NCBI GenBank assembly: GCA_028280065.1
Contig: JANQMN010000105.1
Location: 124,001-188,000, forward strand
Origin: Hahella sp.
GTDB lineage: Bacteria > Pseudomonadota > Gammaproteobacteria > Pseudomonadales > Oleiphilaceae
Reading direction: 5' to 3'
DNA: 64,000 bases
The notes beneath the pieces were generated by a model. The model saw only the letters and a program-made list of their open reading frames with translations. It was not told the origin of the DNA and did no database searches. Of this stretch, positions 1 to 64,000 are shown one piece after another. Both the position numbers and the translations under genes were made by a program. Every line of letters begins with the position of its first letter. Position 1 is the first letter of the stretch.

Positions 1-1006
1 CGATAGCTTTGAGAGTTAAGACGAATAGTTCATCCCGTGATTCTTGCTCCAGAGTCCACTGCTCGATTCTGGCTATGGTTGATGAACCAAAGGCTAAAAC
101 CAGCAGAAGCAAGCCTAGCAGACTGCCAGCCATGGCGTTGCGGATTCTAGCAACACTACCGTGATGATGGAGGCTCAACAGCGTCACGAGTATTATTGCA
201 GAAATTAGGGTCGCCAGAATACCGCCTCTTGATTGGGTTAAAACCAGTGCTAAAGTAGTTGTAGTAACAGCCAATAGACGAGGCCATTGCTGCTCAAGAA
301 ACTCGGTTAACCTAAGCGTCACTTTTTCAGGACCCGCCTTCAGCATATCGCTGATAAAAGCTTTCCATAAAGGCGCCAGTGCGCACAATAACCCGAGACC
401 TGCAAATGTAGCGAAATGATTTCGATTGATAAAAGTGGCTGTCACCGAGTCGGTATAGCTAGTGCGTTCCCACCACAATACCAGATTGAAGCCGCCCAAA
501 TGCATTAACAGACCATAGATAGAACATGCAAATGCCAGCCCTGCTACTATATCGATTGCAGTTGCTGCACGCTTGCGCTGGCTTCCCAGCTGCCAGGCAA
601 GAAAAAAAACGGCTATTGATGTCAGTAATCTCAAGCCATTTTGTAAGCTGTTTGAGGGATTGACCGAGATGCGGTCAGCCATCGGTAGCTGCAAGATTTT
701 GCTGGCTTCATGCCACAGCGGCGAACCTAGTCGGGTGCTCAAAACAGGCACTGATTGAACCAGCATCCAAGCTGCTAACGAAAGCACCAAAAAGGCTGGC
801 ATGAGTATTCGTTGAACTGGGGGACCCAAAGCTTTTGGGTTTTTACAAACACTCCATGCCCAAGCGAGCATTAGAGCCCCTGCAAACAATGCGTTTACAA
901 TCCATGGCAATGGCCGATATCCCCCTAACGGTAGAGGCGCCCATACGACCAAGACCATAAGTCCGGCAAAAATCCATAAGTTAGGCGTTCGGGTTTGAAT
1001 ACGCAA
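1..1006 (-). CDS. O-antigen ligase family protein (partial, 3' end beyond left edge)
   Basis: A minus-strand frame stays open from position 1006 to the left edge (about 335 codons). It encodes a very hydrophobic protein with many membrane helices. The stretches NRNHFATFAGL and TQSRGG are typical of the Wzy_C/WaaL (O-antigen ligase or polymerase) superfamily, which joins or polymerises lipid-linked sugar chains at the periplasmic face of the inner membrane. The only start codon between the upstream in-frame stop and the first Met (958) is TTG at 1006, with a GGGAGG two bases before it, so the start is uncertain. It is divergent from the amidotransferase at 1103. The family call rests on motifs and hydropathy read by eye; ligase or polymerase cannot be decided. 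Confidence 0.75.
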   Translation of the reverse strand, partial: MRIQTRTPNLWIFAGLMVLVVWAPLPLGGYRPLPWIVNALFAGALMLAWAWSVCKNPKALGPPVQRILMPAFLVLSLAAWMLVQSVPVLSTRLGSPLWHEASKILQLPMADRISVNPSNSLQNGLRLLTSIAVFFLAWQLGSQRKRAATAIDIVAGLAFACSIYGLLMHLGGFNLVLWWERTSYTDSVTATFINRNHFATFAGLGLLCALAPLWKAFISDMLKAGPEKVTLRLTEFLEQQWPRLLAVTTTTLALVLTQSRGGILATLISAIILVTLLSLHHHGSVARIRNAMAGSLLGLLLLVLAFGSSTIARIEQWTLEQESRDELFVLTLKAI

Positions 1007-1102
1007 GGCCTCCCTGCAGAACGGTCATTTTGTTGAAAACTAAATCGATCCAAAAACTATTTAGCTATCATTGTAGAAAACTAATGAAAAAAAAGAAGCG
1101 TT

Positions 1103-2908
1103 ATGTGCGGAATTGCTGGGGTGGTGAATTTTGGTACAGCTACAACCGGTGCCAATCAAACCATATTGTCAGGCATGGTAGATGCCATGCAATCACGTGG
1201 TCCCGATCAGCAAGGGTTATGGATTAATGGCTCAGGGACTGTCGGCCTGGCTCATTGTCGTTTGGCGATAATTGATACGGAGCAGCGTTCGCGGCAGCCG
1301 ATGACATTTTCCCAGGCAGGTTTGCATATAGTGTTCAATGGTGAGGTTTATAACTATCAGAGTCTTCGCCAACAATTGGAAGAGCAGGGAGAACGCTTTG
1401 AGACTTACTCTGACACTGAAGTGATATTGCGCCTGTTTGCACGCAAACGCGAGGCGATGTTAGCCGATCTTAAGGGAATGTACGCCATATGCATCTGGGA
1501 TGAACACCGTCAAGAACTGTTTTGTGCCCGAGATCCCCTTGGCATTAAGCCGCTTTATCTTGCTGAACAAGGTAGGCGCTTACTGTTTGCCTCCCAAGTG
1601 AAGGCATTATTTAATACCGGCAAGATTGACACCCAACCCGATCTTGCCGGTCATGTGGGTTTTTTTTTGTTGGGGTCAGTACCTGAACCACATACACTTT
1701 ATCAAAGCATTCGAATGTTACCTGCCGGAAGCTGGTTGAAACTAAGCAGCGATGGAACCCGCACAGAGCGGTCCTTTTTTTGTCTTAGCCATCTGCTCAA
1801 TAACACCGAGCCCGCGCCTAAACCATTGTCTAGAGATCAATTGGCAGAATTTTTGTTAGAGAGTTTAGGTCGTCATTGCATCAGTGATGTACCCGCACTG
1901 TTGTTGTTGTCAGCAGGCAAAGATTCAGGAGTGCTGGCACAACTGGGTCAGCAATTGCCTCGCGATCGGGATAATTCTCAAATGCTTGACACTCTGACGG
2001 TAGCCTTTGATCAACCTTCTGTCTCTGATGAGCGGAGTGAAGCAGCTTTGCTCGCCAATCAACTGGCCGGCCGGCATCTAGAGTACTTGGTTTCGGCTGA
2101 AGAATTCAGAAGCCACCTGGCTCATTTATTACACTCAATGGATCAGCCAACCATCGATGGTGTTAATGTGTACTGGGCCGCCAAGGCCACGGCAAAGCAC
2201 GGTTACAAAGTAGCGTTGAGTGGCTTGGGCGGGGATGAGCTGTTTGGTGGGTATCCGAGTTTTCATCAAATACCCCAACTGGTAGCTTTGTTGGGATGGA
2301 TACCCGGTGGCAAACGGCTGGGTGTTTCCTTGCGGAAACTGTTATCACCTTGGCTCGGCCGGTTTATCTCGCCGAAATACTCAGGTCTTCTGGAATATGG
2401 GACGAATGTCAGTGACGCTTGGTATCTGCGGAGAGCACTATGGATGCCCTGGGAGTTAGATAGTCTTCTTCAAGAGTTCTTTCCCAAGGATCAAATTCGA
2501 CAAGGTTTTTCAGAATTGTTACTCGGTAGCCGTTTGGCACAACGACTGAGTCAAGCGAGTCATGCAAGTTTGATCGCTCTCGAGAGCAGCTGGTACATGC
2601 GCAATCAGTTATTGCGCGATGCCGATTGGGCCAGTATGGCTCACAGTGTTGAACTCAGGGTGCCGCTGGTGGATCATACATTGATAAGCAACCTGGCACC
2701 CTGGCTGGTTAGCGGACATCCTCCCGGAAAGGAACTACTGACAGCAACTCCTAATCGATCACTGCCGGAGCGAATAGTCAATCGTCCCAAAACGGGATTT
2801 GCCAGTCCGCAATCTGCCTGGTTGGACCCACGAAAACAAAGCGCTTTGCGACGAGGTGATAGAGCATGGTCTCTCTTCGTATACCGCGAAATGGTCGGTT
2901 CAGGATAA
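1103..2908 (+). CDS. Asparagine synthase (glutamine-hydrolysing)-like amidotransferase, EPS-associated
   Basis: 601 residues with the two-domain asparagine synthetase B plan. The N-terminal class II glutamine amidotransferase begins MCGIAG, so Cys2 becomes the N-terminal nucleophile after Met removal, and it carries the usual RGPD and NGEVYNY motifs. The synthetase domain has a PP-loop of unusual form, SAGKDS at residues 270-275, where AsnB proteins normally read SGGxDS; the Ser, Gly, Asp and Ser that matter are kept. Such proteins in polysaccharide loci are thought to amidate sugar acids or other carboxylates rather than make free asparagine. A paralogue lies at 14342 and a third family member (the lasso cyclase) at 28308. 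The substrate is unknown. Confidence 0.85.
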   Translation: MCGIAGVVNFGTATTGANQTILSGMVDAMQSRGPDQQGLWINGSGTVGLAHCRLAIIDTEQRSRQPMTFSQAGLHIVFNGEVYNYQSLRQQLEEQGERFETYSDTEVILRLFARKREAMLADLKGMYAICIWDEHRQELFCARDPLGIKPLYLAEQGRRLLFASQVKALFNTGKIDTQPDLAGHVGFFLLGSVPEPHTLYQSIRMLPAGSWLKLSSDGTRTERSFFCLSHLLNNTEPAPKPLSRDQLAEFLLESLGRHCISDVPALLLLSAGKDSGVLAQLGQQLPRDRDNSQMLDTLTVAFDQPSVSDERSEAALLANQLAGRHLEYLVSAEEFRSHLAHLLHSMDQPTIDGVNVYWAAKATAKHGYKVALSGLGGDELFGGYPSFHQIPQLVALLGWIPGGKRLGVSLRKLLSPWLGRFISPKYSGLLEYGTNVSDAWYLRRALWMPWELDSLLQEFFPKDQIRQGFSELLLGSRLAQRLSQASHASLIALESSWYMRNQLLRDADWASMAHSVELRVPLVDHTLISNLAPWLVSGHPPGKELLTATPNRSLPERIVNRPKTGFASPQSAWLDPRKQSALRRGDRAWSLFVYREMVGSG

Positions 2909-3040
2909 CTATTCCGCGTTAAGTCCACCTGTCGGTCAAAAATCGCAAATTTTAAGCGGTCCATAGTAGATGCACCATCATGAGCTGTGAGATATGAGCT
3001 ACATTGGTAGAACAGTCAAATCCATAGTAACTAGCTTGCA

Positions 3041-4525
3041 ATGAACAATCTGAATTTGCTGATATCTTTTACTTCTCTGCTACTGATGTCTATCGGAATG
3101 GTCAGTATTTCGTCTGCAATTATGGCTGTTGGGTTCTTAATGCTAGGCGTACAAGGGATTGTCAATTTGATGAATCTTCTCAATGATTTCAGACATCAGT
3201 GGTCGGTTTGCAAGCTTTACGGATCAGCGCTTTTGGCCTGGTATGGCGTTGGTGCGTTCATTGGCTTGAGTTGGGGAGATCACTGGGCTCTGGGAATGAC
3301 GGATTATCGCGATTATCGCGATTTGTTTCTAGCCGGACTCTATCTCACTCTAACAGCCAATGCCCTTTTACTTGTTAGTAGCATGGAGCAGCGCCAATGG
3401 CGAGGTTTGATCGATAAACTGAGCCAATCAACTGAACCCGTGCCTTTCCCGATCATTTGTGTGCTGGTGTTGCTTTGGTTCGTACTACTCGACCTCGTAA
3501 TTGATGGTCGCATCGGTTTCCGCAGTCTCGGTGAAAATATCGGTGGCGGGCGGCTACCGATTATTGAAACATTGGTTTATCAGTTATCTTTGCCTTTGAT
3601 TGGTTATCTGGGGTGGCTTTTAGGCAAGAAGCGCGAAGATAGCAAACAGATGCTTTCGTTGTTAGTGGTATTGTTTATTCCCGTTATCTCGTTGGTTCTG
3701 CTGGGTCAGGGCCGCAGAGAGTTGATAAGCCATGCGGCTACTTTCGTGTTTCTGTTTCATTGGGCTCGATACGGCGGTTTACATATGCGTCAAGCGATGG
3801 TTGCCGGATTGATTGTGCTGCCCATGCTCGCTCTAGGTTCTGTCATTTTCCAGTCCCAGAGGCTGGATAATCCCGCCTCCTTTTATTACGAAGACAGGAA
3901 CTTGATTCAAGGGGTCGGAAAGGCGGTAAAAGAGCTCGATCAAAACTGGGATCTGGTAGTCGATTCTCAGCTTACTACTTTTCCACAACGGATGTTTATT
4001 ATTAACTATCTGAAAGAGTTAATCGGAAGCAGCGAAGAACCTCGTTTTGGTTATGGTTCTTCATCGCTTTCAGAAGTGGTTATGTCAATTCCCAACTTTA
4101 TTTATCCGGAAAAAGTTGAAAAGACCATGGAGCTCGGAGGCGTTGGTGAAATGCGCAATCCGGATTTCGGATTGCCGGATTTGTCTGACTATGCGAATTC
4201 CTTACTGAGTTTATCCTATATGGATTTCGGCTGGTTTGGTGTTGTCTATGCTGCATTGCTAACTTTGCTTATCGGTTCGGCTTTTGCAGTGTTGGGTTTG
4301 GTATTCCGCAATGAGCTTTTCTGTGTCATTCTGCTCTCCACCTTATTGATTAATTATATGATCGCCGAGAAGAGTTTTATTATCGTATCGTTGAGTATTC
4401 TTCGCTTGTTGCTAGTGCTAGGGGTGATAACCGTGTTGCTCTCATTGGTACCGAACTCGCGTCAGCTTAGAGATGGTCAGACTTCACAGCGACCGGGTTG
4501 GCATTCGATTCGAGAGGGCTTGTGA
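3041..4525 (+). CDS. Wzy-like oligosaccharide repeat-unit polymerase (multi-spanning membrane protein)
   Basis: 494 residues, mostly alternating hydrophobic helices from residue 1 to about 475, with one longer polar stretch at about 285-390 that would be a periplasmic loop. This topology and the EPS context fit a Wzy-type polymerase, which transfers the growing glycan from one undecaprenyl-pyrophosphate carrier to the next repeat unit. Wzy proteins share little sequence, so the call rests on topology and neighbours. The last 53 bases overlap the next gene in another frame, suggesting translational coupling. An O-antigen-ligase-like protein lies at the left edge, so the roles of the two membrane proteins could be swapped. 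Confidence 0.65.
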   Translation: MNNLNLLISFTSLLLMSIGMVSISSAIMAVGFLMLGVQGIVNLMNLLNDFRHQWSVCKLYGSALLAWYGVGAFIGLSWGDHWALGMTDYRDYRDLFLAGLYLTLTANALLLVSSMEQRQWRGLIDKLSQSTEPVPFPIICVLVLLWFVLLDLVIDGRIGFRSLGENIGGGRLPIIETLVYQLSLPLIGYLGWLLGKKREDSKQMLSLLVVLFIPVISLVLLGQGRRELISHAATFVFLFHWARYGGLHMRQAMVAGLIVLPMLALGSVIFQSQRLDNPASFYYEDRNLIQGVGKAVKELDQNWDLVVDSQLTTFPQRMFIINYLKELIGSSEEPRFGYGSSSLSEVVMSIPNFIYPEKVEKTMELGGVGEMRNPDFGLPDLSDYANSLLSLSYMDFGWFGVVYAALLTLLIGSAFAVLGLVFRNELFCVILLSTLLINYMIAEKSFIIVSLSILRLLLVLGVITVLLSLVPNSRQLRDGQTSQRPGWHSIREGL

Positions 4526-5150
4526 TTTGCCTGGGTTGGCGGTTCAGTTTGGCTGTGGCTGGTGCGCACCTCATGAGTGGTTGAATTATGATTCGTCGCC
4601 AACACTGCGTTTTGAAAGAACGCCATTGATCGGCAGACTCTACACTCGCAATGCCAACCGGTTTCCTGAAAATGCCCGGTTTGGCAACATTGCGGCTGGT
4701 TTGCCCCTCCCCGATGCCTGTTGCGATGCACTGTATGCATCCCACGTACTGGAACATTTAGCGCTCGATGAGTTAAGGGCGGCCTTGCAGGAATGTCGAC
4801 GGCTATTAATGCCCGATGGATTGTTCCGAGCCGTCGTGCCGGACCTGGCCTACTTAGTGAGTTGTTATCGGGAGAGCACTAATCCTGACGCCGCCATTCA
4901 GTTTATGAAGGGTACCGAACTGGGGTGGAACACCCGGTCCAGGGGGGTTCGCGGATTCGTTACAGAAAGTCTGGGTAACTCAAGACACCGGTGGATGTGG
5001 GATTACCTTTCCTTGAGAGAAGAGTTGCTCCAGGCTGGCTTCAAAGGGGTGAGAAGGGCCAGTTTTGGCGATTCTTCTGATGTTAGGTTCCGCCAAGTGG
5101 AAGCTGAAGATCGGTGGGAAAATGCATTGGGCATTGAGTGTGCGGGTTAG
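4473..5150 (+). CDS. Class I SAM-dependent methyltransferase (Methyltransf_11-like)
   Basis: 225 residues. The short N-terminal Gly motif FGCGWC (about residue 27) and the segment LPDACCDALYASHVLEHL, followed by a helix and LMPDGLFRAVVPDL, match the methyltransferase type found in glycan clusters, where motif I is abbreviated and the SHVLEH motif is strong. It probably methylates a sugar or acts as a related SAM-dependent enzyme on a polysaccharide precursor. It starts 53 bases inside the preceding polymerase gene. Its stop lies 12 bases from the stop of the convergent glycosyltransferase at 5163. The acceptor is unknown. Confidence 0.75.
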   Translation: MVRLHSDRVGIRFERACDLPGLAVQFGCGWCAPHEWLNYDSSPTLRFERTPLIGRLYTRNANRFPENARFGNIAAGLPLPDACCDALYASHVLEHLALDELRAALQECRRLLMPDGLFRAVVPDLAYLVSCYRESTNPDAAIQFMKGTELGWNTRSRGVRGFVTESLGNSRHRWMWDYLSLREELLQAGFKGVRRASFGDSSDVRFRQVEAEDRWENALGIECAG

Positions 5151-5162
5151 TTGTCTGTTCCT

Positions 5163-6182
5163 TTATCCTTTTGTTGTTGCCGCTAATACCTCTGCCATAA
5201 CGGCATCATTGCTCCGAAACTTGTGAGTTTTTTGCATGCCTGCTTGGGCGATTTGCTGACGCTGCCTTGGGTTTTGCAGGTAAAAATTGATTTTTTTTGC
5301 GCACTCGTTGATATCCGAAAAGAACTCAGCTTCAACTCCGGGCTTAAACCATTGTTCCGCTTCCCGCGTGCGTTCACCTAGCAAAAAACCACCGCAAGCG
5401 GTGATTTCACTCCAGCGACGCGCGCTTTCGTGTTGCATTGCATGAGTGACAAAACCGAGGCAAATCTTACTGTTCCAGATAGACTCACGGTAGCGTTCTT
5501 CATAGCAACCAGGTTCAACTTTAAGCAACTTCATTTGACGCGCGGATAAATGGCGTTCCCAAAGATCGCCAAATACTTTAATTCTTAAGTTGAACTCAGT
5601 GGCCAAACGGATTAAGAACTCTGGTCGGTGCTCATAAGGTGTGCCAATAAAGGTGGCATCATAGATAAGGTCATCGGGAACGGTCCCTTTCGGATTCGCA
5701 AAGTGAAGGGTAGGTTCAAAGCTGAAGGGCATCCGTACCACTGATTGAGCACCCAAGGATCGGTACAGATCGAAATGTCCTTTACTCGGTGTCACCAAGT
5801 TATGGTAGTGGGGGATTGCCTTGCGAAATAACCGCCATCCTGGATCACCCCGAACACTGCTGGGCAAATCGGAGCTATAGTGAATGGTTGTAATTTGCCG
5901 CTCGCTAACCCGCTTTACTGTTTCGGGCCACACTGTTTGAGCTTTATCAAACCACACCAGGTCGAATTCTGAACCTGTTGCCATGACGCCGAGATCGTGA
6001 TTTAAGTTTCGTATTCGCCGTCCTAGCAAGGTGCGGCGCATGAGTTTTTGGCTTATGACCGATCCTACGTTTTCATAGCTGTCAACATTGAAAGGGATCA
6101 CATGATGGCCTAGCCTCTGCAGTGCCCACATGCGGTGCAAAGCAGTGCCCTTAGTCAATGAGCCGATGTATAGAATTTTCAC
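5163..6182 (-). CDS. Glycosyltransferase, CgeB/Glyco_trans_1_2-like
   Basis: 339 residues beginning MKILYIGSLTKGTALHRMWAL, a Rossmann-type start as in GT-B enzymes. The C-terminal part has CGGFLLGERTREAEQWFKPG followed by EAEFFSDINECAKKINFYL, the pattern of the CgeB-like glycosyltransferase domain (PF13524 type), in which a late helix and Glu/Asp residues bind the nucleotide-sugar. It should be a cytoplasmic transferase adding a sugar to the repeat unit. It is on the strand opposite most EPS genes here and is followed upstream by the phosphatase at 6262 in the same direction. Donor and acceptor are unknown. Confidence 0.75.
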   Translation of the reverse strand: MKILYIGSLTKGTALHRMWALQRLGHHVIPFNVDSYENVGSVISQKLMRRTLLGRRIRNLNHDLGVMATGSEFDLVWFDKAQTVWPETVKRVSERQITTIHYSSDLPSSVRGDPGWRLFRKAIPHYHNLVTPSKGHFDLYRSLGAQSVVRMPFSFEPTLHFANPKGTVPDDLIYDATFIGTPYEHRPEFLIRLATEFNLRIKVFGDLWERHLSARQMKLLKVEPGCYEERYRESIWNSKICLGFVTHAMQHESARRWSEITACGGFLLGERTREAEQWFKPGVEAEFFSDINECAKKINFYLQNPRQRQQIAQAGMQKTHKFRSNDAVMAEVLAATTKG

Positions 6183-6261
6183 CGAAGAAAACGAACCCTT
6201 TCTGGTCTTGTGTTAGTTGTCACGATAGATCCTTCCGGAGTGTTCAGAAGCGTTATAGGTT

Positions 6262-7038
6262 TTAATTGACCTGGTTGGGACCAGTGCTAATAAATCTTAC
6301 TTGCTCAGCTTCAAGTACCGCTGCGGTAAGCCTGTGGGTCATGTAAGCCCCCGTATCCACGCCGATTCGATTAGCCCGTATCACCGGGTCAGGGGTGGTG
6401 TGATGGCCATGTACAACTATCTGGCGGTGTTTGATTCTGGAGTCGGTAAATCGATCACGAATCCAGAGCAAATCTTCGCGGACCTGATCCGCCATTGCTC
6501 GACCGGGACGAATACCCGCATGAACGAATAGGTAGTCACCCAGTTGGTGGAATAGAGGCATCGTTTGCAGTAGTTCTCGGTGTGAGTTCGGCATTTTTTC
6601 GATCAACATGTTGCGCAGTGTTTCAAATCGATCAGTAGGGGCTACCGGCGGTGTTAAAGGAATCTGATAACTCGCGAGTGTAGTATCTCCGCCTAATTGC
6701 AGCCACAGTCGACCTACTGTGGAATCAATGAGGAACCGCATGAGCAGGTCTTCGTGGTTACCCAGCAACAGGATGCGCTCATCACAAATGGATTGAGGAA
6801 GGGATAAAGCATCCAATACCAAATTACTGTCGGGTCCGCGATCGATGTAATCACCCAGATGAATCAACAGGGTTTTTGCTTCGGTTGGAAACTGCTCCAG
6901 ATCCAGTTCAATCTGCCGGTAGAGTACGTTCAGTAGATCGTGACGACCATGAATATCACCAATCGCGTAAACTCTTGTTCCGCTGGGGACTTTGGGCTTT
7001 TGGCCGTGTGCTGATTTTTTTCGAAAATATTTCCACAT
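6262..7038 (-). CDS. PPP-family metallophosphoesterase (serine/threonine phosphatase-like)
   Basis: 258 residues with the full set of metal-binding motifs: GDIHG at about residue 28, GDYIDRG at about 62, GNHE at about 94, a His in FVHAG at about 172 and VHGHHT at about 211, then GVDTGAY near the end. This is the bacterial PP1/diadenosine-tetraphosphatase-like fold with two metal ions. It lies back to back with the BY-kinase gene at 7120. A role in removing phosphate from the kinase or from a sugar or lipid phosphate of the EPS pathway is plausible but not shown. Start is ATG at 7038. Confidence 0.85.
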   Translation of the reverse strand: MWKYFRKKSAHGQKPKVPSGTRVYAIGDIHGRHDLLNVLYRQIELDLEQFPTEAKTLLIHLGDYIDRGPDSNLVLDALSLPQSICDERILLLGNHEDLLMRFLIDSTVGRLWLQLGGDTTLASYQIPLTPPVAPTDRFETLRNMLIEKMPNSHRELLQTMPLFHQLGDYLFVHAGIRPGRAMADQVREDLLWIRDRFTDSRIKHRQIVVHGHHTTPDPVIRANRIGVDTGAYMTHRLTAAVLEAEQVRFISTGPNQVN

Positions 7039-7119
7039 GCAGAATATCTGCTACTCTTTCTAAGCTCGTAACATAAATATTATTCTCTAATCCTTCTATT
7101 GTTAATACCGACTTGGTTG

Positions 7120-9369
7120 GTGTCTGTGTCTGAAAGCCAAATTTCCCAAAATCCTCCTTTGACTAACTCTCCCACCAGTAGATTGGGGGTGCTTGTAGCT
7201 CAGGCAGGTAATCTTCGTGACACACTTGAGATTTTGTGGCGAAGAAGATTGTTGATCGTTGCAGTAGTTTCAGTGGTTATGGCCTTGGCGTCAGTATCGG
7301 TGTATCGAATGACACCTCAATACACTGCGACCGCCAAGGTCATGTTGGACTCACGAACTCCGCGAGTGGTTAACCTGCAGGACGTGGTCGGGGGCTTACG
7401 ACTAAACAGGGTAACATTTCTGGGTGAAGTTGAAGTCATCCGTTCACGTAGGCTGGCAATGGCTGTTATAGAACAGTTGCGCTTGCAAGACAGCTCTTTT
7501 TTTCAGGATCAACAGAGCCATCGAGTTTCACTTAATCCGGTTAACTGGATGCGAAAACTGTATAACCGGCTGTTTCCGGCTCCTGTCATTGAACTGGACC
7601 CCGAAACAGAGGAACTTCGTGAAAAAGAACGCCTAATCAACCGTTTCCTTGGAGGGTTGTCAGTACGCCTGGTGAGTATGTCTCCAGTGATTGAAATAAG
7701 CTACAGGACACCCGATCCTGCACTATCGGCGCATATTGCCAATACCGTTGCAGAGGTGTATGTAACCAGCCAATTGGAAGCAAAATTCGAAGCCACACGA
7801 AAGGCAACTATTTGGTTGAATGACCGGCTGGAGAATTTACGATTGAAAGTTCGCGATTCTGAACAGGCTGTAGCGGACTACCGAGCCGAGTACGGGCTAA
7901 TTGATGGCAGTGGTAAAACTCTCACTGAAGAAAAGATGTCTTCATTAAATGGTAAGTTTATTTTGGCCCAAGCGCAGAGGGCTGAACTGGAAGCCCGCTA
8001 TCAACAAGTAAAGCAGATGATGGAAGCGGAAGGTGGAGTAGAAGCTACTGATGATGTTCTAAGTAGTCCTCTGGTACAACGTCTCCTGGAACAGGAAGCG
8101 CTTCTCAACCGGAAGTTGGCGGAACTGTCGACAAGGTATGGTCACCGGCATCCAAAAATGATTGATGCCAATTCAGAAATGACCGACCTGAAACTTAAAA
8201 TTCGTGCTGAAGTGGGAAAAATTGCCAGCGCATTGAAAAGCGAGTTGGCGATTGTGAGCAGCCGCGTGAAAACCCTGAATGAAGCATTGGAGAAGGTCAA
8301 TCTCCAGGCCGCGACCGAAGGCGCGGCCAATGTCAGGCTATCAGAATTGGAGCGCGAAGCAGAAGCAAATCGGCTTATATACCAAACGTTTCTATCCCGG
8401 TTCAAGGAAACTAGTCAGCAGGAGGATATTCAGCAGGCGGATGCCAGAATTATATCAGAGGCTGCAAGGCCTGGAGGCCCCTCGGCACCACGTAAACGAT
8501 TGATTCTGACAGTCGTATTGATTTCGGCAATAGCTGCTTCAGTGGTGTTGGTGTTTTTTGTTGAAGTGATGGATGTAGGTTTGAAAAGTGCCGATCAGGT
8601 AGAACACATAACCGGTTTACCAGTACTGACGATGGTGCCAACGATAGATGCAAAAAAAGCAAACCAGGATATTGGCAGGTACGTATTGGAGCACCCATTG
8701 TCAACCGCATCTGAATCGGTTCGAAATCTCTATACCAGTCTAAGATTGGCGAGACCAGACAGTCCCTTAAAAAAAATCGCGGTAACATCATCAGTGGCTG
8801 GCGAAGGCAAAACTACGTTAAGCCTTTGGCTGGCGCAAGTGGCTGTAGATCAAGGCCGTAAAGTAATAATTATTGACTGCGATCTGCGTAGACCCAAATT
8901 GCATCGGGCAATGGAGCTGGATAATACCAACAGTATTGCGGACGTCATTGCCGGTAGCTGTACTCTTGAGCAAAGTATCCAAATTGACGGACGGTCTAAG
9001 GTCCACGTGATTCCCGGCAAAGAAGTTCATGGTAATGCGCTTGAAGTGATAGGCTCTGAACGGTATCGCCAGGTTATTGACGAGCTATCTTCACTGTACG
9101 ATATGATCATTTTCGATGCACCGCCGGTGTTGGCGGTGTCGGATGTCAGGGTTCTTTCGCGCATCGTTGATACCACTGTGTTCTTAGTGCGTTGGAACTC
9201 CACCGACAAAATGGCTGTAGTCTCGTCCTTGAAGCAATTCAGAGCAACCGGTGGAAAAGTTCTCGGGATGGTGGTTTCTCAGGTGGATACCCGTAAACAC
9301 TCGCGCTACGGGTATGGTGACTATGGTTACTATTATGGCCGCTACACCGATTACTACCATAAAAGTTGA
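7120..9369 (+). CDS. Polysaccharide co-polymerase / tyrosine autokinase (Wzz-Wzc, GumC-ExoP type)
   Basis: About 749 residues. An N-terminal membrane helix (RRRLLIVAVVSVVMALASVSV) starts the Wzz chain-length domain, followed by a long periplasmic coiled-coil stretch. A second helix at about residue 460-480 leads to the cytoplasmic BY-kinase domain. The kinase has Walker A SSVAGEGKTT, Walker A' IIIDCDLRRPK and Walker B MIIFDAPPVL, and ends in a tyrosine cluster (YGYGDYGYYYGRYTDYYHKS) where autophosphorylation occurs in the family. Such proteins control EPS chain length and export. The start is unclear: GTG at 7120 or 7126 and TTG at 7099 are all in frame and none has a good ribosome site. Confidence 0.9.
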   Translation: MSVSESQISQNPPLTNSPTSRLGVLVAQAGNLRDTLEILWRRRLLIVAVVSVVMALASVSVYRMTPQYTATAKVMLDSRTPRVVNLQDVVGGLRLNRVTFLGEVEVIRSRRLAMAVIEQLRLQDSSFFQDQQSHRVSLNPVNWMRKLYNRLFPAPVIELDPETEELREKERLINRFLGGLSVRLVSMSPVIEISYRTPDPALSAHIANTVAEVYVTSQLEAKFEATRKATIWLNDRLENLRLKVRDSEQAVADYRAEYGLIDGSGKTLTEEKMSSLNGKFILAQAQRAELEARYQQVKQMMEAEGGVEATDDVLSSPLVQRLLEQEALLNRKLAELSTRYGHRHPKMIDANSEMTDLKLKIRAEVGKIASALKSELAIVSSRVKTLNEALEKVNLQAATEGAANVRLSELEREAEANRLIYQTFLSRFKETSQQEDIQQADARIISEAARPGGPSAPRKRLILTVVLISAIAASVVLVFFVEVMDVGLKSADQVEHITGLPVLTMVPTIDAKKANQDIGRYVLEHPLSTASESVRNLYTSLRLARPDSPLKKIAVTSSVAGEGKTTLSLWLAQVAVDQGRKVIIIDCDLRRPKLHRAMELDNTNSIADVIAGSCTLEQSIQIDGRSKVHVIPGKEVHGNALEVIGSERYRQVIDELSSLYDMIIFDAPPVLAVSDVRVLSRIVDTTVFLVRWNSTDKMAVVSSLKQFRATGGKVLGMVVSQVDTRKHSRYGYGDYGYYYGRYTDYYHKS

Positions 9370-9401
9370 CAACCCGCAGCAGGTGTCAGCGTAATAATGT
9401 G

Positions 9402-10097
9402 ATGTATCGTTTCTGGCTTCCTTCGATTGCTGTATTGATCGGCCTATCCCTTTTGATCATGGGTTATATAAGTCTGCAAACTGCATACCCTCTTGAGCGC
9501 CATCGTAAACTCATAGATGCCCTGAAAAACCAGCAACCGGTTGCTATGGCAACACTGTTGGAAGCCAACCAAGAGTTGACTGAATCCGTGTCGAAGTACT
9601 CTTCACCATCGTTGCTCCGGAGTCTGGCTGTGGTTCAGTTGCAACTTTCAAGGCAAGTTCCTGAACCTAAGGAACAGAAACAATTGCGGGCTGCCGCTAT
9701 TGATCATCTAAAGCGTGCTTTGGCGCAGGCACCGGCCGATCCGCTGCTATGGACCCGGCTGGCTTGGGCTCGGCATTTGCACGGCGAATCGGAACAAGCG
9801 TTGGAGGCCTTGCGTTTTTCAACGCTTCTGGCGGCACATGCCCCGGAGCAAATGTGGTGGAGGTTGGAGCTCTGGTTTCGGTTGATTCCGCAGATAACGC
9901 ATGATGATCATTCGATGTTGAGGCGACAGCTGGTTTTTGCTCTGGAAACTGATTCCGCTAGTTTGGTAAATATCAGTAGAAGGTACCAGCGCTTGGTCTG
10001 GTTGGTTCAGCAACTGTCCTTGGCAGGCATTAGCAGCAAGGAACTGGGAGAGCTGGTGCAAAAAGCCAGAGACCAGATTATGACTGGTTCCCGTTGA
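9402..10097 (+). CDS. Membrane-anchored TPR-like protein of the EPS locus
   Basis: 231 residues if the ATG at 9402 is used; a TTG at 9366 would overlap the kinase gene by four bases. One N-terminal membrane helix (FWLPSIAVLIGLSLLIMGYI) is followed by an alpha-helical, probably periplasmic region. That region contains LKRALAQAPADPLLWTRLAWARHL and EQALEALRFSTLLA, which read like one or two tetratricopeptide repeats. Proteins of this type occur beside Wzc and Wzx in EPS loci and may help assemble the machinery. It runs directly into the flippase gene. No enzyme motif is visible. Confidence 0.6.
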   Translation: MYRFWLPSIAVLIGLSLLIMGYISLQTAYPLERHRKLIDALKNQQPVAMATLLEANQELTESVSKYSSPSLLRSLAVVQLQLSRQVPEPKEQKQLRAAAIDHLKRALAQAPADPLLWTRLAWARHLHGESEQALEALRFSTLLAAHAPEQMWWRLELWFRLIPQITHDDHSMLRRQLVFALETDSASLVNISRRYQRLVWLVQQLSLAGISSKELGELVQKARDQIMTGSR

Positions 10098-10108
10098 GAA
10101 ACCCACTG

Positions 10109-11626
10109 ATGTCGCATTCATTGTCACAGAAGATTTTCCGGGCGCTATCGATTCAAAGTGTCACCATTATTGTTGTGGCACTACAGGAAGTCTTTTTGTT
10201 GCCTATCTATTTATGGGGATGGGGCATCGAGCTTTACCGTGACTGGCTTGTAATCCTGGCGGTAATGGAATTTTTGGTACTGCTTGATCTAGGTTTGCAA
10301 TCTTATTTCGCCAACCTGATGATGAAGTCCCGATCAGGAACTGTTCCGGCAGATTATGATCGAATCTGCCATTTCGCCTTCAGCACTTACCTGCTATTGA
10401 CAAGCTTTGGGGTATTGATCCTTCTATCGATAGCGTTCGCTATTACCGAGGATGAGCTTAAACACTGGCTGGGCTTGACGTTGGACAACGCCCATATTGT
10501 GGTCCTGCTAACAGGGCTGGTCGTTTTGGTTCGCATTCCCATGGGTATGATCGGTAGCGTTTATCGGGCACATGATCAGGTCACTAAGTCAGTCACTTTC
10601 GAACTTATCCAGACTTTTGCAAGGATAAGCAGCATAGTGCTTCCAATACTGCTGGGTTTTGGTCCGATGGCCGTGGCAGGAGCGATGGTATCGGCCAATC
10701 TTATCCTTGCTTTTTTTGCCTGGCGCGACCAAGCCAGACGAGACCAAATTCCATATTTACGCTTCATGCTACCCAAGCTTGAGGAAATCAAGCATGCATT
10801 ATTGACCGGACTCACCTACAACCTTAACGCATTGGCATTGCTGGGTACTGTTCAGGGTATGGTTATATTGGTGGCTCAACTAAGTGCAAATCCGCTGGCA
10901 GTGGTACTTTTTACCACCGCTCGCACCCTAACCGGGCTAGCCCGTCAGGTTGCGATTCAGCTCACCGCGATCGTTAATATAGAACAATCCCGTGCCAGTG
11001 GTGGTGGCAATCGTGCCAGTCTTGTCAAGCTGCATCAAATGGCGTTGAGATTGGCGTCGACCGTGGCCAGCGTTGTGACCGGTTTTATACTAATTTTTGG
11101 TGAAAGCCTCCTGGAACTATGGACTCATAACAAGGTTCAATATGATGCCCGTTTGTTTTTTATTCTTCTGGCGGCTGTTCTTGTTGGTGTCACATATCGT
11201 GCGGGCTCTCAGTTTTTTTTCTATACCAATCGCCCCGGAGTGTTAGCCAGATCGGCCATTCTCTTTGCGCTGACTGCTTTAGGATTGTCTTTGGTGACCG
11301 TGCCCCCATGGGGGGTAATCGGGGCTGCATGGTCATTATTGATCGCCGAGCTGGTTGCAGTGGTTGGCTTTCTCGGATGGGTGATAAAACATGAGTTTAA
11401 AGAAACCTGGTGGTCCAGATTTGCTAAATCCTCTAGTGTTGCAATTCTGGGGTTATCGTTTAGCCTTATGGTGGCTTGGGTAGTTTACCAGTTGGTCGGA
11501 GCCGGTTCCTGGTGGCAGATGCTGGCTGCTGCGATTGGCTGGGCTTTGCTTGTCTTCTTGCCTGCGTTTTTGTTGGTTTTTGGTCGTGACCAGAGTATTT
11601 CGATTATTTTTAAAAAGGAACTCTGA
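10109..11626 (+). CDS. Wzx-like lipid-linked oligosaccharide flippase
   Basis: 505 residues from ATG 10109 (a TTG at 10094 is also in frame). About 12-14 predicted membrane helices run the length of the protein, with short basic loops, as in the polysaccharide transport (PST/MATE-like) family. In EPS synthesis these proteins move undecaprenyl-pyrophosphate-linked repeat units across the inner membrane for Wzy polymerisation. Position between the Wzc-linked genes and more transferases supports this. Identification is by topology, length and context; no short catalytic motif exists for this family. Confidence 0.8.
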   Translation: MSHSLSQKIFRALSIQSVTIIVVALQEVFLLPIYLWGWGIELYRDWLVILAVMEFLVLLDLGLQSYFANLMMKSRSGTVPADYDRICHFAFSTYLLLTSFGVLILLSIAFAITEDELKHWLGLTLDNAHIVVLLTGLVVLVRIPMGMIGSVYRAHDQVTKSVTFELIQTFARISSIVLPILLGFGPMAVAGAMVSANLILAFFAWRDQARRDQIPYLRFMLPKLEEIKHALLTGLTYNLNALALLGTVQGMVILVAQLSANPLAVVLFTTARTLTGLARQVAIQLTAIVNIEQSRASGGGNRASLVKLHQMALRLASTVASVVTGFILIFGESLLELWTHNKVQYDARLFFILLAAVLVGVTYRAGSQFFFYTNRPGVLARSAILFALTALGLSLVTVPPWGVIGAAWSLLIAELVAVVGFLGWVIKHEFKETWWSRFAKSSSVAILGLSFSLMVAWVVYQLVGAGSWWQMLAAAIGWALLVFLPAFLLVFGRDQSISIIFKKEL

Positions 11627-11628
11627 AT

Positions 11629-13119
11629 GTGAGCCTATTCAATTTTCAACGTTGGTTAGGTTTGGCGATATTGCTTTCGGTTTTAGTTCTCAATGAATGG
11701 GTATTAGGACCTTTATTTGCCGATGATGGCGCTGTCGATGGTATCCGGCTTTTAGTGCTCCGTGTTCTGGATGTCGCGGCTATTATTGTCGGTAGCGTTC
11801 TCTTACTGAGTAAACAAACTATTGGCGCTTTATACAAAGACTCAGTTGTTGTGATATTCAACTCGTTACTCCTGTTATTCATTGCTAACCTGTTGGTCTG
11901 GGCTGCTCAGAAAGATAAGGGGTCGGAGATTTTTATTGGCGGCTCGGAAATGGCCTACAAGAACCCGGAGCTTCTTTCTCGGGTCTTTAATGACGAACCT
12001 ATTGCCAAGGTCATTGAACGGCAAACGACTCCCGGTGCAAGCGCTCATCCCGCACTGCAAATGATGATGCGCCCGGCCAAAGGAGAGTTCTACAACAGTG
12101 GACCTGAAGGTACTCGGAGATCATGCAATCAAACGCAGCTGGAGCCCAAGATTGCTGACCCCTCTGTTAGCGCTCAATCTCATACTGAGCAAGCCCGATC
12201 AAACCGATCCTATTTAAATAACGCGATTTGGATGTTTGGTGGTTCAACGACTTATGGCAGCGGAGTAGCAGACTGCGAAACCATTGCTAGCTATTTGAAT
12301 GAGTTCGATACTGACAATCGATATATTAATTTTGGTGTAGAATCCCGGGGACAGAATCCTGAAATTGATCATCTTATGCTGTTACTGCGAAAGGGCTACC
12401 AGCCAAAGGCTGTCTTGTTCTTTGACGGTTTGAATGATTTAGATATTAATGTTCTACAGCAACCATTGTTCTCCACTTTCGAAGCTCCCGCTATTCCTCA
12501 ACAACCGTACTATTTCGCATTACAAAATGACGGGGCCGCCTACTGGGGTAATTTGATTACCAGAATGCCTTTGTTAACGCTGGTAAGTTCGTCCTTTAAA
12601 CCGACTACTATTTCAGACCTGCCGATATGTGAATCAGGCGATGCCATATATCAGCCAAACAGTGACTTTCATTCGAACCCAGCGGCACACTATTCGCGAA
12701 TGTTATCTCTTTGGACGGGGTTACGGTACTTTAACGCAAATGAAGTTACCGATGAGCTTCGGCGTACTTGTGCAGATCGCATAAAAACACTCTATAGGGG
12801 AAATAGTCGGTTCTTAGCCAATATAGCCAATGCGTTTGATTTCAATGTTCATATCCTGTTTCAGCCGTTAGCGGTGCTGGCTGATGACAACGCGTTTGTA
12901 AGAGATCCTGAGCGTTTTAAAAGAAGTGCCCAACACGCATTACTGAGTCACTTGGTTGAACAGGTAAGAAATGAAATTAGCGAAGGCAATCTACCCGGTT
13001 TCTTCGATCTTAGTGGGTTTGGAATGGATTGTTCTGACTGCTGGATCGACCCTAACCACTATTCGCCAGCGTTTAATCGAAAGCTGGCTCTGGAAATACT
13101 AAAAGGCATCCGGAATTGA
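11629..13119 (+). CDS. SGNH/GDSL-like hydrolase or acyl/acetyl-ester enzyme, membrane-anchored
   Basis: 496 residues from a GTG at 11629 preceded by AAAGGAA. Three hydrophobic segments lie in the first 95 residues. A globular part then begins with IWMFGGSTTYGSG, a GDSL-type block I with the likely nucleophile Ser. Asn in FDGLNDLD resembles block III (GxND) and the C-terminal DPNHYS resembles the DxxH block V. SGNH proteins in EPS loci add or remove acyl groups on the glycan. The membrane part plus SGNH part suggests action at the periplasmic face. The stop overlaps the next start in a TGATG arrangement. The substrate is inference. Confidence 0.7.
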   Translation: MSLFNFQRWLGLAILLSVLVLNEWVLGPLFADDGAVDGIRLLVLRVLDVAAIIVGSVLLLSKQTIGALYKDSVVVIFNSLLLLFIANLLVWAAQKDKGSEIFIGGSEMAYKNPELLSRVFNDEPIAKVIERQTTPGASAHPALQMMMRPAKGEFYNSGPEGTRRSCNQTQLEPKIADPSVSAQSHTEQARSNRSYLNNAIWMFGGSTTYGSGVADCETIASYLNEFDTDNRYINFGVESRGQNPEIDHLMLLLRKGYQPKAVLFFDGLNDLDINVLQQPLFSTFEAPAIPQQPYYFALQNDGAAYWGNLITRMPLLTLVSSSFKPTTISDLPICESGDAIYQPNSDFHSNPAAHYSRMLSLWTGLRYFNANEVTDELRRTCADRIKTLYRGNSRFLANIANAFDFNVHILFQPLAVLADDNAFVRDPERFKRSAQHALLSHLVEQVRNEISEGNLPGFFDLSGFGMDCSDCWIDPNHYSPAFNRKLALEILKGIRN

Positions 13120-14339
13120 TGCGAGTATTGTTGCACGATTACACAGGCCATGCTTTTCAGGCGGACCTTGCCAGGCAACTGGCATCACTGGGTCATACAG
13201 TTTTGCACCTGAGTTGTGCTTCTTTTCCAGCCCCCAAGGGCCTGTTATGCAGGCAACCCGATGACCCGTCAACACTGGACTTCAAGGCATTGGAAATGGC
13301 GGGGCGCTTTTCAAAATATGATTATTTCAGCCGTTGGCGCCAGGAAAAAAAATATGGGCGTAAACTATCGCAACTGATCGGAGATTGGCATCCGGATATT
13401 CTATTAATTTGTAATACGCCATTAGATCCGCTAGCTAGGGCTTTTGATTGTTGTGAGTCGCTAGCGATTCCTAAGGTTTTCTGGTTACAGGATCTCTACA
13501 GCGCAGCGATCCGGCGCTATTTGATGACTCGCTGGTGGGGATTTGGGCGACTTATCGGGTGGCGTTATGAGGTGCTGGAAGCGAAGCTTTGCCAGCGCGC
13601 TGATGCCCTGGTGCCGATTTCAGAGGGCTTTCTGCCAGAAATGAATCGTTGGCGTATAAGCAGAGAGAAGATAACCCTACAACCTAATTGGGCAGCGGTA
13701 AATGAAACGCCACAATTGGCAAAAGACAATGCTTGGTCACGACGGCGACAACTCTATAACAAAACCGTACTGCTTTATGCGGGTACATTGGGATTGAAGC
13801 ATGATCCAAAAATTTTTCTTAAACTTGCCCAGCATTTATCAACTGACCCTAATGTTAGCGTTGTGGTCGTGAGCGAAGGTGATTGTGCCGAATATCTCTC
13901 CAGTCATCGGCTGAATAACCTCATCGTTTTACCATTTCAGCCGGTACAGGAGGTTCCTGAAATGCTTGCCTCTGCGGATGTTTTGCTATCCTCTCTGGAG
14001 CCAGGCGCCGGAGTTTTTTGTGTGCCATCAAAGATTCTTAACCAATTGTGTGCAGGGCGATCTTTGCTGGCGGCGTTGCCAGCCGATAATGATGCCGCCC
14101 GAATGATACGACAGGCCGAAGCCGGTATAGTGGTAACTCCTGAAAACCATGATGCTTGGTTAAAGGCAGCGGAGCGACTGGTAAAAGACAAAGAACTACG
14201 TAGTAGATTTGGCAAAAATGCGCGTGCCTATGCCGAGCAGCACTTTGACAGCAGAAAAATAGCCAAGCGCTTCGAGCACGTGTTACAGAAGACGATAGCA
14301 GTCCGTGGGCGGAGCAATGAGCTGCAGGTTGCCAACTGA
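13119..14339 (+). CDS. Glycosyltransferase family 4 (WcaI-like)
   Basis: 406 residues, start ATG at 13119 overlapping the previous stop. A GT-B protein: N-terminal Rossmann start MRVLLHDYTGHAFQADLA, middle linker with LLYAGTLGLKHDP (donor domain beginning), and the C-terminal block SSLEPGAGVFCVPSKIL, in which E and the PSK motif bind the sugar nucleotide as in WcaI and related enzymes. It should transfer a sugar to the lipid-linked repeat unit in the cytoplasm. It sits in a tight run 11629-17085 and ends two bases before the next gene. Linkage and donor are unknown. Confidence 0.85.
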   Translation: MRVLLHDYTGHAFQADLARQLASLGHTVLHLSCASFPAPKGLLCRQPDDPSTLDFKALEMAGRFSKYDYFSRWRQEKKYGRKLSQLIGDWHPDILLICNTPLDPLARAFDCCESLAIPKVFWLQDLYSAAIRRYLMTRWWGFGRLIGWRYEVLEAKLCQRADALVPISEGFLPEMNRWRISREKITLQPNWAAVNETPQLAKDNAWSRRRQLYNKTVLLYAGTLGLKHDPKIFLKLAQHLSTDPNVSVVVVSEGDCAEYLSSHRLNNLIVLPFQPVQEVPEMLASADVLLSSLEPGAGVFCVPSKILNQLCAGRSLLAALPADNDAARMIRQAEAGIVVTPENHDAWLKAAERLVKDKELRSRFGKNARAYAEQHFDSRKIAKRFEHVLQKTIAVRGRSNELQVAN

Positions 14340-14341
14340 CT

Positions 14342-16237
14342 ATGTGTGGCTTTGTCGGAATCTGGGGACCAAAGTTTGCTGAACGCGCAGAGCTATTATC
14401 GAATATGGCTAAACTTATTTCCCATCGCGGTCCGGACGGTTGTGGTCGCTGGGAAAATGACAACCTGTTTCTCATACACTACCGACTGGCTTTATTGGAC
14501 ACCTCTGCTGCAGGGGACCAGCCGATGCAACTCCCTTTCGTAGAGAATGGAAAAGGACCGGTCATAGCATTTAACGGTACTATCTATAATTATCTCGAAT
14601 TGAGCGAAACTCTTTCTGCATTACCTGTCTCCACTGGAGATACCGAGGTTTTACTGCGTTTGTTGGCTGAAAAAGGTGTAGCGGCCTTGCCCTCGTTGAA
14701 TGGGACTTGGGCCTTTGCCTATTTTGATCCTCGAGAACAATCGTTGCTGTTGTGTCGCGATCGCTTCGGTATCAAACCACTTTACTGGCGGTTATGGGGC
14801 AGACACCTCGTCTTTGCATCTGAAATTCCTGCATTGTTAGATTTGGATACGTTGACAGGGCAAATCGACATCGGTGGTTCCAGGTCAAGCGGTCATCAAG
14901 ATGACTCCATTAATTCCAAAGCACTGTCCAGTTTTCTGGTTGACCGTCAATTAGATTACTCTACAGAAACTCTTTTCCACAATATATATCAGCTCCGGCC
15001 AGGTAGTTGGGTTAAGTTCAGGGCTGATGATTTCACCCGTGTTTATCAGCAGCGGCAATACTGGGATCTAGCTCCAGCAAGGGTAACTCCCCACAGGGGT
15101 GATGCCGATGAACTACTGGAGCTGATAGACGATGCTGTAAATATTAGGCTGCGGGCAGACGTCTCTATCGGTTATCTGTTATCGGGGGGACTGGATTCCT
15201 CAGCCGTGGTGAGTGCCGCCTCTCTGGCATTGGACGGTAAACTGCATGCCTATACTCTGCGCTACCCCCAGAACAATGACGAATCGGAACAGGCACATAA
15301 GATTGCTGAGCATTGCCGACTGCAGCGGCTGGAAACCGTTGAACCCGGCTCGCAGGATTTGGAACCGGACTTACGCAATTTATTGCGAGTCCAAGGAGAG
15401 CCGTTTGCCGATGGTTCCATGCTAGCTCACTACAAGCTAATGGCCGCAGTTGCTGCCAGTGGTCATCGGGTGGTGCTTGGAGGACAAGGTGGCGATGAAG
15501 CCCTAGCGGGCTACATACCAACTTTTTCGCGGGCCCGCGCTGCCGATTGCTTGTTACAGGGCAGCTTGGTTGAGGCTCGCAGTAATGTGATAAGCCTTGT
15601 CAAAGGTGGCCTCAACGCCTTATGGCACACTTTGCCGGCGCGTTGGCGCAGTGAAATGTACCAGTGGCGGGTTCGGAACAGAGTTGGACACTGGTTAAAT
15701 GGTTCATTGGTTGCTTTAAGTGAACCCCGTTATCAAAAAGAACATTTTTCTTGCCGACTCAAAGATTACATGTGTTCGGCTCGCAACCGTTGGACGCTTC
15801 CCGGTTTTTTGCATTATGAAGATCGCAATGCGATGCATCATGGGTTGGAAGCGCGCGCCCCTTTCATGGATTATCGTTTGATGCTTTGGGGGTTGAGCTG
15901 CCCTGACCATTTACTGGTGAAAAATGGTGTTGGCAAACAGATACTCAGATGCGCCCTGCTTAAGCGGTTACCGGAATCCATTGTCCGGGCTCCCCTTAAG
16001 CAAAGTATGCCGGCACCGGTACAGCATTGGATGCGCCATAATCTTGATTTGGTAATGAGTAGTCTGGAGATTGCCGAACACCGATTGGGTTTGGAGAACA
16101 GAAAGACTGTAGAAACTCGGTTCTTGTCTGCATGCAAAGGCCGTCAACCAGCTTTAGCCGCATACCAATGGGATCTTTTATGGCGGATTATGATTGCGGC
16201 ATTATGGGCTGACGAGTTCAAGGTTTCGTTGCGATGA
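14342..16237 (+). CDS. Asparagine synthase (glutamine-hydrolysing)-like amidotransferase, second copy
   Basis: 631 residues, slightly longer than typical AsnB. It starts MCGFVG with the catalytic Cys2, has SHRGPDG and the FNGTIYNY block, and a normal PP-loop SGGLDS at residues 281-286. The C-terminal part keeps the AsnB-type segment HYEDRNAMHHGLEARAPFMD. It should use glutamine-derived ammonia to amidate an ATP-activated carboxylate, here perhaps a uronic acid or amino-acid substituent of the EPS. It begins two bases after the glycosyltransferase and overlaps the next transferase by four bases (ATGA), so it is part of the same operon. Free asparagine synthesis remains possible. Confidence 0.87.
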   Translation: MCGFVGIWGPKFAERAELLSNMAKLISHRGPDGCGRWENDNLFLIHYRLALLDTSAAGDQPMQLPFVENGKGPVIAFNGTIYNYLELSETLSALPVSTGDTEVLLRLLAEKGVAALPSLNGTWAFAYFDPREQSLLLCRDRFGIKPLYWRLWGRHLVFASEIPALLDLDTLTGQIDIGGSRSSGHQDDSINSKALSSFLVDRQLDYSTETLFHNIYQLRPGSWVKFRADDFTRVYQQRQYWDLAPARVTPHRGDADELLELIDDAVNIRLRADVSIGYLLSGGLDSSAVVSAASLALDGKLHAYTLRYPQNNDESEQAHKIAEHCRLQRLETVEPGSQDLEPDLRNLLRVQGEPFADGSMLAHYKLMAAVAASGHRVVLGGQGGDEALAGYIPTFSRARAADCLLQGSLVEARSNVISLVKGGLNALWHTLPARWRSEMYQWRVRNRVGHWLNGSLVALSEPRYQKEHFSCRLKDYMCSARNRWTLPGFLHYEDRNAMHHGLEARAPFMDYRLMLWGLSCPDHLLVKNGVGKQILRCALLKRLPESIVRAPLKQSMPAPVQHWMRHNLDLVMSSLEIAEHRLGLENRKTVETRFLSACKGRQPALAAYQWDLLWRIMIAALWADEFKVSLR

Positions 16238-17085
16238 TTGCATTATCTGTGTTGATACCCACAAAAAACGAGTCGCGTAACTTACCCGCGTGCTTGGATA
16301 GTGTTGCTTGGGCCGATGAACGGGTAGTGTTGGATTCTTACAGTACAGATAACACTATCGCCATAGCAGCATCGAAGGGTGCTAGAGTGGTTCAACGTGA
16401 ATTCGATAACTTTTCCAGCCATAAGAATTGGGCGCTAAGGGAAATCGAGTTTAAGAATCCCTGGTTGTTCATTCTCGACGCTGATGAGAGGGTAACCCCG
16501 GAGTTACGTGATGAGATTGAGCAGCTGTTTGTCAATCAACCGAAGCATGAGGGCTATTACATTCCCCGCTTGATTCGATGGTGCGGCCGACCGTTGCGCC
16601 GGGGAGGCCGGTATCCAGATTATAATTTGCGTTTATTTAAGCTCGGATCGGGTTTCTATGAACAGCGGCTTGTCCATGAACACCTGGTGTTGAAAGGATC
16701 GGCTGGCTACTTGGAGAACCCCATTGATCACGATGACGATAAGGGCATTGAGCGCTATTTTGACCGTCATAATCATTACTCAAGTCTTGAAGCCATGGAA
16801 GTTCTTAACAGCCAAAGTCAATCCGGTGACTTAACGGCTAACCTCTTTCGCAATGGCCCGCAGCGGCGCCGAGCTTTGAAGCTCTGGGCTTATCGGTATT
16901 TGCCGGCTCGCCCGCTGTTTGTGTTTGTCTTTATGTATATCTTCAAGCTTGGATTTTTAGATGGGCGGGCTGGATTTGAGTCTGCTGTACTGAGAGCTAT
17001 ATATGAATACCAGATAGACCTGAAACTTCGCGAACTGAAAAATCCCTGTTCACCGCTGGCCCAAAAGCGCAGACAGTTGCTCTAG
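16234..17085 (+). CDS. Glycosyltransferase family 2 (WaaE/KdtX-like)
   Basis: 283 residues with a GT-A fold start, LSVLIPTKNESRNLPACLDS, and the metal-binding DxD motif in FILDADER at about residue 88. The block HEHLVLKGSAGYLENPIDH and the basic C-terminal helix match the short GT2 proteins related to WaaE, which act on lipid-linked or lipid A core acceptors. ATG at 16234 overlaps the stop of the amidotransferase, showing coupling. A likely hydrophobic helix (LFVFVFMYIFKLGFL) near residue 228 would hold it at the membrane. The sugar is not determinable. Confidence 0.85.
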   Translation: MIALSVLIPTKNESRNLPACLDSVAWADERVVLDSYSTDNTIAIAASKGARVVQREFDNFSSHKNWALREIEFKNPWLFILDADERVTPELRDEIEQLFVNQPKHEGYYIPRLIRWCGRPLRRGGRYPDYNLRLFKLGSGFYEQRLVHEHLVLKGSAGYLENPIDHDDDKGIERYFDRHNHYSSLEAMEVLNSQSQSGDLTANLFRNGPQRRRALKLWAYRYLPARPLFVFVFMYIFKLGFLDGRAGFESAVLRAIYEYQIDLKLRELKNPCSPLAQKRRQLL

Positions 17086-17109
17086 TCTAAAACCATTCCG
17101 GGAACCAAC

Positions 17110-18405
17110 GTGATATCGCTGAATCCTAATATCAAAACCACTCCGTTAGCGATCAACCGGCCATTAAAAATTGCTTATTTGCTAAGCCATCCAATTCAAT
17201 ACCAATCAGCGATGTTAAAGGAGCTGTCGACGGAGCCGGATTTGGATTTAAAGGTCTTTTATGGCATGGATACCTGCACTAAGGGTAGTTTTGATGAGGG
17301 TTTCGGTCGCAATGTGAGTTGGGATGTACCCTTGCTGGACGGTTATGAATATGAGTTCTTGCCAACCTTGATTCCCGGAGCTAATCCTTCTCAGCTGCGG
17401 CCGGTTAATCGGGGCTTCAGGTCCAGGCTTCAGGAGGGTAAGTTTGACCTGGTATGGTTGCATGGCTGGGGGCGGCTGGCTGACCTATTAGCTTTGCATG
17501 ATGCAAAATCCCTCGGACTTCCGGTGTTAATGCGCACCGAGAATAACTTTCTTGGGTCCCCGCCAATGGCTGGCATGATCCAGGGGCTAAAGGAGCACCT
17601 GAAACGATGGGTGTTGGATCGGTGCGATGTATTTGGTTACATGGGCAAAGCTGGTCATGATTATTTCCGGGCCTACGGAATTCCCGAATGGCAGCTGTTT
17701 GACCTGCCCTACATGGTGGATAACGTCTATTGGCAAAGACAGGCTGATAATGCAGCGAAGGACCGGCAGACACTCTACAAACGGCACGATATGACGGATC
17801 AGGAACTCCCTGTTTTCATTTTTGTGGGCAAGTTTCAGACACGTAAAAGAGTGATTGATTTAGTCGAAGCCTATGCCCGATTGTCCGTCGATGGACTTCA
17901 ACCTCCGGAAGCCTATCTCTTGATTGTCGGGTCCGGCGAGCAGCAGCAAGAACTGGAAGCCAAAGTGAAAGCGCTCGGATGGGATCGTATTATTCTTGCA
18001 GGTTTTCGCAACCAGGCCGAACTACCGGCTTATTTTGAATTGGCGGATGTCTTTGTTATACCTTCTGCCAATGAGCAGTGGGGCGTAGTGGTGAATGAAG
18101 CGATGAACTGTAATTGTGCAGTTGTGGCCAGTGACGAATGCGGTTCCGCTCCCAATCTGGTCATTGATGGCCAGACTGGGTATCAGTTTCCAACAGGAGA
18201 TATCGCTGCATTGACTGTTCGGCTCCGTCAATTGATTGCCGATCAACAGCAGCTTCGAAAAATGCAGCAACAGGCAAGAGAGCTTGTTGCTTCTTTCAAT
18301 ACAGCAAGGATACTGCTCGGTTTACGCAGTGCCATCTTATATCTCTATGGCAAGGAGCGATTGCCCGGGATAGAGATTTCCAGTGCAGAGGAGACGGATT
18401 TGTGA
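17110..18405 (+). CDS. Glycosyltransferase family 4
   Basis: 431 residues from a GTG at 17110. GT-B architecture: N-terminal acceptor domain with the start KIAYLLSHPIQYQSAMLKEL, then FIFVGKFQTRKRVIDLVEAY opening the nucleotide-sugar domain, and the retaining-GT4 motif NEQWGVVVNEAMNCNCAVVAS with the E-x7-E pair. It would add a sugar to the growing repeat unit. It lies 24 bases after the GT2 gene. Its 3' end overlaps the convergent glycosyltransferase at 18345 by 61 bases, so the two share coding DNA on opposite strands. Confidence 0.87.
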   Translation: MISLNPNIKTTPLAINRPLKIAYLLSHPIQYQSAMLKELSTEPDLDLKVFYGMDTCTKGSFDEGFGRNVSWDVPLLDGYEYEFLPTLIPGANPSQLRPVNRGFRSRLQEGKFDLVWLHGWGRLADLLALHDAKSLGLPVLMRTENNFLGSPPMAGMIQGLKEHLKRWVLDRCDVFGYMGKAGHDYFRAYGIPEWQLFDLPYMVDNVYWQRQADNAAKDRQTLYKRHDMTDQELPVFIFVGKFQTRKRVIDLVEAYARLSVDGLQPPEAYLLIVGSGEQQQELEAKVKALGWDRIILAGFRNQAELPAYFELADVFVIPSANEQWGVVVNEAMNCNCAVVASDECGSAPNLVIDGQTGYQFPTGDIAALTVRLRQLIADQQQLRKMQQQARELVASFNTARILLGLRSAILYLYGKERLPGIEISSAEETDL

Positions 18406-19583
18406 AGCTGACGGCTGATGTATGAATAGTCCAGATTTTCAAAGACCCACCGCCGCCCTTTAGCACCGGCAGCATTAGTGTCGCGAGCGAGTAAGTCTAT
18501 AGCTGCCGCATGGATTGAGACGACATCACTAGGTACCCAGCGACCACAGCCAATAGCGTCTAGATGTTGCCAGGGCGTTGCAGTGGAAGCGATGACGGGT
18601 GTACCAGCTGCTAGCGCTTCAGCATAAACTAATCCAAAATTCTCATTTTTGGAGGGCAAAATAAATAAATCAGCGCCGGCCAGAAAAATGAGTTTGTCTT
18701 TACCGGACAAGTGATCGAGTAAGGTGACCTGATTACTCAGCGATAGTTCGTCAACCAGTTTCTGGAGCCTGTCCCTTTCACCCAGCTCATTGGGTCCCGC
18801 TATTAACAGATGAGCCTTCGGATAATCCTTCAGTAACTGAGAGAAACTTCGGACCAAATTCGACAGTGCTTTCTTGGGGTGTATTCGGCCGAGATTAACA
18901 ATTACCGGGTCGGTATCGGATGAAACTCGGAATCGTTGTTCGAATTGGTGCCGGCTATCCTCCGGTATATCGCGGAACAAGGCTAAATCAATACCATTGG
19001 GAACCACCAGAACCCTGGATCCGGGAAAACGATGCAGAACTTCCTGACGTTCCTGCGCAGAAGTGGCGAGCCACAAAATACTATTGGCAAAGGGGCGCAT
19101 AAGTATTATTAACCAGAGCCTTTTAAGCAGAGTTTTGCGCTGTTGTATAACCTCTTCAGCTAAAGCGCCGCGTGGTGAAACCAGAACAGGTTTTTTGCGA
19201 AGTACGCCAATCAATGCCGTTATGGGCGTAGCCCAATTAAATAAACCCTGTGCAAATAAAACGCGAGTCTGAATCGAGGCCCTCCATAGTCCGATTAGTC
19301 TGCTAATGGACATGAACCGAATTTTATTATTGCTTCGGTTTGCCTGATAGTAAGTGACATGGACGTTGGGATGCGGTTGAGAAACTTGGCTGGCCGGTAC
19401 CGGCAAAGGAATACCCTTATTGGCATTGGTGGTATTGACACCGACCTTCAACCCCGAATCACTTAAGCCCCTGCACATATTCCAGACGGAGTAGATTGGT
19501 CCGCCATAGGTTTTTGCCGGCCAAAAAGAATCGACTACCACAAGATAGTCATATACTGGGTGAGCTGAGGATTCGTCTGTCAA
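18345..19583 (-). CDS. Glycosyltransferase family 4
   Basis: 412 residues. Begins with VVVDSFWPAKTYGGPIYSVW, a GT4 N-terminal loop rich in Gly that contacts the acceptor. It continues with VIVNLGRIHPKKALSNLVRSF and the E-x7-E motif in KNENFGLVYAEALAAGTPVIAS. The only start between the upstream stop and the body is TTG at 19583, with a weak ribosome site. It is convergent with the previous transferase and shares 61 bases with it. Function is sugar transfer in EPS assembly; donor unknown. Confidence 0.85.
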   Translation of the reverse strand: MTDESSAHPVYDYLVVVDSFWPAKTYGGPIYSVWNMCRGLSDSGLKVGVNTTNANKGIPLPVPASQVSQPHPNVHVTYYQANRSNNKIRFMSISRLIGLWRASIQTRVLFAQGLFNWATPITALIGVLRKKPVLVSPRGALAEEVIQQRKTLLKRLWLIILMRPFANSILWLATSAQERQEVLHRFPGSRVLVVPNGIDLALFRDIPEDSRHQFEQRFRVSSDTDPVIVNLGRIHPKKALSNLVRSFSQLLKDYPKAHLLIAGPNELGERDRLQKLVDELSLSNQVTLLDHLSGKDKLIFLAGADLFILPSKNENFGLVYAEALAAGTPVIASTATPWQHLDAIGCGRWVPSDVVSIHAAAIDLLARDTNAAGAKGRRWVFENLDYSYISRQLHKSVSSALEISIPGNRSLP

Positions 19584-19878
19584 AGTGCTTAAACTTAAAT
19601 TAGGTTTTTATGGTGTTAAGTTTAACTCAGCGATCAAATTCAGATTGAAAAAATATCGAAATCGTTTCACGTAAGCCAGAATGTAGAATTCTATGGTTGC
19701 TTCAACTAAGTCGTGCCTCCTGCTCAACTGTGTTTTTTCATGGCAGAGATCAAGACCATAAATAGCTGTTGGCTGATTTTCTGTTCATTAACTTACTATT
19801 TTGAAAAGACCTTGTAGTCACCCGTGGTCTATTCTTGCTAATAGATTTTGTTACCGGAAGTTAGATATAGCCCATCTT
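19584..19878. promoter_or_regulatory. Divergent intergenic region
   Basis: About 295 bases between the minus-strand glycosyltransferase and the plus-strand carbamoyltransferase. It is A+T richer than its flanks and should hold promoters for both directions. I could not pick out convincing -35/-10 pairs, and no small gene is visible. A weak in-frame extension of the carbamoyltransferase reaches 19801 but lacks family similarity before 19879. Confidence 0.4.
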
Positions 19879-21642
19879 ATGTATATATTAGGTTTAAATG
19901 CATACCATGGTGACGCGGCAGCTTGTCTGGTGAAAGATGGCCAGGTGATCGCCGCTATCGAAGAAGAGCGCTTAACGCGTATTAAGCACCATGCCGGGTT
20001 TCCAAAGAGTGCCGTACAAGCTTGTCTTGGGTTGGCAAATATCCGCCTGGAAGATGTCCATCATGTGGCTATCAACCGTGATCCAAAGGCATCCTTTGGA
20101 AGAAAAGTCTTATACACGCTCACCCATCTACCTTCTGCTGAGCTGATTGTATCAAGAGTCCGCAACGCACTTTCCTGGATCAGGGTCGGCCGGAACCTGT
20201 ATCGGAACTTCCCCGAAGGCGGGATGCGTGCCCAGTTTCATCATGTTGAACATCATATGGCTCATTTGGCCTCAGCTTTTTATCCTTCTCCTTTTAAGCG
20301 AGCGATCGTTTTATCTGTAGATGGGTTTGGCGATTTTGCGAGTGCTGCCTGGGGGATTGGGGATCAGCAAGGAATCGAGTTAGCGGGTAAGGTTCATTTT
20401 CCGCATTCCCTAGGAATTTTTTATCAGGCAATGACCCAGTACCTGGGCTTTCCCAATTATGGTGATGAGTACAAGCTGATGGGATTGGCTGCATATGGTA
20501 AACCCGATGCAAAAGATGATGTTTGTCGGTTAGTTCGTTTCCTTGATGATGGCAGCTTTGAGCTGAACTTGGATTTTTTTAGGCATCATCGCGAGAACGT
20601 TCCCTATACCTGGAACGACGGTGCCCCTATGGTAGGAAAGCTGTACGACAAAAAACTGCTGCAATTGCTAGGCCCCGCCAGGTTGGAGACCGATATGCTT
20701 ACTCAGAGGCACAAAGACCTAGCGGCTTCGACGCAGTTGATTTATGAACAGGCGTTGTTTAACTTGATTAACAAGCTTTGCTCTAGAACAGGTATTTGCG
20801 AAATAGCGCTAGCCGGTGGATGTGCGCAAAACTCATCCGCCAATGGGCTTATTACCGCAAAGACACCAATAAAGCGACTATACATACCTTCAGCTGCGCA
20901 CGATGCCGGAGGAGCGATCGGTGCGGCTTTGCATGTCTGGTCTACGGTCTCCAGTCAACGGTCAAAGTCTTTGGATCACGCATACCTCGGACCTTCTTTG
21001 CTCCCGCGTGATATTGATAAAGCGTTAAAAAATCGTGCCGCTGACTTGCTCCATCATCGGATTGAAGTAATCCCGAGTGAAAATGGACAGGTGCAAATCT
21101 CTGCAACGGTCGATTTGCTGGTGAAAGGTAAAGTGGTTGGCTGGTGTCAGGGACGCATGGAATGGGGTCCTAGAGCTTTAGGTTCGCGGTCTATTCTGGC
21201 TGATCCTCGTTGCGGCGATATGCGCTCGCTTTTAAATGAAAAAATCAAACTACGAGAATCCTATCGGCCATTTGCTCCATCGGTATTGTCTGAACATATT
21301 CCTGAATGGTTTGATTTACCAAGAAAAGAAGATGCGGATTCGCCTTTTATGGCTAAGGTGTTTTCAATCAAAGCAGAAAAACGCAGACTGATTCCTGCTG
21401 TAACTCATGTAGATGGAACCGGCAGATTGCAAAGCGTCGAGCAAAATCAGCATCCGGAATATCGTGCACTTATTGAGGGATTTTACGATAAAACCGGTGT
21501 TCCGATGGTCCTCAATACCTCATTTAACGAAAATGAGCCGATCGTTACTACTGCCGCTGAAGCGCTGGACTGTTTTCTGCGTACTCGTATGGACGCTTTG
21601 TGTATTGGAACTTATCTGATCATTCGAACTGTGAGTAACTGA
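19879..21642 (+). CDS. Carbamoyltransferase (NodU/CmcH/TobZ family)
   Basis: 587 residues from ATG 19879; the family normally begins like this (MYILGLNAYHGDAAACLVKDG). The Kae1-like domain has EEERLTRIKHHAGFP, the metal-binding histidines in HVEHHMAHLASAF, and GGCAQNSSANG. The C-terminal YrdC-like/carbamoyl-transfer part has GRMEWGPRALGSRSILADPR and PMVLNTSFNENEPIV. These enzymes transfer a carbamoyl group from carbamoyl phosphate via carbamoyl-AMP to a hydroxyl, here most likely a sugar of the EPS. Ends six bases from the convergent phosphotransferase gene. Confidence 0.92.
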   Translation: MYILGLNAYHGDAAACLVKDGQVIAAIEEERLTRIKHHAGFPKSAVQACLGLANIRLEDVHHVAINRDPKASFGRKVLYTLTHLPSAELIVSRVRNALSWIRVGRNLYRNFPEGGMRAQFHHVEHHMAHLASAFYPSPFKRAIVLSVDGFGDFASAAWGIGDQQGIELAGKVHFPHSLGIFYQAMTQYLGFPNYGDEYKLMGLAAYGKPDAKDDVCRLVRFLDDGSFELNLDFFRHHRENVPYTWNDGAPMVGKLYDKKLLQLLGPARLETDMLTQRHKDLAASTQLIYEQALFNLINKLCSRTGICEIALAGGCAQNSSANGLITAKTPIKRLYIPSAAHDAGGAIGAALHVWSTVSSQRSKSLDHAYLGPSLLPRDIDKALKNRAADLLHHRIEVIPSENGQVQISATVDLLVKGKVVGWCQGRMEWGPRALGSRSILADPRCGDMRSLLNEKIKLRESYRPFAPSVLSEHIPEWFDLPRKEDADSPFMAKVFSIKAEKRRLIPAVTHVDGTGRLQSVEQNQHPEYRALIEGFYDKTGVPMVLNTSFNENEPIVTTAAEALDCFLRTRMDALCIGTYLIIRTVSN

Positions 21643-21647
21643 TTGAA

Positions 21648-23036
21648 TTAGTAAGCATTGCGCCCTGTAATAACCACTACCAGAGTCCGAAATAGAATTT
21701 CTGCGTCCAACAAGGGTGACCAGTTACTGATGTAAAACAAATCATGCTCGACTCTCAGATTCATCTTTTCCACGCTGTCCGTAGCCCCCCGATGTCCATT
21801 GACCTGCGCCCACCCGGTAATTCCGGGTTTGACTTTGTGTCTCTCTAAATAGCGATCAACTAATTTGGCGTATTTATTGTTGTGCGGTACTGCATGAGGC
21901 CGGGGACCTACCAATGACATGGAGCCGTTTAGTACGTTCAATAATTGGGGCAGTTCATCCAGGCTGAATCGGCGCAATAGTTTGCCAACACGGGTGATGC
22001 GATGGTCTTCGGGATGTGCCTGAGGCAACATGGGATCATTCTGACTACCATCTCTCATTGTTCGGAACTTGAAGACGGTAAAGACTTCGTTCCGAAAACC
22101 TAATCGCTGCTGGCGTAACAATATCGGGCCATTGGAGTCAAGGCGAATGGCAATGGCGATGAGGGTCAGCAGCGGTAAAGTTGTCAGGAGTGTAATCAAT
22201 GCCAAAGTATAGTCGAGAGCGGTTTTGAATAAACGACTCAGCGAGGATAGAGGGTGATGTACTAGGTTAATCAACGGCAACTCTTCGATATCAATTCGGC
22301 GGGCTTCCGGGTAAAGCTTGAGTAACTCGTTTGGACCAACGTTCAGATTGGCGGGAATTAGCTGTAGCTCCTTTAAGCAGTTAAACCATTCATCTTGTTC
22401 ACCGGATGGCGGAGGTATAGCAATTAGATCATCAATGCGCTGATCTTTGGACCACTCCAGCAAATCATCGAGTTTTCCGGATTTGACAGATAATTTGCTT
22501 AGATCGGACGAGAATCCGGTTTCGCTAAAAATACCCGTGATCTGAAGCCAAGGGCTCTGGCGCTGCTGCAGATATTGATAGAGTTGCATGACATCTTCTG
22601 ATTCGCCAAATAACACAATTCTTCGCGCTAAGTATGAACCGAACCAGCGGGTTTTTCCCAAAGAACTAATCATCATTCTATATCCGATCATGGTAATCAG
22701 GCATAGAGCGAACCACAGCAAGGTTGCGACCCGGGAAAAGTGTTCTGATGATTTACTGAAAAAACCGATAACCAGTATGAGCAAACCGACTGTAAGTAGC
22801 GGTGTGAAAAGTTGTCGAATATGATGGGTCCAAGTCGTTCCGCTAGAGAGGTATACCCTCGCAAATCCAAAGACGGTTATGGTTAAAAAACCAGATACGA
22901 GCAGCAGTAAGAAATGTAGATCGTGGAGTGTGTATGAGTTGTTGCGGATGACGTAAGCCAGGTAGCCGGTTAACAATACACAAACAAAATCCAATAAAGG
23001 GAGCAGTTTTATTTCGCGATTATAGTTAGTGAACAT
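21648..23036 (-). CDS. Undecaprenyl-phosphate sugar phosphotransferase (initiating transferase, WbaP/CpsE-like)
   Basis: 462 residues. Four to five N-terminal membrane helices (residues 1-125) are followed by a nucleotide-binding-like CoA-binding fold (RRIVLFGESEDVMQLYQYL), a further helix at about 270-290, and the catalytic bacterial sugar transferase domain. That domain shows KFRTMRDGS, RFSLDELPQLLNVLNGSMSLVGPRP and KPGITGWAQVNGHRG. This enzyme moves a hexose-1-phosphate from a UDP-sugar to undecaprenyl phosphate, the first step of repeat-unit synthesis. It is the committed-step gene of the whole locus. ATG at 23036. Confidence 0.93.
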   Translation of the reverse strand: MFTNYNREIKLLPLLDFVCVLLTGYLAYVIRNNSYTLHDLHFLLLLVSGFLTITVFGFARVYLSSGTTWTHHIRQLFTPLLTVGLLILVIGFFSKSSEHFSRVATLLWFALCLITMIGYRMMISSLGKTRWFGSYLARRIVLFGESEDVMQLYQYLQQRQSPWLQITGIFSETGFSSDLSKLSVKSGKLDDLLEWSKDQRIDDLIAIPPPSGEQDEWFNCLKELQLIPANLNVGPNELLKLYPEARRIDIEELPLINLVHHPLSSLSRLFKTALDYTLALITLLTTLPLLTLIAIAIRLDSNGPILLRQQRLGFRNEVFTVFKFRTMRDGSQNDPMLPQAHPEDHRITRVGKLLRRFSLDELPQLLNVLNGSMSLVGPRPHAVPHNNKYAKLVDRYLERHKVKPGITGWAQVNGHRGATDSVEKMNLRVEHDLFYISNWSPLLDAEILFRTLVVVITGRNAY

Positions 23037-23206
23037 CGCTAGGATTGGGGTAACTTTTTTGTATTTGGAAGACCAAATTCAGTTTAGGATTAAAATTCGC
23101 AACGGTAAAGCATGTAGCCATTTTGTTGCAATGGTGATCCGGGAAGGTGCCGGCAGAACCTGAGACCATGCATGTATCGAAAGCGCTGGTTAACCACTGA
23201 GTTGGT

Positions 23207-24082
23207 TCAGGTTTTATCGATAATCCAATTTTGTTGTAAAAGTCGCCGCCATAAGGTCTTGTATTTTGTTGGTATCAGAGCGTAGTCATCATTACCAGTT
23301 TCTTCGGCAGAATGCACACATAGTCTACGATACCAGTGGTGTAGACTGTAGATGTTGTAGCCAAGGCTAACGAAACTTTCTAGCCTACGAATATCCTGAC
23401 TTTCAATAAACAAAACTGGTTGGACTTGGGCGATCAGTTTGCTGGCACCGGAAAGAACAAGATGTTCAGCGTCTTCCACATCCACCTTTACTACAATGTG
23501 GTCAAATCCCTTCAATTGAGGTAAATAGGAGTCTAATGTGGTGGCTGATACCTTGATTGGGTTATTGTGGTTTTCTTCACGAGTTACAATGGAAGACGTT
23601 CCTATATTACACTGGCCAGGGTCATATCCATTTAAAGTGAGTTCTGTGCACCGGTCTGCAACCGCTTGACCGATTATAATAACATTCTCGAGACCTACCG
23701 TTCTTTGCTGTAGTAGATTAAGCACTACTGGGTGGCATTCGAATGCCCATACAGACTTGTAGGCATTTGCGCATACCAGAGTGTGGTAACCCGCATTCGC
23801 ACCGATATCCAGGAATAGGCTGTGCTGAAGATTTTGTCCGATAAAGGCCAGGGTGCGAGCAAGCCCCAGTTCAGGACCTCCGTAGACGAAGGTGATCCAG
23901 TCATAAAAGTATCGGAAATTGCCGGTAAACTTACTGCCGTCATAACAGATTGCTTCAAACTCCTGGTTAAAATTTCTATCTGGATCAGCGAGTAGCCGGC
24001 AAAGGCGGTCCTTTCCTTTAAAGTCAACAAAGTGGCCCAGTGCTCTTGCCAATCTATAGTTAAAAGGAATCTTATTATTCAA
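23207..24082 (-). CDS. FkbM family SAM-dependent methyltransferase
   Basis: 291 residues. SAM motif I is FLDIGANAGYHTLVCANAY and the post-motif acidic residue is in WAFECHPVV. The FkbM-type C-terminal block is VVKVDVEDAEHLVLSGASKL, where the family usually has KIDVEGxE. It probably O-methylates a sugar hydroxyl. The first in-frame start is TTG at 24082; no good ribosome site is seen, so the first few residues are uncertain. It lies between the initiating transferase and the palindromic element at 24246. Confidence 0.82.
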   Translation of the reverse strand: MNNKIPFNYRLARALGHFVDFKGKDRLCRLLADPDRNFNQEFEAICYDGSKFTGNFRYFYDWITFVYGGPELGLARTLAFIGQNLQHSLFLDIGANAGYHTLVCANAYKSVWAFECHPVVLNLLQQRTVGLENVIIIGQAVADRCTELTLNGYDPGQCNIGTSSIVTREENHNNPIKVSATTLDSYLPQLKGFDHIVVKVDVEDAEHLVLSGASKLIAQVQPVLFIESQDIRRLESFVSLGYNIYSLHHWYRRLCVHSAEETGNDDYALIPTKYKTLWRRLLQQNWIIDKT

Positions 24083-24245
24083 ACTTGGTTGTCCATAGGG
24101 TTAGAGTATTGCTGTTTTTGATGATGCACTGGCACTAACTCTGATTGGTTCTTCCTCCAGAACGCTAGCTTTTTAATGGATAGAATAGATGACTTGAAGC
24201 TATTTTTGCAGATACTCTCCTGTTTAATCCCGTCGAATGTCGATA

Positions 24246-24428
24246 CTAGCCCGCATTTTTCACCAGACTTCTACTGCGGCCGCTTCATAGCACGCCCTCT
24301 CTAACGTTCACTCGGTCAGAGTGCGCGACGTACCGCCAAGTACGCCTGTGCGCTCTTCGGTCGCGAACGTCATAGATGACGCCCGCTTAAACGGTCTCGC
24401 TACAAACTCTGGTGAGTATGCGGGCTAG
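24246..24428. repeat. Long imperfect palindrome (MITE- or REP-like element)
   Basis: About 183 bases with nested inverted repeats. The outer arms, 24246-24270 and 24403-24428, read CTAGCCCGCAT...TCACCAGA on each strand. The inner arms around GAGTGCGCGACGTAC and GTACGCCTGTGCGCTC form a second stem. The whole unit can fold into one long hairpin. The right arm contains the TAG stop codon of the nucleotidyltransferase gene, so the element has moved into, or supplied, the end of that gene. No transposase is present, and no second copy was seen in the window. Confidence 0.65.
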
Positions 24429-25561
24429 CGGTTTGAACTTAATAACTGGTTCCCCAGCACGCGTAGTAATCTGGTAGGGAAGTATAACCATTTAAGTGAA
24501 GCGGGAAGAGAAATACACTTGTAATCCAGCGGATGAAGCGCGATAAATCCTTTGGCTAACTCTAAACCTATAGTCTTTCCCAGTATGGCTTGATGTAGGT
24601 TAAAGCTAAAACCCAACTCAGGTCTTTGGGGATAAAAGCTATTAGTCTCATAATGTCTTAGCATCATCTCCAGATATGAGTTGAACTCGTAGTCATTGAA
24701 ATCGGTTTGTTTGCCCAACCAAATCTTTTGCACCCTTTCGGAAAGTCGCCACAAGCGGTCGTGTTTATCGCCGTCCGGTAACTGTTTTAAGTCCGCCAGC
24801 CACTTGAGTTTAAAAAAAAGGTCTTTCAAGCCATGAGCTCGCATAAAGCGAGCGTTTTGCTTTGGACTTATCGCGTGAAAGTCGCTGGGCGTAATCGGTG
24901 ACTGAATGTCAGGTCGCTCATCGAATAGCCAGGCGTCGGATTTGCTCATAAAGCGCCAGTGTAAATCTATCGCTAATTCCGCGGGACGTCTTGATAGAGT
25001 GAGAGCATTATTGCCGTACCAAAAGTTCTGATTTCTTTCAATAGCGGCCAGCTCCAAAGCTGAAGGAGAATCGGATTGGATGGCATAATCCAGTTTCAGC
25101 AACGCATCCAATGCGGGTCGGATTTGCGCTGGTGAAATGATAATGTCTATGTCAGTAACGGGACGGAGCATTGAAGTGGGATTTTGCTGGCTATGCATTC
25201 GCGAGAGCGATTTTAGCAAAGCAAAAGTTACATGCCGCTGGTGAAGAGCAGAATGTATTTCTTTAATTTGTCTGGTTGCCAGCATCGAGCGAAGTTGGAG
25301 TTTTCTAAGATGCGGCGAGAATATCCTCTTTGACTCAGCAACCGACCAATGGGACCTTAGAAACTCTGCACATTGAGATGCCACACCATGGTGAATGGCC
25401 AGGGATAATAATTTGTCTTCCTTGATGCCCTGCCTAAGCCATTCAGCGGCCAGCCGATGTTTTCCGGGCTCAGGCAGATAGCTGATACAAAGCAGCAACA
25501 GTCTAAACTCGCGTGGAAGCTGATGCCTGTATATCAAGCAATCTGAATGTTCCCTGAGCAT
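24425..25561 (-). CDS. Nucleotidyltransferase family protein (NTP_transf_5 type), lasso-locus associated
   Basis: 378 residues from the ATG at 25561, which has AAGGG five bases upstream; a TTG at 25726 would add 55 residues of no family character. The core holds a long helical N-terminal part, then FALLKSLSRMH and RPVTDIDIIIS, the DxD catalytic pair of the nucleotidyltransferase fold, followed by LAIDLHWRFMS. This family recurs beside PqqD-like, HPr-kinase-like and asparagine-synthase-like genes in lasso-peptide and related clusters, where its reaction is not established; transfer of a nucleotide to a peptide phosphate has been suggested. The stop lies inside the palindrome at 24246-24428. 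Confidence 0.78.
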   Translation of the reverse strand: MLREHSDCLIYRHQLPREFRLLLLCISYLPEPGKHRLAAEWLRQGIKEDKLLSLAIHHGVASQCAEFLRSHWSVAESKRIFSPHLRKLQLRSMLATRQIKEIHSALHQRHVTFALLKSLSRMHSQQNPTSMLRPVTDIDIIISPAQIRPALDALLKLDYAIQSDSPSALELAAIERNQNFWYGNNALTLSRRPAELAIDLHWRFMSKSDAWLFDERPDIQSPITPSDFHAISPKQNARFMRAHGLKDLFFKLKWLADLKQLPDGDKHDRLWRLSERVQKIWLGKQTDFNDYEFNSYLEMMLRHYETNSFYPQRPELGFSFNLHQAILGKTIGLELAKGFIALHPLDYKCISLPASLKWLYFPTRLLRVLGNQLLSSNR

Positions 25562-26120
25562 TTGGCCCTTAATGATGTTTTTTGCTTTTGGCGGCCAGTA
25601 TAGCGGCACAAAACATTTTGGAGAAGCCGTGAGTCCATAAGATATAGGACCGTAAGAACCGCGCAAGATGGTGAGATCAAGGCCTTCGTAGCCAGACAAG
25701 CTTCGAGATAACGTAAAACCGAGCAAAGGGAAACGGAAAAAGGACGCATCAAATCTGCAGGGCTTCGAATCCCCTGCAGAAAAACCAGCGTCCTGGTTAA
25801 AAATTCAGCATTGTTTCATATATAGTAGATCGGCCTTTTTCGGAAATGACCTTAATTAGTTACTATCCTTGGCTATAATCCTTCTTATCACCACTCAATT
25901 GGTGCACACTGGCTCCCTTCATAGTCTAGGGGTGAGCTAATACAAAATTATTGTATAAGTTAAAAAATACTGCTTGGCGGCGGCCTGGAATTCAAATCTT
26001 CGAAAATAAAACGAGTGAACGGTAGATTGGGAAATTCTCCTGCCAACATGGTATGGAGAACGAGGTGCGGAAATGGCTTTATTAATGTTATACAAAGGCA
26101 ACTACTAAAAAGACTGCATA
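25562..26120. promoter_or_regulatory. Intergenic region before the PqqD-kinase-sulfotransferase operon
   Basis: About 560 bases (394 if the longer nucleotidyltransferase start is used). It holds the double-stem hairpin at 25741-25794 and should hold promoters for the minus-strand nucleotidyltransferase and the plus-strand operon starting at 26121. I checked all six frames for a second lasso-type precursor (Thr at -2, acidic residue seven to nine positions later) and found none. Confidence 0.35.
25741..25794. repeat. Double-stem inverted repeat
   Basis: The outer stem AGGACGC (25741-25747) pairs with GCGTCCT (25788-25794), and the inner stem CTGCAGGG (25755-25762) pairs with CCCTGCAG (25772-25779). 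On the minus strand the structure is followed by a T run and could act as a terminator or attenuator. The loop carries TTCGAATC, like a tRNA T-loop, but no cloverleaf surrounds it. Confidence 0.6.
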
Positions 26121-26402
26121 ATGAGTACTTCAGACAGCAAACAGTTGGTTCAGAATCCAGACTCATTAAGTGACACAATAGACGGTGAAGTAGTGCTTAT
26201 GAGCCCGGTGACAGACTCGTATTGCACTCTAAATGAGACTGGAGCTGCGATTTGGGATCTACTAAAAAAACCTATTACTATGAAGCGATTGGTTGAATGT
26301 CTTGCCAACGATTTTGGGATAGAAAACGACAAAATTGAAAGACAAGTGTTTTTATTTGTTAACCGGCTAAGTGAGGAAGGTCTTATTTTAGAAGTTAAGT
26401 AG
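26121..26402 (+). CDS. PqqD-like RiPP recognition element (RRE) protein, kinase-linked
   Basis: 93 residues with the PqqD winged-helix pattern: an N-terminal beta hairpin (DGEVVLMSPVTDSYCTLNETGAAIW, here split by turns), then a helix pair with MKRLVECLANDFG and a C-terminal helix ending in SEEGLILEV. Stand-alone PqqD proteins (B1 in lasso systems) bind the precursor leader and present it to the enzymes. This copy is 92 bases upstream of the HPr-kinase-like gene and away from B2, so it may deliver peptide to the kinase or sulfotransferase. A second RRE protein is at 32760. Confidence 0.85.
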   Translation: MSTSDSKQLVQNPDSLSDTIDGEVVLMSPVTDSYCTLNETGAAIWDLLKKPITMKRLVECLANDFGIENDKIERQVFLFVNRLSEEGLILEVK

Positions 26403-26494
26403 CAAGTGCTTCCTTTTTTTGCTCGGTCGGCGAGCAGGGAGTCGAGTCAGAAAACCCGCCAACTTTAGAAGTTTTATTGAATCATTTTTATTCT

Positions 26495-27436
26495 ATGTCC
26501 AAGTTTTGCTATAGAGCTTTAGATACTTACATAATCTCGGAGGTCGAGCTTCCGGAACTTTCCCCAGTAAAGGAAAGCGACGCTTTTGGAAGAAAGCCGA
26601 TTCGTTTGAGACTTGGTGAACTCCCGGATGAGCTTGAAAATGCGACGCTGAAAAGTAGCATTCATCAAACAAATGGTGATTCAGAGCACTTAGTTGTGTT
26701 GCCGGGTAAAGTGAAGATGCTAACGAAGCATGGTGACACCATTATCATAGACCCATCAAGCAGCTCGACTGAAGAAACAGGGGAGGAAAAGCAATGGCGA
26801 GTATTCGCTTTAGGTTCGGGATTAACATCAATTGCTTATCAGCGTGGGCTACTAGCAATGCATGCGAGTACCGTGAGATTACCTGGCAGTAACTGCGCAA
26901 CCGCAATACTAGGGCATACTGCCGCAGGAAAATCTACTTTGTGCGCAGCTTTAGTAGAAAGAGGTGCCGAACTGTTAAACGATGATCTGACGCCTATCCT
27001 TCTTGAGAATGGAGTTTTCTCTTCGCTCCCTGTTAGTAGAGCGATAAAACTGCATATTGATAGTCTGGTGGCTATCGGCAAATCAACGGTAAATTTAATG
27101 CCGGTTCGATCAAGTGTAAAAAAGTATCTCTTTTATCCACAAAATATTTGCTCGAAACCATTACCAATAGGGCGATTTATAATTATCGGGCAAGCAAGAA
27201 GTTGTCGCGAAGAAGGCAAAAAAACACTTGAGGGTGCGGCAGCATTTGCCCATATATCTAACTGTGTTCACAGGCGACGGGCTGCATCAGCTATGGGGTT
27301 GCGTGGAAGGATTTTTGCGCAGTGTATGCAAATAGCCAGATCAGTCCCGATAGAGACATTTTATTATAAGTACGACTTGGATAGACTATTACAGCTGGCA
27401 GAAAGTGTCATAGCGGATCAATGCGAAACGCAATGA
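26495..27436 (+). CDS. HPr kinase-like lasso-peptide kinase (PadeK type)
   Basis: 313 residues from ATG 26495 (TTG 26477 also in frame). The C-terminal half is an HprK/PckA-like kinase. LLAMHASTVRLPG precedes Walker A GHTAAGKST (about residues 140-148), and LLNDDLTPI supplies the acidic pair after it. It lacks the N-terminal domain arrangement of true HPr kinase, and no PTS genes are nearby. In paeninodin-type clusters the homologous kinase phosphorylates the C-terminal Ser of the precursor; the precursor here (30308-30472) does end in Ser. I infer the same reaction. It overlaps the sulfotransferase gene by 16 bases. Confidence 0.85.
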   Translation: MSKFCYRALDTYIISEVELPELSPVKESDAFGRKPIRLRLGELPDELENATLKSSIHQTNGDSEHLVVLPGKVKMLTKHGDTIIIDPSSSSTEETGEEKQWRVFALGSGLTSIAYQRGLLAMHASTVRLPGSNCATAILGHTAAGKSTLCAALVERGAELLNDDLTPILLENGVFSSLPVSRAIKLHIDSLVAIGKSTVNLMPVRSSVKKYLFYPQNICSKPLPIGRFIIIGQARSCREEGKKTLEGAAAFAHISNCVHRRRAASAMGLRGRIFAQCMQIARSVPIETFYYKYDLDRLLQLAESVIADQCETQ

Positions 27437-28326
27437 AAGTGCCTAATTCTCAAAAAATGGAGGGGCGTATTGCTCTGCTCGCAAGTTACCCAAAAAGTGG
27501 CAGTACTTGGACACGGTTATTTTTATCCGCTGCATCTTTGGTGAAGGAAGGTGGCTCTGAGTTCAATCTGAATAGGCGGCCTTATGCAGTTCCTTTTGCG
27601 TCCGACAGAAAGTTGATTCTGGATGAAACCGGGCTTGATACCAGCGAACTTACTCTCGAAGAATCGGCGATGGCACAACGCTGGGCGCTGCAGGAATTAT
27701 CTTTTTATGCCGCTTTCAAAGGCAGACGTACCGGGCTCAAAACCCATGATCGATGGTTAGTCGGCCAAGATTCTAAACCTGTTTTCGATTCAACCAATTG
27801 TGCAGCGATTGTTCTGCTGGTGCGGAACCCATTGGATATTGCAGGTTCACTGGCCCACCATTTGGGAATCAGTATTGATGGTGCTATTGAACAGTTGTGC
27901 GATCCGGAATTTTGCATGACACCGGGATTAGATGAGCAAGTTCATACACAAATCCCCTACATTCAAGGAACCTGGGGGAGTCACACCGCAAGTTGGTTGC
28001 ACGCCCCATTGCCACAAAGGATCGTAGTACGTTATGAAGATTTATTAGGCGACCCGGAAAAATGGTTTAGTAAGATTGCGATCTGCTTCGGCATAGAATT
28101 GACGCAGCAGGAATGCAAGCAAGCCATAGAGCATACGGGATTCTCAAAACTTCAAGATCTCGAAGCAAAAGATGGCTTCATCGAAAGGCCGGTAAAGTTA
28201 AACCAATTTTTCAGAAAAGGGCGTTTGGATGGCTGGAGAACCGAGCTCAACGATCGTCAAGTGCGAAAAATCATAGATAATTTCTCAGATATTATGTCCG
28301 AATTAGGCTATGAGATACCTAATTGA
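27421..28326 (+). CDS. Sulfotransferase (PAPS-dependent)
   Basis: 301 residues. The 5'-phosphosulfate loop is YPKSGSTWTR (residues 23-32), the 3'-phosphate motif is VRNPLDIAGSLAHHLG, KTHD holds the likely catalytic His, and the C-terminal FFRKGRLDGWRTEL matches the usual RKGxxGxW block that closes over PAPS. It should move a sulfonate from PAPS to a hydroxyl. The start at 27421 lies inside the kinase gene (alternative ATG 27433), so it is coupled to the kinase, suggesting the peptide as substrate. The EPS is the other possible acceptor. The 3' end overlaps the convergent cyclase gene by 19 bases. Confidence 0.88.
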   Translation: MRNAMKVPNSQKMEGRIALLASYPKSGSTWTRLFLSAASLVKEGGSEFNLNRRPYAVPFASDRKLILDETGLDTSELTLEESAMAQRWALQELSFYAAFKGRRTGLKTHDRWLVGQDSKPVFDSTNCAAIVLLVRNPLDIAGSLAHHLGISIDGAIEQLCDPEFCMTPGLDEQVHTQIPYIQGTWGSHTASWLHAPLPQRIVVRYEDLLGDPEKWFSKIAICFGIELTQQECKQAIEHTGFSKLQDLEAKDGFIERPVKLNQFFRKGRLDGWRTELNDRQVRKIIDNFSDIMSELGYEIPN

Positions 28327-30131
28327 GACTTAAGGTGACCCAAGTCGACTTGATCATGGCTCGGAGCGTGCAGCGCAAAAAATATTCCAAATCCTAGTCC
28401 GCGAGCTACTTTGCAAAACTCAAAATAATCGCTTTTAGCTATTGAATGTTGGTCTGAAGGGATACGCGCCGTTGCTGAAACGAGCGCTTCGATATCGAGC
28501 ATTTTCGAGACGCTGGAAATCTTGTTAATGCTCTGGAATATCTCTAGAAAAAGATGCCGGTCCCTCACGAACATCGAATGCCAATCTCCTGATTGCGATC
28601 CGCTTGGGATAATTTCGGGAGCTGAAAAGCCTACAAATCGCTCGTAAAGCCTCCGCGCAAACCAACGTGTTTCTCCTTCACGAAGCATGACATCTACAGG
28701 GAGTCGCCAACAAAACTCTCTAAAAGCAAAATCGGTGAATGGATAAACGACCGGTGTATACCCCAGCTCATCATTAACTGCATTCCGATAACAAAGTCTT
28801 TCAAAAGCATTGGTAAACAGTTTTGATTTATAAGCCTGCAAGTCAGGGTGTTGATAAGTTGACTCTTCTAAACGGCCGACTATGTCATCACCAGCTAGAA
28901 AAGACTTTCGAAAGGGATTAAATGAAGACCTCTCTTGCAGTAAGGATCTTGCTTGATTCCTCGAATTGTCAACGATTCGCCTTAACCAGGGCTTTATTCC
29001 GTAATTTAAAATGCTGGAGAAAAAGCTTGTAGACTGAGCCTGGGATGCTTCTTTCGCAAGCCGCATCCATAGACGAGTGTTGTTAGTAGGTGCAATACTG
29101 GCGAATTGTCGCAACCCGGCGGGGCTTATGGTTTCATTACCGAACTGCCCGCTAAACATGGCTCTACAGCCGAGTGCATGAGCTTTCGATTGAATCTCGT
29201 GATGCCACCACACCGCAGCGGGAGCAGGTATCACATCAGATAACGCCTCGATAAAATGCCATAGAATGGCGGGCAAGCTCTTGGTAGTGCTGGAAATTCG
29301 GGAATGAAAAATCTGGTCGAACCTACTGGCAACTTTTTCAGCTTGACTAAATTCACTCCAATCTTCATTGCGCTGATGGTTTGCACCACCCATCGAGGTT
29401 AGGTTTGCTTCAGTGCCGCAAACGGTATAGGCGTAGATGCGTTGGTTTGAGCCTGTATGTCTAGCGACTGCTCCGGCAATAATGCCGGAGTCCAGCCCTC
29501 CGGATAGCGTTAAGGCAACCGGTTTAGCGCTATCCAGGGTAGATAAACTTTCGCCTACCGCGCAAGTTATCAACTCCTCCGCCTCATCCAAAAGCTCATG
29601 GGCAGTAATGTTGCTGGTTTTCTCGAAAGAACGATAGATCTTCAACTTGGGTAACACGGGATAGTGATGAGTCTTAAACTTGCCGCCTGATCCAAATTCA
29701 ACGATTTCGCCAGGCTGAAGGCTCTTAACTCCGCTGTAGGGCGTGCTGTCGTCAGCGACGAGAAAACCATGCCCTCTTGCTGCTACCCAGGCGAAGTCTA
29801 GCCGTGCTGCGCGATTGGGGACTTCTTTAAAGTTGTCGAAGATGCGTAGGCTTGTTTTACTTTTCGTATAAAAGGCTTTGAAGGTAGAGTGGCGCCCACG
29901 GGCTAGCAGAACTCTACCCTGCTTTGGCTGGAAATAAACAAAGGTATGTTTGTCCAACTGCGGGTCCCAAATCTGTGGGGCAAGGCAGAGAGCATTTGCC
30001 GCCCTGCTAAACGCAGTATCAGATTCTGGTGAAAAAGACGATTCCGTCAGACTGAAAAGTTGATGGGGGGGAGTATTTCCTGCAGAGTCCGGACTATCGC
30101 TAGTTGAAAGGGGAAGTTCAATTGCTGCCAA
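28308..30131 (-). CDS. Lasso peptide cyclase (C protein, asparagine-synthetase-like)
   Basis: 607 residues, AsnB-like but without the N-terminal catalytic Cys: it starts MAAIELPLS, and the amidotransferase-like domain is degenerate. The synthetase domain keeps the PP-loop TLSGGLDSGIIAG (SGGLDS at residues 210-215). This is the hallmark of lasso cyclases, which adenylate the Asp/Glu side chain at core position 7-9 and join it to the new N-terminal amine while the tail is threaded. The precursor gene ends 176 bases upstream on the same strand. The two other AsnB-like genes in the window keep Cys2 and are EPS-type, so this is the only candidate cyclase. Confidence 0.88.
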   Translation of the reverse strand: MAAIELPLSTSDSPDSAGNTPPHQLFSLTESSFSPESDTAFSRAANALCLAPQIWDPQLDKHTFVYFQPKQGRVLLARGRHSTFKAFYTKSKTSLRIFDNFKEVPNRAARLDFAWVAARGHGFLVADDSTPYSGVKSLQPGEIVEFGSGGKFKTHHYPVLPKLKIYRSFEKTSNITAHELLDEAEELITCAVGESLSTLDSAKPVALTLSGGLDSGIIAGAVARHTGSNQRIYAYTVCGTEANLTSMGGANHQRNEDWSEFSQAEKVASRFDQIFHSRISSTTKSLPAILWHFIEALSDVIPAPAAVWWHHEIQSKAHALGCRAMFSGQFGNETISPAGLRQFASIAPTNNTRLWMRLAKEASQAQSTSFFSSILNYGIKPWLRRIVDNSRNQARSLLQERSSFNPFRKSFLAGDDIVGRLEESTYQHPDLQAYKSKLFTNAFERLCYRNAVNDELGYTPVVYPFTDFAFREFCWRLPVDVMLREGETRWFARRLYERFVGFSAPEIIPSGSQSGDWHSMFVRDRHLFLEIFQSINKISSVSKMLDIEALVSATARIPSDQHSIAKSDYFEFCKVARGLGFGIFFALHAPSHDQVDLGHLKSQLGIS

Positions 30132-30307
30132 TTATGGTTTCTGTAAAGCTTTAATTGATTAAAAACTTAGGCATAAAAAACAACCTGCAATAATGTAACC
30201 CGGAGGCTAAAGATGGGCTTCTTTTTCATTTAATCGAGCAGTAAATGTTGAACTGCAAATGAGTCAATGCAGGCAAAGCCAGCCATGACTTCTGTCGAAA
30301 AAAGGTA

Positions 30308-30472
30308 TCAAGATTGCTTAAATCCCCCATCAGAGGGAGGAGTTGCTCCGATCTTCATAGTACGCTCAATTACATCAATGACTGTGAGCTTCGGTTCCAC
30401 CCATGCTTTTTTGCTTTTGTTTTCATTCGGGGCTCTGTCACTTTGCCTCATATCATTATTTTGACTATCCAT
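30308..30472 (-). CDS. Lasso peptide precursor (A), predicted core KIGATPPSDGGFKQS
   Basis: A 54-residue gene with ATG at 30472 and GAGG six bases upstream (30479-30482), ending TGA at 30308. The leader is polar, then shows W24, P27, L29 and D33 in WVEPKLTVIDV, the motif by which RRE proteins bind lasso leaders, and ends Thr38-Met39. Thr at -2 is the classic cleavage mark for B2. That gives a 15-residue core with Lys at 1, Asp at 9 (nine-residue ring), a six-residue tail and a C-terminal Ser. Paeninodin-type precursors share the Thr-Met end, Asp9 and terminal Ser. It lies directly upstream of the cyclase. An alternative ring from Gly42 to Asp48 would need a different cleavage site and is less likely. 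Confidence 0.87.
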   Translation of the reverse strand: MDSQNNDMRQSDRAPNENKSKKAWVEPKLTVIDVIERTMKIGATPPSDGGFKQS

Positions 30473-30502
30473 GGATTACCTCAATTAATATCAATAAACC
30501 TA

Positions 30503-30520
30503 GGAAGTAGGCATACTTCC
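30503..30520. promoter_or_regulatory. Inverted repeat upstream of the lasso precursor
   Basis: GGAAGTA (30503-30509) and TACTTCC (30514-30520) form a perfect seven-base inverted repeat with a four-base loop, 31 bases upstream of the precursor ATG on the minus strand. The position fits an operator or a 5'-leader hairpin. No clear promoter boxes could be assigned around it. Confidence 0.4.
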
Positions 30521-30698
30521 GCAATCACTATCTGGTTAAGAGTCTCAGGCGAGTACATACAGCACATCAAGGATAGCACCTGTTCGATCCTGATGCCATG
30601 GTCCTTGTAAAAGCCCTACAGCTGAAAAACAGACGAATAATGAGTTGTAAACTAAGTAAGCGATACACTCCGCAGTATTATTAACCTGTACCACTGAT

Positions 30699-31505
30699 TT
30701 GTTCGGCACGGGCACAGGAGTTTTAGCCACAATCGCTGCCATGGCAGGAGCTAAGCACGTTTATGCAGTAGAGTGCAGCGGCCTTGGGGGGCTGGCATCA
30801 CAGGTGTTTAAAAGAAATGGAGTTTCTAACAAGGTTACTGTCATAGAAGGGAGGTCCACGGACATCGAGCTGCCTGAAAAAGCGAGTGTTTTGGTCAGTG
30901 AGATTATCGGTAACGATCCGTTGGATGAGGGTGTCCTGCCGACCACCGCTGATGCTATTAGCAGGCTTCTTAAGCCTGATGCTCGGTTAATACCCTCTTC
31001 CATCGATATTATCGCTTTGCCTGTTAATGTCCCTGAAGAAGTGCTTCAGTCGAGATTGTTTACCGAAGCAGTCATGCAAAGGTGGAAAGAGCTTCATGAT
31101 ATTGATTTCTCTCCTTTTTTGGAGGCCTCCCGTCAGCAAGATCATGATTTGTTTTTAAACACTTATAAGGCAAAAGATTGGCTGGCACTGACAGATCCAA
31201 TAGTTTTACATCGCATTAGTTTAAACAATATTAGGGAGACTGAGTTTGATTCACTTCATCAGGTTACCGTATCGAATACTGGGCTAATCAATGGCATTAT
31301 TGTCTACTTCTGCTTAGGTCTGGCTGAATCGGTGGTTCTATCTATCGATCCCAGGGATGTTTCAAGTGACAACAGTTGGTTCAGTAAGACATGGATCCCT
31401 GGTGAATCAATCCCTGTTAAGGTGGGAGAGGAGATTGAACTGCGCTATATGTTTAAAAAGCGAAGGTCTACTTTTAATGTTGAGGTTGTTTCCCGGAAAG
31501 GTTAG
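30699..31505 (+). pseudogene. PRMT-like SAM methyltransferase, 5'-truncated
   Basis: 268 codons from a TTG at 30699. The protein begins within SAM motif I (FGTGTGVLATIAAMAGAKHVYAVE) and continues with SVLVSEIIGNDPLDEG, the double-E loop region of protein-arginine-methyltransferase-like enzymes, and a C-terminal barrel-like part. The frame is open upstream only to stops at 30657 and 30648, and the preceding residues (AIHSAVLL) look like a decayed version of the family's N-terminal helix. The helix and the YxxMLxD-type block that cover SAM are missing. It is probably inactive or a recent remnant; a functional short form cannot be excluded. Confidence 0.6.
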
Positions 31506-31684
31506 AGCCGAAAGACGTGTGGGGCCAGCTTTGACAAGATAGTTCTTTAAAGTCCGACCAATTTTGGATTGTTCGGGAGTGATGATCAACATCGCTGCTT
31601 TACTTTGCAAGATCCAAAGCGTTATCTGTCTATATTTCGTTATCCAATGTACTGCTACCAATATTGCCTGGGGGAGCTATCTGG

Positions 31685-32443
31685 ATGCTAAGAAGTCTTC
31701 TAGAGTCGTTGACGAGAAACTGGGTTTTCCGCAGGCGATTACCCGATGTAGTGGGAAGAGCTCCGATCTACGTCTCTGGCTCGGCTGGACTTAGGTACAT
31801 CTTTCGCCCGATGGATGCCGTTGACCCGAATCTATGCCAACTGGCAGTGGAGTTTGTAGATAAAGGGGATGTCGTCTGGGACATTGGAGCTAACATCGGG
31901 CTTTTTGCCTTTTCGGCGGCCAGTCTTTCAGGCTCTGAGGGGACTGTAGTTGCATTTGAACCGGACGCGTGGCTCGTTCAGCTTCTGCGTCGCTCCTGCG
32001 CTTTACAGCCAACTAACACTGCAACTGTGACTGTGGTTCCAGCGGCAGTCGCAAGCTCATGTGACTTACGGATGCTCAGTTTGGCCCGTCGTTCCCGGGC
32101 AGCGAACTTCCTACAGGGATATGGTTCCACTCAGACCGGTGGAGTTTCCGAGGTTCAGACAGTCGTTTCGCTCTCGTTGGACTGGATCGCGCAGCGTCTC
32201 CCGCCGCCCGATCTGGTCAAGATTGACGTCGAAGGCGCAGAGTTCGAAGTTTTAAAGGGGGCAGTGGACTTGCTGCGGAAGCATCGGCCGCGGATCCTTG
32301 TGGAGGTTTCCAAGCAAACATCCGGGTATGTCAGCATCCTACTGAAAGAACTCGGCTACGAGATCTTTGATGGTGAGTTACCAAAAGCGAATCGTCAACC
32401 CTTAGAACTGGCCCCTTGGAGTACGATTGCGCTTCCTGCTTAA
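31685..32443 (+). CDS. FkbM family SAM-dependent methyltransferase (lasso locus)
   Basis: 252 residues from ATG 31685, chosen because GGGGGAG lies eight bases upstream; a TTG at 31664 is also in frame. SAM motif I is VVWDIGANIGLFAFSAASL, followed by VVAFEPDAWLV, and the FkbM block is LVKIDVEGAEFEVLKGAVDL. Members methylate hydroxyl groups, usually on sugars but also on some natural products. It lies between the decayed PRMT-like gene and the B1-B2-D operon, so it may modify the lasso peptide or an EPS sugar. It is 182 bases past the PRMT-like gene and 316 before B1. It has little detectable similarity by eye to the FkbM protein at 23207 outside the motifs. Confidence 0.85.
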   Translation: MLRSLLESLTRNWVFRRRLPDVVGRAPIYVSGSAGLRYIFRPMDAVDPNLCQLAVEFVDKGDVVWDIGANIGLFAFSAASLSGSEGTVVAFEPDAWLVQLLRRSCALQPTNTATVTVVPAAVASSCDLRMLSLARRSRAANFLQGYGSTQTGGVSEVQTVVSLSLDWIAQRLPPPDLVKIDVEGAEFEVLKGAVDLLRKHRPRILVEVSKQTSGYVSILLKELGYEIFDGELPKANRQPLELAPWSTIALPA

Positions 32444-32759
32444 CCGGGTAATGAGGGGTATCTAATCCTCAGCCCACGATACCTTGCAGCGGGTTCACCT
32501 AAGGATTTTTACTCTCAGGATAGTAAAGATTGATCCAGCTATTTGCGGAGCATATTTGGCAACCCTAGCTGGAATCCCTTACAGGTGAGGGCTGCATTTC
32601 CAGGATCAGTTTAATTCAAAATATCGGGAAGTTGGCATAAGTGCTAAACTGATGTAACTAATTTTGATAGAACGTCACTTTAGTGCTCCAGTCAGTGTCT
32701 GTGACGTGTATCCATGACCTAGGGAACCATAGGTTACCTTGATGAGCGGAGGACCAATT
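32444..32759. promoter_or_regulatory. Intergenic region upstream of lasso B1-B2-D
   Basis: 316 bases without a credible gene. All short open frames on both strands were read; none has a Thr-x-core with an acidic residue at position 7-9. The region must hold the promoter for the B1-B2-D run. No strong promoter boxes or terminator were recognised. Confidence 0.35.
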
Positions 32760-33038
32760 GTGTTGAGTTTAAGCACGAAGATAAAGAAAAATAAAGATCT
32801 GGTCGAGGCAGAATTCGAGGATGAGTTGGTGATGATGAGCATTGAAAAAGGCTCCTACCTTGGTTTGGACTCAATTGGCACTAGAATTTGGCAGTTATTG
32901 GAAAAACCCCAGGAAGTGGTCGCGATTTGCGATCAATTACAAGAAGAATACGAAGTCGAGGAAGCGCAATGCCAGCAGGATGTGCTTAAGTTACTTGAGG
33001 ATATGGCCGAACAAAAAGTGATTCTGTTGGTTGATTGA
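32760..33038 (+). CDS. Lasso B1 protein (PqqD-like RRE)
   Basis: 92 residues. The start is set at GTG 32760 because GGAGG sits exactly seven bases upstream (32748-32752); ATG 32742 lies before that site. The fold shows the PqqD pattern: strands in DELVMMSIEKGSYLGLDSIGT, the helix IWQLLEKP that is the family signature, then VAICDQLQEEY and a last helix with LLEDMAEQKVILLV. In lasso systems B1 binds the leader and hands it to B2. The B2 gene follows with no gap (stop TGA directly followed by ATG), which is the usual B1-B2 order. Confidence 0.88.
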   Translation: MLSLSTKIKKNKDLVEAEFEDELVMMSIEKGSYLGLDSIGTRIWQLLEKPQEVVAICDQLQEEYEVEEAQCQQDVLKLLEDMAEQKVILLVD

Positions 33039-33569
33039 ATGGCTAGGCCAGAAGTGGTGAGTAAAGCGCTTAGAAAATGCCATTCTGCATGGGTGCTTTC
33101 CCGCAGAGAAAAACTCTGGTTTCTGTTTCTTTATCCGTACAGTGGCCTAGTAAGGATAGCGACTCTTTTAGTTCCTTTTAAATGGATGTCCCGTTATCTG
33201 GGGACACCAAACAGCAATCTTACCTTGTCGACTTTGGCCACCGACAGGCAAATATTGCTCGCACGTTCCATTGGACGCATCGTGGCCTTGACCGCAAAGT
33301 ATACACCCTGGGAATCCAACTGCTTGGTTCAGGCCATAATGGCCAGGACATTGCTGGGGTTTTATGGCATTCCCTATATCATGCACCTAGGAGTTCGCCT
33401 TACGGGTGAAGACTCTGATTCTTTGAAAGCCCATGCCTGGATCAAGGTGGGACCAGCTATTGTTGTTGGTGGCGGTAACCTGAAGGCGTATGGTTTGGTG
33501 GGTACATTTGTTGCCTCTGAAGTGATTGCTGATCATGAAAAAGTCACCCATCGCCAGTCTATGGTTTGA
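33039..33569 (+). CDS. Lasso B2 protein (transglutaminase-like leader peptidase)
   Basis: 176 residues. The papain/transglutaminase-like core has YTPWESNCLVQAIMA with the nucleophile Cys95, and KAHAWIKVG with His132, followed by a region where the family places its third catalytic acid. This is the standard B2 pattern (PF13471 type). B2 cuts the precursor after the residue following Thr(-2), freeing the amine that the cyclase joins to the Asp side chain. It directly follows B1, and the exporter gene begins 35 bases before its end. Confidence 0.92.
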   Translation: MARPEVVSKALRKCHSAWVLSRREKLWFLFLYPYSGLVRIATLLVPFKWMSRYLGTPNSNLTLSTLATDRQILLARSIGRIVALTAKYTPWESNCLVQAIMARTLLGFYGIPYIMHLGVRLTGEDSDSLKAHAWIKVGPAIVVGGGNLKAYGLVGTFVASEVIADHEKVTHRQSMV

Positions 33570-35301
33570 ATTCAGGACCTTTTACCGGTTCGCACCAAAA
33601 CTTCAGACGTTTATTTTGTCGTTAATGCTGATTCATGGCATCGCTGCCGGTATTGGATTGCTGTTCATTATTCCAATGTTGCAGATTATGGGCCTTGATA
33701 TTGGAATGCCGGCCGGAATAGAGGGTAACAGCGAGCTTACCGCTTTTGCCAATCGGATATTTGATGAGCTGGGACTAGAGGTAACGCTGGCCAATGTTTT
33801 AATCTCCTATGTCGTCATCGTCAGCGTTTTTGCCGCTGTCCGCTATCAATTGAGTGTGCAAACCACCCGCGTACAGCATGCTTATATTACCCACCTGCGC
33901 TGCAAACTTTACAGACTATTGTTGCATAGTCATTGGCCGTTTATTGCCGAACGTAAAATGTCGGACTTTATTCATTGCTTGTCGAGCCAAGTACAATCCG
34001 TGGGATCTTCAGCCAACCTGATGTTGACACTCCTAAGCCAGATACTATTGTCAGTGGTGATGCTGGTAATTGTACTCTTACTTTCTTGGGAAATGACTTT
34101 ATTGGCTTTGCTCGGTGCAGCAACTTTGCTGGCAATTCTGTTGCCGTTTAACCGAATCATATATGGTTCCGGAAAGCGTCAGTTGCTGGGCTATAAATCC
34201 ATTTTTCAGATGCTTTCTGAACAGCTAGCCAGTCTGAAAATGATTAAAAGTTACACCAACGAAAAAATCTGCCTGGAGCGGATGGATGAAACAAGCCACC
34301 AGATAGAGTTGCAACATTTGCGTCTGGCTCGATTCACCGCTGCTACACAATTGGTTTATCTGATAGGCGCTGTTGTCGTCTTCGGGATCTTTTTTTATGT
34401 GTCCCAGACATTCTTTGCCATGCCATTGGCGACACTCTTATTGCTGCTGGTGATTTTTTCACGAATTTTACCGCAGTTTTCTGCTATGCAGAGAAATTAT
34501 CAGCAACTTATGCATAAAGTGCCGGCATTTAATGATATTCGACAAATGGAGAATGATTGTAGGCAAGTGCAAGAAGCTGCTTTTTTTGGCAGCGCTTTAC
34601 AACTGAAGCATAGTATTCGCCTAACCGATTTGAGTTTTCATTATCCTAATAGCAATCAAAATGTTTTTGAAAACTTGAATATTACTATTCAACGTAATCA
34701 AACTGTCGCTCTGACAGGTCCCTCCGGATCGGGAAAAACCACGCTTGCCGATCTTTTGGCGGGCTTATACGAACCCTCGTCTGGCCAGGTTTGGGTGGAT
34801 GATCAGCCGCTGAATAGAGATACCCGGATCGCCTGGCGCAAAAGTATTGCCTACGTCAACCAGGAAGTCTATTTGTTTCACGATACGGTGAGGGCTAATT
34901 TGAGCTGGGTAACAGAGGGAAACGTAACTGATGTCGAACTTTGGCGAGTATTACGTCTGGCGGCAGCCGATCAGTTTGTCGCTCTCCTACCTGATGGCCT
35001 GGATACCCAGATTGGTGATCAGGGTATTAAATTGTCCGGTGGCGAACGGCAACGATTGGCTCTAGCCCGGGCTTTGCTGACTTCTCCCCAGCTACTGATT
35101 CTCGACGAGGCGACTAGTGCACTGGACCATGATAGAGAACAACAGATACAGTTAGCCTTACAGCAGCTTCAGGGATCCTTAACGATTGTAATTATTGCTC
35201 ACCGGAAGGCAACGATAGCACAGGCTAACCAACAAATTGATTTATCCCAATTACCCCGGCAGCAGACCAATAGTGCCGATCTGCCGATGTCAGCAGTTTA
35301 A
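33535..35301 (+). CDS. ABC transporter with fused membrane and ATPase domains (lasso D exporter)
   Basis: 588 residues from ATG 33535 (TTG 33526 in frame). Six membrane helices occupy residues 1-310, with a typical exporter coupling region (FQMLSEQLASLKMIKSYTNEK). The ATPase domain has Walker A GPSGSGKTT, signature LSGGERQRLALARALL, Walker B LLILDEATSALD and the switch His in IIAHR. No peptidase C39 domain is present, as expected when B2 cleaves the leader. It overlaps B2, so it is translated with it and is most likely the lasso peptide exporter and immunity pump. An EPS role is less likely. Confidence 0.9.
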   Translation: MKKSPIASLWFEFRTFYRFAPKLQTFILSLMLIHGIAAGIGLLFIIPMLQIMGLDIGMPAGIEGNSELTAFANRIFDELGLEVTLANVLISYVVIVSVFAAVRYQLSVQTTRVQHAYITHLRCKLYRLLLHSHWPFIAERKMSDFIHCLSSQVQSVGSSANLMLTLLSQILLSVVMLVIVLLLSWEMTLLALLGAATLLAILLPFNRIIYGSGKRQLLGYKSIFQMLSEQLASLKMIKSYTNEKICLERMDETSHQIELQHLRLARFTAATQLVYLIGAVVVFGIFFYVSQTFFAMPLATLLLLLVIFSRILPQFSAMQRNYQQLMHKVPAFNDIRQMENDCRQVQEAAFFGSALQLKHSIRLTDLSFHYPNSNQNVFENLNITIQRNQTVALTGPSGSGKTTLADLLAGLYEPSSGQVWVDDQPLNRDTRIAWRKSIAYVNQEVYLFHDTVRANLSWVTEGNVTDVELWRVLRLAAADQFVALLPDGLDTQIGDQGIKLSGGERQRLALARALLTSPQLLILDEATSALDHDREQQIQLALQQLQGSLTIVIIAHRKATIAQANQQIDLSQLPRQQTNSADLPMSAV

Positions 35302-35468
35302 ATTACGCCTAAGTTGCTTGCCTTTCGAGTAATCCTTGTAAATGCTTACACATGAGTATCATCCGGCTTTAGATTTCCCTTGGCAAAATGGTTTGACGTT
35401 GTTTCTTTTTCGTGCAGAGTAGCGAAGGCTAGCCTCTGATGTGTTTTACGTTGTAAACAAAGAACAGT

Positions 35469-36683
35469 ATGACGGTAATTGCTGGTTCCAAATCCATGGA
35501 GTCTTTTTCATGTCAAAATTTTCCTGAACGTATAGTGCTTGCTACTGTAGGCCGTTTCCATTATGGCCGTTTGGCTGCAGAACTAGCCTCTCAAAATCGG
35601 TTGAAAATGTTGTTCACAGGTCTACCAAAGTATTCATTCAAGGTAGATGGAACACCTATGAAATACATTAACTCGGTTCCGTGGTTTCAGACTCCCTATC
35701 ATGTTGCTATGAAAATGCGGATTCTGTCTGCCAACATCGATCAGCGTTGGGCTCGGCAAGCTCAGAAACATCTGGATCTGACTATTGCCAGAAAGATGCC
35801 TGAGTGTGATCTTTATGCTGCACTATCCGGATGTTCTGTTGTTTCGGGTGTGCAAGCCAAGCAGAGAGGTGCCAGATATGTTTGCGAACGGCTATCTACA
35901 CATATTCGTTTCCAGGATCAACTGTTAAAAGCTGAGCACGAAAACTATAACCTGCCTTATGTTCCGATAGAGATAGAGACGATCGAGCGAGAAGAGCTTG
36001 AATATGACGCTGCTGATCTTATTGTTGTCCCCTCAAATTATGTTTATGAAAGCTTTGTCAATCAGGGCGTGGATGAAAGTAAGTTAAGGATAGTTCCGCT
36101 AAGCGTTAGATTGGATAATTGGTATTCTGAGAAATCCCGCGACAAAGAATTCAGAATCCTGTTTGTTGGACAAATGACGATAAGAAAAGGCCTGGGTTAT
36201 CTCGCGAAAGCTGTACACCGGGCGAGTTTTTCGAAATACAAACTTGTTTTAATCGGAGCAAGATCGAAAGAAACTCGGCAGTTACTATCTGGCTTAAATG
36301 AAGACAACATGGAATTGCTGGGATTGTGTTCCCAGGAAGAAGTTCGGAACGAAATGTCCAGAGCTTCCGTTGTAGTATTACCTTCAATTGAGGATGGTTT
36401 TGGTCTCACCATACTTGAGGCGATGGCCTCTGGTTGTCCGGTAATTGCTTCCAACTCATGCGGGGTAAGTGAGCTGATTCGCGACGGCATCGACGGCTAT
36501 GTGGTGCCAGCTGGCGATGCGGAACTTTTGGCTGATCGTTTGACGACACTCTATAACGATCGACTTTTAGTGGAGCAAATGGGTATAGCGGCTGCAGAGC
36601 ATGCTAGAGAATGTTCAAATATGGAATCGGTCACCTCACGTTGGTTAAGGAGCATCAGACAGAGTACTGTCGACTTTACCTAA
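35469..36683 (+). CDS. Glycosyltransferase family 4
   Basis: 404 residues. The N-terminal acceptor domain starts at about residue 20 (ERIVLATVGRFHYGRLAAEL). The donor domain begins FRILFVGQMTIRKGLGYLAKA and carries the E-x7-E motif in EDGFGLTILEAMASGCPVIAS. It lies 167 bases after the exporter. It may glycosylate the EPS, whose genes bracket the lasso locus, or less likely the peptide. It is the last recognisable gene of the EPS/lasso region before the tRNA-like fragment. Confidence 0.85.
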   Translation: MTVIAGSKSMESFSCQNFPERIVLATVGRFHYGRLAAELASQNRLKMLFTGLPKYSFKVDGTPMKYINSVPWFQTPYHVAMKMRILSANIDQRWARQAQKHLDLTIARKMPECDLYAALSGCSVVSGVQAKQRGARYVCERLSTHIRFQDQLLKAEHENYNLPYVPIEIETIEREELEYDAADLIVVPSNYVYESFVNQGVDESKLRIVPLSVRLDNWYSEKSRDKEFRILFVGQMTIRKGLGYLAKAVHRASFSKYKLVLIGARSKETRQLLSGLNEDNMELLGLCSQEEVRNEMSRASVVVLPSIEDGFGLTILEAMASGCPVIASNSCGVSELIRDGIDGYVVPAGDAELLADRLTTLYNDRLLVEQMGIAAAEHARECSNMESVTSRWLRSIRQSTVDFT

Positions 36684-36737
36684 TGAAATTGGAAATAACT
36701 CGTTCTTCTATTTTTAACCGTACACTAAGGTAGTTAT

Positions 36738-36785
36738 GGTTATTCTCATAACCGTCGCTGGTTCAAATCCGGACCATGGTCAGTC
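36738..36785 (+). other. tRNA-Met(CAU)-like fragment, possible island boundary
   Basis: The stretch contains CTCATAACC, the anticodon loop and 3' stem of initiator tRNA, then after a short gap GTCGCTGGTTCAAATCCGG, closely like the variable region and T-arm of CAU tRNAs. No matching acceptor or D-arm lies upstream, and the 3' end (GGACCATGGTCA) does not form an acceptor stem, so this is not a working tRNA. Such pieces often mark integration sites. It lies at the right end of the EPS/lasso region. Confidence 0.4.
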
Positions 36786-36901
36786 AGCCTTGGTTGGTGA
36801 GTTCAATATTATCAATCGACACTGAAATGGCGTCCTGAAAGCTCTTTAAGTATCTTTAAATCTCTTGACGTTAACCAACATAGTCCCACCTCACAATAAG
36901 C

Positions 36902-36932
36902 AAAGTCTCCTTGCCAAAGGTCAGGAGACTTT
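36902..36932. terminator. Hairpin, possible terminator
   Basis: AAAGTCTCCT (36902-36911) and AGGAGACTTT (36923-36932) form a perfect ten-base stem with an eleven-base loop, 12 bases past the stop of the minus-strand DoxX remnant. On that strand it is followed by GCTTATT, a weak U-rich tail. It could also end transcription from the left. Confidence 0.55.
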
Positions 36933-36943
36933 CGACTTCGATG

Positions 36944-37189
36944 TTAAGCAACGCTGGTTACACCGCTTAGACGACTTTGGGAATGAGCGCCTTCTTGCTT
37001 AAAAGTTTTCTCAGCCAACCGGTTGTCAATGGTGTAGTGGCCTGCACCTTGGAATGTGAGCGCTAGCGTGGCGGCGAGTAGCGTAAATGCGTATTCGTAA
37101 CCGTTGTTGGTCAGGAAGAAGCCGTTAGCAAAGTGGACGCTGAAGATTGCCACCAACGTGGTAAGGGCACTGACAGCTATCGATTTCAT
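36944..37189 (-). pseudogene. DoxX family membrane protein, 5'-truncated remnant
   Basis: 81 codons. The sequence HFANGFFLTNNGYEYAFTLL and ALTFQGAGHYTID matches the C-terminal half of DoxX proteins, including the NGF and GAGxYSxD-type blocks. The first two helices of the usual four (about 50-60 residues) are missing. The frame upstream meets a stop three codons before the ATG, and no ribosome site is seen. I read it as a decayed gene, possibly cut when neighbouring DNA was inserted. Two membrane segments are still encoded. Confidence 0.65.
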
Positions 37190-37318
37190 CGGTGATTATT
37201 ATGGATCACCACCATACTGGGATGCATTTTAAATTACTGCAGAAGTTATATTGCATTCTCTAATGGTTCTTGGAACAGTGCTAACCTATACATTTATTCG
37301 AAATTGAGTTAAATCGAA

Positions 37319-37939
37319 ATGAATCTTGAAAAGTTAAAACAGGCAGAAGCGCTTTTTTTACAACGCTATCCCCAAGGATTTCTGCATCCGGATATGCTTG
37401 CTCTAGGGAAAAAGCATAAGATGGATAAAATGATCGAAATGGCACAGACAAGTTTCGCGAAGTCCCGTTTCAAGGATGTGAAAGGAGTTGCCAGTGCGAT
37501 GGTGCAAATTGTTTCACGCTCCTCGATGATTTCTGTATTTGAAAAACCTCGATTTAAAGATTACGTAACAAGTCTGGACACCAACGAGCTGCTGCCGTTG
37601 ACCGAAGGCCTTAAGGATTTCATTCACGGCAATCAACGCCAAGGATTTGAGTCTATGGTAAATGCGTTAAAGTACGCCAAGCTCGCAAAATGGTCTTTGA
37701 TTACCCTGATCCCCAACTATTTTGCACCAAACGATGAAGTTTTTCTAAAGCCGACAACGGTAAAGGGTGTGATCAAGCAGTTTGAGTTAGAGCCGTTGCA
37801 ATACAAGCCGACGCCCACCTGGGAATTCTATGACTGGTATCGACAACAAATTGCCGCGATGAAAGCGGAAATCATTGATACCCTCAAGCCAAATAATGCC
37901 GCTTTTTGTGGATTTTTAATGATGTCTAATGATGGGTGA
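37319..37939 (+). CDS. Hypothetical protein, unrecognised
   Basis: 206 residues, soluble, mostly alpha-helical by composition, no signal peptide or membrane helix. Features are a basic N-terminal half rich in Lys and Met (KKHKMDKMIEMAQTSFAKSRF), a central hydrophobic stretch (WSLITLIPNYFAPNDEVFLKP) and an aromatic C-terminal segment PTWEFYDWYRQQI. I recognise no family. It is preceded by an A+T-rich region after the DoxX remnant and is probably transcribed alone. Codon use looks like that of the host genes. Confidence 0.65.
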   Translation: MNLEKLKQAEALFLQRYPQGFLHPDMLALGKKHKMDKMIEMAQTSFAKSRFKDVKGVASAMVQIVSRSSMISVFEKPRFKDYVTSLDTNELLPLTEGLKDFIHGNQRQGFESMVNALKYAKLAKWSLITLIPNYFAPNDEVFLKPTTVKGVIKQFELEPLQYKPTPTWEFYDWYRQQIAAMKAEIIDTLKPNNAAFCGFLMMSNDG

Positions 37940-37954
37940 AGTGCGGCAATCATA

Positions 37955-37999
37955 CCCGCCACTTTCCTACGACCTGTTAAACCTGACAGTGACGGCGGG
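37955..37999 (+). terminator. Inverted repeat after the 206-residue gene, possible terminator
   Basis: CCCGCC (37955-37960) pairs with GGCGGG (37994-37999), with a further CTGT/ACAG stem inside. A CTTTT tract follows at about 38005. The distance from the stop (16 bases) fits a terminator, but the loop is long and the stem imperfect. Confidence 0.35.
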
Positions 38000-38106
38000 A
38001 GTAGGCTTTTATCTATGATCAGGTTTGTTTCTACTACTATGTTTGTTCTGGCACCATTTGCTACGCAAGTTTAACCGTCAAAAAGCCCACAAAAAAGGAT
38101 AGTAAG

Positions 38107-38619
38107 ATGGGAAATATAGTTGTTCCTGAACCAGCGCAGAAATTTTTCTGGTCGGTATATACTCATTCACCTACCTTCAAAAAAATAGTTGACGAAATTT
38201 GCAAGGATGGTGACTACACCATAGATTTTGTTGATGCAGATTTTTCTTTTTGTGACAGCAAATCCAGACGCATACAACTTGGTCTAAGTACCGGGGATAC
38301 TCATCGCATAAACTCCGACATAATATTTGAACTATGTAATGCGTTTCATGCAACTCTGCTAGACGAGCCACAACCAAAAGATTTTGAGTCTGCAGACGAT
38401 TATGCCAGAGCCAAAGAAAGATTCGAGTGGGCTTCAGTTAAGCTTCATTATGAAATCATTAATGAGCTTGAGGCATTGGATAAAAGTTGGGCGGTGATAA
38501 ACCGGTTTAAAATAGGCTTTGAGCGCGAAACGGAAAAGTGGAGTGACTTCAATAACTATTTGCTTGAACAAATAAAATCCGGACATTTTGACAGAATAAA
38601 GAAGGACTTCCCAAAATAA
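38107..38619 (+). CDS. Hypothetical protein, unrecognised
   Basis: 170 residues, acidic and soluble, with many Phe, Asp and Lys residues. It shows a mixed N-terminal part (FFWSVYTHSPTFKKIVDEI, then DADFSFCDSKSRRIQLG) and a helical second half (YARAKERFEWASVKLHYEII, ELEALDKSWAVINRFK). The block of a strand, a turn with SRRIQLG and the helix IIFELCNAFHATL faintly recalls toxin or effector proteins that start with such a fold, but no catalytic motif is certain. It is more A+T rich than its neighbours. ATG at 38107 is preceded by AAAGGAT. Confidence 0.6.
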   Translation: MGNIVVPEPAQKFFWSVYTHSPTFKKIVDEICKDGDYTIDFVDADFSFCDSKSRRIQLGLSTGDTHRINSDIIFELCNAFHATLLDEPQPKDFESADDYARAKERFEWASVKLHYEIINELEALDKSWAVINRFKIGFERETEKWSDFNNYLLEQIKSGHFDRIKKDFPK

Positions 38620-38680
38620 GGGTGTGACAACTCGATTAGAATGAATCGCCAATTTCAAGTTTCTAAGTTTCCTAACCCGG

Positions 38681-39673
38681 CTATTCGGCGTCATTGCCCT
38701 TGTTGTTTCCAAAACTCCGAATCAGCGAATCAATAAATACCTGCTTAACTGATGCCGCATTGGCACTCAAGCAATAGTTCACCGGAGGTCTATTCTGCCA
38801 GTGTGGCAACGGGTAGTTGAATCCTTCCCGCGCCAGGGTGAGTTGTCCGGCAGCCACGCCTTCGGTTACCACTCTTGCCGCTCCCCGGCAAAGCTGAAAC
38901 CGCTCTTTGGCGACCAGGTAGGCAAGGGCACTGGCATCGTGCATGCAACAGCCTCGCTCGGATTTGTCAGTGAAGAATGGAGTCGTGCTGTAAAAGTCCA
39001 TATAGAACTGACTGGATTCCCAGATAATACGACCCGCTTCTCCCGCAAAGTCTAGCAACTTTCTGATGTCTGTTTCTGCCAAGAGTACATGATGGGTTAC
39101 GTCCAGGCCGACGATAACAACCGGCCAGCGTTGACCCAGTACAATATCCGCGGCGTGAGGATCTGCCAAGAAGTTGGCTTCGGCAACCGGCGAAACATTG
39201 CCGGACTCGTTCATTGTGCCGCCCATAATGACCAGTCCCTTTAATTTTTCAGGCAAGTCGGGATCTAATCTGAGTGCCAAAGCCAGGTTTGTTAATGGGC
39301 CGATCATAACCACACTGATTCCGCCTGGCTCCTTATTGGCCTGTCGGACGATGTATTCCGCTGCTGAAACGTTGCCGGCTGAACGCTTTGATTGTGGTAG
39401 CTGTATCTCTCCCAGGCCATTCTCACCGTGCACGAAAGTCGGGTAGGGTCCGGGCGGCTTGATCAGGGGGACAGCCGCCCCTTGATACACAGGTACATGC
39501 GCTGCGCCATAGGCGTCGAGCAAATCCAAGGCATTACGAGTCGCTTGAGACACGCGCACATTTCCGAAAACGGTGGTCAGGGCAATCAGATCAAGGTCAG
39601 GGTGGGCAAGGGCAAAGGCTATCGCCATAGCATCATCGCAACCAGGGTCGGTATCAATAACGATCTTTTCCAT
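38681..39673 (-). CDS. Nucleoside hydrolase (inosine/uridine-preferring family)
   Basis: 330 residues. The N-terminal DTDPGCDDAMAIAFAL is the metal-binding Asp cluster of the family. Further family blocks are TVFGNV, NALDLLDAYG, PVYQGA, a loop with VVMIGPLTNLALAL, GLVIMGGT and EANFLADPHAADIVL. The His and Asp of the last catalytic block appear in MHDASALAYLV. It splits a nucleoside into base and ribose, with calcium bound. It is divergent from the BMP lipoprotein gene, which supports nucleoside salvage. Confidence 0.93.
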   Translation of the reverse strand: MEKIVIDTDPGCDDAMAIAFALAHPDLDLIALTTVFGNVRVSQATRNALDLLDAYGAAHVPVYQGAAVPLIKPPGPYPTFVHGENGLGEIQLPQSKRSAGNVSAAEYIVRQANKEPGGISVVMIGPLTNLALALRLDPDLPEKLKGLVIMGGTMNESGNVSPVAEANFLADPHAADIVLGQRWPVVIVGLDVTHHVLLAETDIRKLLDFAGEAGRIIWESSQFYMDFYSTTPFFTDKSERGCCMHDASALAYLVAKERFQLCRGAARVVTEGVAAGQLTLAREGFNYPLPHWQNRPPVNYCLSANAASVKQVFIDSLIRSFGNNKGNDAE

Positions 39674-39834
39674 AATGATTACATCTTGCTAGCAGGCCGA
39701 AGCCGAATTGTCGGGGCCGTCTCGGTTGTCCGCGTTCATTTTGGTGAAGCGGTCGCGGCGGCCCCAGCCGATTTAGTATTTTGTCTTTTCAGAACTATAG
39801 TAGTTGTTGAGTCTTAATACAGGAGATCGGCTAG
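39674..39834. promoter_or_regulatory. Divergent promoter region
   Basis: 161 bases between the nucleoside hydrolase (minus) and the BMP lipoprotein (plus). It should hold promoters for both. AGGAG is visible ten bases before the GTG start of the lipoprotein gene. No clear operator was found. Confidence 0.4.
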
Positions 39835-40902
39835 GTGAAAATACGTTTTCATTTATTGATAGTCCAGGTGCTTTCTATTGTGACGCTTGCCATCGGAATC
39901 AATTCCTGTAACAACGGCAATGAGCAAGCCGAAGACCAAGCGCAATCTATTTTGGTTGGCGTGGTACTCGATACCGGCAGTGCTGAAGATAAGGGGTTCA
40001 ATGAGTTTTCACTTAGAGGTGTCGAGAATGCTGCAAAACGCAAGGGACTTAGGGTTAAACACATCGCCTCGGAGTCCATTACCGATTATGAAAATAATGT
40101 CGAAAGCCTGATTAGGGATGAGGCCGACCTCATTGTAACGGTCGGCTTCGCTATGGGTATTACTACTTCGAAAGCTGCCAGAAAATACAAAGATGTTCAT
40201 TTTATTCTGGTGGATTACGCATTCGAACCGGGTGTCGGTTGTCCGGCTGAGCTGGAAAACTGTTATACCCCTGAAGGTGGGCTGGAAAACGTGACCAGTT
40301 TAATGTTTGCCGATGATCAGCCTGCGTTTCTGGCCGGAGTTTTAGCAGGTTGCATGAGCCAAAGTAAAGTGGTCGGTTCTGTCGCCGGTATGGAAATTCC
40401 CCCTGTGGTGCGGCTTGTTACCGGATTCCAAAATGGCGCGAAATCCGTTGACCCAAACATTGTTACCCTGAATCAGTACATACCGGATTTCAATGATCCC
40501 GATAGCGGCAAGACCCTTGGGCAGAAGTTTTACAAGCAAGGTGCGGACGCGATATTTGCCGCCGGCGGCAATACCGGTAACGGCGGATTATTTGCGGCGG
40601 CGGAGGCCAATATCATGGGAATTGGTGTGGACGTGGACCAATACCTCAGCCTCACTGAAGTGCGCAGCAGCTTATTGACCAGCGCCATGAAGAAGGTGGA
40701 CGTCGCGACGGCAGAGGCCGTTACCGCCTTTGCCGAAGGACGGCTGGAAAGTGGTGTACGGTTCTTCGATCTCAATAATAATGGCGTCGGTCTTGCGCCC
40801 TTTCATGACTGGGAGAGTAAAGTTCCTGACAAGTGTCGCGCCTTGGTCGCCGCAGCAGAAGAACGGATCAAGGCAGATCCTGGCTACACCGGAGTCCACT
40901 AA
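39835..40902 (+). CDS. BMP-family nucleoside-binding lipoprotein
   Basis: 355 residues from GTG 39835. Signal peptide and lipobox GINSC give a lipidated Cys at about residue 25. The mature part has the BMP/PnrA layout: GVVLDTGSAEDKGFNEFSLRG, the DxxD-like turn with YENNVESLI, VGFAMG, and GGNTGNGGLFAAAE with the sugar/base-binding Gly loop, followed by GVDVDQY. These proteins bind purine nucleosides. No permease or ATPase follows; instead a histidine kinase comes next, so here it probably presents the ligand to the sensor. Confidence 0.9.
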   Translation: MKIRFHLLIVQVLSIVTLAIGINSCNNGNEQAEDQAQSILVGVVLDTGSAEDKGFNEFSLRGVENAAKRKGLRVKHIASESITDYENNVESLIRDEADLIVTVGFAMGITTSKAARKYKDVHFILVDYAFEPGVGCPAELENCYTPEGGLENVTSLMFADDQPAFLAGVLAGCMSQSKVVGSVAGMEIPPVVRLVTGFQNGAKSVDPNIVTLNQYIPDFNDPDSGKTLGQKFYKQGADAIFAAGGNTGNGGLFAAAEANIMGIGVDVDQYLSLTEVRSSLLTSAMKKVDVATAEAVTAFAEGRLESGVRFFDLNNNGVGLAPFHDWESKVPDKCRALVAAAEERIKADPGYTGVH

Positions 40903-40965
40903 GTGAACATGCGCCTTGGCAAGGAAGTACCAGAATTGGAGCGGTCCGCAAGCAAAATCTGACCA

Positions 40966-43900
40966 ATGAACCCTGCCAGTACTCAACAAGAATACGGGAA
41001 CCAACCGACCAGCCCCTTCAGGTCGGTCATTTTTGTCTCCGGTAGCTTTACCTTTTTGGTGTTTCTGTTTTTCTTGTCCAAGTATCTGTTTACCGATGCC
41101 CAGTATCTGATTCTCTATACCCTGTTGCTATTTGTTCTGGTTGGCTTTCATGGGCTGATACTTTGGTTTGGTCACAAGCAACCTAAGGTTTACAGCGGGG
41201 TGCTTGTCATTGCAGTCTGCCAGTTGCTGGTTTGCATCATTCTGCCGCTTGTGATGGTGGAATATTGGATTCTGGCAGTGTATTTCATCTATTCGGTATT
41301 AATATTACTAGCGCTTTCCGAGAAGCCGAATAAATTCCTATCCTACCTAATCCTGATTCTGCTGGCGCTACCGTTAATGCTGATACTGGATCTGTTGCAA
41401 CTCAATCGCCATCGCGCTTCTGTCCATGAAAACCAGTTCTTTGTGACTTGGCAACTTGTGCAATTGGCTCTGGCTATAGTGATCTGGAGCTATCTGCTGA
41501 TGCAGCATCGAGTAAAGCCATTCTTACAAAAGCAGGTACATCTCGATCTCTCCACCCAGTTTTCACTGGTTTTTATACTTATCTTTTTTCTCTGCATATT
41601 TCTGGTGGTGGGAGTGCTTATATCGCAAATTAGAAATGCGCAAATCACCAATGTCGGAAACAACTACCAAAAAGTATCGGAAAACATTGCACGCATGGTT
41701 GGCAACAATATTCAGGAACAGATCGATAAGCTGACTTTTTTGGCCCACCAAGACAGTATTATTCAAGAGGCGCTGACCCGCGCCAACGACAGTTATCCCG
41801 CTGACCGTAGCGATGCAGTTGCGTATTTAAAAGAGCGGGACAAACGCTGGACCGAAGCTGCCCTGGATAGCGACTTCGTATTATCGATCCGCAATAATCC
41901 TGTCACATTGTCCTTGAACGGTTTTCGTCTCTACAGCAGCTTTCATAGCAATATCCTCCTGACTGACCGCTTCGGTGGACTGATTGCTTCTCTGGGTAAA
42001 CCCCCTGAAAAGTTCGATGTATCCCAAACCCGCTGGTGGCAGCGGTCATGGAATAATGGCCTTGGCGATGCTTATCTTGGAGATCTGCTCACAGACGAAT
42101 CCACTAAAAGAACCTCCGTTCGATTAGCGGTGAGTATTCTGGACTATAAAACCAATCGCCTGATGGGAGTCATCTCCACGCAGTATCAGTTGGATGCGAT
42201 ACAGCGTATTGTTCAGGATTCGGAGTTTGAAGATTTTGGAAAGGTTTATCTTGTCAGTGTGGAAGGTAAAGTTATTGCGAGTTCGGAAGAAGAGGATATC
42301 TTCGCCGAGCCGGTAAATGCGTTTTGGAAAGAACATTTTCAGACCCATCAAGCGATATCGGAATCCCTCGACCAATGGTCAACCGGATTGGATATTTTTC
42401 GGCAGCCTGCCATTTTTGCCCATTCGCCGATTTCGACGACATATCAATATCTGGCCTCTCCCCTGGAAGAACTGAACTGGACCATAGTGGTGACCAACTC
42501 CAGCCGCAATGCGCTGGCCAAAGTTAACGAGTCGTTGAAAATAACCTTATTGGTCTGCGCCCTGATTTCCGTCTTGGGAATTATTCTGATTCGCTGGGCG
42601 ACAAGAATGGCAAGCAGGCCCATCGTAGACTTAACTAGAACCGCAGAAGTCATGGCGGCAGGCAACCTGGCCTACAGAGCGACGCCGCTAGGCCCTCTGG
42701 AGTTGATGACACTGGCCAATGTGATCAATACCCTTGCCACGAACCTGACCACTCTGATTCAGGATCTTAAAGAACAAACGATTCAACTGGAAAAAGCCAA
42801 GAGTGAAGCGGAAGCCGCCACGGATGCGAAGAGCCAGTTTCTCGCCAATATGAGTCATGAAATACGCACACCCATGAATGCAATCATCGGCTTTTCCAAT
42901 TTGGCCCTGAAAACAAAGCTGTCTCCAAAACAGGCGGATTACCTGGTAAAAATCGATTTTGCCGCCCAGTCCTTGTTGCGCATTATCGACGATATTCTCG
43001 ACTTTTCCAAAATCGAAGCAGGCCAGCTCCATGCCGAGTCCACCCAGTTTCAACTAGATAATGTGCTGGGTAATCTGGCTAGTCTGCTTTCCGTAAAGTC
43101 CGAGAAAAAAGACTTGGAGCTTGTCTATGATATTGCGCCCGAGGTGCCCTGTAGTTTGATTGGCGACCCTTTGCGGCTCGGTCAAGTGCTGCTTAACCTG
43201 GTGGATAATGCCATCAAGTTTACAGAACGGGGTCAAATCGTAACCCGCATCAACTTAAAGAACCGCGATGGGAAAGATCGTATTACCCTAGCATTTTCGA
43301 TATCGGACACCGGGATCGGGATGCCTCGGGAACAGTTAGCCAAACTGTTTAAGCCATTTACGCAAGCCGATACCAAAACAACCCGTTTGTATGGAGGCTC
43401 GGGGCTTGGCCTTAGTATCTGCAAACACTTAATTGAGCAGATGCTGGGCAAGATATGGGTGGAAAGCGAGCCAGGCCGCGGAAGCACCTTTTACTTCACC
43501 GCCCAGTTTGGTTTGCCCAGACAGAGAATGCCGCAGGATGAAGCAGAAACCCTGCAGAAGCAACTGCCTATACCTTCCGAGGCTGATAATGGATTGACGG
43601 CGATAGCCGGAGCCAAAATCCTCTTAGTTGAGGACAACAAGATCAATCAGCAGGTTGCGGTTGAATTGTTGGATGCGGAAGGAGTGCAAGTAGTGATTGC
43701 CGAAAACGGTAAAGAAGCGCTGGAAAAACTCCACTCCGAAGAGGGTTTTGATTTAATCCTTATGGATATTCAAATGCCGGTAATGGACGGTTATCAGACC
43801 ACTCGATTGATCAGGTCCGGCAATCGATTTCATGACATCCCCATTGTCGCCACGACGGCGCATGCCATGGAGAACGAAAGAAACAAATGCATTGAAATCG

Positions 43901-44670
43901 GAATGAATGAGCACCTGTCCAAACCCATCGATCCCGCGAAACTGTATGCAGCGCTGCAACAATGGCTTCCACCGAAACCGAGGCAAACTGCAGTCCGGCA
44001 GGAGAACGGTACAAGCCGAACCGTTACCGGTAAATCCCCGGACCCGTCACTTCCTGTAAGTGATTTTGATTTTCAGTATTTGCCGGGTATACAAGTCAAA
44101 CAGGGATTAGCGCAGGTGAACGGCAATAGGGAGTTGTATCGCCGGCTATTAATGACCTTCGCTCAGGACCACAAAGACGACGCCCGGATCGTTACCGAGG
44201 CACTTGCAAAAAACGATCTTGAAAAAGTCGAAAGAATTGTGCACTCCTTAAAGGGTGTGTCGCTAACGCTTGGAGCAACCAGGCTCTACCAGTCAACCCT
44301 TAACATCGAAATTCGGCTGAATTCCAACCGGGATGACAACCTGAAGATTCCCTTGGATAGTTTATTAAAGCATCATGAAGAAGTGATACGGGGGCTGAGT
44401 CGGCTGGAAAAGCCTGCCGGTTCTTCCAATACTGATATCCAAGAACCCACGGCATCGCAAAGCGCATTGCGAGCCAAGCTTATCGATGAACTCAAGGCAC
44501 AACTGGAGGCCGTAAACCCGGAGGCGCTATCCACGGTGTCGGCCCTGATTGAGATATCCGCTGGTGAAAAGCAGCTGGAGCAGCTACAACTAATACAGAA
44601 AGAAGTTGAGCACTTTGAGTATGAAAACGCTGCGGAGGTGCTTAGGGAGTACACGAAAGTCAACGACTGA
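40966..44670 (+). CDS. Hybrid sensor histidine kinase with REC and Hpt domains
   Basis: 1234 residues. Five to six membrane helices lie in residues 20-170, a further helix at about 200-220, then a large periplasmic Cache-like region (about 230-515), a helix at about 520-545 and a HAMP domain. The catalytic part has HisKA with [15 protein letters not shown] (His631), an HATPase with NLVDNAIKF and DTGIGM and GGSGLGL, a receiver with ILLVEDN and Asp934 in [13 protein letters not shown], and a C-terminal Hpt domain with IVHSLKG (His1093). The membrane end suggests it senses a periplasmic ligand. It lies 63 bases after the nucleoside-binding lipoprotein and 28 before the REC-GGDEF gene. Confidence 0.92.
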
Positions 44671-44698
44671 AAGGTTCGGGTTCGGAGCTGTGACATCG

Positions 44699-45658
44699 AT
44701 GACGGAAGAAAGAGCCAAAGTTCTCATTGTTGATGATGAACGCATTAATCTAAACATCCTTTTCGATTTATTACATCCCATGTATCAAATCATGGCCGCC
44801 AATACAGGGCAAAAGGCGCTGAAGATAGCTATCAGTGACAATCCGCCGGATTTGATTCTTTTAGACATTGTGATGCCTAAGATGGATGGCTATACAGTTT
44901 GCAGAGAGCTGAAGTCCGACGAAAGAGCGCGCGATATTCCTATCATCTTCGTTACTGCCAAGGGCCAGACCGCTGACGAGACGAAAGGTTTGGAGTTAGG
45001 CGCCGTAGACTACATTACAAAACCGTTGAATCCCGCAGTGGTAAAAGCAAGAATCGCCACCCATCTCAAGCTCAGAAAGGCCATGCAGGAACTGGAACGC
45101 ATGTACGCCCTGGCCTTAGATGCCAATCCTCTCACCGGACTCCCCGGCAATACCAGCATCGTTAAACGCGTCAGTAAAGCCATTGAAGAAGGACAACCGG
45201 TTTGCGTGGTATACGCGGATATCGACAACTTTAAAGCATTCAATGATGCCTACGGATTTTCATTTGGCGACGATGTGATCATCATGACCGCTGAAATATT
45301 CGCCCAGGTTTTATCGTCGGAGCCCGATTCATTTGTGGGTCATATAGGCGGTGATGACTTTGTGCTGCTTGTCCCGACAGACAAAGTGACAGATATCGCA
45401 AACAGCATAATAAGCAGCTTCGACAAGCGTGTGAGATCGGTCTATTCCGAAAAAGACCGAGCGGTTGAAGGAATCCAAGCGATAGACCGGCAAGGTCAGT
45501 TGCAAACCTTTCCCATAATGACCATTAGCCTGGCTTGTGTTGAACTGGAGCCCGATAAGTTTAGTCAGTTTGTCGAGGTGAACGATGCCTGCGTTGAGGT
45601 CAAGAAGAAAGCTAAAATGGTGAAAGGGAGTATATTTGTGATGGATCGGCGGAAATAA
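44699..45658 (+). CDS. Response regulator with GGDEF (diguanylate cyclase) domain
   Basis: 319 residues from ATG 44699. The receiver domain has KVLIVDDE, phospho-acceptor Asp in LILLDIVMPKMDG, FVTAKG and DYITKP. A linker helix leads to a diguanylate cyclase domain with DANPLTGLPGN and the active-site signature GGDDF (about residue 217), where most members have GGDEF or GGEEF. It would make c-di-GMP when phosphorylated by the hybrid kinase upstream. GGDDF is a tolerated but less common variant; activity is likely but not certain. A longer start at 44606 would overlap the kinase gene. Confidence 0.88.
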   Translation: MTEERAKVLIVDDERINLNILFDLLHPMYQIMAANTGQKALKIAISDNPPDLILLDIVMPKMDGYTVCRELKSDERARDIPIIFVTAKGQTADETKGLELGAVDYITKPLNPAVVKARIATHLKLRKAMQELERMYALALDANPLTGLPGNTSIVKRVSKAIEEGQPVCVVYADIDNFKAFNDAYGFSFGDDVIIMTAEIFAQVLSSEPDSFVGHIGGDDFVLLVPTDKVTDIANSIISSFDKRVRSVYSEKDRAVEGIQAIDRQGQLQTFPIMTISLACVELEPDKFSQFVEVNDACVEVKKKAKMVKGSIFVMDRRK

Positions 45659-45842
45659 GGCGGTTTATGAAATCGGAATGAACAAGAAACCACTAAATTG
45701 TTCTCCAAATCGTCTATAGTGAAAGTCTATTAATGAGTGGAGAGTTCAAATTCTGTCGCAGGACTGACATAAACTTCCATTAACGTTGAGATCCAAGTGC
45801 TTTCTCCAGGCTTGCGTAACAATAATAACAAGGGAATAGCAA

Positions 45843-47105
45843 ATGACGGCGCCCCTGCGGACAGGGCTATCAAGCCTGATGTCGCCTTACGAGCAAACAC
45901 GACAACTTTCAGAGAGGTTAGCTTCTGTTTATTCAGAGGCGGATCAAACTATCCAATCGATGCCGGATGCCAGTCCGGTTAAGTGGCATCTCGCCCATAC
46001 CTCCTGGTTTTTTGAAACCTTCCTGTTAAAACCCAACCTGGAAAACTACCGGGTTTTTCATCCCTCATATGAGTATTTATTCAACTCCTATTACAACAGT
46101 GTCGGCGACCAGTACTATCGGCCCAACCGTGGCTTGATTTCCCGGCCCGGTAAAGAAGAGGTCCTCGCTTATCGACAGCGTGTCGACCTGGGCATGGCAG
46201 AGTTATTGGCTACACTGGAGTTTGATGACCGAAAAGACCTGCAAACGCTTGTGCAGTTGGGCTTGGCGCATGAGCAGCAGCATCAGGAACTGCTGGTTAC
46301 CGATATTCAGCATGCGTTGTCGTTCAACCCGATGCATCCAGTGATCACTAAAGCGCCGGACCTGTTCCCTGAAGCTACAGAGTTACAGTGGATTTCTATC
46401 GGTGAAGACTTATATGAAATCGGTTCTGACACTGCCGGATTTTGTTTTGACAACGAAACACCGAAACACAAGGTCTATGTGCATTCTTTTTCCGCCGCGA
46501 ATCGCCTGACGACAAATCGAGAGTATATTGCTTTTATCGAATCCGGTGGATATGACGATCCTTTGTTATGGCTGAGCGAAGGTTGGGCGTGGAAGAGCGA
46601 ACAACAGATACGCGCACCGCTGTATTGGAAAAGCCAAGACGGTGAGTGGTGGCATTATTCACTGTCCGGATACCATCCCGTCGATTTGAATGCGCCGGTC
46701 ACCCATGTGAGTTATTTCGAAGCTACAGCGTTTGCCCAATGGGCAGGTTATCGATTACTGACGGAATTTGAATGGGAAGTTTTAGCGCGGCTGCACCCTA
46801 ACATTCATGAACAATATGACCCTGGGATCTTGCGCCCGCAGCCGCTTAAGAACGCCAATGATGACATTCAACTGTTCAACCAACTGTGGCAGTGGACGGG
46901 GTCCCAATACCTGCCTTATCCGGGATTCAAGATTCCGCAAGGCGCTGTCGGGGAATACAACGGTAAATTTATGAGCAATCAATTCGTGTTGCGTGGAGGT
47001 TCCTGTGTTACTCCGCCAATGCACATTCGTGCGACGTACCGAAACTTTTTTCCGGCGACGGCACGGTGGCAATATTCAGGAATAAGGATCGCACATGATG
47101 GCTAA
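45843..47105 (+). CDS. egtB: Ergothioneine biosynthesis protein EgtB (sulfoxide synthase)
   Basis: 420 residues. The N-terminal DinB-like domain carries the iron-binding histidines in VKWHLAHTSWFFETF and LAHEQQHQELLVTDI. The C-terminal formylglycine-generating-enzyme-like domain has HVSYFEATAFAQWAGYRLLTEFEWE and VLRGGSCVTP. EgtB uses iron and oxygen to join the thiol of cysteine or gamma-glutamylcysteine to trimethylhistidine. The stop overlaps the start of egtD by 11 bases. No lyase gene (egtE) or gamma-glutamylcysteine ligase lies nearby. Confidence 0.93.
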   Translation: MTAPLRTGLSSLMSPYEQTRQLSERLASVYSEADQTIQSMPDASPVKWHLAHTSWFFETFLLKPNLENYRVFHPSYEYLFNSYYNSVGDQYYRPNRGLISRPGKEEVLAYRQRVDLGMAELLATLEFDDRKDLQTLVQLGLAHEQQHQELLVTDIQHALSFNPMHPVITKAPDLFPEATELQWISIGEDLYEIGSDTAGFCFDNETPKHKVYVHSFSAANRLTTNREYIAFIESGGYDDPLLWLSEGWAWKSEQQIRAPLYWKSQDGEWWHYSLSGYHPVDLNAPVTHVSYFEATAFAQWAGYRLLTEFEWEVLARLHPNIHEQYDPGILRPQPLKNANDDIQLFNQLWQWTGSQYLPYPGFKIPQGAVGEYNGKFMSNQFVLRGGSCVTPPMHIRATYRNFFPATARWQYSGIRIAHDG

Positions 47106-48069
47106 TCTAAATGTAAAACGTCAGGTAAATGTCAATAATAACGATGAATTTCTAAAAGACATCCTTACTGGATTCTCGGAAAGGCAAAAGCGCCTGCCAT
47201 GCAAGTATTTTTATGATGAGCGTGGTTCGCATTTGTTTGATGAGATCTGTAAAACGGAAGAGTATTACCACACCCGGACGGAACTCAAAATACTGGACGA
47301 TGCTCTACCGACCATTGCCGGTATGATCGGGCCGAATGCGGATATTCTGGAGTTCGGTTCGGGTGCAGGTATTAAAATTCGGAAACTGATCGACGCGCTG
47401 GAGACGCCTCGGAGTTATTGCCCGATTGATATCAGTGAAGAGATTTTACTGCATAGCTCCCGGAAATTGAAAAAACACTACCCGGAATTGCTGATACACC
47501 CCATCGTGGCGGATTACTTGTCGCCAATAGACCTGCATGATACCTTCGCCACCGAAAGCGAACATCGTAAGCTGGTGTTTTTCCCCGGTTCCACGATCAG
47601 TAATTTTGATTTACCCGAGGCGATTCATTTTCTAAAACATATTCGCAGTCTTTTGACCGCTGGCGATGTTTTGTTGATCGGCGTGGACCTGCTCAAACCC
47701 GAGCCGATCTTGTTGGCAGCCTACAATGATCGGACAGGCGTTACCGCAGCGTTTAATCGAAACATCCTGGATCGCATTGCGGCAACCTATCAAACCAATC
47801 TGGAACCCGGTTTGTTTTGCCACCGGGCAATTTACAATGCCGAAAAACACCGCATTGAAATGCACCTGGTCAGCACCTGTGAACAGACAGTAGAAGTCGA
47901 AGGCGAATCCTTCCATTTTAGAAAGTTAGAGTCCATACATACCGAGAATTCTTACAAATTTTCTTTAGAAGGTTTCCGAATGATGGGGATGAATGCCGGG
48001 TTTGACCAGACAGCGGTTTTCACTGACGAGGAAAGCTTGTTTTCCGTGCATTATCTGACAGCGCATTAA
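47095..48069 (+). CDS. egtD: L-histidine N(alpha)-methyltransferase EgtD
   Basis: 324 residues. Family landmarks: LPCKYFYDERGSHLFDEIC near the N-terminus, YYHTRTELKIL, SAM motif I ILEFGSGAGIKIRKLI, and FFPGSTISNF followed by GVDLLKP in the histidine-binding half. It trimethylates histidine to hercynine, the substrate of EgtB. The gene pair egtB-egtD is the standard short ergothioneine operon of proteobacteria. Ends with the hydrophobic, highly conserved MHLVST and FxxxESIHTENSYKF-type blocks. Confidence 0.95.
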   Translation: MMANLNVKRQVNVNNNDEFLKDILTGFSERQKRLPCKYFYDERGSHLFDEICKTEEYYHTRTELKILDDALPTIAGMIGPNADILEFGSGAGIKIRKLIDALETPRSYCPIDISEEILLHSSRKLKKHYPELLIHPIVADYLSPIDLHDTFATESEHRKLVFFPGSTISNFDLPEAIHFLKHIRSLLTAGDVLLIGVDLLKPEPILLAAYNDRTGVTAAFNRNILDRIAATYQTNLEPGLFCHRAIYNAEKHRIEMHLVSTCEQTVEVEGESFHFRKLESIHTENSYKFSLEGFRMMGMNAGFDQTAVFTDEESLFSVHYLTAH

Positions 48070-48074
48070 TTTGC

Positions 48075-48124
48075 AGACGAAGTCTTTCGATTGCCGCAAC
48101 CCTCTTCAATCAGCGACTTCGTCT
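48075..48124. terminator. Hairpin between convergent genes
   Basis: AGACGAAGTC (48075-48084) and GACTTCGTCT (48115-48124) form a perfect ten-base stem with a 30-base loop, between the stop of egtD and the stop of the minus-strand small membrane protein. It could end transcription from either side, though no strong T run follows. Confidence 0.4.
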
Positions 48125-48130
48125 TTGCAG

Positions 48131-48433
48131 CTATAACGCAAACCTTGAAAAATGAAAGGTCATTTCGTCATCTTTTACAAACGATTCCTTTTCGTCCGGC
48201 TGGTAGGATGTCCCTTCAATATCAGTGCTTTGAAAGATATCGAAAAACGGGAAATCGCTCAAATGCCGCATTGCCCAGGTGAAGAGGGCGACGTGCAAAA
48301 TCGTCGGAACCATCAACGGCAGGTTTTTTTCCTGCAAATACTTGTTCAGTTCCCGAATGCGAACAATATATCTTAATTGCCCGATCAGGATGGTTAGGGT
48401 AATAACGCCGACAACGGCTAACAGGTCAATCAT
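48131..48433 (-). CDS. Small membrane protein, unrecognised
   Basis: 100 residues. One N-terminal membrane helix (LLAVVGVITLTILIGQL) is followed by a basic amphipathic stretch and a probable second helix (MVPTILHVALFTWAMRHL), then a polar tail. The start is supported by AGGAGAAGG a few bases before ATG 48433. I recognise no family. It is convergent with egtD and transcribed away from the DUF3047 gene. Confidence 0.6.
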   Translation of the reverse strand: MIDLLAVVGVITLTILIGQLRYIVRIRELNKYLQEKNLPLMVPTILHVALFTWAMRHLSDFPFFDIFQSTDIEGTSYQPDEKESFVKDDEMTFHFSRFAL

Positions 48434-48757
48434 TTTCCTTCTCCTTTTAATATCAAGATACTACGTCCCTCCTAACTGCAAATCCCTTGCGAACTTGAGC
48501 TGATCCCCTTATTTCCAATATATTCGTTTATTCTTAACTTGAAAATATAACGCAACCCTAGGCAGATAAACCTAGATTCAGGCAAATAACGGAAAATACT
48601 TAGCTGCGCATAGTCATGAGATCTCATCAATATTCAAGCGACTAAACCGTCTGGCGGTTTCTCAACGTATGAAAATACAAGTCTTGCATATCAACCGGTT
48701 ACGATTGACGATGACATTAGCGAATATCTTAAAGGCCAGTCTTCCTTGGCAGACTCT
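48434..48757. promoter_or_regulatory. Divergent intergenic region
   Basis: 324 bases, A+T rich, between the small membrane protein (minus) and the DUF3047 protein (plus). It should carry promoters for both. I saw two near-copies of AGGCARATAA (around 48562 and 48580) but no convincing known operator and no gene. Confidence 0.35.
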
Positions 48758-49504
48758 ATGAGGTTTGACCTTAGAATAATCGGAGCACTTCTTGTTGCCG
48801 GTTTATGTTGCGCTGCTCCGCTTTTGGCTACTGAAAAGGGTTTCCAAGCCCCGAAAGAGCTAGTTTTACCCCTGCCTGAGAGCGGCACGTTAATTCCTTG
48901 GCAATCTTTGCAACCTCCTGGAGTGGATAGCAAAACCAACTACCGGATAATAGATGTCGAAGGCAGGGAGGTAGTCCACGCAAAAACCAGTGGGTCGGCT
49001 TCGGGGCTGCTTTGGAAAGCATCGGTTGATCCCCATGAATATGAAATCATTGAGTGGAGTTGGAAAGTCAGTAACGTGTTTGCATCGGGAGATGCGACAT
49101 CCAAAACTGGCGATGATTATCCCGCCAGACTCTACATTGCTTTCGCATTTGAGCCGGAAAGATATTCCTGGTTGGAACAGCTCAGGTACAAAGCCGTTGA
49201 ATTGTTCTATGGAGAGCAGCCGCCCGGATCGGCCTTAAACTATATTTGGGCCAATCGTCTGGCTAAAGACGCCTTTGTGCCGAACCCATTTACTGCAAAA
49301 ACCATGATGATAGCCGTTAGTTCGGGAGCTGATAAGGTCAATCAGTGGCAGAGCTACCGGCGCAATATTGTTGAGGATTATCGACAAGCGTTCGGGCATG
49401 ACCCGCCTGAAATCGTTGGAATCGGTATTATGTCGGATAGCGACAACACGGGGGAGTCGGCAGAGGCGTGGTTTGGTCAAATTTTACTTCGAAACGATCA
49501 ATGA
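48758..49504 (+). CDS. DUF3047 family exported protein
   Basis: 248 residues from ATG 48758, with a signal peptide (IIGALLVAGLCCAAPLLA). The mature part has the DUF3047 blocks IIEWSWKVSNVFASGDATSKTG, split here by the GDDYPARLYIAF strand, then LNYIWANRL and NIVEDYRQAFGHDPPEIVGIGIMSDSDNTG. The family is a periplasmic beta-rich protein of unknown role, common in marine and other proteobacteria. It is followed closely by the convergent diguanylate cyclase gene. Confidence 0.85.
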   Translation: MRFDLRIIGALLVAGLCCAAPLLATEKGFQAPKELVLPLPESGTLIPWQSLQPPGVDSKTNYRIIDVEGREVVHAKTSGSASGLLWKASVDPHEYEIIEWSWKVSNVFASGDATSKTGDDYPARLYIAFAFEPERYSWLEQLRYKAVELFYGEQPPGSALNYIWANRLAKDAFVPNPFTAKTMMIAVSSGADKVNQWQSYRRNIVEDYRQAFGHDPPEIVGIGIMSDSDNTGESAEAWFGQILLRNDQ

Positions 49505-49509
49505 GCAGT

Positions 49510-50877
49510 TCACTCTAAAGCTCGGGTAACCCGATTCCGGCCGTCTCTTTTTGATTGATACATAGCCAAGTCTGCGCGTTTTAAGGCGCAATCGATTAAC
49601 TTCTCTCCGGTTAATAGTTCGGAAATGCCGATGCTGACTGTGATGCCTAATTTTACATTGAGTGTATCGAATCTGGTTTCAGCGACCTTTTCACGAATCC
49701 TGTCGGCGACTTTTTCGGCTGCGGCAATCTTGGTACCGGGTAATAGAATGGCAAACTCTTCACCACCAATTCGGCCCATAACATCTTGTTGCCTTAAACA
49801 TTCCTGACAGGTGTGGGTGAAAAAGGTCAAGACTTCGTCACCTATGGCGTGGCCGTGCATGTCATTAATACTCTTAAAATCATCAATATCCAGCAACATA
49901 ATGGAAGTATAGCCGGCTACCCGATTACTTCGGGCTAGTTCCGTATTCGCCAGATGAAGAAATTCCGCTCTGTTAAGAACGCCGGTGAGAGAATCTCTTG
50001 TCGCGAGTATCTGCAGTTTGCGATTGGCTTCATCGAGATTTTCGGTACGTTCTGTGAGTTCCTGATTCAGCTGTTCCTGTAGCTTCAACGCGTTTTCAAT
50101 TTCTTCAGTCCTTTCTTCTACGCGGGTTTGCAGGCTTAAATTTAGTTCTCTCAGCGTCTGTTCCGCGTCATCCCGCTCTTGTTTGGTATGCCTTAGCTTT
50201 TGGATCATGTTGTTGTAGGCTCCTTTCAATGTCGCGAGTTCATCTTTGTAGGTGATCCCGCCGGCAACCTCGGCATTTTCAAGGTTGTCGAAGTCTAAGC
50301 GCTTGGTCGTATCCGTCAGGAGGGTGAGTGGTTTGCTGAGTAGTCTTTTGCCGAAGTAGGAGAATATCAACCAGAGCGCCAGAGTTTTCACAAACGCATT
50401 GATGATTATGAAAATAAGGCTGAGTTTTACCCGATCGAACACGACCCTGTTGCTGGAATACAAAGTCAAGCTCCCCAGGTACTTTTCGATAGCTATGTCC
50501 GGTCCGCGATAGATTAGCGAGCCTTGAAACTTAATAGGCTTTTTCCGTTTGTCTTTGCCATAAGATTCCTGGAAGTTACCTAAACCCATGACCAGAACAC
50601 CCTTATGATCCACTACCTTTACCCCTGAAATCGTGGGGATTTTCATTGCTCCCTGTAGAGAGGATTTTAATTGTTCATCGTCGAATTCCCATCTGGATAG
50701 CACCACGCTTTCGGAAAAAGAAATGAAATAGCCTTGCAGCTCATCGATAATCGAACTTTCCGTATCCTGGTAGGTTGCAATGATATGCATCGCGGTGACT
50801 GAGAGGGCGATAAGCAGATACAGCGAGAAGACGACGGTGAGCAGGCGGCTTGTAATGGATGAGGTAGCGGATTTCAT
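49510..50877 (-). CDS. Diguanylate cyclase with periplasmic sensor, HAMP and GGDEF domains
   Basis: 455 residues. A membrane helix at about 10-32, a periplasmic region to about 150, a second helix at about 155-177, HAMP, then a coiled coil (KQERDDAEQTLRELNLSLQ and on) and the catalytic domain with DSLTGVLNRAEF, the active-site GGEEF in GRIGGEEFAILLPG and AMYQSKRDGRNRV. It makes c-di-GMP. The start lies six bases after the stop of the periplasmic binding protein gene upstream (50884-51729), so that protein is its likely ligand sensor. Confidence 0.92.
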   Translation of the reverse strand: MKSATSSITSRLLTVVFSLYLLIALSVTAMHIIATYQDTESSIIDELQGYFISFSESVVLSRWEFDDEQLKSSLQGAMKIPTISGVKVVDHKGVLVMGLGNFQESYGKDKRKKPIKFQGSLIYRGPDIAIEKYLGSLTLYSSNRVVFDRVKLSLIFIIINAFVKTLALWLIFSYFGKRLLSKPLTLLTDTTKRLDFDNLENAEVAGGITYKDELATLKGAYNNMIQKLRHTKQERDDAEQTLRELNLSLQTRVEERTEEIENALKLQEQLNQELTERTENLDEANRKLQILATRDSLTGVLNRAEFLHLANTELARSNRVAGYTSIMLLDIDDFKSINDMHGHAIGDEVLTFFTHTCQECLRQQDVMGRIGGEEFAILLPGTKIAAAEKVADRIREKVAETRFDTLNVKLGITVSIGISELLTGEKLIDCALKRADLAMYQSKRDGRNRVTRALE

Positions 50878-50883
50878 GCCGGT

Positions 50884-51729
50884 TCACTTGGCCTGAGGAA
50901 CGGGCAGGTGGATTTTGGTTCTACTGTCCATCTGTAACTTTTGCAAGGCTTCACCCCAGTGAAGAGCGATCAGCCGCTCCATCAGGCCGGACTGTTTTGC
51001 GTCGTTAAGCGCCTCTTCGATGATGGATTTGTAGTGGCCGAAGCTATGGCTCAGGTAGTACCGGAAGTCACGGTCATAGACCAATATCAGATGCGGTTCA
51101 ATCGCCAAATAGGGGTGGGCTTTCGCTTCCTCAAGAATTTCGAAGATCCCTCGGGAAAAATAGTCTATTCCCCGGCCGCCGTCGGCAATTTTCTGGTACA
51201 CGGTTTTCTGCCAAGCGCCCTTGCTAACCCGGTAAGGAAGACGATTGTGGTGCCATACTTCGATATCGAACCATCCCTCGCCAAAAACGCCGACCTTACC
51301 TGTCCTGCGGAATTGTTCGAGGTTCGTGACCTGTTTGTAAGCACCCTCCTGGCCCTGTGGAATCAAAAGAATCCGCTGTCCGATAAGTCCACCGGTGATG
51401 CCTACTTTAACAGGAACGTAGCGATTATCCCTGGCCGCGCTTTGCACCAGCCAAGTCAGTGTCAGTTCCCCTTGCTCCATCATATAGAGCATGCGCTTTT
51501 GCGGTAGATTACCGAGTACGTTTACGGCTACTTCGTGGCCTCTGTCGGCCAGGGATTGTTGCAAAAGATCGACAAAATACTGTTGTCCACCGGCGCGTAC
51601 TAATCCGAGAGTGAGATCCATGCGCTCGGCGATAACCGGACTGGTTAGGCCAATCCCGCATAGAGTCAGCAGTAAATAGCCTGGAACTATCTTCCACAAG
51701 GTTCTTTTGCCGATGGTCTTCGGAGACAT
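50884..51729 (-). CDS. Periplasmic substrate-binding-like protein paired with the diguanylate cyclase
   Basis: 281 residues. Signal peptide (VPGYLLLTLCGIGLTSPVIA). The mature protein has two-lobe binding-protein features: an N-terminal strand DLTLGLVRAGGQQYFVDLL, a hinge part VGVFGEGWFDIEVWHHNRLPY, and a return with YLAIEPHLILVYDRDFRYYLSH. It resembles the extracellular solute-binding proteins that lack their own permease and act as sensor partners. It lies directly upstream of the cyclase, six bases apart. The ligand is unknown. Confidence 0.75.
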   Translation of the reverse strand: MSPKTIGKRTLWKIVPGYLLLTLCGIGLTSPVIAERMDLTLGLVRAGGQQYFVDLLQQSLADRGHEVAVNVLGNLPQKRMLYMMEQGELTLTWLVQSAARDNRYVPVKVGITGGLIGQRILLIPQGQEGAYKQVTNLEQFRRTGKVGVFGEGWFDIEVWHHNRLPYRVSKGAWQKTVYQKIADGGRGIDYFSRGIFEILEEAKAHPYLAIEPHLILVYDRDFRYYLSHSFGHYKSIIEEALNDAKQSGLMERLIALHWGEALQKLQMDSRTKIHLPVPQAK

Positions 51730-51837
51730 GCGTGATTTACCGGGTTTTCCATATTCTAGAAGTATAGCAACCTACAGTAACCAGCATTGAAAATCTGAAT
51801 CGAAGAATCCGGTAAATCTTCAAAATGGAATGCGCAG

Positions 51838-51852
51838 CTAGCGCCTATTGCC
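51838..51852 (+). repeat. 15-base direct repeat, copy 1 (of 2)
   Basis: CTAGCGCCTATTGCC at 51838-51852 lies directly after the stop of the GH17-type gene (minus strand). The same 15 bases occur at 53816-53830, just before the esterase start. The two copies bracket the esterase and GH17 genes. Confidence 0.8.
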
Positions 51853-51853
51853 T

Positions 51854-52882
51854 TTAAAGATCAGGGAAATACTTTTTCATGGCAGCCTTTGGTGAACGGT
51901 CCGAACGAAAAAGCCCCCAATTTTTTTCAGCGATGGCGTTGGGTTTGTCAGCGCCACCTTTCCATTTTTCATCGAACGCTTCGAAGTAGAAGGATGCAAT
52001 CCGGCTTTCCTTGAGCCACCGGTGATACTCTTCGAAGAAGATGGCCTGGGTGGCCTCGCCGGCTTCGGCGATTATCAATCGTTCGTCACCGTTGGTTTTT
52101 ACTGAACTTGTGGTCCAGCCGGATTCGCCAAGGACGATTTGTTTGCCGGGGTACCTGGATTGGATGTCTTGATAGATTGCCGCTGTCCAAGGCACTGCAT
52201 TTTCCAAAGTTTGCGAGTTCCACATGGCATAGGCGTGCAGCACGATAAAATCCAGCCTGTCCGCAATCTGCCGACTATGCGGTTTGTTCCAGAAGTTGTA
52301 ATCGTCCGCAAGGGTTACAGGTGCGTCGATGGCATTTTTCACCTTATTCACCCAGCCGAGATATTTGGGAATCTCTTTCTCGCCAAATTTATGCCAGGAC
52401 CAATCGACAAATACCTCATTCCCTAAATTGACTGCCACCACAATATCCGGGTATTCATTGGCTAGGCGTATCACCTCCTCAATCTGCTCGTTATTCTCCG
52501 CTCCAGTTTGCTTACCTGACAACCAAGCACCCTGCATTACACGGACCGGCAGGTTGTACTTGCGAATCACCTTCAATACCTGCTCACTAGCGGGATCGGC
52601 GCCATACATGCGGATCAGATGCCAGGAAATATCACCGGCAGACGTCAGAATAGTCAGGTCCTGTAGAATATCCTTTTCGCTGGAAACACTGCCGATTTCC
52701 GGGCTTTCCCCGTCGCGATAGGAACCATAGGAAATTCCGAGACCGATCCACTTTCCGTCGATTTCAGGGTAAAACGCAGCTTGTTTTGAGTTGCTCATTG
52801 ATTGTTCATCTCCGGCAGAAAAGACGACACTGGAAGCAGAAAGAATAATAAACAGAAGTCCGACGAGTGCAATATATCTCAT
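51854..52882 (-). CDS. GH17-type beta-1,3-glucanase/glucosyltransferase-like secreted hydrolase
   Basis: 342 residues from ATG 52882, where ATGA overlaps the stop of the esterase gene. A signal peptide (YIALVGLLFIILSASSVVFS) gives export. The TIM-barrel part shows VVAVNLGNEVF with the acid/base Glu156 and IVLGESGWTTSS with the nucleophile Glu253, plus YEAFDEKWKGG-type C-terminal blocks. This is the pattern of GH17, which cleaves or transfers beta-1,3-glucan. It is encoded beside a sugar ABC importer and could release glucosides from laminarin-like glucans. Substrate is inference. Confidence 0.82.
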   Translation of the reverse strand: MRYIALVGLLFIILSASSVVFSAGDEQSMSNSKQAAFYPEIDGKWIGLGISYGSYRDGESPEIGSVSSEKDILQDLTILTSAGDISWHLIRMYGADPASEQVLKVIRKYNLPVRVMQGAWLSGKQTGAENNEQIEEVIRLANEYPDIVVAVNLGNEVFVDWSWHKFGEKEIPKYLGWVNKVKNAIDAPVTLADDYNFWNKPHSRQIADRLDFIVLHAYAMWNSQTLENAVPWTAAIYQDIQSRYPGKQIVLGESGWTTSSVKTNGDERLIIAEAGEATQAIFFEEYHRWLKESRIASFYFEAFDEKWKGGADKPNAIAEKNWGLFRSDRSPKAAMKKYFPDL

Positions 52883-53814
52883 GTTCCGGCACCCTCTTTG
52901 TTTCGTTGGTGAGAGAGAAGCCATGTATAGATATCGTCGCCTGCATAGATCCGCCGCCAAGCATCGTGTTCCATGTCTTGATGGATGGTAAAACGCACGT
53001 TTTTGTGCCCCAGCGATTCCAAGCGGTTTAAGCCGGCATAGAAATGCTGTATCAAAACTGCGGAATCCCGGCCACCGGCAAACACCCAGACTGGAATTTG
53101 GTGTTCCGCGATCGGTTTCATCAGATCGGGATGACCCCAGCCGACCACTGGTGCGATGGCGGCGAACTTTTGCGGATATTTACTCGCGAGAAACCAGGTG
53201 CCAAATCCCCCATAGCTGATTCCGGTAAGATATACCAGGTCAGAATCGGTGCGGTACTTGGCCAGTGCGCTGTCGAGAATGCCCATGATATCCTTTTCGA
53301 CGAGATCCCAGCCATCGGGCAACACGCTTGGTGTGTTTCCCATATCCACTGCCGGCTTTCCGGTCATTTTCTCCTGAGTGGTGAACTCCTCCGGCCGGGA
53401 GGGGACGCCCTTAGGCAGCCGTTTTGGAACAGCCTCCAGCCGCCGGTTGTCGATATAATCGATGCCCAGTTTATCCTGATTGAACATATGCAGTTGTGGT
53501 GCAACCATGATAAAGGGTAAGTTGCGTTTCTGAATCCAAGCTTCATACAGCGGACCGTGATGCAGGATAAAGGGCAACTCAAGGTTGCCATCCCCACGTT
53601 CTCCATTGCCGTGTAAAACCAGCATTACCGGCCATTTTTTCTGATCGTTTTCGGTATAACCCTGAGGCAAATACAGATAATAGTTTCTGGTTCTGTTATC
53701 GACGGAACTGGTGTACTCCTCCATAAGCAGTTTGTCGGTTAAGTTTTCGGCGGATGCCATAGAAAAAGCTCCAACTAATAAGCCGATTGCGAAAAGTGTT
53801 TTGAATAGTTTCAT
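52879..53814 (-). CDS. Secreted esterase / alpha-beta hydrolase (PHB depolymerase or CE1-like)
   Basis: 311 residues from ATG 53814. Signal peptide (TLFAIGLLVGAFSMASA). The alpha/beta-hydrolase core has PVMLVLHGNGERG (oxyanion loop), the nucleophile elbow GISYGGFGTW, VWVFAGGRDSAV with the catalytic Asp and MEHDAWRR with the His. It resembles carbohydrate esterases of the CE1/feruloyl or acetyl-xylan type as well as prolyl-oligopeptidase-like hydrolases. Stop and start overlap with the GH17-type gene, so the two are made together; a role in removing acyl groups from the polysaccharide before cleavage is plausible. Confidence 0.82.
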   Translation of the reverse strand: MKLFKTLFAIGLLVGAFSMASAENLTDKLLMEEYTSSVDNRTRNYYLYLPQGYTENDQKKWPVMLVLHGNGERGDGNLELPFILHHGPLYEAWIQKRNLPFIMVAPQLHMFNQDKLGIDYIDNRRLEAVPKRLPKGVPSRPEEFTTQEKMTGKPAVDMGNTPSVLPDGWDLVEKDIMGILDSALAKYRTDSDLVYLTGISYGGFGTWFLASKYPQKFAAIAPVVGWGHPDLMKPIAEHQIPVWVFAGGRDSAVLIQHFYAGLNRLESLGHKNVRFTIHQDMEHDAWRRIYAGDDIYTWLLSHQRNKEGAGT

Positions 53815-53815
53815 T

Positions 53816-53830
53816 CTAGCGCCTATTGCC
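53816..53830 (+). repeat. 15-base direct repeat, copy 2 (of 2)
   Basis: Identical to 51838-51852. It lies between the stop of the ABC ATPase gene (53836) and the ATG of the esterase (53814), both on the minus strand. Confidence 0.8.
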
Positions 53831-53835
53831 AAGGT

Positions 53836-54912
53836 CTAAATCCGCATCTCCGACTGCTTATCGAAACAATGCGCCTTGATCGGATCAAAGCCAATCTGAA
53901 TTTCTTCTGTTTCGAACAGCTCGTCTTCAAACTGGGTTTTGATTGAAAAAGGCTTTCCGAAAATCTCAGTCCAGACCACCGATTCGCTTCCCATTGGTTC
54001 GACAATATCAACCCTGGTGGTCAGTTTTACCGGCATCGATTCGGCGGCTTCGCCAATAACAATATTCTCCGGTCTGATGCCGAAAGTAACGGCCCTGCTT
54101 TTGCCTTCCGGTTCCAGGAACGAATAGCGGGAAATGTCGATGTCCCGGCCGTTAACGTTTAAATTAGCCCCTTCCAACACTCCAGGGACGAAGTTCATGG
54201 TGGGCGAACCGATAAAACCTGCCACAAACAAGTTTACCGGCTTGTGGTAGATCTCATGAGGTGTACTTAACTGTTGTATCATGCCGTTTTTCATGATGGC
54301 GATGCGGTCTGCCAAGGTCAGTGCTTCCACCTGATCGTGGGTAACGTAAATCATGGTGTTTTTGAGCTTTTGGTGCAGGCGCTTTATTTCAATCCTGAGA
54401 TCTGCTCTGAGCTTGGCGTCTAGATTCGACAGCGGCTCGTCGAACAGGAATACGTCGACATCCCTTACCAAGGCCCGGCCGATCGCCACCCGTTGCCGCT
54501 GACCGCCGGAAAGTTCCGCGGGCTTGCGTTTCAATAGCGGCTCGATCTGGAGAATTTCAGCGGTCCGCTGAACCCGCTCCGAGATTTGCTTCTTTGCAAT
54601 GCCTGCAACCCGCAAACCGAATGAAAGGTTCTTTTCCACCGACATTTGCGGATACAGGGCGTAAGACTGGAAGACCATGCCGATGCCACGATCCTTGGGT
54701 TCCTCCCAGGTGACATTGCGGCCGTTAATCCAAATCTGCCCGGCACTGATATCAAGCAGGCCCGCGATACAGTTAAGCAAAGTCGATTTGCCGCAACCTG
54801 AGGACCCCAGAAGCACCAGAAATTCACCTTCCTTGATATCGAGGTTCAGTTTTTTCAGAACGTGGATATCGAGATATTTCAAATCTAAATCTTTAACGGA
54901 AACGCTGAGCAT
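53836..54912 (-). CDS. Sugar ABC transporter ATP-binding protein (MalK/UgpC-like)
   Basis: 358 residues. ATPase part: Walker A LLGSSGCGKSTLLN, Q-loop in GMVFQSYALYP, signature LSGGQRQRVAIGRAL, Walker B VFLFDEPLSNLDAKLR and switch YVTHDQ. The C-terminal part has the TOBE beta strands of the MalK type, with GIRPENIVIG. It powers the permease pair encoded just upstream (start five bases past the stop of the MalG-like gene). Such ATPases often serve several sugar importers. Confidence 0.93.
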   Translation of the reverse strand: MLSVSVKDLDLKYLDIHVLKKLNLDIKEGEFLVLLGSSGCGKSTLLNCIAGLLDISAGQIWINGRNVTWEEPKDRGIGMVFQSYALYPQMSVEKNLSFGLRVAGIAKKQISERVQRTAEILQIEPLLKRKPAELSGGQRQRVAIGRALVRDVDVFLFDEPLSNLDAKLRADLRIEIKRLHQKLKNTMIYVTHDQVEALTLADRIAIMKNGMIQQLSTPHEIYHKPVNLFVAGFIGSPTMNFVPGVLEGANLNVNGRDIDISRYSFLEPEGKSRAVTFGIRPENIVIGEAAESMPVKLTTRVDIVEPMGSESVVWTEIFGKPFSIKTQFEDELFETEEIQIGFDPIKAHCFDKQSEMRI

Positions 54913-54917
54913 TGTCT

Positions 54918-55841
54918 TTATCCTTTTACCGCGCCGGCAGCGATACCGCGCACAAAATATTTACCTGACGCCAGATACACCACCAGGGGCACCAACGCGG
55001 TGAGAATGGTTGCGGCCATATTGACGTTGTATTCCCGAACACCGAAGGTGGTGGTCACAATGTTGTTTAGCTGTACCGTCATCGGCAGGTTCTCGCGGCC
55101 GGCGAAAATGAGTCCCAACAAAAAGTCGTTCCAAATTCCCGTGGTTTGCAGAATGACGGCGACAATGGTGATGGGTATGGCCATGGGCATCATGATTTGG
55201 AAGAAGATTTGCCAAAATCCAGCGCCGTCTACCCGGGCTGCTTTAAAAAGCTCTTCGGGTAGGGAACTGAAATAGTTGCGGAACAGCAGGGTCATGATGG
55301 GCATGCCAAAAGCCGTATGAATAAACACGATACCTGGCAAGGTGCCATACATGCCCATTTCCCGGGTGAAGATGATCAACGGGAATATCACCACCTGGAA
55401 AGGCACAAAAGCGCCAAACAGTAAAAGTCCGAAAATCAAATTCGCCCCTCTGGAACGCCAGAAGGAGAGCGCATAACCGTTTATCGAACCGATGACGATG
55501 GAAACCATCACGCTGGGCACAGTGATTTTGATAGAGTTCCAGAAACCTTCTTTTATGCCGTTGCACTGTACTCCTGTGCAGGCTTCCGCCCAGGCTTTTA
55601 GCCATGCCGCCACGGTAGGATCGTTAGGCAGTGCAAATAGTTCACCCAAGCGAATTTCCGGCATGCCTTTGAGCGATGTGATTACCATCACATAGAGTGG
55701 AATACAGAAAAACAAGGCGGCGACAATTAGAAATCCATAAACCCCCATCCGTGCCGGCGAGGTTTTTATCGGTCGCGGCCCCCAGGGATTATCGAGTCCC
55801 ATAGAGCGCTTGAGCAGACTGGTTTGAGGCTTTGAACCCAT
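54918..55841 (-). CDS. Sugar ABC transporter permease (MalG-like)
   Basis: 307 residues with six membrane helices. The EAA loop that meets the ATPase is ELFKAARVDGAGFWQIFFQIMMP, near the end of the central part. It pairs with the MalF-like permease upstream; stop and start are three bases apart. It would carry an oligosaccharide across the inner membrane. A periplasmic loop of about 45 residues after the first helix holds two Cys residues. Confidence 0.92.
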   Translation of the reverse strand: MGSKPQTSLLKRSMGLDNPWGPRPIKTSPARMGVYGFLIVAALFFCIPLYVMVITSLKGMPEIRLGELFALPNDPTVAAWLKAWAEACTGVQCNGIKEGFWNSIKITVPSVMVSIVIGSINGYALSFWRSRGANLIFGLLLFGAFVPFQVVIFPLIIFTREMGMYGTLPGIVFIHTAFGMPIMTLLFRNYFSSLPEELFKAARVDGAGFWQIFFQIMMPMAIPITIVAVILQTTGIWNDFLLGLIFAGRENLPMTVQLNNIVTTTFGVREYNVNMAATILTALVPLVVYLASGKYFVRGIAAGAVKG

Positions 55842-55844
55842 GGT

Positions 55845-56822
55845 TTAGCTCCTTTTTCTCGGGCTGACATATTCCCGGTATATCCATGGTCCGATAACCG
55901 CAAGAACCGGCAACAGCATCATCGTCGCGGCAGCCATTCCAAGTCCCACATTATTGCGCACCGTGATATGATCGATGACAAACTTGGCGGGCATTTCCGT
56001 GGCGATGCCCGGACCACCGCCGGTCTGCGCAACGATTAGATCGTAAACCCGAACCACGCCGACGGCTAACAGCACCAGTGAGGTGACGATGACAGGCCGC
56101 ATCATCGGAAGAATGATGAACAGATAGGTACGCCAGGTGGATATTCCATCGACTCTGGACGCTTTCCAGATGTCCATATCGATGCCTCGCAAACCCGCCA
56201 GCATAAGCACCATGACCAGGCCGGACGCCTGCCAGACAGCGGCCACCAGAACGCCGTATATGGCAATCTCCGGATCAACCAGTGGGGCGAACTCAAAGCC
56301 TGCCCAACCTAGTTTCTGGATGACATTTTGGATACCCAGAGAGGGTTCCATCATCCATTGCCAGACCAGACCTGTGACCACCAGCGACATGGCGTATGGA
56401 TAGAGGAACAGGGTTCTGAAGCCGCTCTCAAACCGAACTTTCTGGTCGAGAAAAACGGCCATGACGAAGCCGGAGACCAGACAGATAACGACAAACAACA
56501 CCCCGTAGATAAACATGTTCTCGACGGAAACCAGCCATCTTTCGGTGTTCCAGAGCCTTTCGTACTGATCCAGCCCAATCCAGTTAAACCGTGGAAACGA
56601 CCGGGATTTTGTAAAGGAAAGCAGTATTGAATAACCGACGCAGATAACAAACAGGCCGACCGCGACCAGCATCATTGGCATACTGGCAATCAATGCGCTG
56701 AAGCTTATGCGTTTGCGCTTTCTACCTGGTTTTTTTTCAGCGGACTCTACAGTTTTTCCGACTTCCGAATTTAACTCGGAGTCATTAATTTGAGCGCCTT
56801 TTTCTTCCACCTTATACTCCAT
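55845..56822 (-). CDS. Sugar ABC transporter permease (MalF-like)
   Basis: 325 residues. A polar cytoplasmic N-terminus of about 40 residues precedes six membrane helices. The EAA loop is IWKASRVDGISTWRTYLFIILP. Members form a heterodimer with the MalG-like protein. It is the first permease gene after the binding-protein gene, separated from it by the hairpin at 56907-56937. Confidence 0.92.
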   Translation of the reverse strand: MEYKVEEKGAQINDSELNSEVGKTVESAEKKPGRKRKRISFSALIASMPMMLVAVGLFVICVGYSILLSFTKSRSFPRFNWIGLDQYERLWNTERWLVSVENMFIYGVLFVVICLVSGFVMAVFLDQKVRFESGFRTLFLYPYAMSLVVTGLVWQWMMEPSLGIQNVIQKLGWAGFEFAPLVDPEIAIYGVLVAAVWQASGLVMVLMLAGLRGIDMDIWKASRVDGISTWRTYLFIILPMMRPVIVTSLVLLAVGVVRVYDLIVAQTGGGPGIATEMPAKFVIDHITVRNNVGLGMAAATMMLLPVLAVIGPWIYREYVSPRKRS

Positions 56823-56906
56823 GGATCAGACATGAGAGCGGCTCATTCCCACAACTGTTTCATCTCTGTCCTGAGAAGAAATGAATCGGAGCCAACTCAC
56901 CACCAG

Positions 56907-56937
56907 TTGCCTAATGTCTCTTAACGACATTAGGCAA
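56907..56937. promoter_or_regulatory. Intercistronic hairpin after the binding-protein gene
   Basis: TTGCCTAATGTC (56907-56918) and GACATTAGGCAA (56926-56937) form a perfect 12-base stem with a seven-base loop in the 134-base gap between the binding-protein gene and the MalF-like gene. No T run follows in the direction of transcription. Such hairpins often protect the upstream mRNA and keep the binding protein in excess over the permease. Confidence 0.65.
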
Positions 56938-56956
56938 TATCAAATTGAAGGGAGTC

Positions 56957-58204
56957 TTAATCCGCATACTTTAGAATGGAAACAAACTGTTTCTGGGCGT
57001 TTTCCGGGGACATGGCCGGTGTGTTCCAGAAGGTGGAAACCAAATCCTGGATTTGTCCGTCGGCATCGGGAGTTAAGTAGGTATTGGCGGGCTTAATCAC
57101 CGAATCTTCGTCTTTCAACAAGGCCAGCCCTTTTTTCATACAGGCATCGGCCAGGGAGACGTCGACATCGTCGCGAACCGGGAGAGAACCCTTGGCATTA
57201 TTGAATTTCGCTTGGACTTGTTGATTCAACATCATGGATGCCATCTTCAGTTGCGCTTTCTCGACAGCAGGATCTTCCTGCTTGGGAAAGATAAAGGCAT
57301 CACCACCAATGGTGAGGAAAGGTCGAAGCGAGGGACCCGGGATGCAGCCGTAGTCTTGTTCGGCAACTTGACCGGCGGCAGCAAACTCGCCACGGGCCCA
57401 ATCTCCCATCACCTGGGCGGCAGCCTTGCCGGTAATGACCATGTTGGTGGCATCGTTCCAGTTTCGGCCCGGTGCGCCCCCATCAATGTGTTGCCGAAGC
57501 GCGCCAAAGGTCTTGAACACCTCCAGCATTTTGCTGCCGGAAGCTAGGTTTAGGTCGCGGTCCTTCCAGATTTTTTGCCAGAACGGTTTATCGGTTATCC
57601 CGATCATAATCACATCAAAGGTAAGACGTTCCTGCCATCCCTGACCACCCAGTGCAAGGGGGATAAAACCTGCATCACGGATTTTAGGGGCGACTTTCAG
57701 AAAATCTTCCCAGGTTTCGGGTTCGGCTACGCCTGCTTTCTTAAACACGTCTTTGTTGGTCCAAATCCACTGGCTGGAGTGAATATTGACCGGCACGCAA
57801 TACACTCCGCCATCCTTGACACAGGGAGCCAGCAAATTACCGGGCCGGACGAAGTCTTTCCAGCCTTCTTTCTCTGCGATAGGACTGAGATCAAGCAGAA
57901 GTTCCTCTTCAATCAACTCTTCAAACTGACGGGATAGATTGAATTGCGCTGCTGCCGGAGCATCGCCCCCCAAGATGCGCTGCATGGTGACTGAGCGGGC
58001 GTTTTCGCCTCCCGCGATCGCGGTATCCGCCCATTTGTCAGCACCGAGTTTGTCGAACTCGTTAGCAAAAACAGTGACGGCTTTCTGTTCGCCTCCGGAA
58101 GTCCACCAATGAATAACCTCTACTTCCGCAGCTTGACTGACAGAAGTGGCCAAAGCGGCACTAACCGCCAGGGTTATTAGCTGTTTCCCCGTGGTTTTTT
58201 TCAT
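56957..58204 (-). CDS. Sugar ABC transporter substrate-binding protein
   Basis: 415 residues from ATG 58204 (TTG 58231 also in frame). Signal peptide (QLITLAVSAALATSVSQAA) and a mature start EVEVIHWWTSGGEQKAV, as in family 1 binding proteins for sugars such as ThuE or GtsA-like glucose/maltose-type proteins. The first-lobe residues WTSGGE and the Trp-rich loop SQWIWTNKDVFKKAG are typical ligand contacts. Two cysteine pairs (CVKDGGVYCV and others) would form disulfides. It delivers sugar to the permeases downstream. Confidence 0.93.
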   Translation of the reverse strand: MKKTTGKQLITLAVSAALATSVSQAAEVEVIHWWTSGGEQKAVTVFANEFDKLGADKWADTAIAGGENARSVTMQRILGGDAPAAAQFNLSRQFEELIEEELLLDLSPIAEKEGWKDFVRPGNLLAPCVKDGGVYCVPVNIHSSQWIWTNKDVFKKAGVAEPETWEDFLKVAPKIRDAGFIPLALGGQGWQERLTFDVIMIGITDKPFWQKIWKDRDLNLASGSKMLEVFKTFGALRQHIDGGAPGRNWNDATNMVITGKAAAQVMGDWARGEFAAAGQVAEQDYGCIPGPSLRPFLTIGGDAFIFPKQEDPAVEKAQLKMASMMLNQQVQAKFNNAKGSLPVRDDVDVSLADACMKKGLALLKDEDSVIKPANTYLTPDADGQIQDLVSTFWNTPAMSPENAQKQFVSILKYAD

Positions 58205-58234
58205 TTTATTTTCATCCTCTAGGTTCTTCAATGC

Positions 58235-59506
58235 TTAAAGACTGACGCGGTTATTTTTCGCTTTAACTTTGATATAGGACTCCCAACTGGCGGCGGTTTT
58301 CGCGACTTTGGGGAACTCCTTGGCCTTCTGGACCTGGGCATAGGCGTCTTTGAACTTCTCCTGGTAGAAATAGGCTTCGGTCAGCGACATATAGACGCTT
58401 CCCTGATCTTTAATGCCTAATTCAAGCGCTTTGTTGAGTGCCTGGATTGCGGCGGGGTAGCTTTTCATTTCCAACAGTAAAACTCCTTGCCGGCGATAAT
58501 ATGTTGGATCATTGGAAAGTTTTGCGGCTTCGCCATAATAATTGGCAGATTTCTCGATCTCTTTCGCGCTGTGGTAGACGTTAGCGAGTAGAGAGAGGTT
58601 GCTAGCGGTGCGCTCTAACAACCCGTTGCCGATATATTCTTCAAGCAGCTTTGCCGCTTTGTAAGGAACATTGTTAGTCGCATAGAGTTGCGCGAGAGTT
58701 TTGATTTCACTGGCCTTTTTCAGGTAACCCTGCTTATGGGCGAGTTCCATGGTTTGTAGCGCCTTCTTATATTGCTCGTTGATCATGTAAAAGCTTCCTA
58801 ACTGAGTCCACCAGCGTTTTTCTTCAGCGAATAGCCGCACGAGAGACTCCAGAACTCCGATGGCCTCCGGGTATTTTTTGCGATCGTAATAGGACGATAG
58901 TTTTAGAATATAGGGATTCTGATTTGGCTTGTTGTACAGGTGGATTGCCCGATCCGCAGGTGCCAGTAACTCTTCCAGTTTATTAAGTTCGTAAAGAGCC
59001 TGGGCAATTCGAACATATACATCAGCGCTTTCTGTGCAGGATAATTTCATCCATGCGCGATAGTTATCGACGGCTTGCTGGTACTGCTTTTCCTGCATCT
59101 GCAGGTCGGCCAACAGGCGCATTGCTCCTGTTTGCTCGGTATGGTTAAGGATTCCTGGTTTCAGGGATCTCTCCAGATATTGCATGGCCTGCTTGGTTTT
59201 TCCCTCTTTAGCAGCTAACAGATAACCAATGAATCGATCAACATAGGCTTTGTCGAATTTGTGACTAGGATCCATATCCATTAGCGTAGATAGCGCTGCA
59301 TCAACGCGATCATTCGAATAGTCTTCGAAGGCGGCGGCAACTTTTTTGCCGGTTCGCTCGCCTACAACCCGACTCTTCTGCGTACCCAGTTGATCCAGAC
59401 ACTGTTGGTCCTTTAATTCTCCCTCGGCAGAATAAGAAGCCAGCGGTATTGCAGATAAACTGGTTGCCAATAGGAGGCAGCCAAATTGCTTGATGATTTG
59501 TTTCAC
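58235..59506 (-). CDS. Periplasmic TPR-repeat protein of the TonB operon
   Basis: 423 residues. Signal peptide (FGCLLLATSLSAIPLASYS) then a chain of about 9-10 TPR-like helical pairs (for example EAAKLSNDPTYYRRQGVLLL and AIQALNKALELG). Such proteins close the ExbB-ExbD-TonB operons of marine gammaproteobacteria and may help the TonB complex or its receptor. It begins nine bases after the tonB stop. No catalytic motif. The two Cys residues in the mature N-terminal half may form a disulfide. Confidence 0.8.
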   Translation of the reverse strand: MKQIIKQFGCLLLATSLSAIPLASYSAEGELKDQQCLDQLGTQKSRVVGERTGKKVAAAFEDYSNDRVDAALSTLMDMDPSHKFDKAYVDRFIGYLLAAKEGKTKQAMQYLERSLKPGILNHTEQTGAMRLLADLQMQEKQYQQAVDNYRAWMKLSCTESADVYVRIAQALYELNKLEELLAPADRAIHLYNKPNQNPYILKLSSYYDRKKYPEAIGVLESLVRLFAEEKRWWTQLGSFYMINEQYKKALQTMELAHKQGYLKKASEIKTLAQLYATNNVPYKAAKLLEEYIGNGLLERTASNLSLLANVYHSAKEIEKSANYYGEAAKLSNDPTYYRRQGVLLLEMKSYPAAIQALNKALELGIKDQGSVYMSLTEAYFYQEKFKDAYAQVQKAKEFPKVAKTAASWESYIKVKAKNNRVSL

Positions 59507-59515
59507 AATGCCTCC

Positions 59516-60127
59516 TTAGCCCTTTTTCAATTCAAACTTTAATTTGACCGACATGTTCGGTTGCTTAACAGCTTTGCCGTCAACTACTTTGGGTTTGTAC
59601 TTCCACTTTTTAAGAGCGTTTTTAGCGGCTTTGTCGAACATCCGTCGGGGTTCTGCCGCGATAATTTTAATGTCCGTTACCCCACCAACTTCATCGATGG
59701 TAAAGGACAGTTCTACCCAACCTTCCCGTCCTTCTCGTTCGGCTTTAAGTGGATATTTGGGCTCAATTCGGACAATTGGCGTGGCCTCTGCGTCCTGAAC
59801 TGCCAGGCTAGGGGCCGCCAGACCAAGCGCACTGTTCGATAATGTGACCTGTGGCATGTTGAAGCTCACCGCTCCAGCAGCCATTTGCTGTGGCTCAGGC
59901 TCTGCTTGCGCAGGTTTTGGTGGCTGCGCAGGAGGCGGTGGAGGCGGCGGAACCCGCCGCCTTGTGTCTACTTTGCTTGCCGGTGGTGCGCTGACGATAT
60001 CGATAACGACATTCTCCCGGTCTTCGGTATTTCGCTGGGCACCTCCTGAGATCAGGTGATGCATGAAGACGAATAAGCCGAAGGTAATGGCAGCACTGGC
60101 AATGAATGCGATGATTGCCTTTAGCAT
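59516..60127 (-). CDS. tonB: TonB energy transducer protein
   Basis: 203 residues. One N-terminal membrane helix (AFIASAAITFGLFVFMHHLI), a Pro-rich spacer (VPPPPPPPAQPPKPAQAEP), and the C-terminal TonB domain with PKYPLKAEREGREGWVELSFTI and a last part ending LKKWKYKPKV. It links the ExbB/ExbD proton-motive motor to TonB-dependent outer-membrane receptors. It is four bases from exbD. The short spacer is typical of the second TonB systems in marine bacteria. Confidence 0.93.
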   Translation of the reverse strand: MLKAIIAFIASAAITFGLFVFMHHLISGGAQRNTEDRENVVIDIVSAPPASKVDTRRRVPPPPPPPAQPPKPAQAEPEPQQMAAGAVSFNMPQVTLSNSALGLAAPSLAVQDAEATPIVRIEPKYPLKAEREGREGWVELSFTIDEVGGVTDIKIIAAEPRRMFDKAAKNALKKWKYKPKVVDGKAVKQPNMSVKLKFELKKG

Positions 60128-60131
60128 AGCG

Positions 60132-60533
60132 CTACTTCTCCGCTGCGATGGATATCTTCTCGATACCGGCTGCTTTGATTTGGTCCATGACTTTCACGAC
60201 CAAACCATGACGGGCTGCTTTGTCTGCCTGTACGACCACCATGTCAGTCGGCTGTTCAGCGAGCATTTTTTCGATGTTTGCCGCGACGCGTTCGACATCG
60301 ACCATGCGCTTATCCATCCAGATCTCACCGTTTTCCCGCACTGCGACAAAGATATTGGCGGATTTTTTCTGGGTGGCTTGGGTTGCCTGAGGACGGTTTA
60401 CGTCGATCCCCGCTTCCTTGACGAAGGAAGTGGTGACAATGAAGAAGATCAGCATGATAAACACGATGTCCAACATCGGTGTCATATCAATGGTGGCTTC
60501 TTCCTGGTCCGAATTTCGATTTTTACGTGCCAT
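60132..60533 (-). CDS. exbD: Biopolymer transport protein ExbD
   Basis: 133 residues. Basic N-terminus, then the single membrane helix with the essential Asp in IDMTPMLDIVFIMLIFFIV, then a periplasmic domain (VVQADKAARHGLVVKVMDQIKAAGIEK, split by turns). ExbD is the proton-conducting partner of ExbB. It starts 48 bases after the exbB stop; that gap holds two extra copies of the exbB 3' end. Confidence 0.93.
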   Translation of the reverse strand: MARKNRNSDQEEATIDMTPMLDIVFIMLIFFIVTTSFVKEAGIDVNRPQATQATQKKSANIFVAVRENGEIWMDKRMVDVERVAANIEKMLAEQPTDMVVVQADKAARHGLVVKVMDQIKAAGIEKISIAAEK

Positions 60534-60551
60534 AATTAATCACTACTCTCT

Positions 60552-60597
60552 ATTGGTGCTGCATCCTATTGGTGCTGCATCCTATTGGTGCGGCATG
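60552..60597 (-). repeat. Triplicated 16-base unit at the exbB 3' end
   Basis: Read on the minus strand, the end of exbB (ATGCCGCACCAATAG plus G) is followed by two more near-identical copies (ATGCAGCACCAATAG), each with its own stop codon. This is a short tandem duplication between exbB and exbD. Confidence 0.75.
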
Positions 60598-61112
60598 CTG
60601 TCAATCAGCTTTTGTTTGGCCACTTTGATTTTCATTTCCAGGCGTGAACTGAAGAACACGCCGGAGAGTGCGGCAACCATGCCCGCCATGGTCGGAATCG
60701 TCGCCATGGAGATGCCGGATGCCATCAGGCGGGGGTTGCCGGTACCGGAAACCGCCATGATTTCAAATACCGCGATCATTCCGGTGACGGTGCCGAGCAA
60801 CCCGACCAGAGGACAAATTGCCACCAATGTTTTGATCATTGTCATTCGAGCGTTCAGCTCTGCGCCTGCCTGGGCTATCCAGCCGGCGCGGATTCTTCTG
60901 GCATGCCAGGAGTTGGTATCTGAACGTTCGTGCCAACGGTTGATGATGGTTTTGCGGCTACGGGGGTAAAACCACCACAGAAAGACATATCGCTCCGCCA
61001 TCATGAACCACATGAGAAACAGTGTTGCGGCAACTATGTAGAGAACATCACCGCCGATCGCAATGAAGTCCCTGACAGATTCCCACAACTCCATCAGGTA
61101 TAACATCATCAC
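60582..61112 (-). CDS. exbB: MotA/TolQ/ExbB proton channel family protein
   Basis: 176 residues. Three membrane helices: one after the short N-terminus (VLYIVAATLFLMWFMM), then the conserved helix pair with LVAICPLVGLLGTVTGMIAVFE and SMATIPTMAGMVAALSGVFFSS. These are the ExbB/TolQ helices that line the proton path with ExbD. ATG at 61112 overlaps the stop of the longer ExbB-like gene. Confidence 0.92.
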   Translation of the reverse strand: MMMLYLMELWESVRDFIAIGGDVLYIVAATLFLMWFMMAERYVFLWWFYPRSRKTIINRWHERSDTNSWHARRIRAGWIAQAGAELNARMTMIKTLVAICPLVGLLGTVTGMIAVFEIMAVSGTGNPRLMASGISMATIPTMAGMVAALSGVFFSSRLEMKIKVAKQKLIDSMPHQ

Positions 61113-62530
61113 TCAGTCTCCTTCACCGCAGGTGATACCGATGCGGTTGCCACAGCGGCTTCGGACTCCGCATGCTCGGCAATAAAACCGGCACTTTGCT
61201 GATCCAGGATGTTGATAATCGACTTACTGCGTGCCGATACCACGCTGAAGAAGAACAACAGTGGAAGCGCGGCTATCAGACCCATCGCGGTGGTGACCAG
61301 GGCCATGGAGATATCCCCCGCCATGATTTTCGGATCGCCGGTACCAAACAGGGTGATCGATTGGAAGGTGCCGATCATGCCGGTGACCGTACCCAACAGA
61401 CCGAGCAGAGGGGCAATGGCGGCGAGGATTTTGATTATGGCAACGCCACGCTCGATTTTTGGCGTTTCCCGAAGGATTGCTTCGTCCAGCTTGAGTTCCA
61501 GATTCTCGACGTCGGCCTCTTTGTTTTCCCTGTAGACCATTAAGATACGGCCCAGTGGATTGGACTTACGCGGCGCAGTCAGATTCTTCAACTGGCTGCG
61601 GATCTTCATGCCGACAAAACCGAGTGTCAGCAACCTTTCCAGGGCGATCAATAAACCGAGGCATAACACACCGGTAATGATATAGCCGACCGTTCCACCT
61701 TGATGATAACGCTCTTCAAGCGTGGCCTTTTGCGTCAGCAGGCCGAGAATCTGGCCCTTTGACGGGTCCATATACAGTGGCGCGAACGCGGCGGCAGACT
61801 TGGCAAAGTCAGATACCGTGCCGACCACGTGACCTTCCGGTTGACGGCCCAACGGTTGGATAGTGCTGGTTTGGTCGTTGTAGCGAAGGTACAGGTCTTC
61901 ACCTAACAGATTGAAAGTACCGACTCGGGTAATGGTTTGTTCTGAAGTGGTACCGTCCAGCTTGGTCACCTTAGCGGGAAACTTGACGATTTTGCCGGAT
62001 TCCGTCATCTCGGTTTGCAGGGCAATCCAGAGTTCTTCCAACTCATGCAGCGTTGGTAACTCCTTCGCTTCGGATAATTTGTTCAATACCACATCGCGCC
62101 CGGGATACTGAGCACTTACCAGCGAAGTGGATATTCTGCCCGTGGTTTCATTTGCTGCACGGCGCACCACACCAAACATTTCGCCCAACGTTCCTTTGGC
62201 ATTTTCCAATTCCGTTTCTTTATTGGCGAGGGTGATTTCATTTTCAGCAAAATTATCATTCAAACTTTTGCTGCGAGCCTTTTCATTGGCGAGTGCTTGT
62301 TTCGCTTTTTTCAGCAGGTCTTTTTTGTCCGCTCTTTCGGACAAAAATTCCGCTTCGCGCTGTTTGTTGATCTTGCCTTCCGAGATTCGATCTTGTTTAA
62401 CCTGCTCCAGCAAGTCACCCAAGTTATTGGCATCGGCATGCGCCAGTGATGCGGAAAAGCTGAAAGTCACCATGACTGACATAGCGATGGCACTGAGGGT
62501 TTTCTTCATCTTGGAGTTTGGAAAATTCAT
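61109..62530 (-). CDS. ExbB-like protein with periplasmic coiled-coil domain
   Basis: 473 residues. Signal peptide (IAMSVMVTFSFSASLAHA), then a long periplasmic coiled coil (residues about 30-120) and a mixed domain to about 270. The C-terminal MotA/TolQ/ExbB part follows, with membrane helices and the family segment ILAAIAPLLGLLGTVTGMIGTF and AGDISMALVTTAMGLIAALPLLFFF. This long form always accompanies a DUF3450 protein and is thought to connect the motor to the cell wall or envelope. Overlaps both neighbours by four bases, so the operon is translationally coupled. Confidence 0.92.
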   Translation of the reverse strand: MNFPNSKMKKTLSAIAMSVMVTFSFSASLAHADANNLGDLLEQVKQDRISEGKINKQREAEFLSERADKKDLLKKAKQALANEKARSKSLNDNFAENEITLANKETELENAKGTLGEMFGVVRRAANETTGRISTSLVSAQYPGRDVVLNKLSEAKELPTLHELEELWIALQTEMTESGKIVKFPAKVTKLDGTTSEQTITRVGTFNLLGEDLYLRYNDQTSTIQPLGRQPEGHVVGTVSDFAKSAAAFAPLYMDPSKGQILGLLTQKATLEERYHQGGTVGYIITGVLCLGLLIALERLLTLGFVGMKIRSQLKNLTAPRKSNPLGRILMVYRENKEADVENLELKLDEAILRETPKIERGVAIIKILAAIAPLLGLLGTVTGMIGTFQSITLFGTGDPKIMAGDISMALVTTAMGLIAALPLLFFFSVVSARSKSIINILDQQSAGFIAEHAESEAAVATASVSPAVKETE

Positions 62531-63309
62531 AATGCGGCCTCCGCAGTGAAGACAGGTAACTTGACCAGGTCAGGGGCGGTTTGCTTCCGGGCCATGCGAA
62601 TGGCCATGGTGGTCGGACGCAGGAACTCGTCACCGAGTTTTTCCCAACCGCGCCGGTCGTTGTCCCAGACCCAGACATTGGCCAGATCCAGGGATTGCGC
62701 AAGGAACACCACACGGCCTAGGTGAAAGAAGTCCACGCTGATTTCCGTCCCGTTGATATCCAGTTTGCCTTCGTAGGCGCGGAGCATTGACCCATAGTCG
62801 TTTTCGACCTGATAGGCTTCCAATACCTGGCGGTATTTTTCCGAGGTGGTCACATCTGAGCGGGTCATGGTATTACGCAGTCGAGCCACCCTTTCCTGGC
62901 GTTCAATCAGGTTGATGGGCACATCCAATTCGATAAACCGTTCCAAGGTATCGATCATCTTGTACATCAACGGCACCACGCCTTTTTTGGTGCCTTCGAT
63001 TTGGGAAATCTGCCGGTCAAAGGAGTCGATACCTTCCTGCTGGTCCGCTACCAATCTGGCAACGTGATCGTTGTAGACTTTCAGGTTCTCGGTTTCGTCG
63101 AGAATCGTGCGATATTCGGCCAGCAGTTCCTGAGATTGCTCGTATACGCCGTCGATTTTTTTCTGGGACTTTGCTGCGTCGACAAGAATCTTATCTTCTG
63201 CCTGCTGCACATCCTTCAAAGGATCGGCCAACGTGTGGCCACTATTCATTAGCGCGCAGGCACTGATGACCGCACACGCTGATATTGTTTTTCGTAAGTT
63301 TATTGGCAT
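62527..63309 (-). CDS. DUF3450 family periplasmic protein
   Basis: 260 residues from ATG 63309. Signal peptide (ISACAVISACALMNSGHTLA), then a coiled coil (QKKIDGVYEQSQELLAEYRT and on) and the DUF3450 globular blocks with VPLMYKMIDTLERFIELDVPI, ISVDFFHLGRVVFLAQSLD and WGD-type motif VWVWDNDRRGWEKLGDEF. Conserved at the head of TonB/ExbB operons in marine gammaproteobacteria; its exact role is unknown. It is the first gene of this operon. Confidence 0.93.
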   Translation of the reverse strand: MPINLRKTISACAVISACALMNSGHTLADPLKDVQQAEDKILVDAAKSQKKIDGVYEQSQELLAEYRTILDETENLKVYNDHVARLVADQQEGIDSFDRQISQIEGTKKGVVPLMYKMIDTLERFIELDVPINLIERQERVARLRNTMTRSDVTTSEKYRQVLEAYQVENDYGSMLRAYEGKLDINGTEISVDFFHLGRVVFLAQSLDLANVWVWDNDRRGWEKLGDEFLRPTTMAIRMARKQTAPDLVKLPVFTAEAAL

Positions 63310-63701
63310 AGTTCTCAACCCGCCCATGCTTTTGCAAACCAAAAGCGTTAATGGTTACTCCGATTAAATCTGTATTTTTCGTAGGGTAAAGGCGCAAACA
63401 AATCGCTGTCTCTCTTGAACGAGAAAAAACTGCGAAAATTAACAACTAAAATAAGCGGCTAAAGAATTTTGAAGCGGCTTATATAGGCTGTTTGCTGCTT
63501 TGTGGTTTCAGACTACCCGTTTAAATTTGGGGAACAATGCAGAATCGACCGATGGGTTCGCTGGATGCGATAAGCCGGACTGGAGCTTGGTAAAAATGAA
63601 GATTCAGGCAGTTGGCAAGCGGTTGCATGCGCATTATAAACAAAAAAGCCCCAGCTGATTGCTGGGGCGTTTATCGGGTGTTGACGATTATGCAGGAGTA
63701 T
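63310..63701. promoter_or_regulatory. Intergenic region with promoter of the TonB operon
   Basis: About 390 bases. It holds the terminator at 63642-63668 of the gene at the right edge and should hold the promoter of the minus-strand DUF3450-exbB-exbD-tonB-TPR operon. Apart from the hairpin I see no gene and no clear operator. Confidence 0.4.
63642..63668 (-). terminator. Rho-independent terminator
   Basis: GCCCCAGC (63648-63655) pairs with GCTGGGGC (63661-63668), giving an eight-base G+C-rich stem and a five-base loop. On the minus strand it is followed by a run of six T. It lies 34 bases past the stop of the right-edge gene and ends its transcript. Confidence 0.9.
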
Positions 63702-64000
63702 TCACTGCACCAGTTTTAAGTCGCTGATAAAGATCATGTCTCCCGCATTGCCGCCAATGCCAAAAATGGCAATTTGCGTTACTTTGGATAAATCGAGTGG
63801 AATCGCCGCCAGATCGATGCTGATGTCGCTCCAGTTAGGACTCACAGTTAGCGGGAGTTTGAACTCGGCCCCGTCCACCAGGAAATCCAGGGTATACTCG
63901 GAAGAACCACCAGTCGCTGCGATACCGATATTGAGTGTGGAATAGGCAGACACGTCGATTTTATACTGCTGAACGTCACCATAGATATCGCCCATCAGCG
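63702..64000 (-). CDS. Secreted protein with carbohydrate-binding-like C-terminal domain (partial, 5' end beyond right edge)
   Basis: The minus-strand frame is open from 63702 to the right edge (99 codons seen). The translated part is an all-beta domain: YSTLNIGIAATGGSSEYTLD, LPLTVSPNWSDISIDLAAIPL and the final FISDLKLV, typical of galactose-binding-fold or carbohydrate-binding modules at the C-terminus of glycan-acting enzymes. With a TonB operon and a glucan importer downstream it may belong to a large hydrolase, but the catalytic part is outside the window. An in-frame Met at 63995 is probably internal. Confidence 0.65.
   Translation of the reverse strand, partial: LMGDIYGDVQQYKIDVSAYSTLNIGIAATGGSSEYTLDFLVDGAEFKLPLTVSPNWSDISIDLAAIPLDLSKVTQIAIFGIGGNAGDMIFISDLKLVQ

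Follow-up and report, generated by a model that had tools for sequence, protein, structure and literature searches.

Paeninodin itself carries a Met at position −1. In the passages cited here (PMC13381572, PMC9266682, PMC10368454), paeninodin-like systems (PadeA/B1/B2/C/K; PbaA/PbaB1) combine a WxxPxL leader, a Thr at −2, a discrete RRE and B2, and a C-terminal Ser with an HprK-like kinase, an NTP transferase, an MsbA-like exporter and a setting among polysaccharide genes. According to the cited part of PMC13381572, paeninodins are restricted to Bacillota, and paeninodin-like clusters lie in Bacilli amid polysaccharide genes. A cluster type in which lasso genes come with a kinase gene and even a sulfotransferase gene is already known, and sulfotransferases beside lasso genes are noted in the cited passages without a function (PMC4289311, PMC8498205). 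Our literature search, which covered passages of one paper collection, found no report of a sulfated lasso peptide.

The locus described here lies in a stretch of 64,000 nucleotides of Hahella sp. (assembly GCA_028280065.1, contig JANQMN010000105.1, positions 124,001 to 188,000), hereafter the window. It displays the traits listed for the subfamily in the cited part of PMC13381572 (WxxP leader, HprK-like kinase, NTP transferase, MsbA-like exporter), and differs from paeninodin-like systems by an added sulfotransferase and second RRE, a 15-residue core, a divergent cyclase and a model score below cut-off. Most named relatives of its gene set are Pseudomonadota, and the cluster probably stands outside Bacillota, unlike the restriction that PMC13381572, in the part cited, gives for paeninodins. 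Judged by its description, the SyanA/SyanK cluster of Sphingobium yanoikuyae is likewise proteobacterial, with an HprK-like kinase and a C-terminal Ser as target, whereas the cited passages of PMC9266682 and PMC8498205 name no sulfotransferase in it. The Bsf cluster of Bradymonas sediminis is also Gram-negative and comprises precursor, B1, B2, C, D, kinase and nucleotidyltransferase genes, the B1 protein speeding up the kinase; however, its leader is of the YxxPxL type, Ile stands at −2 and phosphorylation occurs at Ser3 (PMC10368454, passages cited). The linear polyphosphorylated peptides share the kinase, NTP transferase, RRE, MsbA-like exporter and polysaccharide setting, including loci with two RREs, but have a YxxP leader, a SipW-like peptidase and no cyclase of their own (PMC13381572, passages cited); the window leader has a Trp and a cyclase is present, which sets the locus apart from them. 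Nearly the whole window gene set recurs on plasmid NZ_CP139716.1 of Thalassobaculum sp. OXR-137 (L066), with two PqqD/RRE genes, a cyclase-like gene, a kinase gene followed by a sulfotransferase gene, B2, ABC, nucleotidyltransferase and two glycosyltransferase genes and a WxxP frame ending in Ser; it differs by its two kinases, its gene order and a predicted core that has no acidic residue.

We report here the small frame 30308–30472, its leader, the surrounding gene set and the recurrence of similar combinations in other genomes. With a probability of about 0.87, this frame would encode a lasso-type RiPP precursor, of the kind with a C-terminal serine and a kinase gene. This reading, already put forward in a preliminary description of the sequence, is the most likely one because of the frame's first rank with a profile from which the window was excluded, its feature set, the comparable frames near related cyclase genes and the gene set around it. 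The precursor is most likely paeninodin-like with a C-terminal Ser, though the curated model scores it below cut-off. With this frame the lasso gene set gains an exact candidate substrate, one that the curated paeninodin model misses, and the pathway can be rebuilt and the mass of the product looked for.

A 54-codon frame with a WxxP leader

The precursor frame lies at 30308..30472 on the minus strand and starts with ATG in the context ttGAGG-taatcc-ATG, the putative ribosome-binding site GAGG (30479..30482, −) standing six bases upstream. Its 54-residue product is MDSQNNDMRQSDRAPNENKSKKAWVEPKLTVIDVIERTMKIGATPPSDGGFKQS. The leader (residues 1–39) contains W24, P27, L29 and D33 within WVEPKLTVIDV, and T38-M39 precede K40, so that Asp48 is core position 9. 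The predicted core K40–S54, KIGATPPSDGGFKQS, would form a ring between Lys1 and Asp9; cut site and ring are deduced from the rule that Thr stands at −2 (T(−2) rule) and from the relatives. On re-reading the sequence, we recovered every element that the preliminary description had given for this gene: its length, strand and ribosome site with six-base spacing, the W, P, L and D of the leader, Thr-Met at −2/−1 and, as far as its placement is concerned, Asp9. The masses also agreed with our recomputation, which gave 1488.757 for the linear core, 1470.747 after loss of water, 1550.713 with one phosphate and 1550.704 with one sulfate. The frame thus displays the [Y/W]xxP leader, the Thr at −2 and an Asp or Glu at core position 7–9 that mark the precursor of a lasso cluster, and Ser54, together with the four residues His, Lys, Asp and Asp of the neighbouring kinase, fits the pattern of a putatively phosphorylated lasso peptide.

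A search with lasso leader models, proposed earlier as a check, gave a divided answer. The NCBIfam paeninodin model NF033524 aligned to residues 21–42 with 14.0 bits (E 0.031), below its cut-off of 27 bits, whereas a home-made profile of the relatives' precursors picked the frame. When NF033524 was applied to five relatives' precursors, those of L022 (16.3 bits) and L023 (15.9 bits) also remained below 27, and those of L021, L015 and L016 were unmatched. The precursor had no match among PDB chains or, by tblastn, among plasmids, and promoter and terminator scans of the window returned no more matches than in shuffled sequence. Besides the NF033524 score, several points were counted against a lasso-type precursor: no homologue is close enough for a codon-level test of 30308–30472, the 15-residue core is short, Lys at core position 1 has no certain counterpart among the 23 further candidate frames described below, the cyclase is shortened and divergent and scores higher with a general than with the lasso model, a PRMT-like neighbour is truncated and the B2 homologues of the genus stand alone.

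Comparable frames and the kinase–sulfotransferase pair in other genomes

Direct searches with the cyclase found no relative in the genome contig set or in plasmids, and in the class sample reached 2 of 368 other genomes, one of which (L006) looks like an ordinary AsnB, the other (L013) being a lasso locus. As these searches gave almost nothing, B2 was used as bait, and was found in 5 of the 368 other class genomes, 10 of 397 others in the phylum sample, 7 named genome-contig loci and 8 plasmid records, one of which was read in detail (L066). The cyclase profile then used to count loci combined the window cyclase with ten cyclases from lasso loci and one AsnB-like protein, and a match to it does not by itself identify a lasso cyclase. 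A WxxP or YxxP candidate turned up in all but two (L019 and L063) of the 17 loci that carry a cyclase-like gene, window included, giving 15. These candidates are comparable frames, mostly not recognisable orthologues; only that of L022, from Shewanella, matched by BLAST (39.6% identity over 48 residues, E 1.6e-5 among the frames of that locus). The leaders of the two Shewanella frames differ from each other with a dN of 0.04–0.07 and a dS of 0.46–0.74. As to the conservation asked for beside cyclase and B2 genes, comparable frames were seen at cyclase-like loci but not within the genus, in which four of six other genomes have a B2 homologue (45–47%) and the other two have none: beside these four (L054–L057; for L055, over 2.5 kb on one side) no precursor, cyclase, RRE or kinase was found. 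The two of them that were tested scored 89.3 and 87.5 bits with the B2 model NF033537. Near the L054 copy, the only one with annotation, lie pirin, LysR and PhoD genes.

When a leader profile was run over 24 loci, window included, the candidate scored first in 13 (window, L015–L017, L021–L025, L036, L040, L042 and, in a tie, L043) and second in L013 and L041; in the other nine (L014, L018, L019, L020, L037–L039, L044, L045) no candidate came up, and among them only L019 has a cyclase match. Top scores were stronger in the window, L016, L017 and L021–L023, and weak (E 0.07–0.9) in L015, L024, L025, L036, L040, L042 and L043; the candidates of L013, L041, L043, L067 and L068 were taken by motif, with weak or nil profile support. 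Altogether 24 candidate frames were collected from 19 loci, 21 of them with a Thr at +13/+14 from the aromatic residue and three without a Thr. By the T(−2) rule, an Asp or Glu falls at core position 8 or 9 in 14 frames, at 10 in two, at 11 in one (L025) and at 12 in three (L040), one frame having none (L066). Eleven cyclase-bearing loci have a Trp-type candidate, which ends in Ser in ten (not L024) and has the Thr at +13/+14 in nine (not L013 and L024). For part of the loci, the small-frame lists showed only frames with Trp or a C-terminal Ser, and the list from the sulfotransferase bait only those with a C-terminal Ser; for this reason, neither the Tyr-type candidates nor the L067 pair count as evidence for the Ser.

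Three further arrangements were seen in these loci. L040 carries, at 13779–14459 (−) beside a cyclase and a kinase gene, three precursor-like WxxP frames in tandem; their cores are very basic, all end in VGS and have no acidic residue before core position 12. In the frames of L015 (16560–16715, −) and L016 (9886–10098, +), the only acidic core residue by the T(−2) rule is a Glu at position 10, so either these precursors would be cut one residue further on or their rings would be larger than usual. A second tandem precursor-like frame, WSSPVLLKMRLMETSNGVGLGADAGGFDDLPS, with Asp8 and a C-terminal Ser, lies at 3653–3820 (−) in L017.

The last 16 bases of the window kinase frame (26477..27436, +) overlap the sulfotransferase frame (27421..28326, +). 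Used as bait, the sulfotransferase was found in 4 of 368 other class genomes and in 4 plasmid records, and a kinase gene lies directly 5' of the sulfotransferase gene (overlap of 1–16 bases or gap of at most 35) in 12 of the 13 sulfotransferase loci examined: the window, L015, L021, L022, L041, L043, L063, L064 and L066–L069. The exception is the distant L065 (sulfotransferase E 1.4e-17), which gave no kinase match. Larger sulfotransferase-like proteins (one each from L036 and L041 being of this sort), another annotated sulfotransferase of L067, a second place in NC_017958.1 and 7 of the 8 plasmid records found by B2 are outside this count. Nine of the 12 loci also have a cyclase match. The best place in each of the four sulfotransferase plasmid records yielded six small WxxP frames in all, each with Thr at −2 and a C-terminal Ser (the two from L067 came from a list pre-filtered for that Ser), and five of the six have an Asp or Glu at core position 8 or 9. 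There was no convincing precursor frame in the class genomes L064 and L065 and none in the stretch of L063; the L016 frame belongs to the same genome and contig as L063, some 25 kb away. Where a sulfotransferase locus has a precursor, the core spans 13–17 residues by the T(−2) rule, L043 being without the Thr; some of these cores have hardly any bulky residue, that of L022 having nothing larger than Leu and Lys, and others (L015, L069) have Phe or Tyr. A similar combination of WxxP leader, 13–17-residue core ending in Ser and kinase gene running into a sulfotransferase gene recurs in named gamma- and alphaproteobacterial loci, from Shewanella, Thalassobaculum, Tistrella and a Hyphomicrobiales bacterium.

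Given the pairing of the genes, the sulfotransferase may well act on the end that the kinase modifies. A further step, which we regard as tentative and rather doubtful, would be that the two enzymes of a dedicated kinase–sulfotransferase pair work one after the other at the C-terminal Ser (or at the phosphate or phosphohexose it carries) to give a lasso peptide with a sulfated C-terminus, whose bulky charged end would be the plug that holds the short tail threaded. In principle, a charged end group could serve as such a plug. The recurring pair and the putative sulfation are the part worth following.

Some of these observations bear on the architecture of the product. The precursor could be the right one and yet give a branched-cyclic or linear phosphopeptide, or a seven-residue ring from Gly3 (GATPPSD). 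In the 15-residue core, with its tail of six residues, the bulkiest residue is F12; among the 24 candidate frames, 10 are without an acidic residue at 8 or 9 (T(−2) rule; these include the three that have no Thr); in L064, L067 and L069, kinase and sulfotransferase stand together and about 19 kb gave no cyclase match; and linear polyphosphorylated peptides exist (PMC13381572, passages cited). However, the window has both a cyclase and a B2, and its Asp9 with Thr at −2 fits 14 of the 24 frames collected; moreover, Gly as core residue 1 would place the Thr at −4. We regard a different architecture as possible, though not probable.

Gene neighbourhood and predicted pathway

All the partners named in the preliminary description (two RRE proteins, B2, cyclase, exporter and kinase) lie within about 5 kb of the precursor frame and are supported by profiles; its gene list left out the sulfotransferase and an NTP_transf_5 gene (24425..25726, −; Pfam), although a sulfate form had been allowed for. 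Gene coordinates run from the earliest start codon, and overlaps accordingly refer to the longest possible frames. Profiles further identify a FkbM methyltransferase gene at 31664..32443. Farther out in the window are genes for a carbamoyltransferase, a sugar transferase, another FkbM protein and a glycosyltransferase, giving polysaccharide-type surroundings, and one flanking gene is present in all seven genomes examined from the genus.

RRE1 (26121..26402, +) lies 5' of the kinase gene and RRE2 (32739..33038, +) directly 5' of B2; the pair supplies the RRE (B1) component of a lasso cluster. They scored 55.8 and 73.8 bits with the Pfam PqqD model (cut-off 23.4), and 65.5 and 78.3 bits with the lasso PqqD model NF033536, missing its cut-off of 80. 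Among solved lasso B1 proteins, RRE1 matched PbaB1 (9x90) best (E 3.9e-11), and RRE2 matched TbiB1 (1.6e-12) and PbaB1 (1.9e-11). Aligned by eye, Q79 and F83 of PbaB1 correspond to Gln75 and Phe79 in RRE1 and to Asp81 and Leu85 in RRE2. As the hydrogen-bonding residues of the RRE pocket are not strongly conserved (PMC13381572, passages cited) and PadeB1 is weakened by D79A (PMC5067487), we made no call from the pocket residues on which RRE binds the Trp leader. By analogy, a B1 protein that can speed up a kinase (PMC10368454, passages cited) offers a possible use for the second RRE.

The B2 leader peptidase, transglutaminase-like (33039..33569, +), scored 76.1 bits with NF033537 (cut-off 33), as expected for a lasso cluster, and is followed by the MsbA-like ABC exporter, the D protein (33526..35301, +). 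B2 retains its motif residues Cys95 and His132, and the sulfotransferase carries YPKSGSTW; we take both to be catalytic motifs. RRE-B2-ABC trios like that of the window occur in L036–L039 (B2 45–48%; the L038 stretch covers only the start of ABC), and no cyclase or kinase matched in these stretches. For the HprK-like kinase, the best model was TIGR04352, at 29.9 bits against a cut-off of 200, with no match in Pfam or among PDB chains. H129, K152, D169 and D170 are invariant in the five kinases aligned, and residues of these types (His, Lys, Asp, Asp) are named as essential in PMC9266682 (passages cited).

The gene set points to the following pathway. One of the RRE proteins would bind the WVEPKL stretch of the leader, and the kinase would phosphorylate Ser15 of the core on the linear precursor, by analogy with PadeK and with paeninodin and pseudomycoidin (PMC9266682, PMC8498205, passages cited). 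The sulfotransferase encoded right after it would modify the same end, as might the NTP_transf_5 protein, which may add a hexose to the phosphate as PsmN does in pseudomycoidin (PMC9266682, PMC8498205, passages cited). RRE and B2 would then remove the leader by a cut after Met(−1), one residue past Thr(−2); the cyclase would activate Asp9 and close the amide to the Lys1 amino group, trapping the tail GGFKQS, and the ABC protein would export the product.

The macrolactam cyclase (28308..30131, −) is of the asparagine-synthase type (PF00733, 67.9 bits, cut-off 21). Its 607 residues include a shortened glutaminase-like N-terminal part, with SGGLDS at residue 210 compared to 224–277 in eight others (seven from lasso loci, one AsnB-like); the L013, L021 and L022 cyclases have a variant of this motif. 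It aligned with cyclases of other lasso loci at only 21–27% identity and, among PDB chains, matched only a hydroxyamidotransferase (E 0.034). The lasso cyclase model NF033535 gave 39.8 bits (cut-off 525), and the general asparagine synthase model gave more, 53.4 bits. The protein is placed among lasso cyclases through its fold family and its neighbours, and would not be called as one on the lasso-specific model by itself. On the other side of the precursor frame, a PRMT/PrmA-like methyltransferase gene (30699..31505, +) starts at its SAM-binding motif and is without its N-terminus when compared with the L044 homologue. Because of this missing start, we consider the locus to be rearranged, with decay possible.

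The truncated PRMT-like gene, the shortened cyclase and a possible leader-only relic 5' of RRE1 (see below), along with a cyclase search at E 1e-10 that found nothing in 145 further relatives of the host, would all suit a true former precursor whose pathway no longer works. We consider such a remnant unlikely, as the core genes are open and keep their motifs (SGGLDS, B2 Cys95/His132, kinase H-K-D-D, sulfotransferase YPKSGSTW), and a similarly short cyclase (578 aa) accompanies two precursor-like frames in L017.

A list of genes linked to halotolerance includes, under cluster numbers close to one another, lasso B2, nucleotidyltransferase, sulfotransferases, PqqD and asparagine synthase; in the passage cited they are not discussed as lasso genes that belong together (PMC10040529).

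Frequency of the feature set within the window

As a control, 120 dinucleotide-shuffled windows were used, with frames of 25–120 aa in both cases; the features were set after the sequence and its relatives were known, so the count is not blind. The window has 20 frames with a [WY]xxPx(hydrophobic) stretch (shuffle mean 27.4), four of which also have a Thr 13–14 residues on (0.95) and three of these an acidic residue at core position 7–10 (0.2). Only 30308–30472 also has a C-terminal Ser (0.008 per window); the full set thus occurs once in the window and once in total over the 120 shuffled windows, or 24 times when the Ser is left out. The other two of the three, 24973–25086 and 49653–49784, end in other residues.

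Out of 2446 translated pieces, 30308–30472 came first (E 8.7e-5; the runner-up had 0.73) with a profile of 13 precursor candidates from other genomes, window excluded, and a leader-only leave-one-out profile gave E 3.4e-5 (next 0.22); the training precursors, from 12 loci, had been picked by a loose leader motif, so these tests are not blind either. Among the other small frames of the window, none came close in score, and the better-fitting small gene that would have spoken against the preliminary description did not appear. That 30308–30472 is a chance open frame, the real precursor lying elsewhere, for instance 5' of RRE1, is very improbable: a loose leader-like frame does exist there (25951–26025) and two frames match in all but the Ser, but the former is without a core, with a profile E of 5.1 against 8.7e-5, and the shuffle mean for the full set is very low.

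That leader-like frame came up when the regions 25727–26140 and 32441–32760 were read in six frames for a second precursor that would go with the second RRE; it was the only one, and was not retained as such. It spans 25951..26025 (+) and encodes 24 residues, MYKLKNTAWRRPGIQIFENKTSER, in which the leader-like stretch WRRPGIQIFENKT is followed by hardly any core, which makes it a possible relic. It sits 5' of RRE1, the place of the precursor in the two Shewanella loci, and may be what remains of a second precursor.
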